The position numbers and the translations under genes are program-made. 64,000 nucleotides of DNA, from assembly GCF_028621955.1 (NCBI RefSeq), contig NZ_CP117516.1:2316001-2380000 (forward strand). Direction: 5' to 3'. Source of the DNA: Erythrobacter sp. BLCC-B19. GTDB taxonomy: Bacteria > Pseudomonadota > Alphaproteobacteria > Sphingomonadales > Sphingomonadaceae. Positions within the stretch are counted from its first letter, which is position 1; the number at the start of each line of letters is the position of its first letter. Below, piece by piece: positions 1 through 64,000 of the stretch. The notes beneath the pieces were generated by a model that did not search any database, was not told where the DNA came from, and saw only the letters and a program-made list of their open reading frames with translations.

Positions 1-1316
<1,316 letters not shown>

Positions 1317-1346
1317 TACAGGATCGTATCACCAGTTGGAGAGGGG

Positions 1347-1383
1347 GGCCCCGCCCGGCGCAAGACCGGAGCGGGGCCTTTTA
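1347..1383 (+). terminator. Rho-independent terminator after pckA
   Basis: An 8 bp perfect stem, GGCCCCGC at 1347-1354 with GCGGGGCC at 1371-1378, is followed directly by a short T run. It begins 30 bases after the pckA stop codon. Confidence 0.85.
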
Positions 1384-1443
1384 CTTTGAAACGTCGCAGG
1401 CTTGCGCCACACTCCCCCCGATACGAATCGAAGGAGGGACACC

Positions 1444-1773
1444 ATGAGCATTCTCGACGGCATTCTGAAGAACATCGGCGGCGCGCCGGATGATGTGGTG
1501 AACCTCGCCAAGCAGGTCGGGCTTGACCCGGCGATGGTCGAACAGGCGATCGGCGCGCTCGGCAAGACGCATCAGCTTGACGGCGACACGGTGACGCTCG
1601 CGGCGGAGAAGACCGGGATCAGCCCCGACATCCTCAATCAGATCGTCGGCGCGATCGGCGGCGAGGGTTCGCTCACGCACTTCGCCTCGATGATTGACCG
1701 CGACGGGGACGGCAACCCGGTCGACGACATCATGGACATGGCCAAGGGGCTGTTCGGCGGCGGCAAGAGCTGA
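1444..1773 (+). CDS. Small DUF937-like protein of unknown function
   Basis: A 109-residue soluble protein with no signal peptide or membrane segment. The ATG at 1444 was chosen because a strong GGAGGG-type ribosome binding site sits about 8 bases upstream. The sequence has two similar helical units (DPAMVEQAIGALG and SPDILNQIVGAIGG) and a Gly-rich C-terminus (KGLFGGGKS). This pattern resembles DUF937/YidB-like proteins, whose biochemical role is not established. It is probably monocistronic: the pckA terminator lies upstream and the next gene is convergent. The family call rests on recollection of the pattern, not on a search. Confidence 0.75.
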   Translation: MSILDGILKNIGGAPDDVVNLAKQVGLDPAMVEQAIGALGKTHQLDGDTVTLAAEKTGISPDILNQIVGAIGGEGSLTHFASMIDRDGDGNPVDDIMDMAKGLFGGGKS

Positions 1774-1779
1774 GGCCGG

Positions 1780-3417
1780 TCAGGCCGGATCGGGCCGCGT
1801 ATCTTCCAGATATTGCCAGATCCGGCTGACGACCACCGATCCCTCGCCCACGGCGCTCGCGACGCGCTTGACCGAACCGGCGCGCACATCGCCCACGGCG
1901 AAGATGCCGGGCGCGGTGGTAGCGTAATCGTCCGCCTGCCCAGCGGCCGCGCCGGTCAGCACGAAGCCCTTGTCGTCGACCTGCGCGAGGCCCGAGAGCC
2001 ATTCGGTATTCGGCGCGGCGCCGATCATGATGAACAGCGCGCGGGTGTCGATGCGCTGTTCTGTGTCGCCGGTCTTCCCGGAAGTCTTGAGCGTCAGCCC
2101 CTCCAGCCAGCTCTCGCCGTGCAGCGCGGTGACTTCGGAATGGTAGTGGATGGTGACGCGCGGATCAGCCTCCAGCCGCTGCATCAGATAGCTCGACATC
2201 GACGCGGCAAGGCTGCCTGAGCGGACCACCAGATGGACATGGGCCGCCGCACGGCTGAGAAACATGGCCGCCTGCCCGGCTGAATTGCCTCCGCCGATCA
2301 CCACCGCCTCGGTCCGCGCACAGAAGCGCGCTTCCATTTCGGTCGCCGAGTAGAACACCCCTGCGCCCTCAAGCTCTTCCAGATTTTCGAGCGGCAGGCG
2401 GCGATATTGCACCCCCGTCGCCACCAGCACCGCGCGGGCGCAGATTTCGTCAGCGTCGTCGAGCGTCAGGCAATAGGCACCGTCCTCGCGCCGCGCCATC
2501 GCCTCGACCCGGCGCGGCATGACAAAGCGCGTGCCGAACTTCATCGCCTGCACCTGCCCGCGCCAGGTCAGGTCGGTGCCGGAAATGCCGGTGGGAAAGC
2601 CCATGTAATTCTCGATCCGGCTGGAGGTGCCCGCCTGTCCGCCGACAGCCGTATCCTCCACCACCAGCGCCTCGATCCCCTCGCTGCCGGCATAGACCGC
2701 CGCCGCCACCCCGGCAGGCCCGCCGCCGACAATCACCAGATCATAGGTGCGGCGCGCGCATATATCGAGATCGAGCCCGAGATATTGCGCCACCTTGCGC
2801 GGGGTCGGATCGTCCAGCCTTGTATCGACGCCGAGGATCACCGCAGGCTCGTGGCGGATCAGGGTGCAGACCTGCACCGTCTCGGGATCGATCCCGTCAA
2901 GGTCATAGGACTGGAACGGGATGCGGTTGCGCGACAGGAAGCGTTCGACCGCCTGCACCTTGGCATCGCGGTCCGCGCCGATCACCTTGACCGCGCTGTT
3001 CCGCAGTTCGAACTGCTTGCGCCGCCGCGCGGCGAACACCGTGATGAGGTGATCCGACAATTCGGGGATGCGGCTCATCAGCTCCAGCACCCCTTCGCGC
3101 GGCGCCTCGATCACGCGGGTATCCACCGCCGCGCGCATCTTGAGGTAATTGGTCGAGCCGCTCAGAAACCCGATCTCGCCGAGAAATTGCGTCGGGCCGA
3201 GGCTGGATTCGAACATCCGCTCGCCGGTGTAGGGATTGGCGATCTCGATGTCGCCTTCCAGCACATAGACAAACCGATCCATCGGCTCGCCAATGTCCAT
3301 CACGATGCTGCCGGCAGGATAGGTCTTCTCCCCCCCGATGGCGCAGATCGCATCGACGTGTTCGGGCGCGAGCGGCACCCGGCGCATGGTTTCAAGGTCT
3401 TGTCCGAGTGTTTCCAT
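1780..3417 (-). CDS. cNMP-binding / thioredoxin-fold / TrxR-like FAD oxidoreductase
   Basis: A 545-residue three-part flavoprotein. Residues about 12-130 form a cyclic-nucleotide-binding (Crp-type) domain with FLGEIGFLSG. Residues about 150-218 look like a thioredoxin- or glutaredoxin-fold module. Residues 225-545 are a class II pyridine nucleotide-disulfide reductase core with the FAD motif GGGPAG at 231-236, the NAD(P)H motif GGGNSA at 375-380 and the C-terminal AVGDVR. The redox CxxC expected near residues 357-360 is replaced by S-A-T-E, so thioredoxin reduction is unlikely. An electron-transfer role controlled by a ligand of the Crp-like domain is inference. It is a single gene, convergent with the small gene at 1444. 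Confidence 0.88.
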   Translation of the reverse strand: METLGQDLETMRRVPLAPEHVDAICAIGGEKTYPAGSIVMDIGEPMDRFVYVLEGDIEIANPYTGERMFESSLGPTQFLGEIGFLSGSTNYLKMRAAVDTRVIEAPREGVLELMSRIPELSDHLITVFAARRRKQFELRNSAVKVIGADRDAKVQAVERFLSRNRIPFQSYDLDGIDPETVQVCTLIRHEPAVILGVDTRLDDPTPRKVAQYLGLDLDICARRTYDLVIVGGGPAGVAAAVYAGSEGIEALVVEDTAVGGQAGTSSRIENYMGFPTGISGTDLTWRGQVQAMKFGTRFVMPRRVEAMARREDGAYCLTLDDADEICARAVLVATGVQYRRLPLENLEELEGAGVFYSATEMEARFCARTEAVVIGGGNSAGQAAMFLSRAAAHVHLVVRSGSLAASMSSYLMQRLEADPRVTIHYHSEVTALHGESWLEGLTLKTSGKTGDTEQRIDTRALFIMIGAAPNTEWLSGLAQVDDKGFVLTGAAAGQADDYATTAPGIFAVGDVRAGSVKRVASAVGEGSVVVSRIWQYLEDTRPDPA

Positions 3418-3497
3418 GCTGCCCTCCTGCGCCGCGAAGTTTGCAAGATGGGGTCAGGCGCGCGCGAAGGGAAGGGGGTGGGTGACCACCCTTTGCT

Positions 3498-4415
3498 TCA
3501 GGGGCTTGAGGCGGCCTCGTCTTCCTCGGCAGCGGGGGCTTCACCCTCGGGCGGGTTGTTTAGGCGGATGTCGAGGATCTTCTGCATCCTTGCCTGCACC
3601 GCCGGTTCGGCGCAGCGCGCGTGGAGGGGATCGCCCGCATCGGTGAGGTCGGCGCAGGCCCATCCGGCCATTTCGGAATCCATCAGGTCGATCGGGAAGG
3701 ACGAGGCATCGCCCGCATCGATCACCTTGCGCATCACCGGGATGGAATCGAACAGAAAGCGGCGGCTGCGCGCTTCGTCGCGGGTCTTGTAAGGCACCTT
3801 GCGGTCGGTCGGCACATTCACATCAAGCGCAGCGCGGGGCAGCAGGTCGAGCGCGGCGCGCGCAGCCTCGAAATCGCCCAACTCGCGCAGGGCATTGGCG
3901 CGGCGATAGTGCAGGAACAGCGTTTCGATCTGAGCGACATCAATCGGCACCACCAGCGCCGCATCGGCAAAGGCGCGCTGATAACGGGCCTTGGTCTCGG
4001 GCGCATCGTCCACTTCCCAGGTGGCGCTGAGCAGCAGGAAGAGTGCCTCTAACGGATTAGCGGCATCCATCCGCCGCGCCAGCCAGGCCGCGCGGAAATA
4101 CTGGCTTTCCTGCCGGAGCGCCTGATACTCCGGCGACTGCACCAGCGCGGTCAGCGCCGCGATCTCTTCCGGCTTGAATTCGCGGTAGACCACCAGCGCG
4201 TTGGACGGACATTCGGGCATGGCGAGCGGGAATGTCCAGCTGCCATAGGGCTTGCCATCGGGCCGCTGGCCGAAGGTCGAATAGCTGCCGGTGGTGACGT
4301 AGGTGAAGGTCTCACCCCCGACCGGGCAGGTCTCCGTGATTTCGACCGGGAAGCCCGCGACAGCAGGCGCGGCTGAGGCCAGCGCCAGCGCCGCGATGGC
4401 CCCCGCCCGGATCAC
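3498..4415 (-). CDS. Exported protein of unknown function
   Basis: A 305-residue protein starting at GTG 4415. That start codon overlaps the stop of the upstream DUF885 peptidase gene as GTGA, so translation is probably coupled. The N-terminus (VIRAGAIAALALASAAPAVAG) is a classical signal peptide. The mature region begins with a short Cys-containing stretch (TCPVGGETF), followed by helical sequence with TPR-like character (YRRANALRELGDFEAARAALD). The C-terminus is acidic. I recognise no catalytic motif. Exported helical-repeat proteins often act as binding or scaffold proteins; that role is inference. The long open frame upstream of GTG 4415 is antisense to nothing and simply runs through the peptidase gene. 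Confidence 0.8.
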   Translation of the reverse strand: MIRAGAIAALALASAAPAVAGFPVEITETCPVGGETFTYVTTGSYSTFGQRPDGKPYGSWTFPLAMPECPSNALVVYREFKPEEIAALTALVQSPEYQALRQESQYFRAAWLARRMDAANPLEALFLLLSATWEVDDAPETKARYQRAFADAALVVPIDVAQIETLFLHYRRANALRELGDFEAARAALDLLPRAALDVNVPTDRKVPYKTRDEARSRRFLFDSIPVMRKVIDAGDASSFPIDLMDSEMAGWACADLTDAGDPLHARCAEPAVQARMQKILDIRLNNPPEGEAPAAEEDEAASSP

Positions 4416-6247
4416 CCCTTCGCCCCGGCGATATAGCGGCTCACCGTGTTGGCCATCACCGAAAGCGGCGCATTGCCGCCCAGCACCAGCGCGGTGTTGA
4501 ATTCGCGCATATCGTATTTGCGGCCCAGTTCCGCCTTGGCGCGCTCGCGCTGGCGCAGGATTTCGCTGTGGCCGATCTTGTAGCCGCAGGCCTGACCCGG
4601 CCACGAACAGTAACGATCGACCTCGGAGGCGACTTCCTCGACCTTCGATCCATTTTCCTCGACGAAGAACTGGCGGCCCTGTTCGCGCGTCCATTGCTTG
4701 GAGTGGAGGCCGGTGTCGACCACCAGACGGCAGGCGCGGAAGGCGAGCGACTGGAGGAAGCCCAGCCGCCCGACCTCGAACCCCTTGTAAGCGCCCAACT
4801 CGTCCGCCAGCTGCTCGGCATAGAGCGCCCAGCCTTCGGAGAAGGCGTTGAAGGCGAGGATCGAGCGGATCAGCGGCAGGCGGTTGCTGAACTCGCCCTC
4901 CCACACGTGGCCGGGGATGCTTTCGTGGAAGGTGAGATCGGCAAGGTCATACTTGCGGTGCAGATCGGTGGTGCGCAGGTTGATCCAGAAGCGGCCCGGA
5001 ATGCTGCCATCCTTGCTGCCCGCCCCGCCGTATGCGCCGGGCGCGCCGGGCTCTTCGGAGAGCGGCAGGCGGACCACTTCCATGCGCGGGTTGACCACTT
5101 GCGTGAAGGCGCGCGGCATCTGCGCCTTGATCCACGCGAGGCGTTCTTCGATGAAGGCGAAGATCTCCTTGCGGCCCGGATCGCCGTCCGCAAACTTGTA
5201 GCGCGGATCATCGGCAAGGCCGCGCATCCGCTCGCCCACCGATCCCTTGGTATAGCCGATCTTCCTGAGGATCGGGTCCATCTTGCCGTGCAGTTCCTTG
5301 AGTTCGGCAAGACCCTGACGGTGGACTTCATCGGGGTTGAGGCTGGTGGTGGTCGACGCGCGCAAGGCCCAGGCGTAATATTCCTCGCCCATCGGCTGCG
5401 CCCAGATCCCGGCGCTGTCCTTGGCGGCGGCACGCTGGGTGCGCAGCTCGGCGAGCTGGCGTTGGAGCGCGGGGACAATCCCGCGCTGCGCGATGCGCGC
5501 GGCCTGCGGGGCGGCGGACTTGGCTTCGGCCAGCGCCGATCCTTCGAGCGGCCCGGCATAGCTTGCCGTGGCCTCGGCGATGCTCGCTTCCATCTGGGCG
5601 ATGGCCTTGTCGAGCAGGAAGGCCGGCGGCACCACGCCCATGTCGCGTGCCGCACGAATGCGTTCACGCTCGCCATCGAGGATCGCGGGGACTTCGATCA
5701 ACCGGTCGAGATAGGAGCCGACATCATCCGCCGTGGCGAGTGGCTGAGTGGAGGAGAAGAAGCGCGGCATATCAATATAGCCGCCGACGTTCTGGATCAC
5801 GACATAGGGTGCATTGCGCCAGCTGCCGACCGCGACATCGCCATAGGGCAGGGCCATGCCCTCGGTCGCGCGGGTGAAGGCGGTTTCGACCACTTCGAAC
5901 CCGATCTGCTGGTCGCTGGTGAGGCCGTCTTTCGGGTAGGCCTTGATCTCGGCGACCATCTCCTTGAGCGCCGTCGCATAGGAGGCGCGGCCCGCCTCGC
6001 CCGGCATCCCGAAAGTGCTGCGCCAGCTGGCGAAGTCCCCGGTATCGACCCCGAGACCGGTCGCACGGCCCGGTTCATGCGCGAGCATCCGGTAGGCAAT
6101 CGCATCGAGCGCGGCATCGGCCCCTTTGCCTGCAATCGGGCCACCGGGCGGCGGCATGGGCGTGGTTGCCCGCACGGCAGCGGGCATCATGGCAAGGGCG
6201 GAAACGCCCGCCAGACCGGCGATGGACTGGCGGCGGGTGATGGTCAT
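4412..6247 (-). CDS. DUF885 family (M2/M32-like) exported peptidase
   Basis: About 611 residues from ATG 6247; an in-frame ATG at 6262 is possible. The N-terminus TRRQSIAGLAGVSALAMMPAAVRA reads as a Tat-type signal, so export in folded form is likely. The family hallmark HESIPGH, a zinc-metallopeptidase-like HExxxGH, starts at about residue 441. DUF885 proteins are thought to be metal-dependent peptidases, but few have been characterised. The gene is followed with a 4 bp overlap by a secreted protein of unknown function, suggesting a two-gene periplasmic unit. Substrate unknown. Confidence 0.88.
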   Translation of the reverse strand: MTITRRQSIAGLAGVSALAMMPAAVRATTPMPPPGGPIAGKGADAALDAIAYRMLAHEPGRATGLGVDTGDFASWRSTFGMPGEAGRASYATALKEMVAEIKAYPKDGLTSDQQIGFEVVETAFTRATEGMALPYGDVAVGSWRNAPYVVIQNVGGYIDMPRFFSSTQPLATADDVGSYLDRLIEVPAILDGERERIRAARDMGVVPPAFLLDKAIAQMEASIAEATASYAGPLEGSALAEAKSAAPQAARIAQRGIVPALQRQLAELRTQRAAAKDSAGIWAQPMGEEYYAWALRASTTTSLNPDEVHRQGLAELKELHGKMDPILRKIGYTKGSVGERMRGLADDPRYKFADGDPGRKEIFAFIEERLAWIKAQMPRAFTQVVNPRMEVVRLPLSEEPGAPGAYGGAGSKDGSIPGRFWINLRTTDLHRKYDLADLTFHESIPGHVWEGEFSNRLPLIRSILAFNAFSEGWALYAEQLADELGAYKGFEVGRLGFLQSLAFRACRLVVDTGLHSKQWTREQGRQFFVEENGSKVEEVASEVDRYCSWPGQACGYKIGHSEILRQRERAKAELGRKYDMREFNTALVLGGNAPLSVMANTVSRYIAGAKG

Positions 6248-6336
6248 GGTGCTCTCTCTCATGGCGGCAAGGTTTGGCGGCGCGGTGCCCCCAAGTCAAT
6301 TGCGCGGGCGGCGGTCATGCGGCTAAGGCGCGGGCC

Positions 6337-6549
6337 ATGACCGATATCGTGCTCTCCATCGTGATGCTCGCCGCCTTCGCGCTGCTGGTGGGTGCCTTTG
6401 CGCTGTGGCGGCGCACCGGCGAGGCGAAGAACCCGCTGCTGATGGTGCTGCTGGCGGCGATTGCGGTCGGCAATGTGCTGATCTGGACGCTGCCCTCGAC
6501 CGGAGGGCAGGCGCCCATCGAACAGATCAAGTCCGCCGGAGGACGCTAA
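6337..6549 (+). CDS. Small two-helix membrane protein
   Basis: A 70-residue protein from ATG 6337. It has two hydrophobic segments, IVLSIVMLAAFALLVGAFAL and LLMVLLAAIAVGNVLIWTL, joined by a basic loop (WRRTGEAKN). It diverges from the DUF885 gene at 6247 and converges on the TonB-like gene. There is no signature of a named family. It could be a small inner-membrane protein of the kind common in sphingomonads. The coding call rests on the hydrophobic pattern and on codon bias consistent with the neighbours. Confidence 0.65.
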   Translation: MTDIVLSIVMLAAFALLVGAFALWRRTGEAKNPLLMVLLAAIAVGNVLIWTLPSTGGQAPIEQIKSAGGR

Positions 6550-6610
6550 GGGGGGAGCTTCCCCCGGCGGGAACGGCGCGCAGCCCAGGAGCGCGCGCGC
6601 CGCTCAAGGC

Positions 6611-7291
6611 TTACGGGATCTCCCAGGTGATCGAGCCCTTGTAACTGCCCGCCACCGGCCGCCCGGTGGTATCGCGCGCGGCATCGAACCGGGCGCGCTT
6701 GGTCACCAATTCGCAGGTTGCCGTATCGAGCGGGGCATGGCCGGTCGAGCGGGTGATGGTGCACCCGGTCACGCGCCCGGCCGCGTCGATGGCAAGGGTG
6801 AAGCGCGCCGTGCCCGCCATGTCCTCGCGGATCCAGCGCGGGCGGTAATCGTCATTGGTGACCCAGCGGCCCGGATCGCCCTTGGCCCGCGCACCGACCG
6901 CGTCGAAGGCCGGGATGCTGGGCGAGATAACGGGCAGACCGGTGTCAATCGGCCCGCTGCCAATCGCGTCGCCAAGGCCGGGCAGCGTATCGATGGGATT
7001 GTCGCCGCCAAGGTCGAGCGGGCGCAAGTCACTCACTGGCGGCGAGGTGGTGGGGTTCGCTGGCGTCGTGGTCGGCGTGGTCTTGTCGCGCTTGGCATCC
7101 GGGGTCGGCGGCGGGGGCGGGGGCAGCGGCACATCGGTGACATCGCGCGCCTCGGGCCGGGGCGGCTCTGGCACGGTCACCACCGTGACCGCCAGACCCA
7201 CCACCAGCAGCGCGCCAAAGGCACCGGGAATGCCGAGCGCGCCGGCCATCGCGGCAGGGTTGAGACGGCGATTGGCAGAAGCGTAGTTCAT
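6611..7291 (-). CDS. TonB-like energy transducer
   Basis: A 226-residue protein from ATG 7291. A single N-terminal transmembrane segment (GAFGALLVVGLAVTVVTVP) is followed by a proline-rich stretch (VPLPPPPPPTPDAKRD) that would span the periplasm. The C-terminal domain resembles the TonB/TolA fold, with VTNDDYRPRWIREDMAGTARFTLAIDAAG-type sequence and a Cys pair (GCTITR, TATCEL). TonB proteins pass proton-motive force from ExbBD to outer-membrane receptors; two such receptors lie later in this window. No exbB/exbD is adjacent. It could also be a specialised energy transducer for one receptor. Confidence 0.85.
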   Translation of the reverse strand: MNYASANRRLNPAAMAGALGIPGAFGALLVVGLAVTVVTVPEPPRPEARDVTDVPLPPPPPPTPDAKRDKTTPTTTPANPTTSPPVSDLRPLDLGGDNPIDTLPGLGDAIGSGPIDTGLPVISPSIPAFDAVGARAKGDPGRWVTNDDYRPRWIREDMAGTARFTLAIDAAGRVTGCTITRSTGHAPLDTATCELVTKRARFDAARDTTGRPVAGSYKGSITWEIP

Positions 7292-7657
7292 GCAGGGGCT
7301 CCTCTCTCCATCAGTGTGGGAGCGGTCGCCGGAGCACCTGTCGCAAGCTTGGCCTCCGGCCCCGCTCACGCATGAGAATACTATGCTTTTTGTTAGGGAC
7401 GAAGCGATTTCGCGTTGTTTTTCAGGACTGTATATTTTGCAACTGATTTGGTAGAGAAATGCGAGCGAAATGAAATACTTCACCCCGTCCCGGGCGTGCC
7501 GAGCTGGCGCAAGTCTAATGGAAAGCGCTGGACTCGGTCGCGCCAGCGACCGCGAGCGCACGCGCGCGAGCCGCAGGTGCCCCGGACCCCGGCCTTGAGC
7601 CGGGGGGAGGGAACAGCACCGAGGACGTGCCCGCGGAGGCGGGCACGCACACAATAG
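7292..7657. other. Intergenic region with AT-rich promoter zone and hairpins
   Basis: This 366-base gap has no convincing gene. Bases 7375-7490 are AT-rich compared with the surroundings and probably hold the promoter of the leftward TonB-like gene. Bases 7500-7650 are GC-rich and contain two perfect hairpins. The first is CCCCGGC/GCCGGGG at 7587-7605; the second is listed separately. Confidence 0.5.
7626..7647 (-). terminator. Terminator-like hairpin after the alpha/beta hydrolase
   Basis: A perfect 9 bp stem, CGTGCCCGC at 7626-7634 with GCGGGCACG at 7639-7647 and a 4-base loop, starts 10 bases beyond the stop of the leftward hydrolase gene. No T run follows on that strand, so it may be weak or a transcript-stabilising structure. 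Confidence 0.45.
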
Positions 7658-8314
7658 CTATTTAATCGGGCAATCCGGCGAGAGGCGGAAGTCGAGATAG
7701 TTGTCGACCGCCCGCATCAGCTCTTCGAGTTCGTTCTCGAAGAAGTGGTTGGCGCGCGGGATTTCCTCGTGGTGGATGGTGATGTGCTTCTGGGTGCGCA
7801 GCTTGTCGACCAGCTTCTGCACCGCATTGGGCTGCACCACCGTATCAGCCGCGCCTTGCACGAAGATGCCGCTCGCGGGACACGGGGCGAGGAAGCTGAA
7901 GTCGTACATATTGGCCGGCGGCGAAACCGAGATGAAGCCGCGCACTTCCGGGCGGCGCATCAGCAATTGCATCCCGATCAGCGCGCCAAAGCTGTAGCCC
8001 GCGATCCAGGTGCTCTGCGCTTCGGGGTGGATCGACTGCACCCAGTCCAAGGCGCTCGCCGCGTCGGAAAGCTCGCCGATCCCGCTGTCGAAGCTCCCTT
8101 GCGAACGGCCCACGCCGCGGAAGTTGAAGCGCAGCGTTGCAAACCCGCGATCCGCGAAGGTCTTGTAGAGCCGCTGCACGATCCGGTCGTTCATCGTCCC
8201 CCCGCCTTCAGGGTGCGGATGGAGGATCATCGCCACCGGCGCACGCGGGCGCGGGGGCGGGGAGAAACGGCCTTCGAGACGGCCTTCGGGGCCGGGAAAG
8301 ATGACGGACGGCAT
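7658..8314 (-). CDS. Alpha/beta hydrolase (dienelactone-hydrolase-like)
   Basis: A 218-residue cytoplasmic hydrolase from ATG 8314. It has LHPHPEGGGTMNDRIVQ near the N-terminus, the oxyanion-type sequence NFRGVGRSQG, and the nucleophile elbow AGYSFGA. An Asp (GAADTVV) and a His (RANHFF) complete the triad. HPHPxxGGxxxN and RGVGxSxG are typical of a widespread family of small hydrolases with no firm substrate. It is divergent from the desulfurase cluster and shares its promoter region, so co-regulation with that cluster is possible but not shown. Confidence 0.87.
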   Translation of the reverse strand: MPSVIFPGPEGRLEGRFSPPPRPRAPVAMILHPHPEGGGTMNDRIVQRLYKTFADRGFATLRFNFRGVGRSQGSFDSGIGELSDAASALDWVQSIHPEAQSTWIAGYSFGALIGMQLLMRRPEVRGFISVSPPANMYDFSFLAPCPASGIFVQGAADTVVQPNAVQKLVDKLRTQKHITIHHEEIPRANHFFENELEELMRAVDNYLDFRLSPDCPIK

Positions 8315-8404
8315 CGGTGAACCCTGACTGAGTGATCGCAAGCGCCGGGTGGCGCGGGAAATTGTCGGGCCTATATAGGGGCGCCCGCGAAAACCGCAAT
8401 TATT

Positions 8405-9409
8405 GTGAGGACAACCGCCATCCCCGAGCGGATCTATCTCGACCACGCCGCCACCTCGCCCCTGCGCCCCGAAGCGAGGGCGGCGATGGAGAAGGGTTTT
8501 GCGCTGTGGGCCAACCCCTCGTCGCCCCACGCCGAGGGCCGCCGCGCCCGCGCCGCGCTGGAGGATGCGCGCGAGCGGATCAAGCGGGCGCTGGGTTGGG
8601 ATGGCGAGCTGATCTTCACCAGCGGGGCGAGCGAGGCCCTGTGGATTGCGCTCAACCGCTGCAAGGCGAGCCGCAGGATCGTCAGCGCGGTGGAGCATGA
8701 CGCGGTGTTCCGGGCAGCGCCCGATGCGGCGGTCTTCTCCGGCGAGGAGGCGATTGGCGCTGATACCTTGCTCGCCATCCAGCACGTCAATTCCGAGACC
8801 GGCACCATCAATCCGGTCAGCGATATGGCCGGGCCTATCGGCGATGCAGGGGCCCTGCTGCTGTCCGATTGCGCGCAGAGCGCGGGCAAGCTGGCGCTGC
8901 CCGAGACGGACATGATCGTGGTGAGCGCGCACAAATTCGGCGGCCCGATCGGCATCGGTGCGCTGCTGCTGCGCGATTTCAACCTGCTGGAGCCGATCGG
9001 TGGGCACGAGCGAGGCTATCGGCAAGGGACCGAGAACCTGCCCGGCGCACTGGGTATGGCCGCAGCGCTTGAGGCTGGCGATTGGGGCACCACGCGGGTG
9101 CAGCGTGCGGCCTTTGCGCAAGCCGTTGCGGGTGAGCGGCTCGCGATCGGCGAGCAGGTCGATTACATTTTCGCCCTGACGCACCCCACCATGAGCGCGC
9201 AGGCCCTGCTGATCCGCCTCGACGGACAAGGTTTCGCGGTGTCTGCGGGGAGCGCGTGCTCGTCGGGCACCTTGAAGAAGAGCCGGGTGCTCGATGCCTT
9301 CGGCGTGCCGGATGATGTGGCCGCGCGCACGATCCGGGTCAGCATCGGCTGGTCGACCACGCCCGAGGATCTGGAGCGGTTCAGCGAGGCTTGGGCTTCG
9401 CTATGCTGA
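8405..9409 (+). CDS. Cysteine desulfurase family protein (class V aminotransferase)
   Basis: A 334-residue PLP enzyme expected to take sulfur from L-cysteine as an enzyme persulfide. Visible features are YLDHAATSPL at the N-terminus, the PLP-binding Lys177 in SAHKFGG, and the catalytic Cys285 in SAGSACSSG. It starts at GTG 8405. It is short for IscS (about 400 residues). A second desulfurase and a ferredoxin follow on the same strand, separated from it by a palindromic repeat. No IscU, SufB or regulator gene is in the window, so the acceptor is unknown. Confidence 0.92.
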   Translation: MRTTAIPERIYLDHAATSPLRPEARAAMEKGFALWANPSSPHAEGRRARAALEDARERIKRALGWDGELIFTSGASEALWIALNRCKASRRIVSAVEHDAVFRAAPDAAVFSGEEAIGADTLLAIQHVNSETGTINPVSDMAGPIGDAGALLLSDCAQSAGKLALPETDMIVVSAHKFGGPIGIGALLLRDFNLLEPIGGHERGYRQGTENLPGALGMAAALEAGDWGTTRVQRAAFAQAVAGERLAIGEQVDYIFALTHPTMSAQALLIRLDGQGFAVSAGSACSSGTLKKSRVLDAFGVPDDVAARTIRVSIGWSTTPEDLERFSEAWASLC

Positions 9410-9412
9410 TTT

Positions 9413-9514
9413 CGTCATTGCGAGGAGCCGAAGGCGACGCGGCAATCCATGGCCTGTCGTATCGTCAGGTCGCAAACTTGGTCCATGGATTGCTTCGCTT
9501 CGCTCGCAATGACG
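9413..9514. repeat. 102 bp palindromic repeat element (REP/MITE-like)
   Basis: The ends are perfect 12 bp inverted repeats: CGTCATTGCGAG at 9413-9424 and CTCGCAATGACG at 9503-9514. An internal perfect 11 bp pair, GCAATCCATGG at 9442-9452 and CCATGGATTGC at 9483-9493, extends the stem. It fills the gap between two desulfurase genes. Elements with this TCATTGCGAG end are recalled as dispersed repeats in alphaproteobacteria; only this copy was seen here. Confidence 0.85.
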
Positions 9515-9530
9515 AGGTGGGGGAAAGCCC

Positions 9531-10625
9531 ATGATCTACCTCGACTATCAGGCCACCACCCCGCTCGCGCCCGAAGCGCGAGACGCCATGCTCAGGTGGC
9601 TCGGCGGGCCGGAGAGCGAGACTTTCGGCAACCCGCATAGCCCCCACCGCATGGGCCGCATGGCCGCCGCTGCGGTGGAGACGGCGCGCGAGCGGGTCGC
9701 GGCGCTGCTGCCTGCGGGCGGCAAGGTCATCTTCACCTCCGGTGCGACCGAGGCGATCAACACCGTGATCCTCGGCTCCACCGGCGACGTCGTCACCTTT
9801 GCCACCGAACACGCTGCTGTGCTCGATTGCCGCGCGGCGGTCGAAGCGCAGGGGCGGCGGTTCACCGTGCTCCCTGTTGCACCGGATGGCAGAGCCGATC
9901 TCGCGGCTTTGGCGGCTCATGTCACGCCATCGACGGGTCTTGTCGCGATCATGGCGGTCAATAACGAGATCGGGGTGAGGAACCCGCTGGCCCCCGTTGT
10001 CGACATCGCCCGCCGGGTCGGGGCCAAGGTGCTGGTCGATGCGGTGCAGGCCTATGGCCGCGTGCCGGTTGAGGTCGCGGCGGATTACATCGCCATCTCG
10101 GCGCACAAGATGCATGGGCCCAAGGGCATCGGCGCCTTGTGGGTGGCTGAGGGGGCCGGGATTGCCCCCTTGCTGCATGGCGGCGGGCAAGAGGGCGGCC
10201 TGCGCTCCGGCACGCTTTCACCCGCGCTTGCCGCCGGTTTCGGCGCTGCTGCGCAAGTGGCGGCAGAGGGGCTGTCGGAGCAAATGTTTCACGTGGAACA
10301 TTTGTGGACCATGGCGCGGGCGGCGTTCGCGCAATGGGACGTGAACGGCAGCGTGGTGGATCGCTGGCACGGCAATCTCAATATCCGCCGCGATGGGCTG
10401 GATGTCGCCCGTCTGATGAGCGATTGCCGCCAGGTCATGTTCTCGGCCGGGAGCGCCTGCGCCAGCGGATCGGGTCGCCCCAGCCATGTCCTGAGGGCGC
10501 TGGGGCTGAGTGACCAGCAAGCAAAGTCCTCTATCCGCCTCGGTTTCGGGCGCTATACCACGGCGGCGGACCTCGAATCCGCTGCCGCCATGATCAATGC
10601 CGCCGCGAGGGAGCAAGGCCTGTGA
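9531..10625 (+). CDS. Second cysteine desulfurase, carrying an internal parS site
   Basis: A 364-residue class V aminotransferase from ATG 9531. It contains YLDYQATTPL, PLP Lys193 in SAHKMHGPKG and catalytic Cys310 in SAGSACASG, so all key residues are kept. It probably supplies sulfur for Fe-S or thio-compound synthesis together with the upstream paralogue. The ferredoxin gene overlaps its stop codon as GTGA. Residues 252-257 (MFHVEH) are encoded by a 16 bp ParB-binding-site sequence, which falls in a surface-type segment between helices and so appears tolerated by the protein. Confidence 0.94.
   Translation: MIYLDYQATTPLAPEARDAMLRWLGGPESETFGNPHSPHRMGRMAAAAVETARERVAALLPAGGKVIFTSGATEAINTVILGSTGDVVTFATEHAAVLDCRAAVEAQGRRFTVLPVAPDGRADLAALAAHVTPSTGLVAIMAVNNEIGVRNPLAPVVDIARRVGAKVLVDAVQAYGRVPVEVAADYIAISAHKMHGPKGIGALWVAEGAGIAPLLHGGGQEGGLRSGTLSPALAAGFGAAAQVAAEGLSEQMFHVEHLWTMARAAFAQWDVNGSVVDRWHGNLNIRRDGLDVARLMSDCRQVMFSAGSACASGSGRPSHVLRALGLSDQQAKSSIRLGFGRYTTAADLESAAAMINAAAREQGL
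10285..10300. promoter_or_regulatory. parS: parS-type ParB binding site inside a desulfurase gene
   Basis: TGTTTCACGTGGAACA is the reverse complement of TGTTCCACGTGAAACA, the classical chromosomal parS consensus. The flanks extend the palindrome (CAAA before, TTTG after). It lies within the coding sequence of the second desulfurase. Confidence 0.88.
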
Positions 10626-10957
10626 GCATTACCGTCACCTTCCTCGATCCGCGCGGCAAGCCGGTGGTCGCCGAGGCCGAGCCGGGGGACAATCTGCTGC
10701 GGCTGGGGCAAGCGGCGGGCTTGCCGCTCGAGGGCACCTGCGAGGGGCAGATGGCCTGCTCGACCTGCCATGTGATCGTCGCGGCTGAGTGGTTCGAGCG
10801 CCTCCCGCTCGCCAGCGAGGAAGAAGAGGACATGCTCGATTTCGCGGCGGGCGCGCGGCGCACCAGCCGCCTGTCGTGCCAGATCGAGCTGACCGCCGGG
10901 ATGGACGGGCTGACCGTCTCGATCCCGGCAGAAAGCAACGATCTCAGGCGGATGTAG
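10622..10957 (+). CDS. [2Fe-2S] ferredoxin, adrenodoxin type
   Basis: A 111-residue ferredoxin starting at GTG 10622, which overlaps the desulfurase stop by 4 bases. The cluster ligands Cys40, Cys46, Cys49 and Cys86 are present in the C-X5-C-X2-C...C pattern of vertebrate/bacterial-type (ISC) ferredoxins, within CEGQMACSTCH. Such ferredoxins provide electrons for Fe-S cluster assembly, which fits the coupling to a cysteine desulfurase. Its last 14 bases overlap the end of the convergent lipoprotein gene. Confidence 0.95.
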   Translation: MSITVTFLDPRGKPVVAEAEPGDNLLRLGQAAGLPLEGTCEGQMACSTCHVIVAAEWFERLPLASEEEEDMLDFAAGARRTSRLSCQIELTAGMDGLTVSIPAESNDLRRM

Positions 10958-11873
10958 TCTCGCTGGCGGGCGGCATGGGCGCGCGCGGCTGGCTGAAGCG
11001 CCGCACAGCCCACCACGCCGCGCCAGCGGGAAGCGCGACCGATCCGGCGAGGATCAGGAAGGCCACAAGGTAGCCGAAGATCGCGCCGAGCGAGCCCAGC
11101 GCGCCGCTGACAGGCGCGAGGAAGTCCCTCGCCGGTGCGCTGCCGGTCTCGTAGTGGACGGTGACGCGCGAATAGGCGACGCGGCCCTCCATCTCCTTGA
11201 GCCAGCTTTTGGCGGCGTCGATTTCCTCATTGACCGCCGCGACCGAGCGTTCGGCCTCGATCAACTCCTCGACCTTGCCCTTGCGGGTGCGCAAAACCTC
11301 GCGCAGCCGGTCGCGCAATTCGGTGCGGGCCGCGACGCGCGCTTCGGTGTCGACGATCTGCTTGGAGAGTTCTTCCGAGGCGATTTCAGCCGATACCTGC
11401 TGCGCGCCGGAATCCAGTGCCTCGTCCTCCAGCAATGCGCCAAAGGCCCGCGCCTGCCGGGTGGCGACCGCCATCTGCAACTGCCCCTCGACTGCGCCCT
11501 CTTCCGCGCCGGTCTTGGTCATGCCGATGATCTGGCACACCGCTGGCCCCTGCTGTTCGCAAAGCGAGGCATGGCGGCGCTGGAGGCTGCCGATCGCGTC
11601 CGCCTCCATCCGCCAGCGATAGTCATACTCATAGGCAAGCTGCGGCAGGCTGGCGGGGAGCTTGTCGAGCGCGGGGAGGGTGGTGCCGGCGCTGTCGGCG
11701 CGCTCGGCAGCAGCGGCGGGCGGGGCGGGTTCGCTCGAGGCGGCCTGCGAAGCGGGTGCCTCTGCCACATCGGCGGCGGCTTCACTGGCGGGGCCGCTTG
11801 TGTCGTCGGGCTTGCTGCAGGCGGCGAGCGTGAGGGCAGTGGCGGAAACGGCGCAAATCAGGGTCTTACGCAT
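10944..11873 (-). CDS. DUF4349-like lipoprotein with coiled coil and C-terminal membrane helix
   Basis: A 309-residue protein from ATG 11873. The signal peptide ends in a lipobox (LTLAACSK), so it is probably lipid-anchored. An Ala/Pro/Glu-rich linker follows. A conserved region (YRWRMEADAIGSLQRRHASLC) and a long heptad-like helical segment (residues about 185-245) precede the C-terminal transmembrane helix GAIFGYLVAFLILAGSVALP. This architecture matches DUF4349 proteins, whose function is unknown. It converges on the ferredoxin gene with a 14 bp overlap. Confidence 0.8.
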   Translation of the reverse strand: MRKTLICAVSATALTLAACSKPDDTSGPASEAAADVAEAPASQAASSEPAPPAAAAERADSAGTTLPALDKLPASLPQLAYEYDYRWRMEADAIGSLQRRHASLCEQQGPAVCQIIGMTKTGAEEGAVEGQLQMAVATRQARAFGALLEDEALDSGAQQVSAEIASEELSKQIVDTEARVAARTELRDRLREVLRTRKGKVEELIEAERSVAAVNEEIDAAKSWLKEMEGRVAYSRVTVHYETGSAPARDFLAPVSGALGSLGAIFGYLVAFLILAGSVALPAGAAWWAVRRFSQPRAPMPPASETTSA

Positions 11874-11929
11874 GGGTTCTCTCCTCGTGAAACCGAACGA
11901 CGAGCCGCGACTCAGCGCCTCTGCCTCAG

Positions 11930-11987
11930 TTTCGCCGCAATGATGCCTTATTTTCGCCATAATCCAACCGCAATTTCGCCATAATCT
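11930..11987. repeat. Three 22-bp-spaced direct repeats upstream of parC
   Basis: The heptamer TTTCGCC begins at 11930, 11952 and 11974, exactly 22 bp apart. Copies two and three share TTTCGCCATAATC; copy one reads TTTCGCCGCAATG. Two helical turns of spacing put the copies on one face of the DNA, as for operator or iteron arrays. They lie in the divergent promoter region of the lipoprotein gene and parC. Confidence 0.7.
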
Positions 11988-12072
11988 TCCAGCGCCCCCG
12001 GCGACCGGGAAATTTGCAACCCTGTGGAAACCCCTCTCCCTCGGCGGCGGGGGGGCTGCTAGATGCAAGGCC

Positions 12073-14382
12073 ATGTCCGATCCCGTCCTGCCTGCCGAAC
12101 CTGATGATGGGTTCGACGCCATCGTCGATGCGCCTTTCGATGCCGCGCTGTCCGAGCGCTATCTGGTCTATGCGCTCTCGACGATCACCGCGCGCAGCCT
12201 GCCTGATCTGCGCGACGGGCTGAAACCGGTGCACCGCCGCCTGCTGTGGGCGATGCGGCAGCTGAAGCTTGATCCCTCATCCGCCTTCAAGAAATCCGCC
12301 CGCGTGGTCGGCGATGTGATCGGCAAGTATCACCCGCATGGCGACGCCTCGGTCTATGACGCGATGGTGCGCCTGGCGCAGGATTTCGCGCTCCGATACC
12401 CGCTGGTCGAGGGGCAGGGGAACTTCGGCAATGTCGACGGCGATAACGCCGCTGCCTACCGCTACACCGAAGCGCGCCTGACCCGCACGGCGCTGGAACT
12501 GATGGCGGGGCTGGATGAAGGCACGGTCGATTTCATCCCGACTTACAATGGCGAGGAGATCGAGCCGGAAATCTTCCCCGGCCTGTTCCCCAACCTCCTT
12601 GCCAACGGCGCAAGCGGGATCGCGGTCGGCATGGCGACCAGCATCCCGAGCCACAATGTCGCCGAGATCATCGACGCCACTCTCGCGCTGATCGACAATC
12701 CTTCGGTCACCCACGAAGAGCTGATGCAGACCTTCCGCGGCCCCGATTTCGCCACGGGCGGTCAGGTGATCGACAGCCCCGCGATCATCTCCGAGGCCTA
12801 TCGCACCGGGCGCGGCGCCTTTCGCCTGCGCGGGCGGTTCCATGCGCCCGAGGCCAAGGACGAGGCCGACATTGCGCAGGGGATCGAGCGGCTGGGCGGG
12901 GGCCAGTGGCAGCTGGTCATCTCGGAAATCCCCTATCAGGTGCCCAAGTCCAAGCTGATCGAGCAGATCGCCCAACTGATCGCCGACCGCAAGCTGCCCA
13001 TCCTCGAAGACGTGCGCGACGAGAGCGACGAGGCGATCCGCATCGTGCTCGTGCCCAAGAGCCGCAATGTCGATCCGGAGCTGCTGAAAGAGAGCCTGTT
13101 CAAGCTGACAGACCTCGAAACGCGCTTCAGCCTCAATTTGAACGTGCTCGACGCGCGGCCCGGCTTCGGGCGCACGCCGATGGTGATGGGGCTGAAGGAG
13201 CTGCTCGAAAGCTGGACGTTCGCCCAGATCGACATCCTTCAGCGCCGCGCGAAGCACCGGCTCGATCAGATCGCCAACCGGCTGGAACTGGTGCGCGGCT
13301 ATATCATCGCCTTCCTCAACCTCGACCGGGTGATCGAGATCATCCGCACCGAGGACGAGCCCAAGCCGGTGATGATCGCCGAATTCGAGCTGACCGATCG
13401 GCAGGCCGAGGCAATCCTCAACATGCGCCTCAGATCGCTGAGAAAGCTGGAGGAAATGCAGCTGCGCAAGGAGCAGGACGAGCTGCTGGCCGAGGAGGCC
13501 GATCTGCAAGCCCTGCTCGAAAGTCCGGCCAAGCAGCGCACCCGGTTGAAGCGCGACCTTCGCGCCTTGCGCAAGAATTACGCCGAGGACACCCCCATCG
13601 GCCGCCGCCGCACGCTGATTGCCGAAGCTGCGGCGACCGTTGAATTCAGCATGGATGCGATGATTGAGAAGGCGCCCGTCACGGTGATCCTCAGCCAGAA
13701 GGGCTGGATCAGGGCGGCGAGTGGCCACGTGCCGCTCGATCAGGAGTTCAAATACAAGGAGGGCGATGGCCTCGCCTTCATCTGCCACGCGCAGACCACC
13801 GACAAGCTGCTGCTCGCCGCCTCCGACGGGCGGTTCTTCACGCTGGGCTGCGACAAGCTCCCCGGCGCGCGCGGCTTTGGCGAGCCGGTGCGCACGATGA
13901 TCGACCTTGAAAGCGAGGCGAGCGTCAGTGCGATGATGGTGCACAGGCCGGGCGGCAAGCTGCTGCTCGCCTCCAGCCTCGGCAAGGGCTTCGTCGCCGA
14001 AATGAACGAGTTACTGGCCGAGACCCGCAAGGGCCGGCAGGTGGTGAACCTGAAGGACGGCGCGAAGCTCGCCGTGATCCGGCAGATTGGCGAGACCCAC
14101 GATCATGTCGCGGTGGTCGGCGACAACCGCAAGCTGGTGGTCTTCAACCTCGAAGAACTCCCCGTCATGTCGCGCGGGCAGGGCGTGCAGCTGCAACGCT
14201 ACCGCGACGGCGGGTTGTCGGATGCGACGACTTTCGTGCTGGCGGATGGCCTCAGCTGGACGATGGGCGGATCGGGCGAGCGCACGCGCACCGAAACCGA
14301 AATCCGCATGTGGAAGGTCGCGCGCGGGGCCGCAGGACGGATGCCGCCTCAGGGCTTCCCGAAATCGGGGAAGTTCGACTAG
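12073..14382 (+). CDS. parC: DNA topoisomerase IV subunit A
   Basis: A 769-residue DNA-cleaving subunit of topoisomerase IV, which unlinks daughter chromosomes in partnership with ParE. The start at ATG 12073 gives the typical N-terminus ending in [20 protein letters not shown]. The catalytic tyrosine is Tyr131 in [10 protein letters not shown]. The winged-helix motif [12 protein letters not shown] is present; the position equal to E. coli Ser80 is Ala92. The C-terminal beta-pinwheel lacks a canonical GyrA box, which supports ParC over GyrA. Its stop overlaps the convergent cca stop within CTAG. Confidence 0.95.
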
Positions 14383-15572
14383 TCGAACTTGAACGCGCTC
14401 GTCCCGAGTTCCTCGGCGAGCATCTGGTTCACGCGGTCGGCAGAAGGGAAGCCTTCGGCCACCCAGCGGCGCTCGATCAGCTGGAGCAGGCGGGCGACCT
14501 CTGGCCCGGCGGTGACGCCGCGCGCGACGATGGCACCGCCCTTCAGCGGGAAGACCGGCGCCTGCCACCCGGCTAGAGCGCGCGCATCGACGCCCGCCAG
14601 CAGCAGCCGGTCGATCGCGAGCGGTGGGGTGAGGCGATAGGCGAGCGCCTTGGGATCGGCAGCATCCTCGGCCCGGCGCTCGGCGGCGGCGACGAGGCGT
14701 GCGCGCTGCGCTTTCGAGAGGCGCAGCCGCGCGGCGACGGTCTCGGCCACCTCGGGCGAGGGCGGCAGCAGCGCCGCAAGCCGCCGCACCGGATCGGGGG
14801 CAAAGCCCTGTGTGCTCTCGGCTGCGATCAGGCGTTCCAGCACGGCAAGATGCGCCGGACAGGCCTCGGGCAGGATCACCCCCAAAGGCCCACGCGCCCG
14901 CATCCGCACCAGCGTGGCATGGGGATCGGGCAGGGCGAGGAGGTTCAGCAGTTCCGCTGCAATCCGCTCGCGGCTGAGGCCTTTCAGGGTGTGCGCCATG
15001 TCAGCGCAAGCATCCTCGGCTTCGCTATCCAGGCCTGAGCCGAAGCGGGTCTGGAAGCGGTAGTAACGCAGGATCCGCAAGTGATCCTCAGCGATCCGCT
15101 GGCGCGCGTCGCCGATAAAGCGCACCCGGCCCTCTGCCAGATCGGCCGTGCCGCCGAAATAATCCGCAATCTCCAGCGTTTCGGGATGGGCGTAGAGCGC
15201 GTTGATGGTGAAATCGCGCCGCGCCGCATCCTCGCTCCAGTCCTGCGCGAAGGCGATGGTGGCGCGCCTGCCATCGGTGGCGACATCGCGCCGCAAGGTG
15301 GTGACTTCGACCGGGCCATCCTTGAGGATCGCGGTGACGGTGCCGTGCTCGATCCCGGTCGGGACGGTGCGGATTCCCGCGCGGCCGCAGGCGGCAATCA
15401 CCTCTGTGGGCATGAGCTTCGTGGCGCAGTCGACATCGGCGACCGCCACGCCGAGCAAGCCGTCTCTGACCGCGCCGCCGACCCAGCGGATGTTCTCTGC
15501 GCCCAGTGCCGCCGTCAGCGCCGCAAGTCCGGCGCGCTGCGTCCACTCCGCTTTGGCCAGATCACGCAGCAT
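14379..15572 (-). CDS. cca: CCA tRNA nucleotidyltransferase
   Basis: A 397-residue class II enzyme that builds or repairs the 3' CCA end of tRNAs. It has the nucleotidyltransferase signature [11 protein letters not shown] followed by the metal-binding DVDCAT. The [10 protein letters not shown] motif, [20 protein letters not shown] and the C-terminal RNA-binding region are also present. The start overlaps the nudix gene's end by 11 bp and the 3' end overlaps the parC stop, so it sits in a tightly packed leftward operon (DUF1285, nudix, cca). Confidence 0.94.
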
Positions 15573-16170
15573 CGCGCACCGCCTCCCAGCTAATCCGCCG
15601 CGACAGGTTGGCGATGATCGCCGCCGTCACGCCCCAGATGCGGAAGCCCTGCCAGTCGAGTTCGAGATAACGGCGGTTCGCGCCGCGCCAGAACACCTCG
15701 CTGGTCGTCCAGCTGGCGGGATCAAGCAGCAGGCTGAGGGGCGCTTCGAACCACGCTTCGACCTCCTGCGGGTTGGGCGTGAGCGGCAGGCCGGGCGGCA
15801 CCACGCCCACCACCGGGGTCACCACAAAGCCGGTGCCGGTGTGGTAGATATCGCTCGTCCCGATTACGCGCACCGCTTCGCGCGGCAGGGCGAGTTCCTC
15901 CTCCGCCTCGCGCAGGGCGGCGGTCACTGCGTCCTCGCCCGGATCGATCTTCCCGCCGGGAAAGGCGACCTGCCCCGGATGATCGCGCATCGCGCGGGGA
16001 CGCTGGGTGAGGATCACCTGCGGATCATGGGCCACATCGGTGATCGCGATCAGCACCGCAGCAGGCGTGGCGCGGCCATCGCGGGCGAATTGCGCATCGC
16101 TCAGGAGATCGGGCACATCGCGCGCGTGGCCTTCGGCAAAGGCGCGGGCGAGGGGATCGAACAGGCTCAT
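15562..16170 (-). CDS. NUDIX hydrolase, CoA pyrophosphatase-like
   Basis: A 202-residue hydrolase. The Nudix box runs from residue 72 to 94 (GGKIDPGEDAVTAALREAEEEL) with the full G-X5-E-X7-RE-X2-EE pattern. The preceding LTQRPRAMRDHPGQVAFP resembles the UPF0035/CoA-specific subfamily (NudL), which cleaves CoA to phosphopantetheine and 3',5'-ADP. It is coupled to the DUF1285 gene by a 4 bp ATGA overlap and to cca by an 11 bp overlap. Substrate preference is inferred from the subfamily pattern only. Confidence 0.9.
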   Translation of the reverse strand: MSLFDPLARAFAEGHARDVPDLLSDAQFARDGRATPAAVLIAITDVAHDPQVILTQRPRAMRDHPGQVAFPGGKIDPGEDAVTAALREAEEELALPREAVRVIGTSDIYHTGTGFVVTPVVGVVPPGLPLTPNPQEVEAWFEAPLSLLLDPASWTTSEVFWRGANRRYLELDWQGFRIWGVTAAIIANLSRRISWEAVRDAA

Positions 16171-16721
16171 GGCAGGAGCGAGAAGGCCGCGCCCTGACTG
16201 GTGATCTGCCAGCCATTGTCCTCCGCCCCCTCGGCCAGCGCGATCTCGGCAAGCTGCGCCCAGGTCGAACGGTTGACCCGCGCCTCGCAGCCACGCCGTA
16301 CGTGGAGGTAGAGCGCGGGTTCCTCGGCCGTGCCGGCGGCGCGCAGGGCGTGATCCGGCCCGGCGATCACGATGTCATCGGTGTTGAGGCGGAACACCAG
16401 CGCATCATCGGCGCGCACGCAATCGGTGGCGATGAAGGCGGCATCCTCGACCTCGATGGCGAGCTTCTCGAACGGGGTGACCAGCCAGTGGTGCCCGGCC
16501 GCGTCACGGGTCAGCAGGCCCGCAAAGGCCCGCACCATCGCCTCGCGCCGGATCTGCCCACCTTCATGGAACCATGTGCCATCGGCGGCGATCACCATGT
16601 TGCTTTCGCCAATCACCTGCGGCGCCCAGCCTTCGACGGGGGGCAGCTTGCGGTCAGCCACCAGCGCGGCGATTTCCGCAAGGGTCAGGCTGGCGAGATA
16701 GGGCGGCGGTTCGTAAGGCAT
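16167..16721 (-). CDS. DUF1285 family protein
   Basis: A 184-residue soluble protein from ATG 16721. The central region (NMVIAADGTWFHEGGQIRRE, then HWLVTPFEKLAIEVEDAAF) fits the DUF1285 family, which has no established function. It is the first gene of a leftward operon with the nudix hydrolase and cca, linked by an ATGA overlap. Genes of this family are commonly found beside nudix and cca genes in alphaproteobacteria, which hints at a role in nucleotide or RNA housekeeping; that link is inference. Confidence 0.85.
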   Translation of the reverse strand: MPYEPPPYLASLTLAEIAALVADRKLPPVEGWAPQVIGESNMVIAADGTWFHEGGQIRREAMVRAFAGLLTRDAAGHHWLVTPFEKLAIEVEDAAFIATDCVRADDALVFRLNTDDIVIAGPDHALRAAGTAEEPALYLHVRRGCEARVNRSTWAQLAEIALAEGAEDNGWQITSQGAAFSLLP

Positions 16722-16785
16722 GGCGCGGATAGGATGGCAGATGCGCGAGGCAAGGTGAAGGGGGTTCTCCCCTATCCCTCGCGCC

Positions 16786-17319
16786 TTAGCTCTCCCAAGG
16801 CCCCAGCATACCCTCGGCAGGCATCGCGGCCAGCCCGTGCCCGCGTGCGAGCAGGCGGTGCGGCTCGTAAGGGCCGGGGCAGCGCCAGCCGCCGGTCATG
16901 GCCGCGGAAAAGCCCCAGCGCCCGTAATACTCGGCATCGCCGATCAAGACCTGAGGAAGCGCTGGCCCGCCTGACGCGGCAAGCCGCGCATCTTCGGCGA
17001 TCATCGCGCTCATCAGGCCTACGCCAAAGCCCTCGCCCTGCCGTTCGGGCACGACCGCAACGGGGCCGACCATCACCAGCGGCACCTGCCCCTGCTTGGT
17101 CTGGAGGCCGATGGGCCAGCACTGGATCGTCGCGACCAGCATCTCATGCTCGTCGAGCGCGGCGAGGCTCAGGCCAGGCAGCCAGTCCATCCCCTCGCGG
17201 ATACGATAGGCGGTGCGCGCATGGCGATCCGGCCCGAAGGCACGGTCGAGCACTTCCTCGATCATGGCGGGATCGACCGCCTCGAGCGGGATCAGGGTCG
17301 CGGTGGCGGCGGTGGTCAT
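16786..17319 (-). CDS. GNAT-family N-acetyltransferase
   Basis: A 177-residue protein from ATG 17319. The acetyl-CoA-binding motif A is visible as VGPVAVVPERQGEGFGVGLM, with the typical Q/R-x-x-G-x-G arrangement. The C-terminal GDAEYYGRWGFSA is the usual GNAT ending (YY-x-x-x-GF). This fits predicted N-acetyltransferases of the YhbS type. Its start overlaps the stop of the upstream sugar dehydrogenase gene as ATGA, suggesting co-expression. The acceptor substrate cannot be told from sequence. Confidence 0.9.
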   Translation of the reverse strand: MTTAATATLIPLEAVDPAMIEEVLDRAFGPDRHARTAYRIREGMDWLPGLSLAALDEHEMLVATIQCWPIGLQTKQGQVPLVMVGPVAVVPERQGEGFGVGLMSAMIAEDARLAASGGPALPQVLIGDAEYYGRWGFSAAMTGGWRCPGPYEPHRLLARGHGLAAMPAEGMLGPWES

Positions 17320-18479
17320 GGGGCGGTCAGCGCGAGCAGCTTGGCGTCCTTGCCGTCCTCGGCCACCCACAACGTCCCGTCCGGCCCCTGCGCCAGCGCG
17401 CGCAGGCGGTTGTCGAACTCATAGCGGGTGACTTCGCGCGCGGACTCGCCGTCCAGCACGACCTCGACCAGCGCCTGCGAGCCAAGGCCCGCGATCAGCG
17501 CGCGGCCCTGCCAGCCTTTGAACATCGCGCCCGAATAGAACAGCATATCGCCCGGCGCGATCACCGGGCTCCAGCTCAGGGCAGGCTGGGCAAAGCCATC
17601 ATCGGCAGTGTGATCGGGGATGTTGTCGCCATTGTAGTGGTCGCCATTCGAGCGTACCGGCCAGCCATAATTGGCACCCGGCTTGACGAGGTTCAGCTCG
17701 TCCCCGCCGGCCGGGCCGTGTTCGACTTCCCACAGACGCCCTTGCGAGTCCCAGTCGATCCCGAGGATGTTGCGGTGGCCATAAGACCAGATTTCCGCCG
17801 TCACGCCGCCCTTGTCGGCCATCGGATTGCCCGCAGCGGGGGTGCCATCGATGTTGAGGCGCACCACCTTGCCCAGCGTCGCGCCGGTGTCCTGCGAGGG
17901 CTTGCCCTTCTGGCGTTCTCCGCTGGCGACATAGAGATATTGGCCATCGGGCGAGAACAGCAGGCGGTGCGAATAATGCCCACGGCCCGTCACCTTGGGC
18001 GATTGCCGCCAGATCACCGCAAAGTCGCGGATCTCGCACGAGGTCGGCGATCCGCACACCAGCGTTCCCTTGCCGACCGCCGCGCCGCGGGTGTCGTTCT
18101 CGCCCGCTTCGGCGAAGCTCAGATAGATCGTGCGGTCGCTCACCATCGCCTTGGATTGGGTGGGCAGGAAGGCGACATCGCCCAGCCCGCCCTGACCGCC
18201 GTAATCGACCGCAGGCACGCCGCTGACCGTCCCGATGGTGCCGGTCTTGGTGTCGATGAACTTGAGGGTGCCTGCCTTCTCGGTCACGAACAGCACCGGG
18301 GTGCCGGGGGCGAAGGCCATCGCCCAAGGCTCCTGAAACTCGGCCACTTCTCGGATGGCGAAAGGCGTTTGTGCCGCCGTCGCCTCAGCGGTGCTTTCCC
18401 CGGTTTCGGCATTCGCACAGCTTGCCAGCGGCAGGACGGCGGCGGAAAGGAGGGTGAGGAAGCGAGCAGAACGGATCAT
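17316..18479 (-). CDS. PQQ-dependent sugar dehydrogenase-like lipoprotein
   Basis: A 387-residue protein from ATG 18479. The signal peptide ends in LPLASCANA, a lipobox, so it is probably anchored in the periplasm or outer membrane. The body is a six-bladed soluble glucose/aldose dehydrogenase-type propeller, with EPWAMAFAP, GQGGLGDVAF, GRGHYSHRL, SYGHRNILGI and WEVEHGPAGGDELN. The usual WxxEHGPxGGDE signature is clear. It would oxidise a sugar using PQQ, but no PQQ biosynthesis gene is in the window. Its ATG overlaps the divergent rnhB ATG. Confidence 0.9.
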   Translation of the reverse strand: MIRSARFLTLLSAAVLPLASCANAETGESTAEATAAQTPFAIREVAEFQEPWAMAFAPGTPVLFVTEKAGTLKFIDTKTGTIGTVSGVPAVDYGGQGGLGDVAFLPTQSKAMVSDRTIYLSFAEAGENDTRGAAVGKGTLVCGSPTSCEIRDFAVIWRQSPKVTGRGHYSHRLLFSPDGQYLYVASGERQKGKPSQDTGATLGKVVRLNIDGTPAAGNPMADKGGVTAEIWSYGHRNILGIDWDSQGRLWEVEHGPAGGDELNLVKPGANYGWPVRSNGDHYNGDNIPDHTADDGFAQPALSWSPVIAPGDMLFYSGAMFKGWQGRALIAGLGSQALVEVVLDGESAREVTRYEFDNRLRALAQGPDGTLWVAEDGKDAKLLALTAP

Positions 18480-19101
18480 GCGAGGGGTCACTCCGGGTTT
18501 GACGGCATCAGGCCGGCGGCTGGTCATCGGCGTCGACGAGGCGGGGCGCGGGCCGCTCGCCGGGCCGGTGGTGGCTGCGGCCGTGGTTCTGGGCGCGGCG
18601 ATACCGGCAGGGCTCGACGATTCCAAGCGGCTTTCCGCAAAACGCCGCGCTGGGCTCGACGAAGCGATCCGGGCCAGCTGCGGCTGGGCGGTGGCGGTGG
18701 TCGAGCCGGACGAGATCGACCGGGTCAACATCTTCATGGCGACGATGCTGGCGATGACCCGCGCCGTGGCGAGCCTTGCGGGCGCGCTGGACGCAGCGCC
18801 CGGTGAAGTGCTGATCGACGGCAACATGACCCCCGCTGGCCGCTGCGCCGAATGGTGCTGGCCCGCCCGCGCGATCGTGGGCGGGGACGGGATCGAGCCC
18901 TGCATCTCCGCCGCCTCGATCATCGCCAAGGAATGGCGTGACCGGCTGATGCTGGAGGCCGCCGAGGCGTTCCCGCATTACGGGTGGGAGCGCAACAAGG
19001 GCTATGGCACCGCCGAACACATGGAAGCGCTGCGCCTGCACGGGCCGAGCCCGCTCCACCGCCGCAGCTTCGCGCCGGTCGCGCAGGCGGTCTTGATCTG
19101 A
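18478..19101 (+). CDS. rnhB: Ribonuclease HII
   Basis: A 207-residue enzyme that cleaves RNA in RNA-DNA hybrids and removes single ribonucleotides from DNA. The active-site motif VIGVDEAGRGPLAGP (Asp20, Glu21), LDDSKRLS, the third Asp in VLIDGN and SIIAKEWRD are present. ATG 18478 is the closest in-frame start to the domain. It overlaps the ATG of the divergent dehydrogenase gene, so each gene's 5' signals lie inside the other. rnhB next to ccrM is a conserved alphaproteobacterial arrangement. Confidence 0.93.
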   Translation: MRGVTPGLTASGRRLVIGVDEAGRGPLAGPVVAAAVVLGAAIPAGLDDSKRLSAKRRAGLDEAIRASCGWAVAVVEPDEIDRVNIFMATMLAMTRAVASLAGALDAAPGEVLIDGNMTPAGRCAEWCWPARAIVGGDGIEPCISAASIIAKEWRDRLMLEAAEAFPHYGWERNKGYGTAEHMEALRLHGPSPLHRRSFAPVAQAVLI

Positions 19102-19122
19102 TCGTCGCCTTCGGGCGCGGGT

Positions 19123-19275
19123 GAGTCCTCCCCGCCACACCCCTGCATCTGGAGTCTCGCCGCCAGGCGCGGACTCTACATCTTGTGCCGGACTCGTTTC
19201 GTTCCGCACACGCGACACATAATCGGCGACAAGCCACGCAAAATTAGGTGCTTGACGCGGACTCTTCAAAGACTC
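19123..19275. promoter_or_regulatory. Cluster of six GANTC sites in the ccrM promoter region
   Basis: GAGTC or GACTC occurs at 19123, 19152, 19172, 19191, 19260 and 19271 in the gap before ccrM. GANTC is the site methylated by CcrM, so methylation-dependent autoregulation is likely. In Caulobacter, GANTC sites in the ccrM promoter region reduce its transcription once fully methylated. Confidence 0.75.
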
Positions 19276-19280
19276 ATGCC

Positions 19281-19289
19281 TGTGGATAA
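19281..19289 (-). promoter_or_regulatory. Perfect DnaA box upstream of ccrM
   Basis: TGTGGATAA here is the complement of TTATCCACA, the strong consensus DnaA-binding site. It lies 31 bases before the ccrM start, just after the GANTC cluster. Confidence 0.7.
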
Positions 19290-20462
<1,173 letters not shown>

Positions 20463-20472
20463 TCGGCGCGGC

Positions 20473-21585
20473 ATGGCCGATTCCGTCTATCTCCACCCCG
20501 TCACGCTGGTCTCCGGCCCGCAGGCGGTGGAGGGCGGCGCGGTGCGGCTTGGCGGGAGCATGGCCTATGCCCGCGAATTCGCGCTGGTGCTGCGCGACGG
20601 GCGGGCGGTGGAGGAGCGGGTCACCGGCACCCGCGATGCGATCGAAGCGGCATTGGGACGGCTCTCCGGCGATCTGGCGGCAGATGCGGCAGAGCAATGG
20701 GCCCACCTCGCCAAGAGCCACCCGCCGCTCCAGCTGGGCGCGCGCACGGTGCGGCTCGATCAGCCGCAAATCATGGGCATCCTCAACGTAACGCCCGACA
20801 GTTTCTCCGACGGCGGCCAGCATGACGCAGCCGAGGCAGGCCGCGCGCACGCCGCTGCCATGCTCGAGGCGGGCGCGGCGATCATCGACATTGGCGGGGA
20901 AAGCACCCGGCCCGGCGCTTCGGCGACCTTCGAGGATGAGGAAATCCGCCGCGTTGTCCCGGCGGTCGAATATTGCGCGCAGATGGGCGCTGCGATCAGC
21001 CTCGACACACGGCGCGCAGGCGTGCTGGCGGCGGGGCTGGCGGCGGGGGCGCATATGGCGAACGACGTGTCGGCCCTGCGCTATGACCCGCGCAGCATCG
21101 AGGTGGTCGCGGGCGCGGGCTGCCCGGTGGTGCTGATGCACGCGCCGGGCGCGGGCGAGGATCTGCACAAGGGCGCAGGTTATGCCGATGTCGTGAGCGA
21201 AGTGTTCGACTTCCTCAAGGCCGCGCGCGGGCGGGCGATTGCGGCGGGCATCGCGGCAGAGCGGATCGTGCTCGATCCCGGCATCGGTTTCGGCAAGTCG
21301 CTCGCGGAAAACCTTGCGCTTCTCAATGCCCTGCCGCTGTTCCATGCGCTTGGCAGCCCGCTCTTGCTGGGGGTGAGCCGCAAGCGGTTGATCGGGGCGC
21401 TCTCGGCCGAGGAACCCGCCGACCAGCGCCTTGCGGGATCGCTGGCGCTGGCGATCAAGGGCATGGAAGCGGGCGTCCATCTATTGCGGGTGCATGATGT
21501 TGCCGAGACGGTGCAGGCGCGCAATGTCTGGCGCGGGCTCAAGGATGCCGCGCTGACCGATTACAGCACCCTGCCGCCGCTCTGA
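20473..21585 (+). CDS. folP: Dihydropteroate synthase
   Basis: A 370-residue folate-biosynthesis enzyme joining 6-hydroxymethyl-dihydropterin diphosphate to p-aminobenzoate; it is the sulfonamide target. Pterin-binding motifs are MGILNVTPDSFSDGG, IDIGGESTRPGA, VLDPGIGFGKS and LLGVSRKR. About 95 extra residues precede the catalytic domain, longer than the E. coli enzyme and seen in some alphaproteobacterial forms. ATG 20473 follows the ccrM stop closely, so the two are likely co-transcribed. Confidence 0.95.
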   Translation: MADSVYLHPVTLVSGPQAVEGGAVRLGGSMAYAREFALVLRDGRAVEERVTGTRDAIEAALGRLSGDLAADAAEQWAHLAKSHPPLQLGARTVRLDQPQIMGILNVTPDSFSDGGQHDAAEAGRAHAAAMLEAGAAIIDIGGESTRPGASATFEDEEIRRVVPAVEYCAQMGAAISLDTRRAGVLAAGLAAGAHMANDVSALRYDPRSIEVVAGAGCPVVLMHAPGAGEDLHKGAGYADVVSEVFDFLKAARGRAIAAGIAAERIVLDPGIGFGKSLAENLALLNALPLFHALGSPLLLGVSRKRLIGALSAEEPADQRLAGSLALAIKGMEAGVHLLRVHDVAETVQARNVWRGLKDAALTDYSTLPPL

Positions 21586-21665
21586 GGGGCTTTTCCTCGC
21601 GCCATAGTTCTGTCACGCAGGCGCGCCACATACCCCGCGCCAGACCCCTTGAAGGAGCCTTCCCC

Positions 21666-22847
21666 ATGCGCCGCATCCTGCTTGCCGCCACTGTCCTTGC
21701 CACTGCAGCCCTCACTGTCCCGCTGGCCGCGCATGATGACGAGCCTGCCCCGGCGCGCGGCGTTCCGGTCGCGGTCAGCGTTACGCCCGACCAGCTGCTC
21801 GAACCCTATTACGAAGCGCTGCGCCAGCAGGTGGTGATGCCGGTTGCGGGCGCGAACCCGGCGCTGTCCCCGTCGACCACGCTGACCCGCATCGCCTTTG
21901 GCAGCTGCAACCACCAGAACGCCCCGCAGCACATGTGGGCGCAGATCGCCGCGCAAAATCCGCAGCTGTTCCTGATGATTGGCGACAATGTCTATGGCGA
22001 CAACGGCTGGGACGCCGACGCGGGGCTGGAGAGCCTGCGCGCCTCCTATGCGCTACAGGCCTCGCACCCGGAATTCACCGGTTTCCGCGCCAAGGTGCCC
22101 ATGATGGCGACCTGGGACGACCATGATTTCGGCCTTAATGATGCCGGCGGCAACTTCCCCTTCCGGCGCTGGGCAGAAGACCTGTTCGAGACGTTCTGGG
22201 CCTCCTCCGACGCGGTCAAGGCGCGGCCCGGGGTCTATGACAGCACGATCACCGGGCCCGAGGGCAAGCGCGTGCAGGTGATCCTGCTCGACACCCGCTA
22301 TTTCCGCTCCAACCTCAAGCGTGCCCCGTGGAGCAAGGAGCGCCCGCCGCTGGGCGGCTATGTGCCGGAATACAGCCTCGATGCGACCGTGCTGGGCGAG
22401 GCGCAGTGGGCGTGGCTGGAGCAGGAGCTGGCCAAGCCCGCCGATGTGCGTATCGTGGTGTCCTCCACCCAGATCATCACCACCGCCCACCAGTTCGAAG
22501 GCTGGACCAATTTCCCGGTCGAACGCAACCGCCTGTTCGAAGCGCTCAAAGGCCGCGAGGCGAGCGGGCTGGTGCTGCTGTCGGGTGATCGTCATGCGGG
22601 CGGGGTCTATACCACGCAGTACAAGGGCGAGACCCTGTGGGAGCTGACCAGCTCGTCATTGAACCTCTCCTTCGGCAGCGACAACGACCGCAGCACCGCG
22701 CGCGAGCCTGATCCGGCGCGGGTGGGCAAGTTCTTCTCGGAGGAGAATTACGGCCTAGTCGATATCGACTGGAAGGCGAAGAAGCTGACCCTGACGCTCA
22801 AGAACAACACCAGCGGCAACCTGGCCGAGCAGGTCTACAATTGGTGA
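21666..22847 (+). CDS. PhoD-like alkaline phosphatase family protein
   Basis: A 393-residue exported metallophosphoesterase. The signal peptide MRRILLAATVLATAALTVPLAAHD is clear and a GAAGGAG-type site precedes the ATG. Metal-ligand motifs are RIAFGSCNHQN, LMIGDNVYGDN, ATWDDHDFG and LSGDRHAGG. The family includes PhoD phosphatases/phosphodiesterases that use Ca/Fe; this short version may act on phosphodiesters or lipids outside the inner membrane. It is a single gene, ending 11 bases before a perfect parS palindrome. Confidence 0.9.
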   Translation: MRRILLAATVLATAALTVPLAAHDDEPAPARGVPVAVSVTPDQLLEPYYEALRQQVVMPVAGANPALSPSTTLTRIAFGSCNHQNAPQHMWAQIAAQNPQLFLMIGDNVYGDNGWDADAGLESLRASYALQASHPEFTGFRAKVPMMATWDDHDFGLNDAGGNFPFRRWAEDLFETFWASSDAVKARPGVYDSTITGPEGKRVQVILLDTRYFRSNLKRAPWSKERPPLGGYVPEYSLDATVLGEAQWAWLEQELAKPADVRIVVSSTQIITTAHQFEGWTNFPVERNRLFEALKGREASGLVLLSGDRHAGGVYTTQYKGETLWELTSSSLNLSFGSDNDRSTAREPDPARVGKFFSEENYGLVDIDWKAKKLTLTLKNNTSGNLAEQVYNW

Positions 22848-22858
22848 TGTTCTACTAA

Positions 22859-22874
22859 TGTTTCACGTGAAACA
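22859..22874. promoter_or_regulatory. parS: Perfect parS palindrome (ParB binding site)
   Basis: TGTTTCACGTGAAACA is a perfect 16 bp palindrome matching the chromosomal parS consensus. It is intergenic, between convergent PhoD-like and SDR genes, 12.6 kb from the site at 10285. Confidence 0.92.
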
Positions 22875-22915
22875 TTTTCAGCCCTGTTGGAATCGCGCTA
22901 ATAATCGGCGCGATT

Positions 22916-23677
22916 TCAGAGGGTAAAGCCGCCGTCCGAAACCATCACATGGCCGGTAATGTTGGAAGCGGCGTCTGACAGCAGGTAAAGGATGCTGTCG
23001 GCCATCTCTTCCGAGGTCGCAAACCGGCCCATCGGCGTGGTCTTGGCCATGCGCGCGATGGTCGCCTCGCGGCCGATGGCGGCGACGGCGGCGTTGAAGT
23101 CCGCGCCGCTTTCCCAGATCGCGGTATCGACCCCGCCGGGGGCTATGGCATTGATACGGATGCCGTTCTTGGCGTGTTCGAGAGCCGCAATGCGGGTCAT
23201 GTGCGCGACGGCTGCCTTCGACACCCCATAGGGGCCGATCCCAGCAACGGGCTTGATGCCGGTGGTCGATGATACGACAACCACGCTGCCCTTGCGTCCC
23301 TCCATCGCCCGCAGCGAATGGGCGAGGGTGAGGAACGCGCCGTCGAGGTTGACCGCCATCACCCGGCGCCATTCTTCGAGCGAAACCGATGCAATGGGCC
23401 CACCCGAACCGATGCCTGCGTTGACGATGGCATGGTCAAGACCCGTCAAAGCCCCGACAATGCCCTGCCAAAGACCGTCATCAGCCACGCTGCCGGCGAT
23501 ACGCTCGACTTCGCACCCGCCAAGGTCGAGCGCGTCCAGCCCGGCTGCGTCGACATCGACCAGCACCAGCCGCGCCGCCCCCCGCGCTGCCAGCGCCCGC
23601 GCGCACGCCGCCCCGATCCCCGAAGCCGCCCCGGTGACAAGCGCCGTGCGCCCGCTGAAATCCTGCAAGTTGGTCAT
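22916..23677 (-). CDS. Short-chain dehydrogenase/reductase
   Basis: A 253-residue classical SDR from ATG 23677. It shows the Rossmann motif TGAASGIGAA, the NAG motif (VNAGIG), the catalytic SSTTG serine and the YGVSKAA Tyr-Lys pair, and ends in DGGFTL. The acidic residue VDVDAAG after strand 2 points to NAD rather than NADP. It follows another SDR on the same strand by 46 bases, so they probably form a small catabolic or modification operon. Substrate unknown. Confidence 0.92.
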   Translation of the reverse strand: MTNLQDFSGRTALVTGAASGIGAACARALAARGAARLVLVDVDAAGLDALDLGGCEVERIAGSVADDGLWQGIVGALTGLDHAIVNAGIGSGGPIASVSLEEWRRVMAVNLDGAFLTLAHSLRAMEGRKGSVVVVSSTTGIKPVAGIGPYGVSKAAVAHMTRIAALEHAKNGIRINAIAPGGVDTAIWESGADFNAAVAAIGREATIARMAKTTPMGRFATSEEMADSILYLLSDAASNITGHVMVSDGGFTL

Positions 23678-23723
23678 GACGGGGGCTGCTAGGCGCGCGG
23701 CCCCCGCCAATCAAGCGCGGCGT

Positions 23724-24503
23724 CTATCCGGGCGAGGCGGCGCTGCCTGCCAGCAATCCGCCATCGAGCGTCAGTTCCGCGCCGGTCATGTAGCCGCTCT
23801 CCTCGCTGGCGAGATAGACGGCGAGGGCGGCGACCTCCTCCGGCGTGCCGAAGCGCTTCAGCGGCGTGTCGGCGACGAGGGCCGTCATGTTCGCCTCGCG
23901 CTCCGGCCCCTCGCCCAGCATCGGCTCCCACATCGGGGTGAGCACCGCTGCCGGGTGGATCGAATTGCAGCGCACCTGCCAGCCCGCTTGCGCGGCATAG
24001 AGCGCGACCGATTTCGAATGGTTGCGGATCGCCGCCTTGGACGCGGCATAGGCCGCCGCGCCGGGTATCCCGACCAGCCCCGACCGCGAGGAGATGTTGA
24101 TGATCGAGCCCTTGCGGCGCTCCCGCATCGCCCTGAGGGCATAGCGGCAGCCGAGGAAGGTGCCATCAGTGTTGACCGCGTGGACCGCGCGCCAGTCGGC
24201 CAGGCTGGCGTGTTCGGGATCGTGGGGCACCATGCCGCCTTCGAACCCGGTGATCCCGGCATTGTTGACCACCACGTCGGCAACCGGATGGAGCGCGGCG
24301 AGCGCCTCCCAATCGGCCTCGCTGCGGACGTCGAGTTTCAGGAATTCGGCACCGAGTTCGGCCGCGCTCACCGCGCCGCCTTGGGTGTCGATATCGGTGA
24401 GGAGGACGCGCGCGCCCTCGGCGATGAAAGCGGCGCAGATCGCGCGGCCAATGCCGCGCGCAGCCCCGGTGACGACGCAGAACGCGCCTTGCAATCTAGG
24501 CAA
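23724..24503 (-). CDS. Short-chain dehydrogenase/reductase
   Basis: A 259-residue classical SDR with [17 protein letters not shown], the ISSRSG serine and the YAASKAA Tyr-Lys pair. LTDIDTQGG after strand 2 suggests NAD preference. The C-terminal half ([22 protein letters not shown]) is typical. It lies upstream of a related SDR on the same strand. The two share only the family fold, so they may catalyse successive steps. It resembles cyclopentanol/3-beta-hydroxysteroid-type dehydrogenases in pattern; the actual substrate cannot be inferred safely. Confidence 0.92.
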
Positions 24504-24635
24504 GGAGAAACCTCGGGTATGGGAAGTGAACAGGGGCGGGCGCAGTGTGCCCTGCCGAATGTGCTGTTGCCGCCTTAGCGGTGACGCTTGTTCACTTGAC
24601 CAACTCCTCGTGCCGAGGCGCCCCGACTAGCGGCA

Positions 24636-26081
24636 TCAGGCCGCGTTATCAATCCCGAGGTCGCTGAGCTTGCGATAGAGCGTCGAGCGCCCGATCCCCA
24701 GCCTGCGCGCCACTTCGGTCATGCGCCCGCGGTAGTGCCCGATGGCAAGGCGGATCACGTCGGCCTCGATCTCTTCCAATGGGCGCAGGTTGCCGTCGGG
24801 GGTGTAGAGCATGATGCCCACGCCCTCATGGGTGCTGGCGCTGGTCACGCTGCCCTGCTCGCCGAGCATTTCGGACAATTGCGGGAAGCTGTCGGCGGTC
24901 AGCGAATTGCCTTCGCAATACACCGCCGCGCGGAACAGCACCGATTGCAGCTGGCGAACATTGCCCGGCCAGTCATAGGCAGCAAGCAGCGCCAGCGCCG
25001 AATCGCTGACCGACAGGTGATTGAGGCCCGGCTGCTCGCCGATGCGGGCGAGGAAGTGGCGGGTGAGCGCAGGAATGTCCCCCGTGCGATCGCGCAAGGG
25101 TGGCAGCACGATCCGGGTCGCACCCAGCTTGGCCGCAAGGCCTGCGTCGAACTGGCCGGTGTCCACCATCCGGTCGAGCCCGACATTGCTGGTGACCAGC
25201 AGCCGCACATCGACGCGGAAACCGTAGCTGGCCCCGACCGGGCGGATGATGCCGGTCTCCAGCGCTTCGGCGAGGCGCTGCTGGAGGACGGGGGTGAGAC
25301 GGTCGATCTCGTCGAGGATCAGCGTGCCGCCGTCGCAATGCTGGAACGCGCCGATCTGGCGGTCGAAGGCGCCGGGGAAGCTGCCGGGTTCGTGGCCGAA
25401 CAGCACCGAATCGATCGAACCCGGCGGAACCGAGGCAAGGTTGATGGTGCGCAGCGGATCCTTGGCGCGCGGGGATGCGCCATGCATGGCGCGCATCAGC
25501 ATTTCCTTGCCGGTGCCGCTTTCGCCTTCGATGAGCACATGGCCATGCCCGCGCGCGGCCTTGGCAGCCTGCGCCAGCGCGGCGCGGAAGCTGGGCGCGG
25601 TGCCGATCATCGCGTCGAAATCGAGCGTGGCCGACATCTTTTCAGTGAGCGGAGCAAGCTCGTCGCGCGGGGCTTGCCGGGCGGTGACGGTGCGCAGCGC
25701 CTCCATCAGCCGGTCGGGCGAGACAGGCTTGACCAGATAGTCGCTCGCGCCTGCCCGCATCGCTTCCACCGCCAGCAGCGGCGAGGCGCTGGTGGTGAGC
25801 ATCAGGATCGGCAGGGCGGGGCGGCGCGACTTGAGTTCGGCGATCAGCGCGCAGGCATCATCGCCGGGCACCCATTGATCGAGCAGGATCGCGGAAAGCT
25901 GCATCCCCTCGCGCGTGCCCAGCATCGCGATCGCGGTTTCGGCATCCGGGGCGACGACGGTGCGCCAGCCATCGCGCGCGGCAATCGCGGTGATGAGCCG
26001 GCTCTGGGCAGGCTCGTCATCGATCAGCATGACGATTCGCGCGTCTTCCTGCGCTTCGGGGTGGCAATCAATGTCCGCCAT
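24636..26081 (-). CDS. NtrC-like response regulator with degenerate sigma-54 loop
   Basis: A 481-residue regulator from ATG 26081. The receiver domain (residues 15-130) has phospho-acceptor Asp68 and Lys118. The AAA+ domain has Walker A GESGTGKE at 186-193 and Walker B LILDEID. The sigma-54 contact loop, normally GAFTGA, reads GSFPGA at 233-238 and lacks the essential threonine. A Fis-type helix-turn-helix (MTEVARRLGIGRSTLYRKL) ends the protein. It may act as a DNA-binding regulator without sigma-54 activation. No partner kinase is adjacent. Confidence 0.9.
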   Translation of the reverse strand: MADIDCHPEAQEDARIVMLIDDEPAQSRLITAIAARDGWRTVVAPDAETAIAMLGTREGMQLSAILLDQWVPGDDACALIAELKSRRPALPILMLTTSASPLLAVEAMRAGASDYLVKPVSPDRLMEALRTVTARQAPRDELAPLTEKMSATLDFDAMIGTAPSFRAALAQAAKAARGHGHVLIEGESGTGKEMLMRAMHGASPRAKDPLRTINLASVPPGSIDSVLFGHEPGSFPGAFDRQIGAFQHCDGGTLILDEIDRLTPVLQQRLAEALETGIIRPVGASYGFRVDVRLLVTSNVGLDRMVDTGQFDAGLAAKLGATRIVLPPLRDRTGDIPALTRHFLARIGEQPGLNHLSVSDSALALLAAYDWPGNVRQLQSVLFRAAVYCEGNSLTADSFPQLSEMLGEQGSVTSASTHEGVGIMLYTPDGNLRPLEEIEADVIRLAIGHYRGRMTEVARRLGIGRSTLYRKLSDLGIDNAA

Positions 26082-26376
26082 AGGTGGTGCCGCTCGCTTG
26101 TCCTTGTCTCGCCGGGCGACCCAGCCCGATCCGACGCAAGCGACCCATCTAAGGCCGGGAGGTAAAAACGTGATTAAGACTGTGCCGGGTCGGGACAGTT
26201 GGGGGACAGGCGCGCGGCGGGGCGGCAGAGGGCGGACTCTCATTAAAGGTGGCTTGAGATAGCGCGCGCGCTTCGATACGGAACCGGGCATGGGCCATGA
26301 GGCCCGCTTTTTCGCCAACCATTCGGCAACCAAATGCTCGCCCGAGCGTTTGGAGGCCCAAGGGGAATTACAGATC

Positions 26377-26499
26377 ATGACTGTTCACGACATGGAAAAG
26401 GCCACGGCCACCTACAGCGGCTTCATGGCCACGCTGAAATGGGCCGTCCCGGTGATCGCGGTGATCGTGCTCGCCGTCGTCTCCGCGATTGCCAGCTAA
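26377..26499 (+). CDS. aa3-type cytochrome c oxidase subunit IV
   Basis: A 40-residue single-helix protein (MEKATATYSGFMATLKWAVP then VIAVIVLAVVSAIAS). This matches the bacterial aa3 oxidase subunit IV family, a small subunit that wraps the oxidase core in Paracoccus and Rhodobacter. The oxidase genes themselves are not in the window. It lies 12 bases before pntAA, suggesting co-transcription with the transhydrogenase. The ATG at 26377 was chosen because the conserved sequence begins there. Confidence 0.85.
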   Translation: MTVHDMEKATATYSGFMATLKWAVPVIAVIVLAVVSAIAS

Positions 26500-26511
26500 G
26501 TCGGCGCGCGC

Positions 26512-27633
26512 GTGAAGATCGCCATCCTGACAGAGCGCGCCTCGGGCGAGACGCGCGTTGCCGCCACGCCGGAAACGGCGAAGAAGTTTGCCGCGCTGGG
26601 CTGCACGGTCGCTCTCGAGGCCGGGGCGGGGGTGATCTCCTCGATCACCGATGCCGCCTATGCAGAGGCGGGGGCCGAGGTCGGCGATGCGGCGGCAACC
26701 GTGAAGGATGCCGACATCGTGCTCGGCATTCAGGCGCCCGATGTGGCGCTGCTGGCGGGCGCGAAGCCGGGCGCGATGGTGGCGGCACTGTTCGATCCCT
26801 TCACCAAGCGTGATGTGGTCGATGCCTATGCGGCGGCCGGGTTCGAGGCGCTGAGCATGGAGTTCATGCCGCGCATCACCCGCGCGCAATCGATGGATGT
26901 CTTGTCCTCGCAGTCCAACCTTGCGGGGTACAAGGCGGTGCTGGCAGCGGCGGATGCCTATGGCCGCGCTTTCCCGATGATGATGACGGCAGCCGGCACG
27001 GTGCAGGCTGCGCGCGTCTTCATCATGGGTGTGGGCGTGGCGGGGCTTCAGGCTATTGCGACAGCCCGCCGTTTGGGCGCGCAGGTCTCGGCGACCGACG
27101 TGCGCTCGGCCACCAAGGAGCAGATCCAGTCGCTGGGTGCCAAGGCGATCTTCGTCGAGAATGTCGCGGGGATCGAGGGCGAAGGTTCGGGCGGCTATGC
27201 CACCGAAATGAGCGAGGAATACCAGAAGGCGCAGGCCGAACTGGTCTCCGGCCACATCGCCAAGCAGGATATCGTCATCACCACCGCGCTGATCCCGGGC
27301 CGCGCCGCCCCGCGCCTCATCACCGACGCACAGATCGCAACGATGAAGCCGGGCAGCGTGATCTATGACCTTGCGGTCGCGCAAGGGGGCAACGTGGAAG
27401 GCTCGGTTGCCGATCAGGTGGTGGAAAAGCACGGTGTGAAAATCATCGGCTATTCGAACACCCCGGCAACGCTTCCCGCCGACGCCTCGGCGCTGTTCGC
27501 GCGCAACCACTACAATTTCCTCAGCGCCTTCTGGGACAAGGAGAGCGGCAAGCCCGTGCTCGACGAGGAAATCGGCAACGCCATCCGCCTGACGCAGGGC
27601 GGCAAGGTCGTCAACGAGCGGTTGCTCGGCTGA
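26512..27633 (+). CDS. pntAA: NAD(P) transhydrogenase subunit alpha-1
   Basis: A 373-residue NAD(H)-binding subunit (domain I) of the proton-translocating transhydrogenase, which drives hydride transfer from NADH to NADP+. It begins KIAILTERASGETRVAATPE and contains the nucleotide-binding GVGVAGLQAIATARRLGAQV and the RQD-type loop region around SMEFMPRITRAQSMD. Start is GTG 26512. As in many alphaproteobacteria the alpha subunit is split into two genes (pntAA, pntAB). Here a PH-domain gene is placed between them. Confidence 0.95.
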   Translation: MKIAILTERASGETRVAATPETAKKFAALGCTVALEAGAGVISSITDAAYAEAGAEVGDAAATVKDADIVLGIQAPDVALLAGAKPGAMVAALFDPFTKRDVVDAYAAAGFEALSMEFMPRITRAQSMDVLSSQSNLAGYKAVLAAADAYGRAFPMMMTAAGTVQAARVFIMGVGVAGLQAIATARRLGAQVSATDVRSATKEQIQSLGAKAIFVENVAGIEGEGSGGYATEMSEEYQKAQAELVSGHIAKQDIVITTALIPGRAAPRLITDAQIATMKPGSVIYDLAVAQGGNVEGSVADQVVEKHGVKIIGYSNTPATLPADASALFARNHYNFLSAFWDKESGKPVLDEEIGNAIRLTQGGKVVNERLLG

Positions 27634-27637
27634 GCCG

Positions 27638-28003
27638 ATGGGCCTGATCAACGCCTCGCCGTGGGATGCCGCGGACGCCGCTGAAGACCTCGCCTATGCG
27701 CTGGGCAAGGGCGAGGTCGTGCGGCTGGCCTTCAAGCTGGTGCGCGATTCGATCATCTTCACCGATCGCCGCATCCTGATGATCGACATTCAGGGGCTGA
27801 CCGGATCGAAGAAACGCTTCGTGACGATCCCCTACCGCGCGATCACCACCTTCACGCTCGAAAGCGCCGGGCACTTCGACCTCGATACCGAGGTGACGCT
27901 GACCGTTTCCGGCTCTGCGCCGATCGCCTTCAATGTCAGCCGCGGCGCGGATGTGCCGGGGCTGGTCACGCTGCTCACCGAATATCTCGCGCCCGGAAAA
28001 TAG
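27638..28003 (+). CDS. PH domain-like protein inside the pnt operon
   Basis: A 121-residue soluble protein starting 4 bases after pntAA. The pattern (EVVRLAFKLVRDSIIFTDRR, LMIDIQGLTGSKKRFVTIPY, HFDLDTEVTLTVSG) fits the bacterial PH domain family bPH_1, an eight-strand beta fold with unknown ligand. There is no signal or membrane segment. Its position between pntAA and pntAB, with short spacing both sides, means it is transcribed with the transhydrogenase. A role in assembly or membrane association is inference. Confidence 0.85.
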   Translation: MGLINASPWDAADAAEDLAYALGKGEVVRLAFKLVRDSIIFTDRRILMIDIQGLTGSKKRFVTIPYRAITTFTLESAGHFDLDTEVTLTVSGSAPIAFNVSRGADVPGLVTLLTEYLAPGK

Positions 28004-28024
28004 ACCGGCAAAGAGGGGCATCTC

Positions 28025-28306
28025 ATGGACTTCATCTCAATTCTCAGCATCTTCGTGCTGGCCTGCTTCGTGGGCTATTACGTTGTCTGGTCGGTGACCC
28101 CGGCGCTGCACACCCCGCTGATGGCGGTGACCAATGCGATCTCGTCGGTGATCATCGTCGGCGCGCTGATCGCTGCGGCCGAGGCCGAGAACCCGGTGGC
28201 GAAGTATCTCGCGCTCGCGGGCGTGGTGATGGCCAGCATCAACATCTTCGGCGGCTTTGCCGTGACCGAGCGAATGCTCGCGATGTACAAGAAGAAGGAG
28301 AAGTAA
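28025..28306 (+). CDS. pntAB: NAD(P) transhydrogenase subunit alpha-2 (membrane part)
   Basis: A 93-residue membrane protein with three hydrophobic helices (FISILSIFVLACFVGYYVVW, then TNAISSVIIVGALIAAA, then LALAGVVMASINIFGGF). VTPALHTPLMAVTNAISS is the family signature of the small alpha subunit, which forms half of the proton channel with PntB. It sits directly before pntB with a 4-base gap. The ATG at 28025 is preceded by an AGAGGGG-type site. Confidence 0.95.
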   Translation: MDFISILSIFVLACFVGYYVVWSVTPALHTPLMAVTNAISSVIIVGALIAAAEAENPVAKYLALAGVVMASINIFGGFAVTERMLAMYKKKEK

Positions 28307-28310
28307 TCCC

Positions 28311-29765
28311 ATGACCTTCTCCATCCTTTCGGCGGCCGCGCACGGCGGCGGCACCCCGGCCTGGGCGATGCTTGCCTATCTGGTCGCGGGCGTGTTCTTC
28401 ATCCTCGCACTGCGCGGGCTTTCGAGCCCCGCCAGCAGCCGCGCGGGCAACCGCAACGGCATGATCGGCATGGCGATTGCCGTGGGCACGACGCTGGTGA
28501 TGCACGGCACCAACCTTGTCGAGATCGGCATTGCCATCGCCATTGGCGCGATCCTTGGCGTGACCATCGCGCGGCGCATCGCCATGACCGCGATGCCCGA
28601 ACTGGTCGCGGGCTTCCACTCGCTGGTCGGTTTGGCCGCGGTGGTGGTGGGCCTCGCCGCATGGCTCAATCCTGCCGCCTTCGGGATCACCGATGCGGCG
28701 GGGCAGATCATGGCGGTGAGCCGGGTCGAACTCGGCCTTGGCATCGCCATCGGGGCGATCACCTTCTCGGGTTCGGTGATTGCGTTCCTCAAGCTTTCGG
28801 GCCGCATGAGCGGTTCGCCGATCATGTTGCCGGGACGGCACGTCATCAACCTCGGCACGCTCGCCGCAATCCTCGTGCTGATCGGCCTCTACACCGTCTC
28901 GCCGGTCGGCGGGGCGGGTGAGGGGTGGATGGTGATTGCAGTCACCGTGCTCGCCTTCATCATCGGCTTCCTGCTGATCATCCCGATCGGCGGGGCGGAT
29001 ATGCCGGTCGTCGTCTCGATGCTGAACTCCTACTCGGGCTGGGCGGCAGCGGCGATGGGCTTCACGCTGGGCAACAGCGCGATGATCATCACCGGGGCGC
29101 TGGTGGGTTCTTCGGGCGCGATCCTCAGCTACATCATGTGCCGCGCGATGAACCGCAGCTTTATTTCCGTGATCGCGGGCGGCTTCGGTGCCGATGCGGG
29201 CGCAGGCGGCGGGGCCGGCGGTGCGCGCGAACAGCGCCCTTACAAGCAGGGCAGCGCCGAAGACGCGGCCTATATGCTCGAACAGGCCGAGAAGGTCATC
29301 ATCATCCCCGGCTACGGGATGGCGGTCGCCCAGGCCCAGCACGCGCTGCGCGAAATGGGCGACAAGCTCAAGGAAAAGGGCGTGGAGGTGAAGTATGCCA
29401 TCCACCCCGTCGCGGGCCGTATGCCGGGGCACATGAACGTGCTGCTGGCCGAAGCCAGCGTTCCTTACGATGAAGTCTTCGAACTCGAAGACATCAACTC
29501 CGAATTCGCCCAGTGCGACGTCGCCTTCATCATCGGCGCGAACGACGTGGTGAACCCCGCCGCCAAGACCGACAAGTCCAGCCCCATCTACGGGATGCCG
29601 GTGTTCGACGTCGACAAGGCCAAGCAGGTGTTCTTCATCAAGCGCTCGATGGGGGGCGTGGGCTATGCCGGGGTCGACAACGACGTGTTCTACATGAACC
29701 AGACCGTCATGCTGCTCGCGGATGCGAAGAAGATGGTCGAGGAAATCGTCAAGTCGCTCGATTAA
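28311..29765 (+). CDS. pntB: NAD(P) transhydrogenase subunit beta
   Basis: A 484-residue subunit holding most of the membrane domain and the NADP(H)-binding domain III. About nine transmembrane helices occupy residues 15-275. The C-terminal third contains VIIIPGYGMAVAQAQHALRE, the Rossmann-type NADP site, and KRSMGGVGYAGVDNDVFY. Residues 295-310 form a Gly/Ala-rich linker (DAGAGGGAGGAREQ) between the domains. It completes the operon aa3-IV, pntAA, PH-domain, pntAB, pntB. Confidence 0.96.
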   Translation: MTFSILSAAAHGGGTPAWAMLAYLVAGVFFILALRGLSSPASSRAGNRNGMIGMAIAVGTTLVMHGTNLVEIGIAIAIGAILGVTIARRIAMTAMPELVAGFHSLVGLAAVVVGLAAWLNPAAFGITDAAGQIMAVSRVELGLGIAIGAITFSGSVIAFLKLSGRMSGSPIMLPGRHVINLGTLAAILVLIGLYTVSPVGGAGEGWMVIAVTVLAFIIGFLLIIPIGGADMPVVVSMLNSYSGWAAAAMGFTLGNSAMIITGALVGSSGAILSYIMCRAMNRSFISVIAGGFGADAGAGGGAGGAREQRPYKQGSAEDAAYMLEQAEKVIIIPGYGMAVAQAQHALREMGDKLKEKGVEVKYAIHPVAGRMPGHMNVLLAEASVPYDEVFELEDINSEFAQCDVAFIIGANDVVNPAAKTDKSSPIYGMPVFDVDKAKQVFFIKRSMGGVGYAGVDNDVFYMNQTVMLLADAKKMVEEIVKSLD

Positions 29766-29835
29766 GCATCGCGCCTGAAGGGAGGCTGACCTACCTACGG
29801 CTTCCCGGCGATGTGAGACAGAGACTGAGATTCTG

Positions 29836-30177
29836 ATGAAGAAACTGCTGATTGGCCTTGTGCTGATTATCGCCCTGGGGGCCGGAGCCTTGTTCTCCGG
29901 CCTCGCCAACCCGCTGGTCGAAATGCAGGTCAAATCCGCGCTGGTCGAATCCGGCATCGGCGAAAAGAACGCCCAGTGCATGGCGGAACGCATGGTCGAC
30001 CGTCTCAGCATCGGCCAGCTGTGGAAATTGCGACAGGGCATGGCCGCACAGGATGGCGAGCCCGAGGAAGGCTATGGCCTCGGCGAACTCGTCAAGCGGC
30101 TCAACCGGGTGGGTGATGGCGAGGCAGTGGCGGTGCTTTCGACCTCTGCCGGGCTATGCGCCATCGGGCTGGGGTAG
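29836..30177 (+). CDS. Small exported or membrane-anchored protein, unknown
   Basis: A 113-residue protein from ATG 29836. The first 25 residues (MKKLLIGLVLIIALGAGALF) form a signal peptide or anchor. The rest is a short helical domain with two Cys (QCMAERM and GLCAIG) that could form a disulfide. I recognise no family. It lies between pntB and the beta-helix gene on the same strand, with 70-base gaps, and may be independent. Confidence 0.65.
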   Translation: MKKLLIGLVLIIALGAGALFSGLANPLVEMQVKSALVESGIGEKNAQCMAERMVDRLSIGQLWKLRQGMAAQDGEPEEGYGLGELVKRLNRVGDGEAVAVLSTSAGLCAIGLG

Positions 30178-30248
30178 GGTCGCCGCGCTCCCCGCTTGCA
30201 TTCCCTCCCCCCTATGCGCCACATTGCACAGCGGAGAGGGAGAACACC

Positions 30249-31445
30249 ATGAACCGCATCGCCTTTGCCGCCGCGTTGCTCGCTACCGCTGCGCCGCTCG
30301 CTGCTGAAACGCACCGTGTCAGCCCCGCTGACGGCCCCAATGCGTTGGTGGAGGCGCTGATCCTCGCCGCGCCGGGCGATACCATCGAACTGGGCGAAGG
30401 GCGCTTCACGCTCACCGACGGGCTTAGCCTCGATGTCGACGGGGTGACGGTGGTGGGGCAGGGGATGGACACAACCATCCTCGACTTCACCGACCAGAAG
30501 GGGGCAGGCGAAGGCCTGCTGGTCACCAGCGACAATGTCACCTTGCGCGGCTTTGCGGTCGAGAACGCCAAGGGCGACGGGATCAAGTCCAAGGGCGCGG
30601 ACATGATCATCTATGACAGCATCCGGGTCGAGTGGACCGGCGGGCCGAAGGCGACCAACGGCGCCTATGGCATCTATCCGGTCGAAAGCACCGGGGTGCT
30701 GGTGCAGCGTTCCAAGGTGGTCGGCGCTTCGGATGCCGGGATTTACGTGGGCCAGAGCCGCGACATCACCGTGCGCGGCAACATCGTCGAATATAATGTC
30801 GCCGGGATCGAGATCGAGAACAGCCGCGGCGCGCTGGTCGAGAACAACATCGCCACCCACAATACCGGCGGGCTGCTGGTGTTCGATCTGCCGGGCCTGC
30901 CGGTGATGGGCGGCGGCGATGTGATCCTGCGCAAGAATGTGGTGAAGGACAACGATACCCCCAACTTCGCCCCGCCGGGCAATATCGTTGCCAGCGTGCG
31001 GCGCGGCACGGGCGTGCTGGTGATGGCCAATGACGGCGTCTTGGTCGAGGATAACGCCTTTGAAGGCAACGCCACCGCCCATGTGATGGTGATCGCCTAT
31101 GTCCAGCCCTTCGAAGACCCCCGCTACAACCCCCATGCCCGCAATGTGATCATCGGCCGCAATGCCTTCGGGCGCGGGGGGGATGATCCGCAGCTCGACG
31201 GCAAGGAGCAATTGCTCGCGGCCTTTGGCGGCGCGCTGCCGCCGGTGCTGTGGGATGGCCTTGCCGAAAGCCCCGACACTGCGCTCAAGATCGCGCCGGG
31301 GGTAAGCGGCTGGACGCTCAATCTGGCAAAGGTCGGCCAGAGCCTAGCCGAGGCGCAGCCAGGGCCGCTTACGCTGACCCCGACCGAATTGTGGATATTC
31401 CCGGTCGTCGGCGCACCTGCAGCGCTGGAGGCGCGGCTGAAGTGA
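30249..31445 (+). CDS. Secreted right-handed parallel beta-helix protein
   Basis: A 398-residue exported protein (signal MNRIAFAAALLATAAPLAAE). Repeated NVTLRGF / DITVRGNIVEYN / GALVENNIATHN / GVLVEDNAFEGN units are rungs of a pectin-lyase-like beta helix. From memory this matches a family of parallel beta-helix proteins (TIGR03805) found next to the diheme cytochrome family encoded by the following gene. The next gene overlaps its stop codon as GTGA. No catalytic residues of pectate lyases were recognised, so it may bind or modify a polysaccharide. Confidence 0.88.
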   Translation: MNRIAFAAALLATAAPLAAETHRVSPADGPNALVEALILAAPGDTIELGEGRFTLTDGLSLDVDGVTVVGQGMDTTILDFTDQKGAGEGLLVTSDNVTLRGFAVENAKGDGIKSKGADMIIYDSIRVEWTGGPKATNGAYGIYPVESTGVLVQRSKVVGASDAGIYVGQSRDITVRGNIVEYNVAGIEIENSRGALVENNIATHNTGGLLVFDLPGLPVMGGGDVILRKNVVKDNDTPNFAPPGNIVASVRRGTGVLVMANDGVLVEDNAFEGNATAHVMVIAYVQPFEDPRYNPHARNVIIGRNAFGRGGDDPQLDGKEQLLAAFGGALPPVLWDGLAESPDTALKIAPGVSGWTLNLAKVGQSLAEAQPGPLTLTPTELWIFPVVGAPAALEARLK

Positions 31446-32461
31446 GGCGCGGCGGTGCCCTGCTGGCCTGTGCGCTGCTGGTGCTGGGCGGCGGGATCGC
31501 CGCGCGCGCGGGTGCGCCCGAGGTGCCCCGCGTCAATGATGCCGCTGTTGCCGGGGCCGGGATGCCGCGCGCGCTCAGTGAATTCGGTTTCTTCGCCGAT
31601 GCCGCGCAGCAGCAGCCCAGCGCGCGCGTGATCCCCTATGCCCTCGCCACCCCGCTGTGGTCGGACGGGGCGGAGAAGCTGCGCTTCATCTACCTGCCCG
31701 AAGGCACCAAGCTCGCCGCCGAAGGGGAGGGGCTGCTCAAATTCCCGGTGGGCGCGGCGATCATCAAGACCTTTGCCTTCGGCGAAGGCGCAGATCGCCG
31801 GTTGATCGAGACCCGCGTGCTCCTCCACCGGGCGGATGGCTGGATCGCGCTGCCCTATCGCTGGAACGAGGAGCAGACCGATGCGACCCTCGCGGTTGCG
31901 GGCGGACGGCTGGATCTCGTCACGCCTGCGGGCGAGGCGATTTCCTATGCCATCCCCAACAAGAACCAGTGCAAGACCTGTCACAGCAAGGACGGGCAGG
32001 TCATCCCCATCGGCCCCAAGGCGCGCAATCTGGGGCAGTTGTGGCTGACCTCGATGTTTTCTGCCGATATGCTCGAAGCCGTGCCCGAGGTTGCCCGCTT
32101 CCTGCCCGATTGGAACAACCGCGATCTTTTGCCCGATACTCCGGCGCTTGCCCGTGCCTATCTCGATGTGAACTGCGCCCATTGCCATCAGCCGGGCGGC
32201 GGCGCGTCGAACTCCGGCCTCGATCTGCGCTGGGAACAGTCCGATCCGCACGCCATCGGCATCTTCAAGCGCCCGGTCGCGGCGGGGCGCGGGGCGGGGG
32301 GGCATGACTTCTCGATTGTGCCGGGCCAGCCAGACACGTCGATCCTGCTTTACCGGATGGACTCAGCCGAAGGCGGCATCGCCATGCCCGAACTCGGTAA
32401 ATCGAGCGTCGACAAGGAAGGCGTCGCGGTGGTGCGGCGCTGGATTGCGGAGATGAAATGA
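31442..32461 (+). CDS. Exported diheme c-type cytochrome (SO2930-like)
   Basis: A 339-residue protein from GTG 31442. The N-terminus (GGALLACALLVLGGGIAARA) is a signal peptide. Two haem c sites are present: C177-KT-CH181 and C245-AH-CH249. The region YALATPLWSDGAEKLRFIYLP is a strong family marker of the SO2930-type proteins of unknown function. It is coupled by 4 bp overlaps to the beta-helix gene before and the hydrolase gene after. A periplasmic electron-transfer or oxidative step on the beta-helix partner's substrate is inference. Confidence 0.87.
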   Translation: MRRGGALLACALLVLGGGIAARAGAPEVPRVNDAAVAGAGMPRALSEFGFFADAAQQQPSARVIPYALATPLWSDGAEKLRFIYLPEGTKLAAEGEGLLKFPVGAAIIKTFAFGEGADRRLIETRVLLHRADGWIALPYRWNEEQTDATLAVAGGRLDLVTPAGEAISYAIPNKNQCKTCHSKDGQVIPIGPKARNLGQLWLTSMFSADMLEAVPEVARFLPDWNNRDLLPDTPALARAYLDVNCAHCHQPGGGASNSGLDLRWEQSDPHAIGIFKRPVAAGRGAGGHDFSIVPGQPDTSILLYRMDSAEGGIAMPELGKSSVDKEGVAVVRRWIAEMK

Positions 32462-33441
32462 AAAAGTGGCTTGTGCGCGGGTTTCTCGCGCTGCTGACGG
32501 TGCTGGTCGCCGCCTTCCTCATCTTCCGCACCCCGGACACCGACGCTGCCGAAATGCGCGCCAAATATGGTGCGCCGCCCTCGCAATTCGTGGATGTCGG
32601 CGATGGGCTGACCATCCACCTGCGCGACGAGGGGCCGCGCGATGCGCCCGTCATCATGCTGCTCCACGGATCGAACGCCGATCTGCATACGTGGGAGCCG
32701 TGGGTGGAGGCGCTGAAGGGCCAGTACCGGGTGATCCGCTTCGATCAGGTCGGCCACGGCCTGACCGGCCCCGATCCCAGGGGCGATTACTCGACCGCCA
32801 ATTTCGTTGCCGATATCGGCGCCGTGGCGGACAAGCTGGGCCTGGGGCGCTTCATCCTCGGCGGGAATTCTATGGGCGGCAAGCACGCGCTTGCCTATGC
32901 CATCGCCCATCCGGAGCGCCTTGATGGTCTCGTGCTGGTCGATGGCAGCGGCGGGCCGATGCTGAAGCTCGCCCGGAAGGACGACGAGGATAGCGGCAAT
33001 ATCGGCTTCACCATCGCGCGGATGCCGGGGGTCAATCTGCTGGTCGAACAGATTACGCCGCGTGAGCTGATCCAGCAGAGCCTCGAACAATCGGTGTCGG
33101 TCAAATCGGTCGTCACCCCTGCCGCGGTCGACCGTTACTGGGAGCTGCTGCGCTACCCCGGCAACCGCCGCGCAACGCTGGCGCGCTTCAGCCTGCCCTA
33201 TGATCCGCTCGCGGCGGCCGATATCGCCAAGGTGACGACACCCACGCTGATCCTGTGGGGCGCGGAAGACCGGATCATCCCGGTCGAGGCGGGGCAGTGG
33301 CTGGCGAAAACGATGCCGAACAACCAGCTGGTGATCTACCCCAAGATCGGCCACCTGCCGCACGAGGAGGCGCCGGAAGCCACGCTCGGCGATCTCACCC
33401 CGTGGCTTGCCGAACACGCCTCGCCGCCAAAATCCGAGTAA
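32458..33441 (+). CDS. Membrane-anchored alpha/beta hydrolase
   Basis: A 327-residue hydrolase overlapping the cytochrome stop as ATGA. An N-terminal helix (MKKWLVRGFLALLTVLVAAF) should act as a membrane anchor, placing the enzyme in the periplasm. The fold shows HGSNADLHTW, DQVGHGLTGPDPRG, the nucleophile GNSMGG, an Asp in WGAEDRIIP and a His in IGHLPHEE. The tight coupling with the beta-helix and diheme genes suggests a three-protein periplasmic unit. The esterase or hydrolase substrate is unknown. Confidence 0.9.
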   Translation: MKKWLVRGFLALLTVLVAAFLIFRTPDTDAAEMRAKYGAPPSQFVDVGDGLTIHLRDEGPRDAPVIMLLHGSNADLHTWEPWVEALKGQYRVIRFDQVGHGLTGPDPRGDYSTANFVADIGAVADKLGLGRFILGGNSMGGKHALAYAIAHPERLDGLVLVDGSGGPMLKLARKDDEDSGNIGFTIARMPGVNLLVEQITPRELIQQSLEQSVSVKSVVTPAAVDRYWELLRYPGNRRATLARFSLPYDPLAAADIAKVTTPTLILWGAEDRIIPVEAGQWLAKTMPNNQLVIYPKIGHLPHEEAPEATLGDLTPWLAEHASPPKSE

Positions 33442-33534
33442 GCCGCTTTCGCAGGCCTTGGCCACTGGACGCAGGGGAAATTTGCGCCCTACAGGTTTCC
33501 GCATCTGCGAACACGAAGGAAAGGGCACCGGGCT

Positions 33535-34239
33535 TTGCGCAAACTCGGGATCATCGGCGGCATGAGCTGGGTGTCGACCGCGACCTATTACGACCATATC
33601 AACCGCATCGTCCAGAAACGCGCTGCGCCGATGGCGAGCGCGCCGCTGCTGATCGAAAGCCTCGATTTCTGCCAGCTCTACGCCCTGCGTGAAGAGCGCG
33701 ACTGGCAGCGCGCGGCAAGCGTGCTGACCGAGAGTGCGCGGCGGCTGGAGGGCGCGGGGGCCGAGGGGCTGATCATCGGCGCCAATTCGATGCACCGCCT
33801 GTATGATGATGTCGCAGCGGCCGTGAATATCCCGATCCTGCACATCGCCGAATATGTCGGCCTTGCCATGAAGCGCGCCGGCATTTCGAGCGCAGCGCTG
33901 CTGGGCACGCGCAACGTGATGACCGAGAGCTTCTATCGCAAGCGTCTCGTCGCCCACGGGATCGACCTGCTCCCGCCTAAGCTCGACTATGTCGAGATGC
34001 TCGACCGGATCATCTATGACGAGCTGATGGTCGGCAAGGTCACGCGCGAGGCTGAGCGGACGATGAAGACCATTATCACCAACACCGCGCAGGAGGGTGC
34101 CGCGGGCGTGGTGCTGGCCTGCACCGAGCTTGATCTGGTGGTCGATGTCGATGCCAATGTCCTGCCGATCTTCGACTCCACGCGAATCCACTGCGAGGCG
34201 GCGGCCGACTGGATTCTGGATCAGGAAATGGTGGACTAG
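33535..34239 (+). CDS. Aspartate/glutamate racemase family protein
   Basis: A 234-residue protein from TTG 33535, chosen for the AAGGAAAGG site about 10 bases upstream. It starts KLGIIGGMSWVSTATYY as in YgeA-type amino acid racemases. The second catalytic Cys196 (VLACTELDL) is present. The first, Cys in classical racemases and Thr in YgeA, is Ala83 in GANSMH. Activity may therefore be one-directional, altered or lost. It stands alone between operons. Confidence 0.85.
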   Translation: MRKLGIIGGMSWVSTATYYDHINRIVQKRAAPMASAPLLIESLDFCQLYALREERDWQRAASVLTESARRLEGAGAEGLIIGANSMHRLYDDVAAAVNIPILHIAEYVGLAMKRAGISSAALLGTRNVMTESFYRKRLVAHGIDLLPPKLDYVEMLDRIIYDELMVGKVTREAERTMKTIITNTAQEGAAGVVLACTELDLVVDVDANVLPIFDSTRIHCEAAADWILDQEMVD

Positions 34240-34391
34240 ACCTCGGCTCACCCCCCCGCGGGGGCGGCTTGCCGCATCGTAAGGTTGCAGGGGGTGCAAC
34301 TTGTTAACGTTTCCGCCTAAGGGGCGCGCGGATTTTGTCATGGAGCATTCCTGGCATCATCCGGGTCTTCGGGTCGCACCGATTGGCCCTT

Positions 34392-34464
34392 GGGGCCGCT
34401 GTCCTCCCCCCCAATCACCGGACGGCGGCCCCATAATTTGTCACTGATCGAAGTGACTGTTTTT
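34392..34464 (+). ncRNA. Candidate small RNA upstream of dgt
   Basis: Two hairpins lie in the 295-base gap 34240-34534. The first is a near-perfect 13 bp stem (34392-34404 with 34420-34432, one G-T pair) with a loop of T, seven C and AATCACC, which could pair with Shine-Dalgarno sequences. The second is a U-tailed terminator (34440-34464). The 5' end is not defined; the rest of the gap shows only a small GTTGCA/TGCAAC repeat near 34283. A 5' leader attenuator is the alternative. Confidence 0.4.
34440..34464 (+). terminator. Rho-independent terminator-like hairpin
   Basis: GTCACT at 34440-34445 pairs with AGTGAC at 34452-34457, followed by TGTTTTT. It lies 70 bases before dgt and ends the candidate small RNA or leader transcript. 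Confidence 0.65.
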
Positions 34465-34534
34465 CCATCAATTATACGCTGTTCACGCCTCGTTCCGGTT
34501 GAGCGGCAGCGGCGGCTGGCTTAATCGCCGCGGC

Positions 34535-35713
34535 ATGACCTGTGCCCCCTACGCCGCCGATCCTGCCAACCCCGGCCCCCGCGAATTCGCCCCTCGCAAC
34601 CATGGCGGCGCGGCGAGCGGCGAGCGGCGTGGGCCGCGCAGCCCGTTCCAGCGCGACCGCGACCGGATCGTCCATTCGATGAGCTTCCGGCGGCTGAAGT
34701 CCAAGACGCAGGTGTTCATCGCGCCAGACGGCGACCATTACCGCACCCGCCTCACCCACAGCCTCGAAGTCGCGCAGATCGGCCGGGTGATCGCCCGTGC
34801 GCTGGGGCTCGACGAGGATCTGACCGAGGCGCTGTGCCTGGCGCATGATCTTGGCCACCCGCCGTTCGGCCATGCGGGCGAGGCCGCGCTGTCCGATGCG
34901 ATGGAGCGTCATGGCGGGTTCGATCACAATGCGCAGGCGCTGCGCACGGTGATGCGGATCGAGTGCCCCTATCCGGCGCATGACGGCCTCAATCTCACCT
35001 GGGATCTGCTCGAAGGGCTGGCCAAGCACAATGGCCCGGTCGCCGCCCCCAATTGGGCGCTGGCGGAACTGGATGCCGCCTTTCCGCTCGATCTGGGCAC
35101 CTGGCCCAGCCTTGAGGCGCAGGTGGCGGCGGTGGCGGACGACATCGCCTATGACAATCACGACATCGACGACGGCCTGCGCGCCGGGTTCCTGCTGCTT
35201 GATGACCTTCTCACCCTCGATTTCCTCGCAGACCAGTGGCGGGTGGTCGAAAAGCGCTTTCCTCACGCCCCGCGTGAGCGTCTGCTGCGCGAGCTTGTTC
35301 GTGACCAGATCGGATTGATGGTGAATGACGTGATCGCGCACACCGCGGCGCAGGTGAAGGATGTGGGATCGGTCGCAGAAGTGCGCGCCGCCGGGCGGCA
35401 GCTGGCGGGCTTCTCGCCGGCGATGGCAGCGCAGGAACGGCGGCTGAAGACCTTCATGTACGAACGGCTCTACTACCACCCCGAACAGATTTCGGCAGCC
35501 GAGCGTGCGCGCGATGTCGTGGCGCGGCTCTATGTCGCCTATGCGCAGGATGCGACGTTGATGCCGGATGACTGGCAGGCGCGGCTGCCGCTGCACGATC
35601 CGGGCCGCGCGCGGGTGATTGCCGATTTCATCGCCGGGATGTCCGATCGCTTCGCCATGCAGGCGGTCGCGGGCATCTATGGCGAGCGGCCGGTGGGGTT
35701 GATCAATGTCTGA
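34535..35713 (+). CDS. dgt: Deoxyguanosinetriphosphate triphosphohydrolase-like protein
   Basis: A 392-residue HD-domain dNTPase that splits dNTPs into nucleoside and triphosphate. Metal ligands are in TRLTHSLEV, AHDLGHPPFGHAGE and DDIAYDNHDIDD. The N-terminal SFRRLKSKTQVF region is typical of the type-2 dGTPase-like subgroup. ATG 34535 was chosen over the upstream TTG. The next gene starts inside its last codons (8 bp overlap), making a small operon with an NAD-binding protein and an ABA4-like membrane protein. Confidence 0.93.
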   Translation: MTCAPYAADPANPGPREFAPRNHGGAASGERRGPRSPFQRDRDRIVHSMSFRRLKSKTQVFIAPDGDHYRTRLTHSLEVAQIGRVIARALGLDEDLTEALCLAHDLGHPPFGHAGEAALSDAMERHGGFDHNAQALRTVMRIECPYPAHDGLNLTWDLLEGLAKHNGPVAAPNWALAELDAAFPLDLGTWPSLEAQVAAVADDIAYDNHDIDDGLRAGFLLLDDLLTLDFLADQWRVVEKRFPHAPRERLLRELVRDQIGLMVNDVIAHTAAQVKDVGSVAEVRAAGRQLAGFSPAMAAQERRLKTFMYERLYYHPEQISAAERARDVVARLYVAYAQDATLMPDDWQARLPLHDPGRARVIADFIAGMSDRFAMQAVAGIYGERPVGLINV

Positions 35714-36431
35714 TCCGCGTGCCTTTGGCCCCGTCCGGGTGGCGCTGGTCGGCGCGACCGGCCTGATCGGCCGCCGGGTGATCGAAATCGCCAGCCAGAC
35801 CGATGATGTGCGCCTCGTCGGCATTGCCCGGCGCGAGGCACCGCTTCCGCCCGGTGCACGGATGGAGATGTTCGTCTCCGACCCGTCCAAGTGGGGCGAG
35901 GTGCTCGACGCGGTGCGTCCGCGCGCGCTGATCTGCGCTTTGGGCACGACCTGGAAGAAGGCGGGCCGCGATGAGGCGGCGTTCCGCGCGGTCGATCAGG
36001 AGCTCGTGCTCGCCACCGCCGAAGCGGCCAAGCGCGCAGGTGTGCCGAACATGGTGGTGGTCAGCGCGGCCGGGGCAAACAGCCGCGCCAAGGCGCTCTA
36101 TATGCGCGTCAAGGGCGAGACCGAGGAAGCGCTCAGCCGCATCGGGTTCAAACGGCTCGATATCCTGCACCCTGGCCTCTTGCGCGGGGAGCGGGTCGAT
36201 GACCTGCGCTTTGCCGAGCGCGCCGCGATCATCGCTGCACCGCTGATCGACCCGCTGCTGTCGGGTTCGTGGGAACGGTTCCGTTCGATCGACGCCGAGC
36301 TGGTAGCGGAAGCGGCGCTGGGCCTTGCGCTGCGCCGGGCGGGCGGGCGCTTCACCCACGACAACGAAGCGATGCGCCGCGCCGCGCGCGAATGGCGCAA
36401 GGTGGCAGCAGGCGCCGGGGAGGCGGCATGA
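35706..36431 (+). CDS. NAD(P)-binding atypical SDR
   Basis: A 241-residue Rossmann protein. The N-terminus RVALVGATGLIGRRVIEIA is the glycine-rich nucleotide site and GTTWKKAGRDEAAFRAVD-type sequence follows. It resembles the atypical SDR family of HTATIP2/TIP30 and bacterial oxidoreductases without a classical YxxxK. It overlaps dgt by 8 bp and the membrane protein gene by ATGA, so all three are translationally linked. The substrate is unknown. Confidence 0.87.
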   Translation: MSDPRAFGPVRVALVGATGLIGRRVIEIASQTDDVRLVGIARREAPLPPGARMEMFVSDPSKWGEVLDAVRPRALICALGTTWKKAGRDEAAFRAVDQELVLATAEAAKRAGVPNMVVVSAAGANSRAKALYMRVKGETEEALSRIGFKRLDILHPGLLRGERVDDLRFAERAAIIAAPLIDPLLSGSWERFRSIDAELVAEAALGLALRRAGGRFTHDNEAMRRAAREWRKVAAGAGEAA

Positions 36432-36877
36432 GCTGGGCGGCGCTGTTCGGCGCGGTCAATCTGCTGGCGCTGGTCGCCTGGGCGGCGCTGATCCTGTTGC
36501 CGCGCTGGCCTGCGCTGCTGTCGGCGATCCTGTATCTCGGCGTCGGCCTGCTTTGCGCGGTCTATGCCACCTGCCTCGTCGGGGTGGTGAGCGGGCTGAT
36601 CCCCAATCCGGGTGGGGGCGGGGCGGATTTCACCACCATTCCGGGCATCCGCGCGATCTTTGCCAACGATGCGGGGGTGACGATCGGCTGGACGCATTAC
36701 CTCGCCTTCGATCTGTTCGCCGGGCTGTGGATCGCGCGCGATGCCGATGCCAAGAGCATTTCGCGGCTGGTGCAAGGGCCGATCTTGTTTGCGACCCTGA
36801 TGGCCGGGCCGCTCGGGCTCGGGATCTGGCTTCTTATCCGTGAACCCGCCGCGCGGCGGCAGGGGCGGTTTCGCTAA
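36428..36877 (+). CDS. ABA4-like (DUF4281) membrane protein
   Basis: A 149-residue integral membrane protein with four helices. The sequence WTHYLAFDLFAGLWIARDA is the hallmark of the ABA4/DUF4281 family. In plants ABA4 is needed to make neoxanthin from violaxanthin; bacterial members have no defined function but carotenoid-producing sphingomonads often carry one. It overlaps the preceding oxidoreductase gene by 4 bp. A carotenoid role is inference; no other carotenoid gene is adjacent. Confidence 0.82.
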   Translation: MSWAALFGAVNLLALVAWAALILLPRWPALLSAILYLGVGLLCAVYATCLVGVVSGLIPNPGGGGADFTTIPGIRAIFANDAGVTIGWTHYLAFDLFAGLWIARDADAKSISRLVQGPILFATLMAGPLGLGIWLLIREPAARRQGRFR

Positions 36878-36944
36878 ATGGATGCTGGACGGCTGAGCGG
36901 ATTTGCCTAACCTTTCCCCAAACGCTTTTGGGAGAGAGCACAGC

Positions 36945-38507
36945 ATGGCGCGCAATGCCTATCACGCATTCCAGACCTTCGACGAAATCCTGCATTTCTG
37001 GGCGAAGGAGCGCCCTGACGGCCCGGCCTTCGATCAGGACGGGCGCAAGACCAGCTATGCCGAGGCTGACCTTCTCACCCGCCAGCTGATTGCGCTGATG
37101 CAGGCGCGCGGGATCGGCAAGGGCGACCGCGTGGCGTGGCTCGGCAAGAATCGCGATATCTACTTCATGCTCTACATCGCGGCGGCGCGCATGGGGGCGG
37201 TGATGGTGCCGATCGGCTGGCGGCTGGCCCCGCGCGAAATCGCCTATATCCTCGGCGATACCGAGGCGAGGCTGTTGTTCGCCGATGCCGAGTTCGTCGC
37301 GGTCGCGCACCAGGTGGCAGGCGACGTCCCGGCCAACCCCGAAGTGATCGAGGCCGAGGCCGCGCGCACGGCAGCGGCAGGGTTCGAGCCTGCCGACTAT
37401 ACTCCGCCCGGCCCGCATGATCCGGTGCTCCAGCTTTATACGAGCGGCACCACCGGCAATCCCAAGGGCGCGCAGCTGACCAACACCAACCTGCTGGGCT
37501 TGAGGAATGCCGGGAACGAGGCTGGGCTCGACTGGCAGTATTACGAGCCGGGCGATTGTATGCTGGTGGCCATGCCGTGCGCGCATATCGGTGGCACCGG
37601 CCTTGTGAACATCGCCATCGCCAACGGGGTGCGCAGCCTTGTGCAGGCGGAATTCACCCCCGTCGGCGTGCTGGAAGCGATCGAGGCCGGGGCAACGCAT
37701 ATGTTCATCGTGCCCGCCGCGCTCCAGATGGTCGTCCAGCACCCGCGCGCCGCAACCACGGACTTCAGCAATCTCAAGTACCTGATGTATGGTGCCGCGC
37801 CGATGCCGCTGGAACTGCTCAAGGAAGCGGTGCGGACGATGCCGACGACGAAGTTCCTGCAAGCCTATGGCATGACCGAGACGTCAGGCACGATCTCGAT
37901 CCTGCCGCCCGAGGATCACTCGCTTGAGGGCAACCAGCGTATGCGCTCGGCGGGCAAGGCCTGTCCGGGGGTGCAAATCGAAGTGCGCGGGCCGGACAAT
38001 GTCGAGGTGCCGCGCGGCGCAATCGGCGAGGTCTGCATCCTCTCTCCCAGCAACACGCCGGGTTACTGGAAGCTTCCCGAGGCGACGGCCAAGACCATCG
38101 ACCCTGACGGCTGGCTCCACACCGGTGATGCAGGCGTGATGGACGAAGACGGCTATGTCTACATCCAGGATCGCATCAAGGACATGATCATCTCGGGCGG
38201 CGAGAACGTCTATCCGGCGGAGGTCGAAAGCGCGATCTACGGCCACCCTGCCATCGCCGAGGTTGCGGTGATTGGTGTGCCATCCGCCAAGTGGGGCGAG
38301 GAGGTGAAGGCCTGCGTCGTCGCCAAGCCGGGCATGGAAGTGGACGAGGCCGACGTGATCGCGTGGACACGCGAGCGGATCGCCGCCTTCAAGGCGCCCA
38401 AGAGCGTCGATGTCATCCCGGTGATGCCGCGCAACGCCAGCGGCAAGATCCTGCGCCGCGAGTTGCGCGCACCCTATTGGGAGGGGCAGGAGCGCCAGGT
38501 TTCGTGA
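36945..38507 (+). CDS. Fatty-acyl-CoA / AMP-dependent synthetase
   Basis: A 520-residue adenylating enzyme that activates a carboxylic acid to an acyl-CoA via an acyl-AMP. Signature motifs are LYTSGTTGNPKG (about 164-175), YGMTETSG, GWLHTGD and the catalytic lysine in NASGKILRREL. ATG 36945 is preceded by GGGAGAG. The lack of a long N-terminal extension separates it from acetyl-CoA synthetase. A DUF938 methyltransferase gene follows after 10 bases. The chain-length preference is not readable. Confidence 0.93.
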   Translation: MARNAYHAFQTFDEILHFWAKERPDGPAFDQDGRKTSYAEADLLTRQLIALMQARGIGKGDRVAWLGKNRDIYFMLYIAAARMGAVMVPIGWRLAPREIAYILGDTEARLLFADAEFVAVAHQVAGDVPANPEVIEAEAARTAAAGFEPADYTPPGPHDPVLQLYTSGTTGNPKGAQLTNTNLLGLRNAGNEAGLDWQYYEPGDCMLVAMPCAHIGGTGLVNIAIANGVRSLVQAEFTPVGVLEAIEAGATHMFIVPAALQMVVQHPRAATTDFSNLKYLMYGAAPMPLELLKEAVRTMPTTKFLQAYGMTETSGTISILPPEDHSLEGNQRMRSAGKACPGVQIEVRGPDNVEVPRGAIGEVCILSPSNTPGYWKLPEATAKTIDPDGWLHTGDAGVMDEDGYVYIQDRIKDMIISGGENVYPAEVESAIYGHPAIAEVAVIGVPSAKWGEEVKACVVAKPGMEVDEADVIAWTRERIAAFKAPKSVDVIPVMPRNASGKILRRELRAPYWEGQERQVS

Positions 38508-38517
38508 GGAAGCTTTC

Positions 38518-39120
38518 GTGAGCGCGAAGCAGCACGCCCCTGCTACCCTGCGCAACCGCGATCCGATTGCGGCGGTGCTGGCGCAAGAATTGCCAGCGCG
38601 GGGCAGGGTGCTCGAAATTGCGGCAGGGACAGGGGAGCACGCGGTGTTCTTCGCCGACCGCTTTCCTGCGCTGCTTTGGCAGCCGACCGATCCCTCGCCC
38701 GAGGCGCTGGCCTCGATCGCGGCGTACCGCGCGGACTACGGCGGCACCAACCTCGCCGCGCCGCTGCTGCTTGATGCCGCTGCACCGGAACACTGGCCGG
38801 TCGCCGAGGCTGATGCATTAGTGTGCATCAACATGGTTCACATCAGCCCGTGGGAGGCGACCTGCGGGCTTTTCCGGGGTGCTGCCCGTTTATTGGGCAG
38901 CAGCGGCGGAGGCCCGCTCATCCTTTACGGCCCCTATATCGAGGCCGGGGTGGAAACCACGGCTTCGAACCGCGAATTCGACGCCAGCCTCAAGGCGCGC
39001 AACCCGCTTTGGGGCTTGCGCGAAGCCGAGGCGCTCGATGCGCTTGCGGCACAGCACGGCATGGCCAGAAGCGCGCGCCATGCGCTTCCGGCCAACAATA
39101 TCATGCTGGTCTATCGTTGA
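38518..39120 (+). CDS. DUF938 SAM-dependent methyltransferase-like protein
   Basis: A 200-residue protein from GTG 38518. VLEIAAGTGEHAVFFADRFP is a motif I SAM site with the GTGEH typical of DUF938. CINMVHISPW and LILYGPYIE follow the family pattern. Members are predicted methyltransferases with no assigned substrate. It lies just after the acyl-CoA synthetase and could be co-transcribed with it. Confidence 0.87.
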   Translation: MSAKQHAPATLRNRDPIAAVLAQELPARGRVLEIAAGTGEHAVFFADRFPALLWQPTDPSPEALASIAAYRADYGGTNLAAPLLLDAAAPEHWPVAEADALVCINMVHISPWEATCGLFRGAARLLGSSGGGPLILYGPYIEAGVETTASNREFDASLKARNPLWGLREAEALDALAAQHGMARSARHALPANNIMLVYR

Positions 39121-39153
39121 AGGTTCTGGCGCGGCGTGTCCGCGCCGGCGCGA

Positions 39154-39285
39154 TCAATCGATCGCGCGCTTGCCGGCGCGGCCCACCGACTTGATGTCGT
39201 CGCCCACGCCTTCGACCGTGTTGCAGGCGGTGGTGGTCAGCGTCAGCGCGGCCAGAGCGACAGCGATCAGAGTGTTGCGAATCAC
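39154..39285 (-). CDS. Entericidin A/B family lipoprotein
   Basis: A 43-residue lipoprotein from GTG 39285, with an AGGAG site five or six bases upstream on that strand. The signal peptide (IRNTLIAVALAALTLTTTAC) ends at the lipobox Cys and the mature part, NTVEGVGDDIKSVGRAGKRA, matches entericidins. In E. coli entericidins are a small toxin/antidote lipoprotein pair; in alphaproteobacteria single copies are common and their role is unclear. Confidence 0.88.
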   Translation of the reverse strand: MIRNTLIAVALAALTLTTTACNTVEGVGDDIKSVGRAGKRAID

Positions 39286-39336
39286 GGGGGTTCTCCTTTG
39301 CATCGGGTTTGCAGCACAACGCGCGAGGCTGGACAT

Positions 39337-40260
39337 CTATTCCTGACTCGCCGCTGAAGCGACACGTTTCGCCTTGGCCAGACGGTGTTCGCGCCAGGCG
39401 ATGAGCAGCCCTGCGCCGATGATCAGCGGCGCGCCGAGCCACAGGCTGGCAGGTGCGGCGGTGTCGAAGACATAGGCGCCGTAATAGGTCGCCCACAGCA
39501 GCGCGGTGTAATCCATCAGCAGGATCACCGCCGCCGATCCGAACCGCAACGAGGTCGTTAGCAGCATCTGGGCCATCGCACCGATGAAACCCATGCCGAG
39601 GATCAGCGACCATGTCACTGAATCATGCGCGGCGATCACAAAGGGCAGGGCCAGCGCCGCCACCGGCGTCGTCAGTGCCGCGAACCAGAAAACGATGCTC
39701 CACGGGTTCTCGGTGGTGTTCAAGTCCTGCAACTGGAAGCTGATCAGCGCGACCATGAAGGGCGCGACGAGACCCACTGCGATACCCGCCAGCGTCACGC
39801 CTTCGTGCAACGCCCCAAAAGGCTGCATCACCACGACCACGCCTGCAAATCCCATCGCGATGGCGGCCCAGCGATAGGGGCCGATGCGCTCGGCAAACAG
39901 CACCATCGCGATCAGCACGGCAAAGACCGGCGCTGTGAACCCCAATGTGGTGGCTTCGGCGAGCGGCAGCAGCAGCACCGCGCCATAGGTGAAGATCATC
40001 CCGAACAAACCGCTCGCCGCGCGCCGGGCATGGGCGGGCAATCGCTGCGTCTTGAGCATCGCCAGTTTGCCCGTCACGGCCATCCCCGCGCCAAGCAGCA
40101 CCATCGTCAGCGCCTGCCGCCAGAAGATCAACTCGATGAGATGCGCACCGCGCTGCCCCGCCAGTTTCACCAGCATCGCCATCGTCGCCAGCGCGAAAGC
40201 GGCGAGCAGCCGCACGAACAGCGCGAGCAAGGGGCGGGGGCGGGCGATCGAGCCATCCAT
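39337..40260 (-). CDS. EamA/DMT-family transporter
   Basis: A 307-residue inner-membrane protein with ten hydrophobic helices arranged as two EamA repeats (RQALTMVLLGAGMAV..., SIVFWFAALTTPVAALALPF). SEATTLGFTAPVFAVLIAMV-like sequence and the repeat ending are typical of drug/metabolite exporters. ATG 40260 was chosen as the first after the Arg-rich, non-membrane sequence. It is divergent from a small membrane protein gene. The substrate is unknown. Confidence 0.9.
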   Translation of the reverse strand: MDGSIARPRPLLALFVRLLAAFALATMAMLVKLAGQRGAHLIELIFWRQALTMVLLGAGMAVTGKLAMLKTQRLPAHARRAASGLFGMIFTYGAVLLLPLAEATTLGFTAPVFAVLIAMVLFAERIGPYRWAAIAMGFAGVVVVMQPFGALHEGVTLAGIAVGLVAPFMVALISFQLQDLNTTENPWSIVFWFAALTTPVAALALPFVIAAHDSVTWSLILGMGFIGAMAQMLLTTSLRFGSAAVILLMDYTALLWATYYGAYVFDTAAPASLWLGAPLIIGAGLLIAWREHRLAKAKRVASAASQE

Positions 40261-40324
40261 CGCGATCCCGCTTGGCGCACCATCGCGCCTTGCGCAAGCG
40301 CGCGCCGCACCTACATGGCGCTGC

Positions 40325-40570
40325 GTGCTGAACCCTCTCGCCCAATTCGAACTGCTGAGCGATGCTGCGCAGCTTGCGGTCACGGGCGGGCTGCTGTGGC
40401 TGTTCGCAGGCTTTGCCGCCGTGATGGAGCGCCGCCGCGCCAAGCGCCGCGATCTCGACCGGCTGGAGCAGGTCGGTTGGGTGCCGTGGACGGGCCTGTT
40501 CATGCTTGCCGCGATGCTGGGCGGCGGGTGTCTGGCGCTGAGCCTGCCGGTTGTGATCGGAGGGTTGTAG
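40325..40570 (+). CDS. Small two-helix membrane protein
   Basis: An 81-residue protein from GTG 40325. Two hydrophobic segments (LAVTGGLLWLFAGFAAVM and PWTGLFMLAAMLGGGCLALSLPVVIGGL) flank a basic loop (ERRRAKRRDLDRLEQ). No family was recognised. The start is uncertain. It precedes a secreted protein gene by 14 bases and may be co-transcribed with it. Confidence 0.55.
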   Translation: MLNPLAQFELLSDAAQLAVTGGLLWLFAGFAAVMERRRAKRRDLDRLEQVGWVPWTGLFMLAAMLGGGCLALSLPVVIGGL

Positions 40571-40584
40571 GCATAGAGAAGGGC

Positions 40585-41262
40585 ATGGTCGCTGCCCGCC
40601 TGCTTTTTCGCGCCCTGCTTTCCGTCTCGGTTGCTGCGGCAGCGCCGGCCGCCAATGCCTGCATCACCTATAGGGAGAGCGGCGAGGCTGATTTTCTTGA
40701 GGCCGACCTGATCTTCGTGGGCGATCTGACGGATTATGAAATCGTCACCGCGAAGGATGGCTATGTCGATTATGACCTCGCTATCCTCACCTACCGCGTC
40801 GATGCGGTGCTCAAGGGTAAAGCGGGGGAGACGATCCGCCTTTGGTGGCCCAATTCAACCTTCGAATTGCCCGAAAGCATGAGCCTGCATCGCGCGACCC
40901 TCGTTGGGGTGGATCAGGGTGCGGCGGCTGAGGAGCCGTGGACGGGCTGGCTGCATTACCCCTCGCGCAATGCGATCACCGGCCTGCCGCAGGTGCATCA
41001 GCCGGGATGCAGCGACGCGTCGATCCTTCCGGTTGCGCCGGAGGATGTCGCGACGGTCAAGCGCTGGATTGCGGCAGGCAAGGCCGATGGCAGTGCCTTG
41101 AGCTATGGCGGCTTTGGCGACCTCGGTGAACTCCCCGCCCGGCGCACGGCGCAGGTCAGCCTGCTGCCGATCGGTGGCGGGGCTGTCGGTATCGGGGCGC
41201 TGATACTCGCGATCAATCGACGCCAAAGGCGTCGCAAGGCCGACCGGCCGCCGGCCGGTTAG
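40585..41262 (+). CDS. Exported protein with C-terminal membrane helix, unknown
   Basis: A 225-residue protein. The N-terminus MVAARLLFRALLSVSVAAAAPAANA is a signal peptide. The periplasmic part contains EADLIFVGDLTDYEI and LTYRVDAVLKGKAGETIRLWW, a beta-rich pattern of the kind seen in proteins of unknown function. Two Cys (NACITY and PGCSDA) could form a disulfide. A hydrophobic stretch near residues 200-215 is followed by RRQRRRK, suggesting C-terminal anchoring. Function unknown. Confidence 0.75.
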   Translation: MVAARLLFRALLSVSVAAAAPAANACITYRESGEADFLEADLIFVGDLTDYEIVTAKDGYVDYDLAILTYRVDAVLKGKAGETIRLWWPNSTFELPESMSLHRATLVGVDQGAAAEEPWTGWLHYPSRNAITGLPQVHQPGCSDASILPVAPEDVATVKRWIAAGKADGSALSYGGFGDLGELPARRTAQVSLLPIGGGAVGIGALILAINRRQRRRKADRPPAG

Positions 41263-41277
41263 GCCGAACCGCCTGCC

Positions 41278-42807
41278 TTACAGGCAGGCCTCAAGATACG
41301 CCTGATCGAAGCCGAATTGCCGCGCCTTTTCGAGCGTGTAGGGGCGCAGGCCCGACGAGCGGAATTCACCGAGGATCTTCCCGTCGTCGCTCTCGTCGAG
41401 ATATTCGAACTTGAACAGCTCCTGCGTCACGATCACGTCGCCTTCCATCCCGATCACCTCGGTGATGTTGGTGGTGCGGCGCGAGCCGTCGCGCAGACGC
41501 TTCACCTGCACGATCAGGTCGACCGATTCGGCGATCTGGCGGCTGATGGCTTCCTTGGGGATCTTGATGTCGCCCATCAGGATCATGTTTTCCATACGGC
41601 CAAGGCATTCGCGCGGGCTGTTGGCGTGGAGCGTACACATCGAACCGTCGTGACCGGTGTTCATCGCGGCCAGCAGGTCGAAACACTCCGCGCCGCGAAT
41701 TTCCCCCAGGATGATGCGGTCAGGACGCATACGCAGGGCGTTCTTAACGAGGTCGCCGATGGTGATCGCGCCCTGGCCTTCGAGGTTCGGCGGGCGGGTT
41801 TCGAGCGGCAGCCAGTGCGGCTGTTGCAGCCGGAGTTCCGCCGCGTCTTCGATGGTCAGCACGCGCTCGCCCGGGTCGATCATCTTCGACAGGGCGTTGA
41901 GCATCGTCGTCTTACCCGAACCCGTACCGCCCGAGATGACGATGTTCATCCGGCACGCGCCCGCGATCTTGAGCGCGGTGCACATCTTGTCCGACATCGA
42001 GCCGAAGTCGCGCAGCATATCGAGCGTGATCGGCTTTTCGGAAAACTTACGAATCGAGATCGCGGTGCCACGAAGGCTGAGCGGCGGGACGATCACGTTC
42101 ACACGCGAGCCGTCTTTCAGGCGGGCGTCCGCCAGCGGCGTGGTCTGGTCAACGCGGCGGCCGACCTGGTTCACGATGCGCTGCGCGATCTGGAACAGGT
42201 GCTGTTCGTCGCGGAAGCGGATCGGGGCGAGCTGGAGCTTGCCCTTCTTTTCGATGTAGGTCTGGTCCGGGCCGTTGACCATGATATCGGACACGTCCGG
42301 ATCGTTCAGCAGCTCTTCGAGCGGGCCGAAGCCGAGCAATTCGTCGATCAGCACCTTTTCCAGCGCGAACTGCTCGCGCCGGTTGAGCGTGACCTTGAGC
42401 TCGGCCAGCACTTCCATGATGATCGGGCGGAACTCTTCCGACAGCTCTTCCTTGGAGAGCGTTGCGGCGGCTTCCGGGTCGACACGTTCGAGCAGGCGCG
42501 GGAGCACCTGTTCCTTGATCTTGTGAACGCTGGCTTCAAAGCCGCCGACTTCGGAATTGGATTCGTTGACCGCCGCCATGCGTTCATTGAGGCGGTCGAT
42601 CGCCTCAGAGGTGGTCGCAGGCTTGGCGAGCGAGGGTGTCGGCGCGGGCGCGGGGCGCGGCGGGGCGGCTTCTCCGGGGATCGGCGGGAACTGCTCACCC
42701 CCGCGCGGGCCTGCACCTGCGCCCTTCATCGGGCGTGCGACACCGAAAGCAGGCCGTGCGCCCGGCTTCATCCCGCCTGCATTGCCCTTTTTGCCGAATG
42801 CGCTCAT
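41278..42807 (-). CDS. cpaF: CpaF-family secretion ATPase, solitary
   Basis: A 509-residue type II/IV secretion ATPase that powers Flp (Tad) pilus assembly. Motifs are Walker A ISGGTGSGKTTMLNAL, the Asp box TIEDAAELRLQQPHW, Walker B LGEIRGAECFDLL and the His box NTGHDGSMCTLHANSP. Residues 1-75 are Gly/Pro-rich and likely disordered. No other cpa/tad gene is adjacent: glmS is on the right and a secreted protein on the left. It must act with genes elsewhere. Confidence 0.94.
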   Translation of the reverse strand: MSAFGKKGNAGGMKPGARPAFGVARPMKGAGAGPRGGEQFPPIPGEAAPPRPAPAPTPSLAKPATTSEAIDRLNERMAAVNESNSEVGGFEASVHKIKEQVLPRLLERVDPEAAATLSKEELSEEFRPIIMEVLAELKVTLNRREQFALEKVLIDELLGFGPLEELLNDPDVSDIMVNGPDQTYIEKKGKLQLAPIRFRDEQHLFQIAQRIVNQVGRRVDQTTPLADARLKDGSRVNVIVPPLSLRGTAISIRKFSEKPITLDMLRDFGSMSDKMCTALKIAGACRMNIVISGGTGSGKTTMLNALSKMIDPGERVLTIEDAAELRLQQPHWLPLETRPPNLEGQGAITIGDLVKNALRMRPDRIILGEIRGAECFDLLAAMNTGHDGSMCTLHANSPRECLGRMENMILMGDIKIPKEAISRQIAESVDLIVQVKRLRDGSRRTTNITEVIGMEGDVIVTQELFKFEYLDESDDGKILGEFRSSGLRPYTLEKARQFGFDQAYLEACL

Positions 42808-43028
42808 TCCCAGCCCCCGAGGCTCTCACATAAAACCTTGCGCACCTCGCCTGAGACAAGCGAAGGGTGCGTCTCGAAGAATGGTGAATAGGAAGGAAAG
42901 GTTGTTTTTTTCCTAAGCCCGGCACCAAGCACGGGCCAAAGATGGAGAGGCTGCATGATCGGAGGGGTTGCCGTTAACCGGCGCACGGTTAGAGCGGCAT
43001 AAACAACAACGAAGGATTATACCGGACG

Positions 43029-44864
43029 ATGTGCGGCATTATCGGGATCGTGGGGCAGGGCAATGTCGCCGACCGCCTCGTGGACGGCCTCAAGCGTATG
43101 GAATATCGCGGCTATGACAGTGCCGGGATCTGCACCTTGCATGGCGGGGCGCTGGTGCGGCGGCGAGCGGAAGGCCGGCTCGCCAATCTGGTGAATGTGC
43201 TGGCGGGCGATCCGGCGCCCGGCGATGTCGGGATTGCGCATACCCGCTGGGCAACCCACGGCGCGCCGACCGCAGCCAATGCCCACCCCCATGCGACCGC
43301 CGAAGTGGCCATCGTCCACAATGGCATCATCGAGAACTTCAAGGACTTGCGCAGCGAACTGGCGGCCAAGGGCCGGGTGTTCGAGAGCGAGACCGACAGC
43401 GAAGTGGTCGCGCACCTCATTTCCGCCGAAGTCGAGGCGGGGGCAGATCCGGTCTCGGCGGTGCGCAACGTGCTGCCGCGCCTGCGCGGTGCCTTTGCGC
43501 TGGCGATCGCGTTCCGCCAACATCCCGATCTGCTGATCGGCGCGCGCCTCGGCTCGCCGCTGGTGCTGGGCTACGGGCCTGAGGGCGACGAGCCGGAAAT
43601 GTATCTCGGCTCCGACGCGCTGGCGCTCGCTCCCCTGACGCAGCGCGTTGCCTATCTTGAAGAGGGCGACTGGGTGGTGGTGCGCCGCGATTCGGCGCAG
43701 GTCTATGATGCCGACGGCAACCCTGTCACGCGCGAGATCCGCGCCTCGGGCGCTTCAGCGGCGGCGGTGGAGAAGGGCAATTACCGCCATTTCATGCAGA
43801 AGGAGATCTACGAGCAGCCCACCGTGGTGGCGCAGACGCTCGCGTCCTATCTGCGCCGTTCGGACAATTCCGTGGCGCTGCCGCAGATCGATTTCGACCT
43901 CTCGGCCATCCGCCGCCTCACCATCGTCGCGTGCGGCACCAGCTTCTATGCCGGCATGGTCGCGAAATACTGGTTCGAGCAATTCGCCCGCGTGCCGGTC
44001 GACATCGATGTCGCCTCCGAGTTCCGGTATCGCAATCCGGTGCTGGAGGAGGGCGGCCTTGCGCTGTTCATCTCGCAAAGCGGTGAGACGGCAGACACGC
44101 TGGCGGCGTTGAGGCATTGCAAGGCCAACGGCCAGACCATCGGTGTCGTCGTCAACGTGCCGACCAGCACCATGGCGCGCGAGGCGGACTTGCTGCTGCC
44201 GACCCATGCCGGGCCGGAAATCGGCGTCGCCTCGACCAAGGCCTTCACCTGCCAGCTCGCCGTGCTCGCGGCGCTGGCTGCCCACATGGCGGTGAAAAAG
44301 GGACGCCTCACGCGCGAGGAAGAGGCCGAGATCGTTCGCCATCTGCTCGAAGCCCCGGCGGCGCTCAATGCCGCGCTCGCGCATGATGATGACATTGCCG
44401 CGATGGCGCATCTGATCGCGCCGGCGCGCGATGTCCTCTATCTCGGGCGCGGGCAGGATTATCCGCTGGCACTGGAGGGGGCGCTGAAGCTGAAGGAGAT
44501 CAGCTACATTCATGCAGAGGGCTATGCCGCTGGCGAGATGAAGCACGGCCCCATCGCGCTGATCGACGATGCCGTGCCGGTCGTGGTGATCGCGCCATCG
44601 GGCCCGCTGTTCGAAAAGACCGTCTCCAACATGGAGGAAGTGCGCGCGCGCGGGGGGCAGGTGGTGCTGATTTCCGATGCCGAAGGGATCGCCGAGGCGG
44701 GCGAGGGCTGCGTCGCTACCATCGAGATGCCGGTCGTCCACCCGCTGATCGTGCCGCTGGTCTATGCCGTGCCGGTGCAGTTGCTCGCCTATCATGTCGC
44801 CGTGGTGAAGGGGACGGACGTCGATCAGCCGCGCAATCTCGCCAAGTCGGTGACCGTAGAATAG
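43029..44864 (+). CDS. glmS: Glutamine-fructose-6-phosphate aminotransferase (isomerizing)
   Basis: A 611-residue enzyme making glucosamine-6-phosphate, the first step to UDP-GlcNAc for peptidoglycan and LPS. Cys2 of MCGIIGIVG is the glutaminase nucleophile. The sugar-isomerase half contains CGTSFYAGMVAKYW, SQSGETADTLAAL and ends NLAKSVTVE. The ATG is fixed by the conserved N-terminus. There is no glmS ribozyme-like leader; the 221-base gap 42808-43028 before it holds only an imperfect TTAACC/GGTTA repeat. A hairpin follows the gene. Confidence 0.97.
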   Translation: MCGIIGIVGQGNVADRLVDGLKRMEYRGYDSAGICTLHGGALVRRRAEGRLANLVNVLAGDPAPGDVGIAHTRWATHGAPTAANAHPHATAEVAIVHNGIIENFKDLRSELAAKGRVFESETDSEVVAHLISAEVEAGADPVSAVRNVLPRLRGAFALAIAFRQHPDLLIGARLGSPLVLGYGPEGDEPEMYLGSDALALAPLTQRVAYLEEGDWVVVRRDSAQVYDADGNPVTREIRASGASAAAVEKGNYRHFMQKEIYEQPTVVAQTLASYLRRSDNSVALPQIDFDLSAIRRLTIVACGTSFYAGMVAKYWFEQFARVPVDIDVASEFRYRNPVLEEGGLALFISQSGETADTLAALRHCKANGQTIGVVVNVPTSTMAREADLLLPTHAGPEIGVASTKAFTCQLAVLAALAAHMAVKKGRLTREEEAEIVRHLLEAPAALNAALAHDDDIAAMAHLIAPARDVLYLGRGQDYPLALEGALKLKEISYIHAEGYAAGEMKHGPIALIDDAVPVVVIAPSGPLFEKTVSNMEEVRARGGQVVLISDAEGIAEAGEGCVATIEMPVVHPLIVPLVYAVPVQLLAYHVAVVKGTDVDQPRNLAKSVTVE

Positions 44865-44870
44865 CCGCGC

Positions 44871-44914
44871 GCGGGAACGGCGGCGCTGCCTTGGGCGCGC
44901 CGCCAGATTCCCGC
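44871..44914 (+). terminator. Hairpin after glmS, terminator-like
   Basis: A two-part stem, GCGGGAA 44871-44877 with TTCCCGC 44908-44914 and GGCGGCGC 44879-44886 with GCGCCGCC 44897-44904, starts 6 bases after the stop. No T run follows, so termination is unproven. Confidence 0.5.
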
Positions 44915-44959
44915 TCGTGCTTTACCGCGCCCTAACCATTCGGCGTTAAGCTGTGCGCC

Positions 44960-47314
44960 GTGGTTCACCAATCCGCCTCTCCTGCACCGGCGCTTCCAGC
45001 CGATTTGCCGATTGCCGACGTGCTCGGTCTGTCGCGCAATCCGGCGTTCGATCCGACGCGGCTGCGGGGTGACGAATTTGCTGAACTGGCGCAGGCCAGC
45101 CGCAACCGGATGCTCGCCAATGCGCTGATCATCGCCTTTGTCGCATCGGCATTTGCGCCGCTGATCGGGCTGCTGATCGTTGGCCCCTGGGCCGCGCTTC
45201 AGGCCTTCATTCTCTACAAGTCGCGCCAGACCGACCTTTTGCTGGTCGATCCTGTGGCACGCACCGGCGCGGCCCAGCTGGAGCGGCGACAGAACCTCAA
45301 TGCCATCGCCGGGGCGCTGTGCTGGGTGGGGGCGCTGCTCGCCTTTCCCTGGCTCGCTGGCGGTGCTCAGGCGACGATGCTGGTGCTGATCGTGCTGGTG
45401 CTGATGGTCTCGTCGACCTTCGTGTTCTCGACCTCGCCGCTGAGCGTGATCCTCTATATCGGCATCATGGGGCTGGGCGCGGCGCTTAGCCTTGCCGTGG
45501 CGGGGGAATGGCACGCGATGGGCGCGGCGATCCTGTTCACGATCTCGAGCCTGGTCGCCACGATCCAGGTGCGCTCGATCTTCCTCAAGGCGCGTCTGGC
45601 CGAGGCGGCGGTGACCGAGAAGGAAGCGGTGGTCTCGTTGCTGCTGCGCGAGTTCGAGGAGAACGAGGCCGACTGGCTGTGGGAGGTCGATCCTGCGCGG
45701 CGGCTTCGCTCTGTCTCCCCGCGCTTTGCCTTTGCGCTCGGACGTGCGCAGAGTGACGTCGAAGGCAAGCCCCTGCTTGAGATGATTGCAGGGCAAAGCT
45801 GGGCAAGCGGGCAATTCCCGCCCAGCCTTCACGATCTCGCCGAGCGGCTGAAGAACCGCGAGAACTTCTCGAATATGCTGGTGCAGGTCTCGATCCTGGG
45901 CGAGGAGCGCTGGTGGGAGCTGTCGGGCACCCCGATGCGTGACGAGCAGGGCCGCTTCACCGGATTCCGCGGGGTCGGATCGGATGTCACCGAGCAACGC
46001 AAATCCTCGGAAAAGATCGCCTATCTGGCGCGTTACGACACGCTGACCCAGCTGCCCAATCGCTTGCAGCTGACCGAAGCTTTGGGCGAGGCGCTGCGCT
46101 ATGCGGTGCAGTGGCGCACGCGCTGCGCGCTGCTGATGGTGGACCTCGACCGCTTCAAGTCGATCAATGATTCGCTGGGCCACATGACCGGTGACAAGCT
46201 GCTGGCGCAGGTTTCGGCGCGGCTGCAATCGCTCATGGGTGAAAACCAGCTGTGCGGGCGTCTGGGCGGCGATGAGTTTGCCATCGTGATCCGTGACGCG
46301 AGCACGCCCGGCGTGATCGGCAGCCTTGCTACCCGCGTGATTGAACGCTTGTCGGAGCCCTATCAGGTCGATCACCACACGCTCTATGTCGGCGCCAGCG
46401 TCGGTTCGGCGGAAGGCCCGCGTGACGGGGCGAGCGTTGAGGAAATGATGCGCAACGCCGACCTCGCGCTCTACCGCGCCAAGGACAGCGGCGGCGGCGA
46501 ACATTGCCGGTTCGAGCCGGAACTCCACGCGTCGGCCGAGGAGCGCCGCCAGCTCGAAGTCGCCTTGCGCAAGGCACTGGGGCGCGACGAGATGGTGCTG
46601 CACTATCAGCCCGTGGTCGATGCGCGGAGCGAGAAGGTGGTCAGCTTCGAGGCGCTGGTGCGCTGGAACAGCACCGAGCACGGCTTCGTCAGCCCCGGCA
46701 AGTTCATCCCGCTTGCCGAAGACACCCGCCTGATTGTGCCGATCGGCAAATGGGTCATGCGCAAGGCCTGCGAGGAAGCGCGCAACTGGCCCGAGGACGT
46801 CAAGGTCAACGTCAACGTCTCGCCCGAGCAGCTGCTCGAACCCGATTTCCATGCCGAGGTGGTCGAGGCGCTGGCCGTGACCGGTCTGAAGCCCGAGCGG
46901 CTCGAAATCGAAGTGACCGAGAGCATCTTCCTGCGCGATGCCAGTGTGGCGCGCAATGCGCTCGAGCAGGTGATGGCGCTGGGCTGCTCGGTGGCGCTCG
47001 ACGACTTCGGGACGGGCTATTCCTCGCTGGGCTATCTGAGGAAGCTCAGATTCTCGACCATCAAGGTCGATCGCACCTTCGTGCAAGGGGCAGCGCAGGG
47101 GAGCGCGGAGAGCCTCGCAATCATCAACGCGGTGGTGGCGATGGCCAAGAGCCTCAACATGACCACGACCGCCGAAGGGGTGGAAACCGGCGAGGAAGCC
47201 GAGCTGATCCGCAACCTCGGCTGCGACAAGATCCAGGGCTTCTATTTCGGCCGGCCGATGACCTCCGCCGACGCCAGCGGGCTGTTCCGGCAGCTCCGCG
47301 AACGCCGCGCCTAG
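44960..47314 (+). CDS. Membrane-bound PAS-GGDEF-EAL protein
   Basis: A 784-residue cyclic-di-GMP signalling protein. Transmembrane helices lie at about 52-90 and 115-205. A PAS domain (about 236-345; [15 protein letters not shown]) is followed by a GGDEF domain (GGDEF at 436-440 intact) and an EAL domain (FEALVRW, EAL at 564-566; DDFGTGYSS). Both catalytic motifs are intact, so either synthesis or breakdown of c-di-GMP is possible. Start is GTG 44960. It converges on purQ with a 4 bp overlap. Confidence 0.93.
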
Positions 47315-48003
47315 GCTGCGGCCGAAAGCGCGGCGAGGATGCTCTCGAACAGCCGCCGCCCGTCCGCACCACCAAGCGAAGGATGAGCCGCCGGTTCGAT
47401 CGCCCTTTCGGGGTGCGGCATCATGCCCAGCACCCGGCCATTGGCGGAGAGCACCCCGGCAATGTCGCGCGCTGATCCGTTGACAGGCTCGGCATAGCGG
47501 AAGGCGATCCGGCCTTCGCCCTCGATCCGGTCGAGCGTTTCGGCATCGGCAAAATAGTTGCCATCATGATGCGCCACCGGAATGCGGATTGTCTCGCCCG
47601 GCTGGTAGCCCGCCATGAAGGGCGAAGCGGTGCCCTCAACCGTCAGGCCGACCGTGCGGCACACAAAGCGCTGGCCGGCATTGCGCAGCAGCGCGCCGGG
47701 CAGGAGGCGGGCTTCGGTCAGCACCTGAAAGCCGTTGCACACGCCCAGCACCGGGACGCCGCGCTCGGCTGCCGCGACAACCGCGCGCATGATCGGGCTG
47801 GTCGCCGCCATCGCGCCGGAACGCAGATAGTCGCCATAGGAAAAGCCGCCGGGCAATGCGATCAGGTCAAGCCCATCGGGCAGGTCGGCATCGCCGTGCC
47901 AGACCCGGATCGCAGGCGTGCCGGACACTGCCTCCAGCGCCGCTGTCATGTCCCGGTCGCAGTTCGATCCCGGGAAGGTGATGACCGCCGCCCGGAACGC
48001 CAT
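47311..48003 (-). CDS. purQ: Phosphoribosylformylglycinamidine synthase, glutaminase subunit
   Basis: A 230-residue class I glutamine amidotransferase that feeds ammonia to PurL. The nucleophile is in [11 protein letters not shown], and the PHPERA His-Glu pair completes the triad. [13 protein letters not shown] at the N-terminus and the [15 protein letters not shown] oxyanion region are typical of PurQ. It overlaps purS by one base and the GGDEF gene by 4 bp. purL is not in the window; purC lies 5.8 kb away on the same strand. Confidence 0.96.
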
Positions 48004-48236
48004 CAGTCTGCACCCTCAATGGTGAAGCTTTCGATCACGGTGTTGGCGAGCAGCTTTTCGCACATCGCCTTGATCGTGTCGTGATCGGTGCCATCGGCCA
48101 GATCGAGTTCGATCAACCGGCCGATGCGGACATCCTCGACCCCTTCAAAGCCCAGCCCCTCGAGCGCATGGTGAACCGCGCGGCCCTGCGGGTCGAGCAC
48201 GCCGGGCTTCAGTCGGACAAGGACGCGCACTTGCAT
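48003..48236 (-). CDS. purS: Phosphoribosylformylglycinamidine synthase subunit PurS
   Basis: A 77-residue small subunit of the PurLQS complex, with [19 protein letters not shown] and the C-terminal [12 protein letters not shown]. It bridges PurL and PurQ. ATG 48236 gives the standard length. It shares a 301-base divergent promoter region with the TonB receptor gene. Confidence 0.94.
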
Positions 48237-48537
48237 GGCTGGATGCTCCAAATTGGTCGGGCCTGTTGGCGGAGCGCTATAGCGTCCCGGCGGGCAGGCG
48301 CAATCGCGGTGATGGGGCTTGTGCACCGGCAGGGGTAGCGGTCTTGGTTCGCGATGGTGTCACATTCCTGTCGCGAGACCTGCACGAATGTAACCTTGTT
48401 GCAACAACTGCCACAAGAACGCCGTCCAGTGGCGACATCCACGCAACAACATGGGTCTGTCGCCTCGCGCGAATCGCGCAAAAATGTCACCGCGCGCTCC
48501 ACCCACTCTCCATTCGTCCAAACCAGGGGGTTGTTCG
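48237..48537. promoter_or_regulatory. Divergent promoter region between purS and a TonB receptor gene
   Basis: No gene is seen in these 301 bases. A perfect 12 bp palindrome, TTGTTGCAACAA, lies at 48396-48407 and could be an operator for the receptor gene. Confidence 0.55.
48396..48407. promoter_or_regulatory. 12 bp perfect palindrome, candidate operator
   Basis: TTGTTGCAACAA is self-complementary over 12 bases. It lies about 130 bases upstream of the TonB receptor start. The binding protein is unknown. Confidence 0.45.
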
Positions 48538-50766
48538 ATGACACACCGCTTTTCTGCCATTCGTGCCGTATGGGCCGGTTCGACCGTGCTCGCCGCTGCC
48601 GCCTTCGGCCTTGCCGCACCTGCCGCCGCGCAGGATGAGGCTGCCGCGACCGAGGCTGACGGACAGCTTGCCACCATCATCGTGACCGCCAACCGGCGCG
48701 AGGAAAACCTGCAGGATGTGCCCGTCTCGGCTGACATCCTCGATGCCGAGCGCGTCACCGCGATCTTCAGCGCCACGGCCGATATCACCGCGCTGGCCGG
48801 CACCGCGCCGGGCCTTAACGTCGAAAGCTCGAACGGCCGCGTCGCCCCGCGCTTCTACATCCGCGGCCTCGGCAACACCGATTTCGATCTCGCCGCATCG
48901 CAGCCGGTCTCGGTGCTGCTCGACGATGTCGTGATGGAAAACGTCACCCTCAAGAGCTTCCCGATCTTCGATGTCGAACGCGTCGAAGTGCTGCGCGGGC
49001 CGCAGGGCACGCTGTTCGGGCGCAACACCCCGGCAGGGATCGTCAAGATCGACTCGGTCAAGCCCAGCCACGACACCAGCGTCAATGCCGCCCTGTCGTT
49101 CGGCAGCCTTGATACCTTCGCCCTGAGCGGCGCGGTAGGCGGCTCGATCGTGCCCGATGTGCTCGCTTTCCGCGTTTCGGCCCAGCTCCAGAGCCGCGGC
49201 GACTGGATCAGCAACGGCTTCACCGGCGATGAAAATTCGCTCGGCGGCTATGAAGACGTCGCGGTGCGCGGCCAGTTGCTGTTCACCCCCACTGAGCGGG
49301 CGAGCATCCTTGCCGCGGTCAATTTCCGCGACCTTGCCGGTTCCTCGACCTTCTTCCGCGCCAACATCCTCGGGCCGGGCAACAACAACCTCAACGCCAA
49401 TTATGATCGCGACACGGTGTTCTATGATGCCGGGGGCGGGAACAAGGCGAACTACCAGCAGTTCGGCGCGACGCTGACCGCGTCCTACGAATTCGACGGC
49501 GCGACCCTGACCTCGATCACCAGCCACTGGACCTCCGAAGGCTCCAGCCGCGGCGACATCGACGGCGGCTTTGGCGCGGTGTTCCTGCCGGGCGGCGGCG
49601 GGCCGGGCCTGATCCCGTTCCCCTCGGACACGCAGGATTCGATCGACCTCAAGCAGACCACGCAGGAAGTGCGCCTCGCCTCCAACGGCGACGGCCCGCT
49701 CAGCTGGCAGGTTGGCGGCTTCTATTTCGACAGCGATTTCGACGTCTCGACGGTCGGCTTCACCTTCCCGCCGCCGGTCACCGTCAATCACACCAACGAG
49801 GCTTGGGCGCTGTTCGGGCAGGTGTCGTACCAGCTGACCGAAAAGCTGCGCGTCACCGGCGGCCTGCGCTACACCGATGACGAAAAGGACTTCGTTGTCC
49901 TCTCGGGCGCTGCGCCGCAGCCGCGCAGCGTGGGCGATGAAAACATCGACTGGGACATCAGCCTGTTCGGCGACGTCACCGACAACGCCAGCGTCTATGC
50001 CAAGGTCGCCAATTCGTTCCGCGGCCCGACCATCCAGGGCCGCGACGTCGCCTTCTTCAGCGCGCCTTCGGTCGCCCAGTCGGAGAACATCACCTCCTAC
50101 GAAGTCGGCTTCAAGAGCGAGCTGGCTGACCGCCGCGTGCGGTTGAATGGCGCGGCCTATTACTACACCGTCGATGATCCGCAGTTCACGGCTGTGGGCG
50201 GCGCGGGCAATCTCGTGCAGCTGATCAACGCCAACAAGGGCGAAGCGTGGGGCGTGGAAATGGACGGCGCGTTCCAGATCTCGCCCGAGTTTCTGGTGAC
50301 GCTTGGGGTCGCCTACAACAACACCGCGATCAAGGATTCGACCCTTGCGGTGGGCACCTGCTTCCAGTGCACTGTGACCGACCGCACCGTGACCTTGGGC
50401 GGAGCGACCCGCGCGCTGGTGAACAACAATCCCTTCCCCAACGCACCCGAATGGAGCGGCGATTTCACCGCGCGTTATAGCATCCCGGTGGGCAATTCGG
50501 GTGAGTTCTTCATCTTCACCGACTGGGTCTATCTCGGCGAGACCAACTTCCTCCTCTACGAAAGCCGCGAATTCAACGCCGGCAGCCGGATCGAGGGCGG
50601 TCTGAAGATCGGCTATGCGGGCGATAACGGCCAGTGGGAAGTTGCCGCCTTTGCGCGCAACATCACCGACGAGGACAACGTGCTCGGCGTGATCGACTTC
50701 AACAACAACACCGCTTTCGTGAACGATCCGCGCATCATCGGCGCGATGGTGAGCGTGAAGTACTAA
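48538..50766 (+). CDS. TonB-dependent outer-membrane receptor
   Basis: A 742-residue receptor. The signal peptide (to about residue 32, PAAAQ) is followed by a TonB box-like ATIIVTANRREENLQDVPVS. The plug domain holds PRFYIRGLGNTDF and VERVEVLRGPQGTLFGRNTPAG. The 22-strand barrel ends in IIGAMVSVKY with the aromatic C-terminal residue needed for assembly. This is the sphingomonad type of receptor for siderophores, sugars or other large solutes. No ligand is suggested by neighbours; the downstream M16 peptidase is convergent. Confidence 0.93.
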   Translation: MTHRFSAIRAVWAGSTVLAAAAFGLAAPAAAQDEAAATEADGQLATIIVTANRREENLQDVPVSADILDAERVTAIFSATADITALAGTAPGLNVESSNGRVAPRFYIRGLGNTDFDLAASQPVSVLLDDVVMENVTLKSFPIFDVERVEVLRGPQGTLFGRNTPAGIVKIDSVKPSHDTSVNAALSFGSLDTFALSGAVGGSIVPDVLAFRVSAQLQSRGDWISNGFTGDENSLGGYEDVAVRGQLLFTPTERASILAAVNFRDLAGSSTFFRANILGPGNNNLNANYDRDTVFYDAGGGNKANYQQFGATLTASYEFDGATLTSITSHWTSEGSSRGDIDGGFGAVFLPGGGGPGLIPFPSDTQDSIDLKQTTQEVRLASNGDGPLSWQVGGFYFDSDFDVSTVGFTFPPPVTVNHTNEAWALFGQVSYQLTEKLRVTGGLRYTDDEKDFVVLSGAAPQPRSVGDENIDWDISLFGDVTDNASVYAKVANSFRGPTIQGRDVAFFSAPSVAQSENITSYEVGFKSELADRRVRLNGAAYYYTVDDPQFTAVGGAGNLVQLINANKGEAWGVEMDGAFQISPEFLVTLGVAYNNTAIKDSTLAVGTCFQCTVTDRTVTLGGATRALVNNNPFPNAPEWSGDFTARYSIPVGNSGEFFIFTDWVYLGETNFLLYESREFNAGSRIEGGLKIGYAGDNGQWEVAAFARNITDEDNVLGVIDFNNNTAFVNDPRIIGAMVSVKY

Positions 50767-50816
50767 GACCTAAAGGGAGGGCCGCCCCGATCCGGGGCGG
50801 AACACCAGACGGGGAA

Positions 50817-50846
50817 AGCCGGCAGGGGGCGACCTGCCGGCTTTTT
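50817..50846. terminator. Strong terminator shared by convergent genes
   Basis: AGCCGGCAGG at 50817-50826 pairs perfectly with CCTGCCGGCT at 50833-50842, followed by five T residues. A second hairpin (CCGCCCC/GGGGCGG) lies at about 50782-50800. They end the receptor transcript; the T run abuts the stop of the leftward M16 gene. Confidence 0.9.
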
Positions 50847-53743
50847 CATTTCTCCGCTGCAGGCGCGGCGCCAGCGGCGCCTTCGGGCAGCACGGTGAAT
50901 TCGACCGCGCCATCGGGCACCAGATATTTCAGCGCCATCCGGTGAATATCCTCAGGCGTGATCGCGGCCATGATGCCGGGCGCGTCGAAATATTCGGCGA
51001 TATTCTCCGGCTCGCTCTGCGCGCGCGAGGCGAGGGTGATCCACCCGCCCAGATCCTTCAGGTAATTGTTATAGCTTTCGAAATAGGGCTTGCGCGCCCG
51101 TTCGATGATATCGGGATCGAGCGGCCCGGCACGCAGGTCGGCGATCAGTTGCGCAAGCGCGGCGCGGCTCGGTTCGACCTGATCGACCGCGACCGAGGTG
51201 CTGATCGTGAAGGTGCCGAAGCCGGGATAATGCTCGCTGGTGTCAGAGCCCGCCGAGGGCGAATAGGCCTGCCCCAACTGCTCGCGCAAGCGGTCGGTCA
51301 ATTCCAGTCGCACGATCCGGGCGAGCAGGTTGAGCCGCAGGGCTTCCGCCTGATCGCTGTCGTCCGTGGTCGGCCAGACCCAATTGAGCAGCGCCTGATC
51401 GGCCTCGCCCTGATGGGTCAGCATTTTCTGCCCGCGGGTCTTGGTGAAGCTGACGATCCGCGCTTCGGGGCGAGGCTGGAACTCCGCCTCGCGCGGGGGC
51501 AGCGCGCCGAAGGTCGATGCGACCGCCGCGATCGCTTCGCCCTCGTCGAGATCACCCGCCAGCCCGATCTCGATCGCGCCCGATTGCAGGCGGTCACCGA
51601 TCACGCCCTTGAGCTGGTTGAAATCGAGCGCGAAGAACTCCTCCTTGGGACGCAGGGCAAAACGCGGGTCGCCATCGTGGATGACCCCGCCCTGCGCCGC
51701 CGCCAGCGCGCGGGCAGGGGTGGAGGTGAGGGTGTTGAAGAAGTTGTCGATCCCCTTGCGGAACCGCTCGACCGCCTCGGGCCGGTAGCCGGGATCGGTG
51801 ATCAGCGCGGCGATGACCTGCATCTGCAACAGCAGATCGCGCGGGGTGGTGATGGCCGAGGCGGTGAAGGCGTCGGTATCGCGCCCGAAGCTGAAACCGA
51901 CGCTGCGCCCTGCCAGCATCGTCGCCAGCTCGTCACGGCTGTGCTTGCCAAGCCCGCCGCCTTCCAGCGATCCCGCCAGATAGGTCGCCAGCGGCGCTTC
52001 CTTGGTGTTCAGCAGGTTGCCGCCGTCGAGCGCGAGCGAAAAGGCAATCCGATCCTTGCGCACATCGGTGCGCTTGAGGTTGAGCCGCACGCCATTGGCA
52101 AACACGATGCGGCGGATGCCGAGGCGTTCCTCGAGCGTATCGGACACGATCGTTCCGGGCGTGCCGAAATCGCTGTAGCCGAACACCAGCGGACCGGTGT
52201 CAGCGGGCGCGGCGATGGCGAGCGCCATGCCTTCGTCGAAGGCCGCGCGCAGGGCCGCCTCGCCGCCATCGGGTGCAGAGCGACCCTCGAACCGGATCAG
52301 CGGCTCCTCAAGTGGCGCAGCGTCGGCTTTCACGGCCTGCCAAAGCGCTTGCGGGGTCAGTTCCGGCGCGAGGCGCTCGAATTCTGCGAGCTGCCATTGG
52401 GGCGTGGTCGGCACCCGCTCGTCGCTTGCCAGCCCGAGCGCGCCGCCGACGAAAACGGCATTGCTGCGCGTGTCGGCCGACTTCACCGCGTTCTCCAGCG
52501 ATGTGCGGATATTGGCGAGTTGTTCGTCGACCTCGGCCTGGGTGAAGCCGTAGGTCAGCGCCTGATTGACCTCGCGCACGGCGGCCAGCATCCCCTTTTT
52601 CCACTCGCCATCTGCGCTGCTGATGCCGAGGCTGGTGATGCGCGCTTCCTCGAAGATGTCGCCGGTGCCGTAGCTCGCGGCGCGAAACGGCGCGTCGCCT
52701 GCAAGGGCAAGGCGCGCAAGGCGCCGGTTGATGATGCCATAGCCGACGCTGCGCAGCAGATCGGTGCGGCGATTGGCGATGGTGTCGGGCTCGTCGCGCC
52801 ACGGCGCAAGGCGGCTGATCGATGCGCTTTCGGCAAGTGCCGGATCGAGGTGAATGTCGGTCTTGCCTTTGGCGGTCACATCGATCGGGCCGACCTCGGG
52901 CTCGGCGGGGGCAGGGGCCGGTGCCCAGTCGGCAAAGCGCGCCTTGATGGCGGCCTCGACCACGTCGACCGGATAGTCGCCGACCACCACCAGCACCGTG
53001 TTGGCGGGGGTGTAAGTGCGGCGGTAGAGCGCCCGGATCTGCTCTGCCGTGGCCTTCTCCAGCACCTCCAGCGTGCCGATCGGGATGCGGTCGCCATAGC
53101 GCGCGTCGGGGGCGAGGAATTCGACATTGTCCTCGAAATTGCGCTGCTGAAAGCCCGCCCGGTCGCGCCGCTCTGCCAGGATCACGCCGCGCTCGCGATC
53201 GACCGCACCTTGCGTGATGGTAAGCTCGCTCGCGGTCTCGCGCATCAGCATCAGCGCGGTGCCCAGCAGTGCCTCGTCATTGCGGGGCAGGTTGAGCATA
53301 TAGGTGATCGCCTCGAACCCGGTCGAAGCATTGGTGTCGGCGCCGAAGGCCAGCCCCTCGCGTTCGAGCAGCTTGACCATTTCGCCCTCGGGGATGCCCT
53401 TCGATCCGTTGAAGGCCATGTGTTCGAGATAGTGGGAGAGGCCGCGTTCGGTCTCGGTTTCCTCCAGCGCGCCCGAATCGATCCGCATCCGCACCAGCGC
53501 AGTGCCCGCCGGGGTGGCATTCTGGCGGATGACATAGCGCATCCCGTTCGGAAGCTGCCCGAAGGTGTATCCCGGATCGACCGGCACATCGCTCGTCTCG
53601 AAGGCCCAGACCGGTGCGGGGGTGGTGGTCGTGGTGGTGGCGGGCGCTTCGGCGGCGGGGGCATCCTGCGCGGCAAGCGCGGTGCTGAAGGCAAGCGGTG
53701 ACAGCGCCAGCAGCAGGCCGGCGGCAAGGGGGAAATTCCGCAT
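50846..53743 (-). CDS. M16 family zinc metallopeptidase
   Basis: A 965-residue exported peptidase. The signal peptide (MRNFPLAAGLLLALSPLAFSTALA) is followed by an Ala/Thr/Pro linker. The inverted zinc motif HYLEH is at 104-108 (RGLSHYLEHMAFNG), and the downstream glutamate region is in place. It has the duplicated-half architecture of insulinase/pitrilysin-type proteases, with an active N-terminal half and an inactive C-terminal half. Located in the periplasm, it may clear small peptides such as used signal or lasso-type peptides. ATG 53743 was chosen over 53779 because of the signal peptide. Confidence 0.93.
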   Translation of the reverse strand: MRNFPLAAGLLLALSPLAFSTALAAQDAPAAEAPATTTTTTPAPVWAFETSDVPVDPGYTFGQLPNGMRYVIRQNATPAGTALVRMRIDSGALEETETERGLSHYLEHMAFNGSKGIPEGEMVKLLEREGLAFGADTNASTGFEAITYMLNLPRNDEALLGTALMLMRETASELTITQGAVDRERGVILAERRDRAGFQQRNFEDNVEFLAPDARYGDRIPIGTLEVLEKATAEQIRALYRRTYTPANTVLVVVGDYPVDVVEAAIKARFADWAPAPAPAEPEVGPIDVTAKGKTDIHLDPALAESASISRLAPWRDEPDTIANRRTDLLRSVGYGIINRRLARLALAGDAPFRAASYGTGDIFEEARITSLGISSADGEWKKGMLAAVREVNQALTYGFTQAEVDEQLANIRTSLENAVKSADTRSNAVFVGGALGLASDERVPTTPQWQLAEFERLAPELTPQALWQAVKADAAPLEEPLIRFEGRSAPDGGEAALRAAFDEGMALAIAAPADTGPLVFGYSDFGTPGTIVSDTLEERLGIRRIVFANGVRLNLKRTDVRKDRIAFSLALDGGNLLNTKEAPLATYLAGSLEGGGLGKHSRDELATMLAGRSVGFSFGRDTDAFTASAITTPRDLLLQMQVIAALITDPGYRPEAVERFRKGIDNFFNTLTSTPARALAAAQGGVIHDGDPRFALRPKEEFFALDFNQLKGVIGDRLQSGAIEIGLAGDLDEGEAIAAVASTFGALPPREAEFQPRPEARIVSFTKTRGQKMLTHQGEADQALLNWVWPTTDDSDQAEALRLNLLARIVRLELTDRLREQLGQAYSPSAGSDTSEHYPGFGTFTISTSVAVDQVEPSRAALAQLIADLRAGPLDPDIIERARKPYFESYNNYLKDLGGWITLASRAQSEPENIAEYFDAPGIMAAITPEDIHRMALKYLVPDGAVEFTVLPEGAAGAAPAAEK

Positions 53744-53829
53744 GGAAATCAGGCGTCTCTCTCGGGTCATTGGCGACACCTGAGAGACTAGCGCGCAAAA
53801 CCGGCCTGTCAGCCTATTTCTTGAGCGGC

Positions 53830-54633
53830 CTACTTCTTGAGCGGCGGCGGCCCGCGCAGACGCGAGCGCGCGTGGGACAGGTCGAACACTTCGCCTGGGC
53901 CGGTGTCATCGCCGTTCAGCAGGCCGAGGCGGCGGGCGACTTCGCGGTAAGCCTCTTCCTCGCCGCCCAGATCGCGGCGGAACCGGTCCTTGTCGAGCTT
54001 CTCGCCGGTTGCCATGTCCCACAGGCGGCAGCCATCGGGGCTGATCTCGTCGGCGAGGATCACGCGGCTGTAATCGCCGTCGTAAAGCCGGCCGAATTCG
54101 AGCTTGAAGTCGACCAGACGAATGTCGATCGCGGCGAACATCCCGCACATGAAGTCATTGATGCGGATCGCCATCGAGGAGATGTCGTGCATCTCCTCGT
54201 TCGATGCCCAGTTGAAACAGGCAATGTGTTCTTCAGCAACCAGCGGATCGCCGAGCGCATCGTCCTTGAAGTAATATTCGATCAGGGTGTGCGGAAGCGG
54301 CTCGCCTTCGGGGATGCCGAGGCGCTTGGAGATCGACCCTGCCGCGACATTGCGCACCACCACTTCCAGAGGGATGATGTCGACCTGCCGGATCAGCTGC
54401 TCGCGCATATTGAGGCGGCGGATGAAGTGGGTCGGAATGCCGATGTGGGCGAGGCGGGTGAAGACATGCTCGCTGATGCGATTGTTGATCACGCCCTTGC
54501 CGTTGATCGTGCCCTTCTTCTCGGCGTTGAAGGCGGTCGCATCATCCTTGAAATACTGGATCAGCGTGCCGGGCTCCGGCCCTTCGTAAAGGATCTTGGC
54601 CTTGCCTTCGTAAAGCTTGGTGCGGCGGGACAT
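53830..54633 (-). CDS. purC: Phosphoribosylaminoimidazole-succinocarboxamide synthase (SAICAR synthase)
   Basis: A 267-residue purine enzyme that couples aspartate to CAIR with [19 protein letters not shown] opens the protein; the conserved region [10 protein letters not shown] and the ATP-binding IISDEISPDG-like segment ([14 protein letters not shown]) are present. It is on the same strand as purS and purQ but lies 5.6 kb upstream of purS, with an M16 peptidase and a TonB receptor in between. purC usually adjoins purS and purQ, so this separation is unusual. tRNA-Phe lies just upstream on the same strand. Confidence 0.96.
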
Positions 54634-54671
54634 CGGCACTTTCCCCTTGGGCGTTTGGCCCTTTCAGCGAA

Positions 54672-54746
54672 TGGTGCCCGAGGGCGGATTTGAACCACCG
54701 ACACGCGGATTTTCAATCCGCTGCTCTACCCCTGAGCTACTCGGGC
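54672..54746 (-). tRNA. tRNA-Phe (GAA)
   Basis: A 75-base cloverleaf is read on the minus strand, with the acceptor stem GCCCGAG/CTCGGGC and an encoded CCA end (54672-54674). The anticodon loop TTGAAAA holds GAA for phenylalanine. The T arm GGTGG-TTCAAAT-CCGCC is normal. Confidence 0.97.
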
Positions 54747-54865
54747 ATTCGCTGCGAGCGACGGGCCAAGCGGCCCGGCGAGCAAATGAGAGCGGCCCTA
54801 TGGCGAAGGCGGCGGGGGTTGGCAAGGGGATTTGTCGCAGCCCGGCAGGATTATTGCGCGCAGTC

Positions 54866-55051
54866 TCAATCCTGCTCGCGCCAGCTGTCCTGTGCGAGTT
54901 CCTCCGGGTCGGCGGGCGGGCCGGGGACGGCGTAGGAATCGGAGAACCAGCGCGCCAGATCGCGGTCGCGGCAGCGCGCCGAGCAGAACGGATGGTGGTC
55001 CGGGTGGCGCGGCTTGCGACAGATCGGGCAGGGTTTGGAGGCGAGGGTCAT
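54866..55051 (-). CDS. yacG: DNA gyrase inhibitor YacG
   Basis: A 61-residue zinc-ribbon protein with CPICRKP...FCSARCRDRDLARW, a four-Cys zinc site. E. coli YacG binds GyrB and inhibits gyrase. The C-terminal acidic tail (PPADPEELAQDSW) is also typical. Its ATG overlaps the upstream RNase E/G gene stop as ATGA. Confidence 0.93.
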   Translation of the reverse strand: MTLASKPCPICRKPRHPDHHPFCSARCRDRDLARWFSDSYAVPGPPADPEELAQDSWREQD

Positions 55052-56010
55052 GTGTCCAGAAGCTGGGCATTGGCGGCTTCGATGGCAAGACCGGGATCGG
55101 CGGCAATCCGCACCTCGCGCCCCGTTCGGCGTGCCAGTTCGTCAAGCCAGGGCTGTTTCAGCTTGGCCTTGAGCGCGGGGTGAGCGCGCAGTTCAAGCAC
55201 GCGGCCGATGCCGTCATCCGCTGCCAGTTCGGCGCGCCGCATCGCCATGCGCGCGGCCATGCCAAGCCTTGCGGTGGCGAATCGGTGCCGCAGCGAGGGG
55301 CCGGTCAGCCGCGCGACCAGTTGCACGAAGCCGAAACCGTTGATCGCGGTGCGTTCATGCGGCCAATCCGCCAGCGCGGCGTCCAGTGCCGCATCGACCG
55401 CGCGGCGATCCTCCTTGGTCGGGAGCGTCGGGAAGTCGATCCCGATATTGCCGCCAAGGTCGAACCACGCCAGCGCCTGCGCAATCGCGGGGACGGCAGC
55501 GAGCGCCACGTCGCGCGGCGCGCCGACCCCGTCGATGTCGATCACCGTCATCGCGGGGGTGACGCTGACGAGAATCTCCCCGCCGGAAAAGTCGAGACTT
55601 GCTGAGGACGCCGCGTGCCACACCTCTTCCCACAAGCCTGCGGGGAAGCGCCGGACGATGCGGCCTTCGGGCAGCGCGGCGGCAGGCGGCGCGGTGTCAG
55701 CACCGGCAACCCGCGCCTGCGCGCGCTTCAATCGCCCGCGCTCGGCAATCGCCGCGCGGGTGATGACGAGGTCGAGGCTCTGGCCCTCGGTCACTTGCGG
55801 CGGCAGGTGATCGACCAGCGCCTCGGTGCCGCCCTCCAGCAGCGCGACCCCGCGGCGGGTGCCCTTGAGCTTGGCGGTGAGCCTGCCGGTTGCGCGCGTG
55901 CCTGCGGCAATCTCACCCGGCCACATGACCTTGGCGGCCAGCACCCACTCGCCCTCGATCAGCAAGGCGCGGGTTTCCGCGATCCCCTGCTCGATCAGCC
56001 ACTCAGCCAA
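55048..56010 (-). CDS. Short RNase E/G family protein
   Basis: A 320-residue homologue of the RNase E/G catalytic core. The metal-binding acidic residues occur in TPAMTVIDIDGV and GGNIGIDFPTLP. Compared with full-length RNase E it lacks the S1 domain, the zinc-link CPxCxG and the scaffold tail. This compact form is common beside maf and yacG in alphaproteobacteria. It overlaps maf by 8 bp and yacG by 4 bp. RNA targets are unknown. Confidence 0.9.
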   Translation of the reverse strand: MAEWLIEQGIAETRALLIEGEWVLAAKVMWPGEIAAGTRATGRLTAKLKGTRRGVALLEGGTEALVDHLPPQVTEGQSLDLVITRAAIAERGRLKRAQARVAGADTAPPAAALPEGRIVRRFPAGLWEEVWHAASSASLDFSGGEILVSVTPAMTVIDIDGVGAPRDVALAAVPAIAQALAWFDLGGNIGIDFPTLPTKEDRRAVDAALDAALADWPHERTAINGFGFVQLVARLTGPSLRHRFATARLGMAARMAMRRAELAADDGIGRVLELRAHPALKAKLKQPWLDELARRTGREVRIAADPGLAIEAANAQLLDT

Positions 56011-56575
56011 TGGGGAAACCCGCCGCCTTGAGAAGCGCGCGCGTGTGATAGAGCGGCAGGCCCATCACGCCCGAATGGCTGCCCCTTATCCATGCGATCA
56101 GGCCTTCTGCGGCGCCCTGGATGGCATAGCCGCCCGCCTTGCCGCGCCATTCGCCGCCTGCGAGGTAGGCCGCGATCTCCTCGGACGAGAGGCGCTTGAA
56201 GCACACTACCGTCTCATCCAGCCGTTCGCGCAAGGTGCCGTCGGGCGCGCGCAGGACGATGCTGGAGAGCACCTGATGCCGCCGTCCGCTCATCAATTCG
56301 AGACAGGCGCGGGCTTCTGCTTCGGTTTCGGTCTTGGGCAGGATGCGCCGTCCCACCGCCACCACGGTGTCGCCCGCCAGCAAGAAGCCGGGGGCGTCCA
56401 CCGCCAACGCCTTCTCGCGCCCCATGCGCAGGGCATAGGCGCGGGGGAGTTCGCTTTTGAGCGGCGTCTCATCGATATCGGCCGGCACCACCGCATCGGG
56501 CGCAAGGCCGAGCCGCCCCAGCAGCTCGCGCCGCCGGGGTGATGCCGATGCCAGTGTCAGGTGCGCTGCGCCCAT
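56003..56575 (-). CDS. maf: Maf-like nucleotide pyrophosphatase
   Basis: A 190-residue house-cleaning pyrophosphatase acting on non-canonical nucleotides. The start motif LTLASASPRRRELL, ADIDETPL, LLAGDTVVAVG and GKAGGYAIQGAA are characteristic. ATG 56575 was chosen; TTG 56590 directly after infA is possible. It is in the operon infA-maf-RNase E/G-yacG. Confidence 0.93.
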   Translation of the reverse strand: MGAAHLTLASASPRRRELLGRLGLAPDAVVPADIDETPLKSELPRAYALRMGREKALAVDAPGFLLAGDTVVAVGRRILPKTETEAEARACLELMSGRRHQVLSSIVLRAPDGTLRERLDETVVCFKRLSSEEIAAYLAGGEWRGKAGGYAIQGAAEGLIAWIRGSHSGVMGLPLYHTRALLKAAGFPIG

Positions 56576-56590
56576 CTGGGCCGCAGACAA

Positions 56591-56836
56591 TTACTGCGGG
56601 CCGGGGCCGCCGCGACCCGGCATGAAGCGGTAGGTGATGCGCGCCTTGGTGAGATCGTAGGGCGTGAGTTCGCACAGCACTTCATCGCCGACCAGCACAC
56701 GAATGCGGTTCTTGCGCATCTTGCCCGCCGTGTGGCCGAGCACTTCATGGCCGTTTTCAAGCTCCACCCGGAACATCGCATTGGGCAGCAACTCAACCAC
56801 GCGCCCGCGCATTTCGAGGAGTTCTTCCTTGGCCAT
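56591..56836 (-). CDS. infA: Translation initiation factor IF-1
   Basis: An 81-residue S1-fold protein that binds the 30S A site during initiation. [45 protein letters not shown] is nearly invariant. It is about nine residues longer than the usual 72 because of a Gly-rich tail (GRGGPGPQ). It leads the operon of maf, RNase E/G and yacG. Confidence 0.97.
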
Positions 56837-56963
56837 GTAATTCCTTCAAGTCGGTTGCGGCGCACAATACGCCCGTCGATTGCTGGCCGCGCTTTAGCGA
56901 TGCGGGAACCAAAAGGGAAGGCTCGTGCGTTAGTGGCCGGAAGACAAGAAAAAATGCTGAGAA

Positions 56964-56978
56964 TGCGATTTATTCGCA
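56964..56978. promoter_or_regulatory. Fur-like palindromic operator before a TonB receptor
   Basis: TGCGATTTATTCGCA is a 15 bp palindrome (arms TGCGA and TCGCA) 74 bases upstream of the receptor ATG. It resembles the alphaproteobacterial Fur/Mur-type site as I recall it. Iron- or metal-dependent control is inference. Confidence 0.5.
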
Positions 56979-57052
56979 ATTCTTTGCAGACATGATTATG
57001 CGCGGGCCGGCAGCCACAGGCTGTCGCCGCCAGACTGATTCGAAGGGACACA

Positions 57053-60000
57053 ATGAACCTCTCCCCGCTTTCCCGCGCGGCGTTGCGCGCTGGCACCTGC
57101 GCTGTCGCGCTGGGGCTGGCCCTGCCGATTGCCGCTGCGACCACGGCCATCGCTCAGCCGCAGCCTGAACCTGCTGCGCAGCCGGAGGAAGAAGAACCCG
57201 ATTCCGCAAGCGACACCTCGACGGCAACTGGCGGCGAAATCATCGTCCGGTCGGGGCGGCTGCGCGGGCAGCTGTTTGTCGATCAGGCGCCGCTGCTCGA
57301 ACTCAATGAAGAAGCGATCGCGGCCGAGGGCGTGACCTCGATCACCGATCTCATCGCGCAGATCAGCGCGCGCACCGGCTCGGCACGCGGGCGTGGCGGC
57401 GGCGGGCCGGTGATTCTGGTGAACGGCATCCGCATCGGCAATTTCCGCGAATTCGCCAACTATCCGCCCGAAGCCCTCGCGCGGGTCGAGGTGTTCCCCG
57501 AGGAAGTCGCCCAGCGTTTCGGCTTTCCGCCCGATCGCCGGGTGATCAACCTGATCCTCAAGGACAATTATTCGAACCGCCAGGCCGACCTCGAATTCGA
57601 GGCACCCTCTCGCGGGGGATACAGCCGCAACGAAGAGCGGCTCGGCGTCCTCAAGATTGCCAATGGCGGGCGCATCAACGCCAGCGTGCAGATCGAGGAC
57701 ACGACCCTGCTGACCGAGGCCGAGCGCGACATTCCGCAGACGGATGGTTCGCAGTCGCTGGTGGCAGGCGATCCCGATCAGGCCGATTTCCGCAGCCTGC
57801 TGGCCGACAGCTTCGGGCTCGACGCCAATGTCTCCTGGGCCAAGGCGATCATCGACAGCGGCACCTCGTTGTCGGCCAACCTCAACTATGCCCGCAATGA
57901 AAGCCGCAGCCTCGACGGTCTCAATACTGTCACGCTGACTTCGCCCGGCGGCGCGAGCGCGCTGCGCACCTTCGGGGCGGACACCCCGCTCGCCCGGCGC
58001 ACGTCGAGCGACACGGTCTCGGCGGCAGGATCGATCAATCAGCCGATCAATGCCTTCCGCCTCACCACCACCTTCGACGGTTCCTACAGCGAGAGCGAGA
58101 CCGAAATCGACCGGCGGCTTTCGTCCACGCAGCTGCAGGTGTTCCGCGATGCGGCGGCGGCGGGCACGCTCGCGCTTAATGGCCCGCTGCCGACTGACAC
58201 CGCCAACGGTTTCGATGTGGCGCGCAGCAAAATCATCTCGACCGAGACTCAGACGACCCTCGAAGGCCCGCTCGCCGAACTGCCTGCAGGCGAGGTGCTG
58301 GCGACCTTCGATCTCGGCTTTGACTGGAAGCGCATCGAAAGCAGCGACACGCGCTCTGCCACGGGCGCGGCGCTGACCCGTCGGCGCATTTCGACCGGCA
58401 CCAACCTGGTGGTGCCGCTGACCAGCACGCGCGACGAGTTTCTCGATGCGCTCGGCGACTTCACGCTCAACCTTCAGGCCGGGTTCGAAGACCTGAGCGA
58501 TGCGGGCACGCTGGGGGATTGGAACGCCGGCATCACCTGGAAGCCGGTCGATGGGCTCGACCTCTCGGCGACCTATATCTGGCGCGAATCCGCGCCGTCG
58601 ATCTCGGCGCTCGGCAATCCGCAGGTGACCAATTTCAACGTCCCCGTGTTCGATTTCGTGCGCGGCGAGACGGTGCTGGCCGAAGTGCTGACCGGCGGCA
58701 ATCCTGACCTGCCGGCCGAAACCCAGCGCGACTGGAAGTTCTCGGCCAACTGGGAGCTGCCCTTCTGGGAAGGCTCGCGCCTGGCGGTGGATTACATCCG
58801 CAACCGCTCCGACAACGTGGTCAGCGCCTTTCCGCAGATCACCGCGGATATTGAAGCGGCCTTCCCGGGCCGGATCACGCGCGACGCATCGGGCCGGGTG
58901 ATCCGGGTCGACCGGCGCTCGGTGAGCTTTGCCTCGACCAGGGCAGACCGGTTGCAGTTCACCTTCTCGACCAATGGCAGCATCGGCGCACCGGCTGAAG
59001 GGCAGGGCGGGCCGGGTGGTGGCCGTTTTGGCGGCGGCGGCGGTGGGGGCGGCGGCGCTCCGGCAGCGGCGGCGGCCCAGCCTGCACCGCCGACCACCGG
59101 CGCTCCGCCTGCGGGCGCAGGCGCAGGCGCGGGAGCCGGTGCGGGCGGGGGCCGGTTTGGCCCCGGCGGCGCGGCACCCACGCCTGAGCAGCGCGAACAG
59201 TTCATGGCCTTCCGCGCGCGGCTGTGCGCCGATGACGGGCAGGCCTTCCTCGAAAAGCTCGTCGCCGCGATCGACAGCGGCGCGGATATCTCGGCCGAGT
59301 TTCCGGGGATCGACCCGGCGCGGCTCGCCCCGATGCTCTCGCGGATCCGCGGGGCAGACGGCACAATCGATCCGGCCCGGCTGGCGCAATTCCGCACCCG
59401 GATTTGCAGCATCGACCCGGCGATGATGGGCGGCGCGCCCGGCGGTGCGACCGATTCCGGCACGCAGCGCGTCACGATTGTGCCCATCACCCCTGATCCC
59501 AATGCTCCGGCCAGCGCTGGCAGCACGCCCCCGCCATTCGCTGGCTTCCGCGCGCGGGCCTGCGGCCCCGATGGCACGGCTGCCATCGCCGCGCTGGTCG
59601 CCAAGATCGACCGGGGCGAGGACGTCTCGGCCGAGCTTCCCGGCGTCGATCCCGCCTTCATCAAGATGGCGCTCGACCGCTCGCGCCTGCCCGACGGCAC
59701 GATCCCGCCCGAGGCGCTGGCGCAGTTCCAGCAGCGCTTCTGCGCGGCGGCACCGCAAGGCGCAGGCGGCCCGCCCGCTGCGGCTGGCGGCGCGCCCGCT
59801 GGCGGCCCGGCCTTCAACCCGCTCGCAGGCGGGCGGCAGATGCAGGGCTGGCGCTATTTCTTCAACCTGACCCACACGATCGAACTCGACAACGAGATCC
59901 TGATCGCGCCCGGTATTGCCCCGCTCGATCAGCTTGACGGGCAGGCGACCGGCGCCTTCGGCCAGCCGCGCCATTCGAGCCGGCTCGAAGCGGGCCTGTT

Positions 60001-60322
60001 CGGCAAGGGCGTGGGCTTCCGCCTCTCGGGCATCTACACCGGCGAAACCCGGCTCGACGGATCGGGCCTGCCCGGTTCGACCGACCTGTTCTTCGACGAC
60101 CTGGTGACCTTCAACCTGCGCATCTTTGCCAACATGGGCGAAGTGACGGGCAAGAACGAGGGCGTCTTCAAGGACTTCCGCGTGAGCCTTGTCGCCGACA
60201 ACCTGTTCGACGCGCAGCGCCGCGTGCGCGACAGCAACGGGGACACGCCGGTCAACTACCAGCCCTTCGTGATCGACCCGCTCGGGCTCTATCTCGGGAT
60301 CGACCTCAGAAAGCTGTTCTGA
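57053..60322 (+). CDS. TonB-dependent receptor with an inserted duplicated Cys domain
   Basis: A 1089-residue outer-membrane receptor. A signal peptide to about residue 36 is followed by a plug domain with VILVNGIRIGNFREF and LARVEVFPEEVAQRFGFPPDRRVI. The barrel starts near residue 180 and ends DPLGLYLGIDLRKLF. Residues about 647-940 are an insertion: a Gly/Ala/Pro-rich linker, then two copies of a 70-residue unit with Cys725/Cys785 and Cys837/Cys897. Each unit has C-X59-C and shared residues DG, LVA, ID, SAE, PG, DPA, DGTI and LAQF. It probably lies in an extracellular loop; its ligand is unknown. Confidence 0.88.
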   Translation: MNLSPLSRAALRAGTCAVALGLALPIAAATTAIAQPQPEPAAQPEEEEPDSASDTSTATGGEIIVRSGRLRGQLFVDQAPLLELNEEAIAAEGVTSITDLIAQISARTGSARGRGGGGPVILVNGIRIGNFREFANYPPEALARVEVFPEEVAQRFGFPPDRRVINLILKDNYSNRQADLEFEAPSRGGYSRNEERLGVLKIANGGRINASVQIEDTTLLTEAERDIPQTDGSQSLVAGDPDQADFRSLLADSFGLDANVSWAKAIIDSGTSLSANLNYARNESRSLDGLNTVTLTSPGGASALRTFGADTPLARRTSSDTVSAAGSINQPINAFRLTTTFDGSYSESETEIDRRLSSTQLQVFRDAAAAGTLALNGPLPTDTANGFDVARSKIISTETQTTLEGPLAELPAGEVLATFDLGFDWKRIESSDTRSATGAALTRRRISTGTNLVVPLTSTRDEFLDALGDFTLNLQAGFEDLSDAGTLGDWNAGITWKPVDGLDLSATYIWRESAPSISALGNPQVTNFNVPVFDFVRGETVLAEVLTGGNPDLPAETQRDWKFSANWELPFWEGSRLAVDYIRNRSDNVVSAFPQITADIEAAFPGRITRDASGRVIRVDRRSVSFASTRADRLQFTFSTNGSIGAPAEGQGGPGGGRFGGGGGGGGGAPAAAAAQPAPPTTGAPPAGAGAGAGAGAGGGRFGPGGAAPTPEQREQFMAFRARLCADDGQAFLEKLVAAIDSGADISAEFPGIDPARLAPMLSRIRGADGTIDPARLAQFRTRICSIDPAMMGGAPGGATDSGTQRVTIVPITPDPNAPASAGSTPPPFAGFRARACGPDGTAAIAALVAKIDRGEDVSAELPGVDPAFIKMALDRSRLPDGTIPPEALAQFQQRFCAAAPQGAGGPPAAAGGAPAGGPAFNPLAGGRQMQGWRYFFNLTHTIELDNEILIAPGIAPLDQLDGQATGAFGQPRHSSRLEAGLFGKGVGFRLSGIYTGETRLDGSGLPGSTDLFFDDLVTFNLRIFANMGEVTGKNEGVFKDFRVSLVADNLFDAQRRVRDSNGDTPVNYQPFVIDPLGLYLGIDLRKLF
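59201..59746 (+). repeat. Tandem domain duplication within the receptor gene
   Basis: Two diverged copies of about 210 bases, 59201-59413 and 59537-59746, encode the paired C-X59-C units. They are separated by an Ala/Pro/Thr-rich spacer of about 40 codons, so duplication is ancient rather than recent. Confidence 0.8.
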
Positions 60323-60341
60323 GGCCGCAGCGTCCCGCGCG

Positions 60342-61157
60342 TCAGCTGATGCTGGTGCGCGGGAACATCCACTGGTGGATCAGCGCGGGCGTGAAGGGCG
60401 TCCATTGCCCCTCGGCCTGCGCCAGCCGGTCGGCGATGGCGATCATCACGCTGGGGTTGACGCCAAGCCCGCAATGGCTGGCGTGAACCTGGATGTTCTC
60501 GGTCGGCTGCTCGGCAGCCGCCTTGTCCGGGTGCTGCACGCTGCCGCGCCAGTGGACCACCCCGTCGGTCTTGGTGAAGATCGAGGTGGTGGGCACGGGC
60601 GGGGCTTCATCCAGCCCCCGGAACCGCCCGCCCTTCATCGGCTCGGGCTCCTTGCCGTTGAGCAGTTCGAACAGCCGCGCCGCGCTGGTGTGGCCGCGAT
60701 CATCCGAAATCGGGCTGCCGAGGCTGATCACCAGCCGCACCTTTTCGGGATGGAGCTTGGCCAATTCGCGCGCCAGCACCCCGCCGAGGCTCCAGCCGAC
60801 CAGCGAGACTGTGCGCCCGCTTGTCTCGAACAGCCGCGTGAGCTGCGCCTCCAGCCGCCCGATCAGGGCATTGTCGACCCGGATATTGCGCCCCGAATCC
60901 CAGCCGTGGGCATCATATCCCAGCCGCTTCAGGATATTGCGCATCGGCACGGTCGAGGAATTCGAGGCCATGAAGCCCGGCAGCACCATCACCGCATGGC
61001 CATCCCCCTTGGGCAGCGAGGCCATCAGCGGGCGCGAGGCGTAGAGCAGGCCCAGCTCCAGCATCGCCCGCCCTTCGATCAGCGTCCACAGCCGGTGCGG
61101 CGGCTCGGCCTTACGGGGGGCGGTGTCCGCCGGGTTCATCGCAAGGCTGGCCATCAT
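60342..61157 (-). CDS. Alpha/beta hydrolase, lipase-like
   Basis: A 271-residue esterase/lipase with VMVLPGFMASNSS, the nucleophile VGWSLGGVLAREL and a His near QVHASHCGLGVNP. SLGSPISDD follows the elbow. This pattern matches poorly characterised triacylglycerol-lipase-like proteins. It overlaps the WS/DGAT acyltransferase gene by 4 bp, so the pair may handle storage lipids together: one making and one breaking neutral lipid esters. Confidence 0.87.
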   Translation of the reverse strand: MMASLAMNPADTAPRKAEPPHRLWTLIEGRAMLELGLLYASRPLMASLPKGDGHAVMVLPGFMASNSSTVPMRNILKRLGYDAHGWDSGRNIRVDNALIGRLEAQLTRLFETSGRTVSLVGWSLGGVLARELAKLHPEKVRLVISLGSPISDDRGHTSAARLFELLNGKEPEPMKGGRFRGLDEAPPVPTTSIFTKTDGVVHWRGSVQHPDKAAAEQPTENIQVHASHCGLGVNPSVMIAIADRLAQAEGQWTPFTPALIHQWMFPRTSIS

Positions 61158-62689
61158 GCATTCTCCTTCGAGGCGCGGCGCTTGGTGGCGGCGGGCTTGG
61201 TTGCTTTGGGTTTGGGTTTGGGTTTGGCTTTGGGTTCAGGCTTGGTCGTGGCAGCAGGTGCGGCCTCCAGCACCCGCGCGGCGGCGAGCAACTCGTCGAA
61301 GCTGTCCTGCAGGCACTGCGAATAGAATTCAGGGTCAGGCATGATGTCGCGGCAGGCGGTGAAGCTGATATAGGCCTCCCCGACATAGGACTGGACGACA
61401 TGGGCAAGGCCCAGCCCGTCGGTAAGGCAGATCAGCGACAGCGCCATGCTCTCCAGCCGTGCGCCGCTCGAATAGATGTGCACCGGCGGGCCGGGGACGT
61501 TGGTGACGACCGTGTTGAACGGCATCGCCAGCCGGTGCGCGAGGCTCACCCGGCTGAACAGCTGCGCGCCCAGGGCCATGTAGAACAAGGGGTTGACCTT
61601 GCTCACCTCGGTCATCCGCCGTGCGCCCAGGGCATTGGTCATCGCCTTGGAATTGTTGGTCTGACCATAGACATAGGCCAGCCGCTCCGCCGGGTCGGCG
61701 ATATGCGTGCCGAGCGGGGCGATCATCGCGGCGACCTGATTGCCCATGTCGCCCTTCTCGTCCGACGCGCGCACCGAGATCGGGGCCATCGCGGTCATGG
61801 TCGCCTTGGGCAGATCGCCCTTGGCGCTGAGGTATTTGTGCAAACCCCCGCCGATCACCGCGATGGCGACGTCATTGACCTTGGCCTCCGGCAGCAGCGC
61901 GCGGATCGCCTTGAATTCCTTGAGATCGAAGGTGCGCCCCTCGACCACCCGGTGCGGCGAGATCGTGCGGTTGAAGCGGGTGCGCGGCGGCACGAGATCG
62001 GTGCTGAGCTTGAAGTCCTTCGAAATCAGCCCGCGGATCACGCCTGCCACCCCCGGCACCGCCTTGGCCGCGACCTGCGCCTGCTTCAGCGGATTGAGCA
62101 GCGCGTTGAAATAGGACTTGCCGAGCAGTTCCACCGGGCCGGGGATCTTCTCCGGCTTCCACGTATCGGGCTTCGATGGCGGCGGCGCGTCGGGGGTGAG
62201 GGTGTGGAGCGCCTCCATCAGGTCGATCCCGCTCATCCCGTCGATTGCGGCGTGGTGGACCTTGGTGACGAAGGCGAAGCAGCCGGGCGGATAGCCTTCA
62301 ACCGCGTCCAGCCCCTCGACCACGGTGAACTCCCACGGCGGGCGATTGAGATCAAGCGGGCGGGCATGGATGCGCGCCGCCTGAATGCACAGCTGCCGCC
62401 AGTCCCCCGGCTTGGGCAGGGCGACATGGCGGACGTGATATTCGAGATCGAAGTCCGGATCCTCGACCCAGTAGGGATAATCGAGATCGAACGGCACCCG
62501 CACCAGCCGCTGGCGCATGGTGCGCGACAATTGCATCCGCGATCCGATGAACTGGAGAATGTCCTTGAACCGCACGAACCCGCCCGGGGCGGTCGCCGGA
62601 TTGTAGATCAGGACAGAGCCGATATGCATCGGCGAATTCGGCGATTCCAGCGCGACGAACGAGGAATCCATGCCTTGCAACTGACGCAA
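61154..62689 (-). CDS. Wax ester synthase/diacylglycerol acyltransferase family protein
   Basis: A 511-residue acyltransferase that would esterify alcohols or diacylglycerol with acyl-CoA. The active site HHAAIDG is at 145-151. TTG 62689 was chosen because it restores the family N-terminus (RQLQGMDSSFVALE) and follows a GGGAGAG site. C-terminal residues from about 480 form a basic tail of KP-repeats (KAKPKPKPKAT), encoded by a TTTGGG-type hexamer run on the other strand. It overlaps the lipase-like gene by 4 bp. Confidence 0.92.
   Translation of the reverse strand: MRQLQGMDSSFVALESPNSPMHIGSVLIYNPATAPGGFVRFKDILQFIGSRMQLSRTMRQRLVRVPFDLDYPYWVEDPDFDLEYHVRHVALPKPGDWRQLCIQAARIHARPLDLNRPPWEFTVVEGLDAVEGYPPGCFAFVTKVHHAAIDGMSGIDLMEALHTLTPDAPPPSKPDTWKPEKIPGPVELLGKSYFNALLNPLKQAQVAAKAVPGVAGVIRGLISKDFKLSTDLVPPRTRFNRTISPHRVVEGRTFDLKEFKAIRALLPEAKVNDVAIAVIGGGLHKYLSAKGDLPKATMTAMAPISVRASDEKGDMGNQVAAMIAPLGTHIADPAERLAYVYGQTNNSKAMTNALGARRMTEVSKVNPLFYMALGAQLFSRVSLAHRLAMPFNTVVTNVPGPPVHIYSSGARLESMALSLICLTDGLGLAHVVQSYVGEAYISFTACRDIMPDPEFYSQCLQDSFDELLAAARVLEAAPAATTKPEPKAKPKPKPKATKPAATKRRASKENA
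61205..61240 (+). repeat. TTTGGG-like hexamer tandem repeat
   Basis: Hexamers TTTGGG, TTTGGG, TTTGGG, TTTGGC, TTTGGG and TTCAGG follow without gaps. On the other strand this encodes the KP-repeat tail of the acyltransferase. The G runs could form a G-quadruplex on the plus strand. Confidence 0.75.
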
Positions 62690-62834
62690 GGTTCTCTCCC
62701 GCTGACCGCCCCTCCAGCGGGGCGGCTTCGGCCCGTGTTCGGGCTCTGGTGCTAGGGCTAAGCGTAATGGAACGGCAAAGCAACCTGACGCGAACGGCAG
62801 GAATTGCCGCGGGGGAAGGTTTCGCGCAATTTCC

Positions 62835-64000
62835 TTACGCCCAATGGGCCTCGGCCAGCGCTTCGGCGCAGGCATGGGCGCTGGCCCAGGCCCATTGGAA
62901 GTTATAGCCGCCGAGCCAGCCGGTCACATCGACCGCCTCGCCAATGGCATAGAGGCCGGGGACCTTGGCGGCCTCCATCGTGCGGCTGGAAAGCTCGGCG
63001 GTGGCGATGCCGCCTGCGGTGACTTCGGCCTTGGCATAGCCCTCGGTGCCATTGGGGGCGAAGCGCCAGTCGGCGAGTTTGGATTGGGCGGCGCGCAAGT
63101 CCTTGTCGGAGATGTTGCCCAGTTCGCGATCCAGCCCGAGCCGGTCGGCCAGCGCATCGGCGAGGCGGTCGGGCAAGCGTTCCCTGAGCAGGGTGCGAAG
63201 GTGCGTGCGAGGGCGGCTGTGCTTGGCTTCGATCAGCCAGTCGGTCGCGGCATCGGGCAGGAAAGTGATCCCCACCGCCTCGCCATGCCGCCAGTAGCTT
63301 GAAACCTGCAATATGGCCGGGCCGGAGAGCCCCTTGTGGGTGAACAGCGCGGCCTCGGCGAATTCGGCTGTCCCTGCGCGGGCCAGCACCGGGGCGGCAA
63401 CGCCGGAGAGTTCGCGGAACAGCGTCTCTTCGCCGCCCAATGTCAGGGGAACAAGGGCGGGGCGGGGCTCGACCACCTTGAGGCCGAATTGCCGCGCCAG
63501 CCGATAGGCGAAATCGGTCGCGCCCATCTTGGGGATGGACGGCCCGCCGGTGGCGATCACCAGCGCGGGGGCTTGCCACTGGCGGCCATCTTCGGCGGTG
63601 ACGATGAAGCGACCGTCTGTGCTGCGTTCGACAGTCTGTGGCGCGGTTTGGCAGCTTATTGTCACGGTTTCGGCGGGGCATTCCGCCAGCAGCATCGCCA
63701 CGATCTGCTTGGCCGACCCGTCGCAGAACAGCTGGCCGAGGGTCTTTTCGTGCCAGGCGATGCCGTGCCTTTCGACCAGCGCCAGAAAGTCGGCCGGGGT
63801 GTAGCGGGCCAGCGCGCTCTTGGCGAAATGGGGATTGACGCTGAGATAGTTCGCTGGCCCCGCGCCGAGATTGGTGAAATTGCACCGCCCGCCGCCCGAG
63901 ATCAGGATCTTCTTGCCCGGCGCCTCGGCCTTCTCCAGCACGGCGACCCTGAGGCCGCGCTGGCCCGCCTGCCCGGCGCAGAACAGTCCGGCCGCTCCCG
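62835..64000 (-). CDS. HI0933/BaiN-family flavoprotein, N-terminus beyond the window
   Basis: An FAD-dependent oxidoreductase. The frame stays open to base 64000, so the start and most of the first FAD-binding segment are missing. GLFCAGQAGQRGLRVAVLEK-type sequence precedes GKKILISGGGRCNFTN, the family hallmark. GKGLSGPAILQVSSYW-like sequence (THKGLSGPAILQVS) and VDVTGWLGGYNFQWAWASA close the protein. Members reduce unsaturated ring or acyl substrates; BaiN acts on bile-acid intermediates. The physiological substrate here is unknown. Confidence 0.92.
   Translation of the reverse strand, partial: GAAGLFCAGQAGQRGLRVAVLEKAEAPGKKILISGGGRCNFTNLGAGPANYLSVNPHFAKSALARYTPADFLALVERHGIAWHEKTLGQLFCDGSAKQIVAMLLAECPAETVTISCQTAPQTVERSTDGRFIVTAEDGRQWQAPALVIATGGPSIPKMGATDFAYRLARQFGLKVVEPRPALVPLTLGGEETLFRELSGVAAPVLARAGTAEFAEAALFTHKGLSGPAILQVSSYWRHGEAVGITFLPDAATDWLIEAKHSRPRTHLRTLLRERLPDRLADALADRLGLDRELGNISDKDLRAAQSKLADWRFAPNGTEGYAKAEVTAGGIATAELSSRTMEAAKVPGLYAIGEAVDVTGWLGGYNFQWAWASAHACAEALAEAHWA

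Follow-up and report, generated by a model that had tools for sequence, protein, structure and literature searches.

A TonB-dependent receptor of Erythrobacter sp. BLCC-B19, encoded in a stretch of 64,000 nucleotides (the window), contains within its barrel sequence an insert with two related, cysteine-paired units. The whole arrangement is best explained, with a probability that we put slightly above even, as a tethered docking module in the periplasm, in which two disulfide-closed domains would be attached to turn T8 of a vertically inherited receptor. The gene and its putative TonB box are located as follows:

57053..60322, plus strand: open reading frame of the TonB-dependent receptor, with divergent plug and barrel, 1089 aa
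57236..57256, plus strand: putative TonB box EIIVRSG, residues 62-68, from the family profile alignment to the N-terminal DTLVVTA of BtuB

The receptor is a distant member of its class. Its match to the barrel family PF00593 (30.9 bits, cut-off 27) is the lowest of the 49 such matches in the genome, and the Pfam scan gave a weak Plug match of 19.9 bits, below the cut-off of 23.9. Among 32 relatives that lack the units, 26 match Plug at E≤0.01 (best 1.1e-07), and the best solved-structure match of the profile made from these relatives is BtuB (E 1.2e-06). Furthermore, the profile alignment with BtuB and the receptors of the own genome places the protein among the TonB-dependent barrels (E 3.3e-32). 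The segment EIIVRSG lies opposite DTLVVTA of BtuB, which we take to be the TonB box of that protein, and is the candidate TonB box of the receptor. An N-terminal signalling (secretin/STN) domain was not found in the Pfam search at E≤1, where Plug alone matched. A long antisense open reading frame (56996-59974) overlaps the receptor gene; since the plus frame of the receptor is under purifying selection, the antisense frame explains nothing that is needed.

Orthologues of the receptor are present in 110 of 114 genomes of the genus, including 93 of the 93 of good quality, and in 222 of 397 genomes of the family (E≤1e-60). The sample used for comparison consists of best matches and of loci fetched from the match lists and thus represents a part of the matching genomes, of which there are 110 in the genus and 222 in the family. 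It comprises 208 loci, 200 of them distinct, and 196 receptors could be mapped. The right flank is absent from the other four (L079, L103, L115 and L128), of which L103 ends early and L115 and L128 are taken as contig fragments. In L079, which belongs to the same genus, two overlapping frames share the receptor between them, with the break in or close to the insert; the gene may be broken there, or the GC-rich repeats may have caused a sequencing error.

The initial annotation had described an insert of undescribed function that interrupts the receptor at 58991-59830, with a Gly/Ala-rich linker and two related units whose cysteines are exactly 60 residues apart. Frame and coordinates are correct (residues 647-926 of the ORF 57053-60322), and the insert is real, as seen from the flank profiles and from 41 of the 196 mapped relatives, which have a short cysteine-free, Gly-rich loop of 32-115 residues at the same site. 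The linker and both units are likewise borne out by the sequence and by the unit alignment. The insert spans residues 638-933 according to the flank profiles and about 642-931 according to the strands, and is composed of the following parts:

58949..58975, plus strand: strand 16, the last before the insert, residues 633-641; alternating hydrophobicity moment 2.68; aligned to BtuB GVEATANFD
58976..59197, plus strand: linker 1, Gly/Ala/Pro-rich, residues 642-715
59198..59419, plus strand: unit 1, residues 716-789, with Cys 725 and Cys 785; 121.7 bits with profile A1
59420..59533, plus strand: linker 2, residues 790-827; the part with the lowest conservation, at a mean of 0.24 identity to the window in 60 genus receptors
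59534..59755, plus strand: unit 2, residues 828-901, with Cys 837 and Cys 897; 105.7 bits with profile A1
59756..59845, plus strand: linker 3, residues 902-931
59846..59887, plus strand: strand 17, the first after the insert, residues 932-945; alternating hydrophobicity moment 2.00-2.08; aligned to BtuB PLTHTVSYDY

Each unit has about 74 residues, and the two align ungapped over 78 residues with 41 identical positions (53%; E 3e-25 for that single comparison). The units are small, probably helical and, with a median net charge of −2, weakly acidic. A glycine 15 residues ahead of the second cysteine is present in 248 of 252 units, and polar and arginine positions are conserved within the unit as well. 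In 97 receptors with two units the three linkers have median lengths of 65, 25 and 35 residues, linker 1 ranging from 39 to 89. Where no unit is present (e.g. in L123 and L132), the turn left bare is a loop rich in glycine and arginine, with a median of 54 residues and a median net charge of +3.

Apart from Cys 16 in the signal peptide region, the four cysteines of the units (725/785 and 837/897, both pairs exactly 60 apart as initially noted) are the only ones in the receptor. The insert contains zero, two or four cysteines in 41, 58 and 97 of the 196 mapped receptors, respectively, and an odd number in none; no p-value is attached to this parity, as the 196 receptors are related and not independent. 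Outside the insert a cysteine past residue 70 occurs in just three of the 196, at ORF residues 77-99, where the start codons are uncertain. Because the cysteines of the insert are never odd in number, a unit very probably forms a mini-domain of its own that is clamped by one disulfide; such a bond inside each unit is the part of the proposal that we predict with the highest confidence. Oxidising machinery is encoded in the genome, with one match to DsbB and three to Thioredoxin_4 (DsbA-like). The spacing is exactly 60 in 156 of the 252 units; in 63 units it is 37-44, and in the last 33 it lies at 47-64. Given this range of 37-64 in the remaining units, the value of 60 is a trait of the window's own lineage and does not hold for the domain in general.

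The initial annotation had taken the insert for a probable surface domain; it would then be part of an extracellular loop and catch a ligand or a partner protein on the outside. This was not borne out. When a trimmed profile of 48 receptors was aligned with BtuB, FhuA and receptors of the own genome, the flanks of the insert fell on strands 16 and 17 of BtuB (Prob 98.5, E 1.8e-14), with RLQFTFSTNG opposite BtuB GVEATANFD and GWRYFFNLTHTIEL opposite BtuB GPLTHTVSYDY. In TonB receptors the external loops are numbered L1-L11 and the periplasmic turns T1-T10 (PMC6694100, in the part of the text consulted), and an insert between strands 16 and 17 therefore lies in turn T8. In 24 comparison rows this turn has 3-14 residues, with a median of 4; the 24 include two rows (L304 and L309) that seem to have been read in the wrong frame. 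The hydrophobicity peaks are compatible with 16 strands before and six after the insert, which leaves the chain end in the periplasm; the scan gave 44 peaks above the threshold without calling strand 22, and the count of 22 strands is our own assignment. The untrimmed profile alignment conflicts with this placement, as it sets BtuB strand 17 on receptor strand 16 and leaves receptor strand 17 opposite a gap; on that reading the insert would lie outside the cell. The trimmed alignment was preferred because Gly-rich loops attract false matches, which is a matter of judgement. On these grounds a periplasmic insert in turn T8 is predicted with good confidence. Long inserts of barrel proteins are usually external, which together with the untrimmed alignment speaks for a surface domain. 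The trimmed alignment to BtuB and the six assigned strands that follow the insert, with a periplasmic chain end, make such a domain improbable.

The conservation of the units bears on the same question. In a comparison of the window with its 20 nearest two-unit relatives, the median omega is 0.10 for unit 1 and 0.16 for unit 2, against 0.21 for the barrel before and 0.18 for the barrel after the insert; the linkers gave 0.15, 0.33 and 0.12, values with few alignable codons behind them. As judged from these ratios the units are under purifying selection, and among near relatives their omega is below that of the barrel, a further point against an external position. Across the genus, many external loops are at least as well conserved as the units, and the plug is more so: the mean identity to the window in 60 genus receptors is 0.72 for unit 1, 0.69 for unit 2, 0.55-0.84 for the external loops and 0.86 for the plug. 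This genus-wide figure, which falls within the range of the external loops, would also suit a surface domain. The omega values are at the same time an objection to structural filler of little function, in which a Gly-rich turn would tolerate inserts that are kept by drift. Receptors with no unit are common (41 of 196) and the unit length differs among genera (37-64), as would be expected of filler, but unit values of 0.10-0.16, below those of the barrel, and the lack of any odd cysteine count in 196 receptors make it very unlikely.

The units matched none of the families searched. The insert of the window has no match in sequence searches of Pfam, NCBIfam or PDB, the NCBIfam search having taken the window insert alone as query. 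When 42 units were compared with Pfam, 13 families appeared at E≤1, each with at most two members (best E 0.002), and no family was assigned; searches of PDB with the units gave best values of E 0.46 and 0.17, both non-significant. In these searches the unit thus matched no known domain, and by its sequence the insert is not made of regular barrel strands; its function stands as undescribed. Peptidoglycan-binding families (OmpA-like, LysM, SPOR) were matched neither by the insert nor by the units in Pfam. A description of such an insert was also not found in the literature, among papers under open licence.

Calmodulin was among the best solved-structure matches, at non-significant values (E 0.17 and 0.55), and the units share with EF-hand proteins a DG.I.. 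turn that precedes the last helix. An EF-hand identity was rejected, as the set of calcium ligands (D1, [DNS]3, [DNS]5, [ED]12) is present in none of the 252 units.

A free-standing form of the unit, for which a profile search had been proposed in the initial annotation, was found neither in the own genome nor in the genomes of the class and the phylum. At E≤10 units 1 and 2 of the receptor are the sole matches in the own genome. Five of 385 class genomes matched the unit profile, four of them within the family and one outside (E 7.1e-4), as did seven of 299 phylum genomes, six within and one outside (E 4.3e-4). The two matches outside the family are judged to be chance, about 0.3-0.4 being expected for that number of genomes, and the surrounding frames look non-coding. 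Within the family the long-unit profile matches 116 of 397 genomes in 29 of 96 genera. Among the matches listed, the open frames have at least 785 residues, the exceptions being a few shorter frames where contigs are fragmented. The named relatives, at least among the best 80, belong to Erythrobacter/Porphyrobacter, Pontixanthobacter, Qipengyuania, Tsuneonella, Novosphingobium and others. Judging from these sequences, the units are confined to the receptor of one bacterial family in the genomes sampled.

The history of the units was approached with a FastTree tree of 247 distinct units, which is weak as the sequences are short. One group (support 0.80) takes in almost all of the long first units together with 34 of the 38 single long units. 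The second units fall into other groups, which also include the remaining four single long units, and the compact and the 62-64 forms make up a group of 80 (support 0.90). In the compact receptors first and second units do not separate, their identity being 0.48, compared with 0.49 between first units. The tree suggests one duplication before the radiation of the genus and then repeated loss of whole units, unit 2 more often. Units are gained and lost whole.

The receptor gene belongs to the core of its genus and is locked in synteny. Its divergent upstream neighbour is presumably infA, an identity that we take from its protein sequence:

56591..56836, minus strand: infA (translation initiation factor IF-1), divergent from the receptor gene; coordinates taken by hand from the translation

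In each of the 75 named loci that have upstream DNA, this gene lies no farther than 1200 bases upstream of the receptor, and maf and an RNase E/G-like gene are in the same locus rows. Downstream, genes for an alpha/beta hydrolase and a wax ester synthase/diacylglycerol acyltransferase (60342-62875, minus strand) run towards the receptor gene in convergent orientation. Since just 32 of 68 loci with downstream DNA have the hydrolase, a functional tie of the receptor to these two genes was rejected. With the infA side constant and the hydrolase side variable, the receptor is vertically inherited and its neighbours are silent on the substrate.

The window also contains a second, more typical TonB-dependent receptor (48451-50766, plus strand), which scores 102.6 bits with PF00593 and 64 bits with Plug. 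A gene for a two-domain M16 peptidase comes next, in convergent orientation (50846-53779, minus strand). Two further open reading frames, 16302-18806 (plus strand, 834 residues) and 28239-30041 (minus strand, 600 residues), have no Pfam match at E≤1e-5 and may be chance frames.

For the role of the units, several readings have to be weighed. As a tether they would bind peptidoglycan or a peptidoglycan-associated protein and so anchor the receptor or the outer membrane. The periplasmic placement, the long linkers and a copy number of 0-2, which suits avidity for a polymer, agree with this reading, and there is a precedent in OmpM, an outer-membrane porin presented in the part of the report consulted as both tether and nutrient channel (PMC10628300). 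The missing match to peptidoglycan-binding families in Pfam and the slightly acidic units argue against a tether, which would also be odd in one such receptor among 49 barrels, and on the whole we consider it unlikely. In a periplasmic ligand relay the units would take over the substrate on its exit from the barrel and so serve as an integral domain for its hand-off. Their predicted position beneath the barrel and their conserved polar and arginine positions would fit such a role; but the receptor has no known substrate, 41 of 196 receptors manage without units and the downstream genes are not conserved, so that the relay seems a decidedly remote prospect. Tether and relay are the main rivals to the docking module, which leads.

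As a docking module, the two disulfide-closed domains would hang from periplasmic turn T8 on flexible Gly/Ala/Pro linkers, extend on these and grip a periplasmic partner beside the receptor face that engages TonB. A partner held in this way could gain added local affinity or selectivity. First candidates would be the proteins with a TonB C-terminal domain, of which the genome has 12, other envelope proteins coming second. One of the 12 is encoded in the window itself (about 6620-6841, minus strand, 42.9 bits, C1:2322620-2322841). The module is dispensable, since 41 of 196 receptors have no units, and the unit number (0, 1 or 2) might tune avidity and would not be an on/off switch of transport. 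Of the initial proposal that the insert captures a partner, a protein partner is still plausible, but the predicted T8 placement would move the event from the surface to the periplasm. That the insert might function as a docking module is consistent with observations on other receptors. T8 and T9 are labelled next to the sheet of TonB box and TonB in a figure of the FhuA-TonB complex (PMC11658791). Periplasmic loops of HasR are described as adding measurably to the binding of the TonB protein, which takes place even without the TonB box at a more than 30-fold lower affinity (PMC11633176), and periplasmic loops of FoxA as touching TonB (PMC6699858).

A more far-reaching version, which we put forward tentatively and regard as rather doubtful, is a built-in selector or recruiter: a duplicated, disulfide-clamped domain of an undescribed family that would pick one of the many TonB-family proteins, or another envelope partner, for this receptor and define a new class of receptor. 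To our knowledge, TonB receptors carry their extra domains at the N-terminus or on the outside. A conserved domain pair in a periplasmic turn would, if true, be a new way of bringing a partner to a receptor. With 49 receptors and 12 TonB C-terminal domain proteins in the genome, the module would make the pairing of receptor and TonB testable, and the natural series of zero, one and two units offers ready controls.

In comparison with the known systems, the receptor shares with BtuB and FhuA (PF07715 plug, PF00593 barrel) the plug, a TonB-box-like N-terminus and a putative 22-strand barrel, as far as profile alignment and strand assignment go. However, turn T8 has three residues in BtuB and four in FhuA, in contrast to about 290 residues with two domains in the receptor. 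The TonB contacts given in the passages concerned are loops 1, 4 and 10 in HasR (PMC11633176) and residues 316-355 in FoxA (PMC6699858), not T8, which speaks against the docking module. The signalling transporters FecA, FpvA, FoxA and HasR are described, in the portions of the reports consulted, as TonB-dependent receptors with an extra periplasmic domain (PMC11658791; PMC6699858; PMC11633176), as is likewise proposed here. Their extra domain is N-terminal and precedes the TonB box, whereas the two extra domains of the Erythrobacter receptor lie within the barrel sequence.
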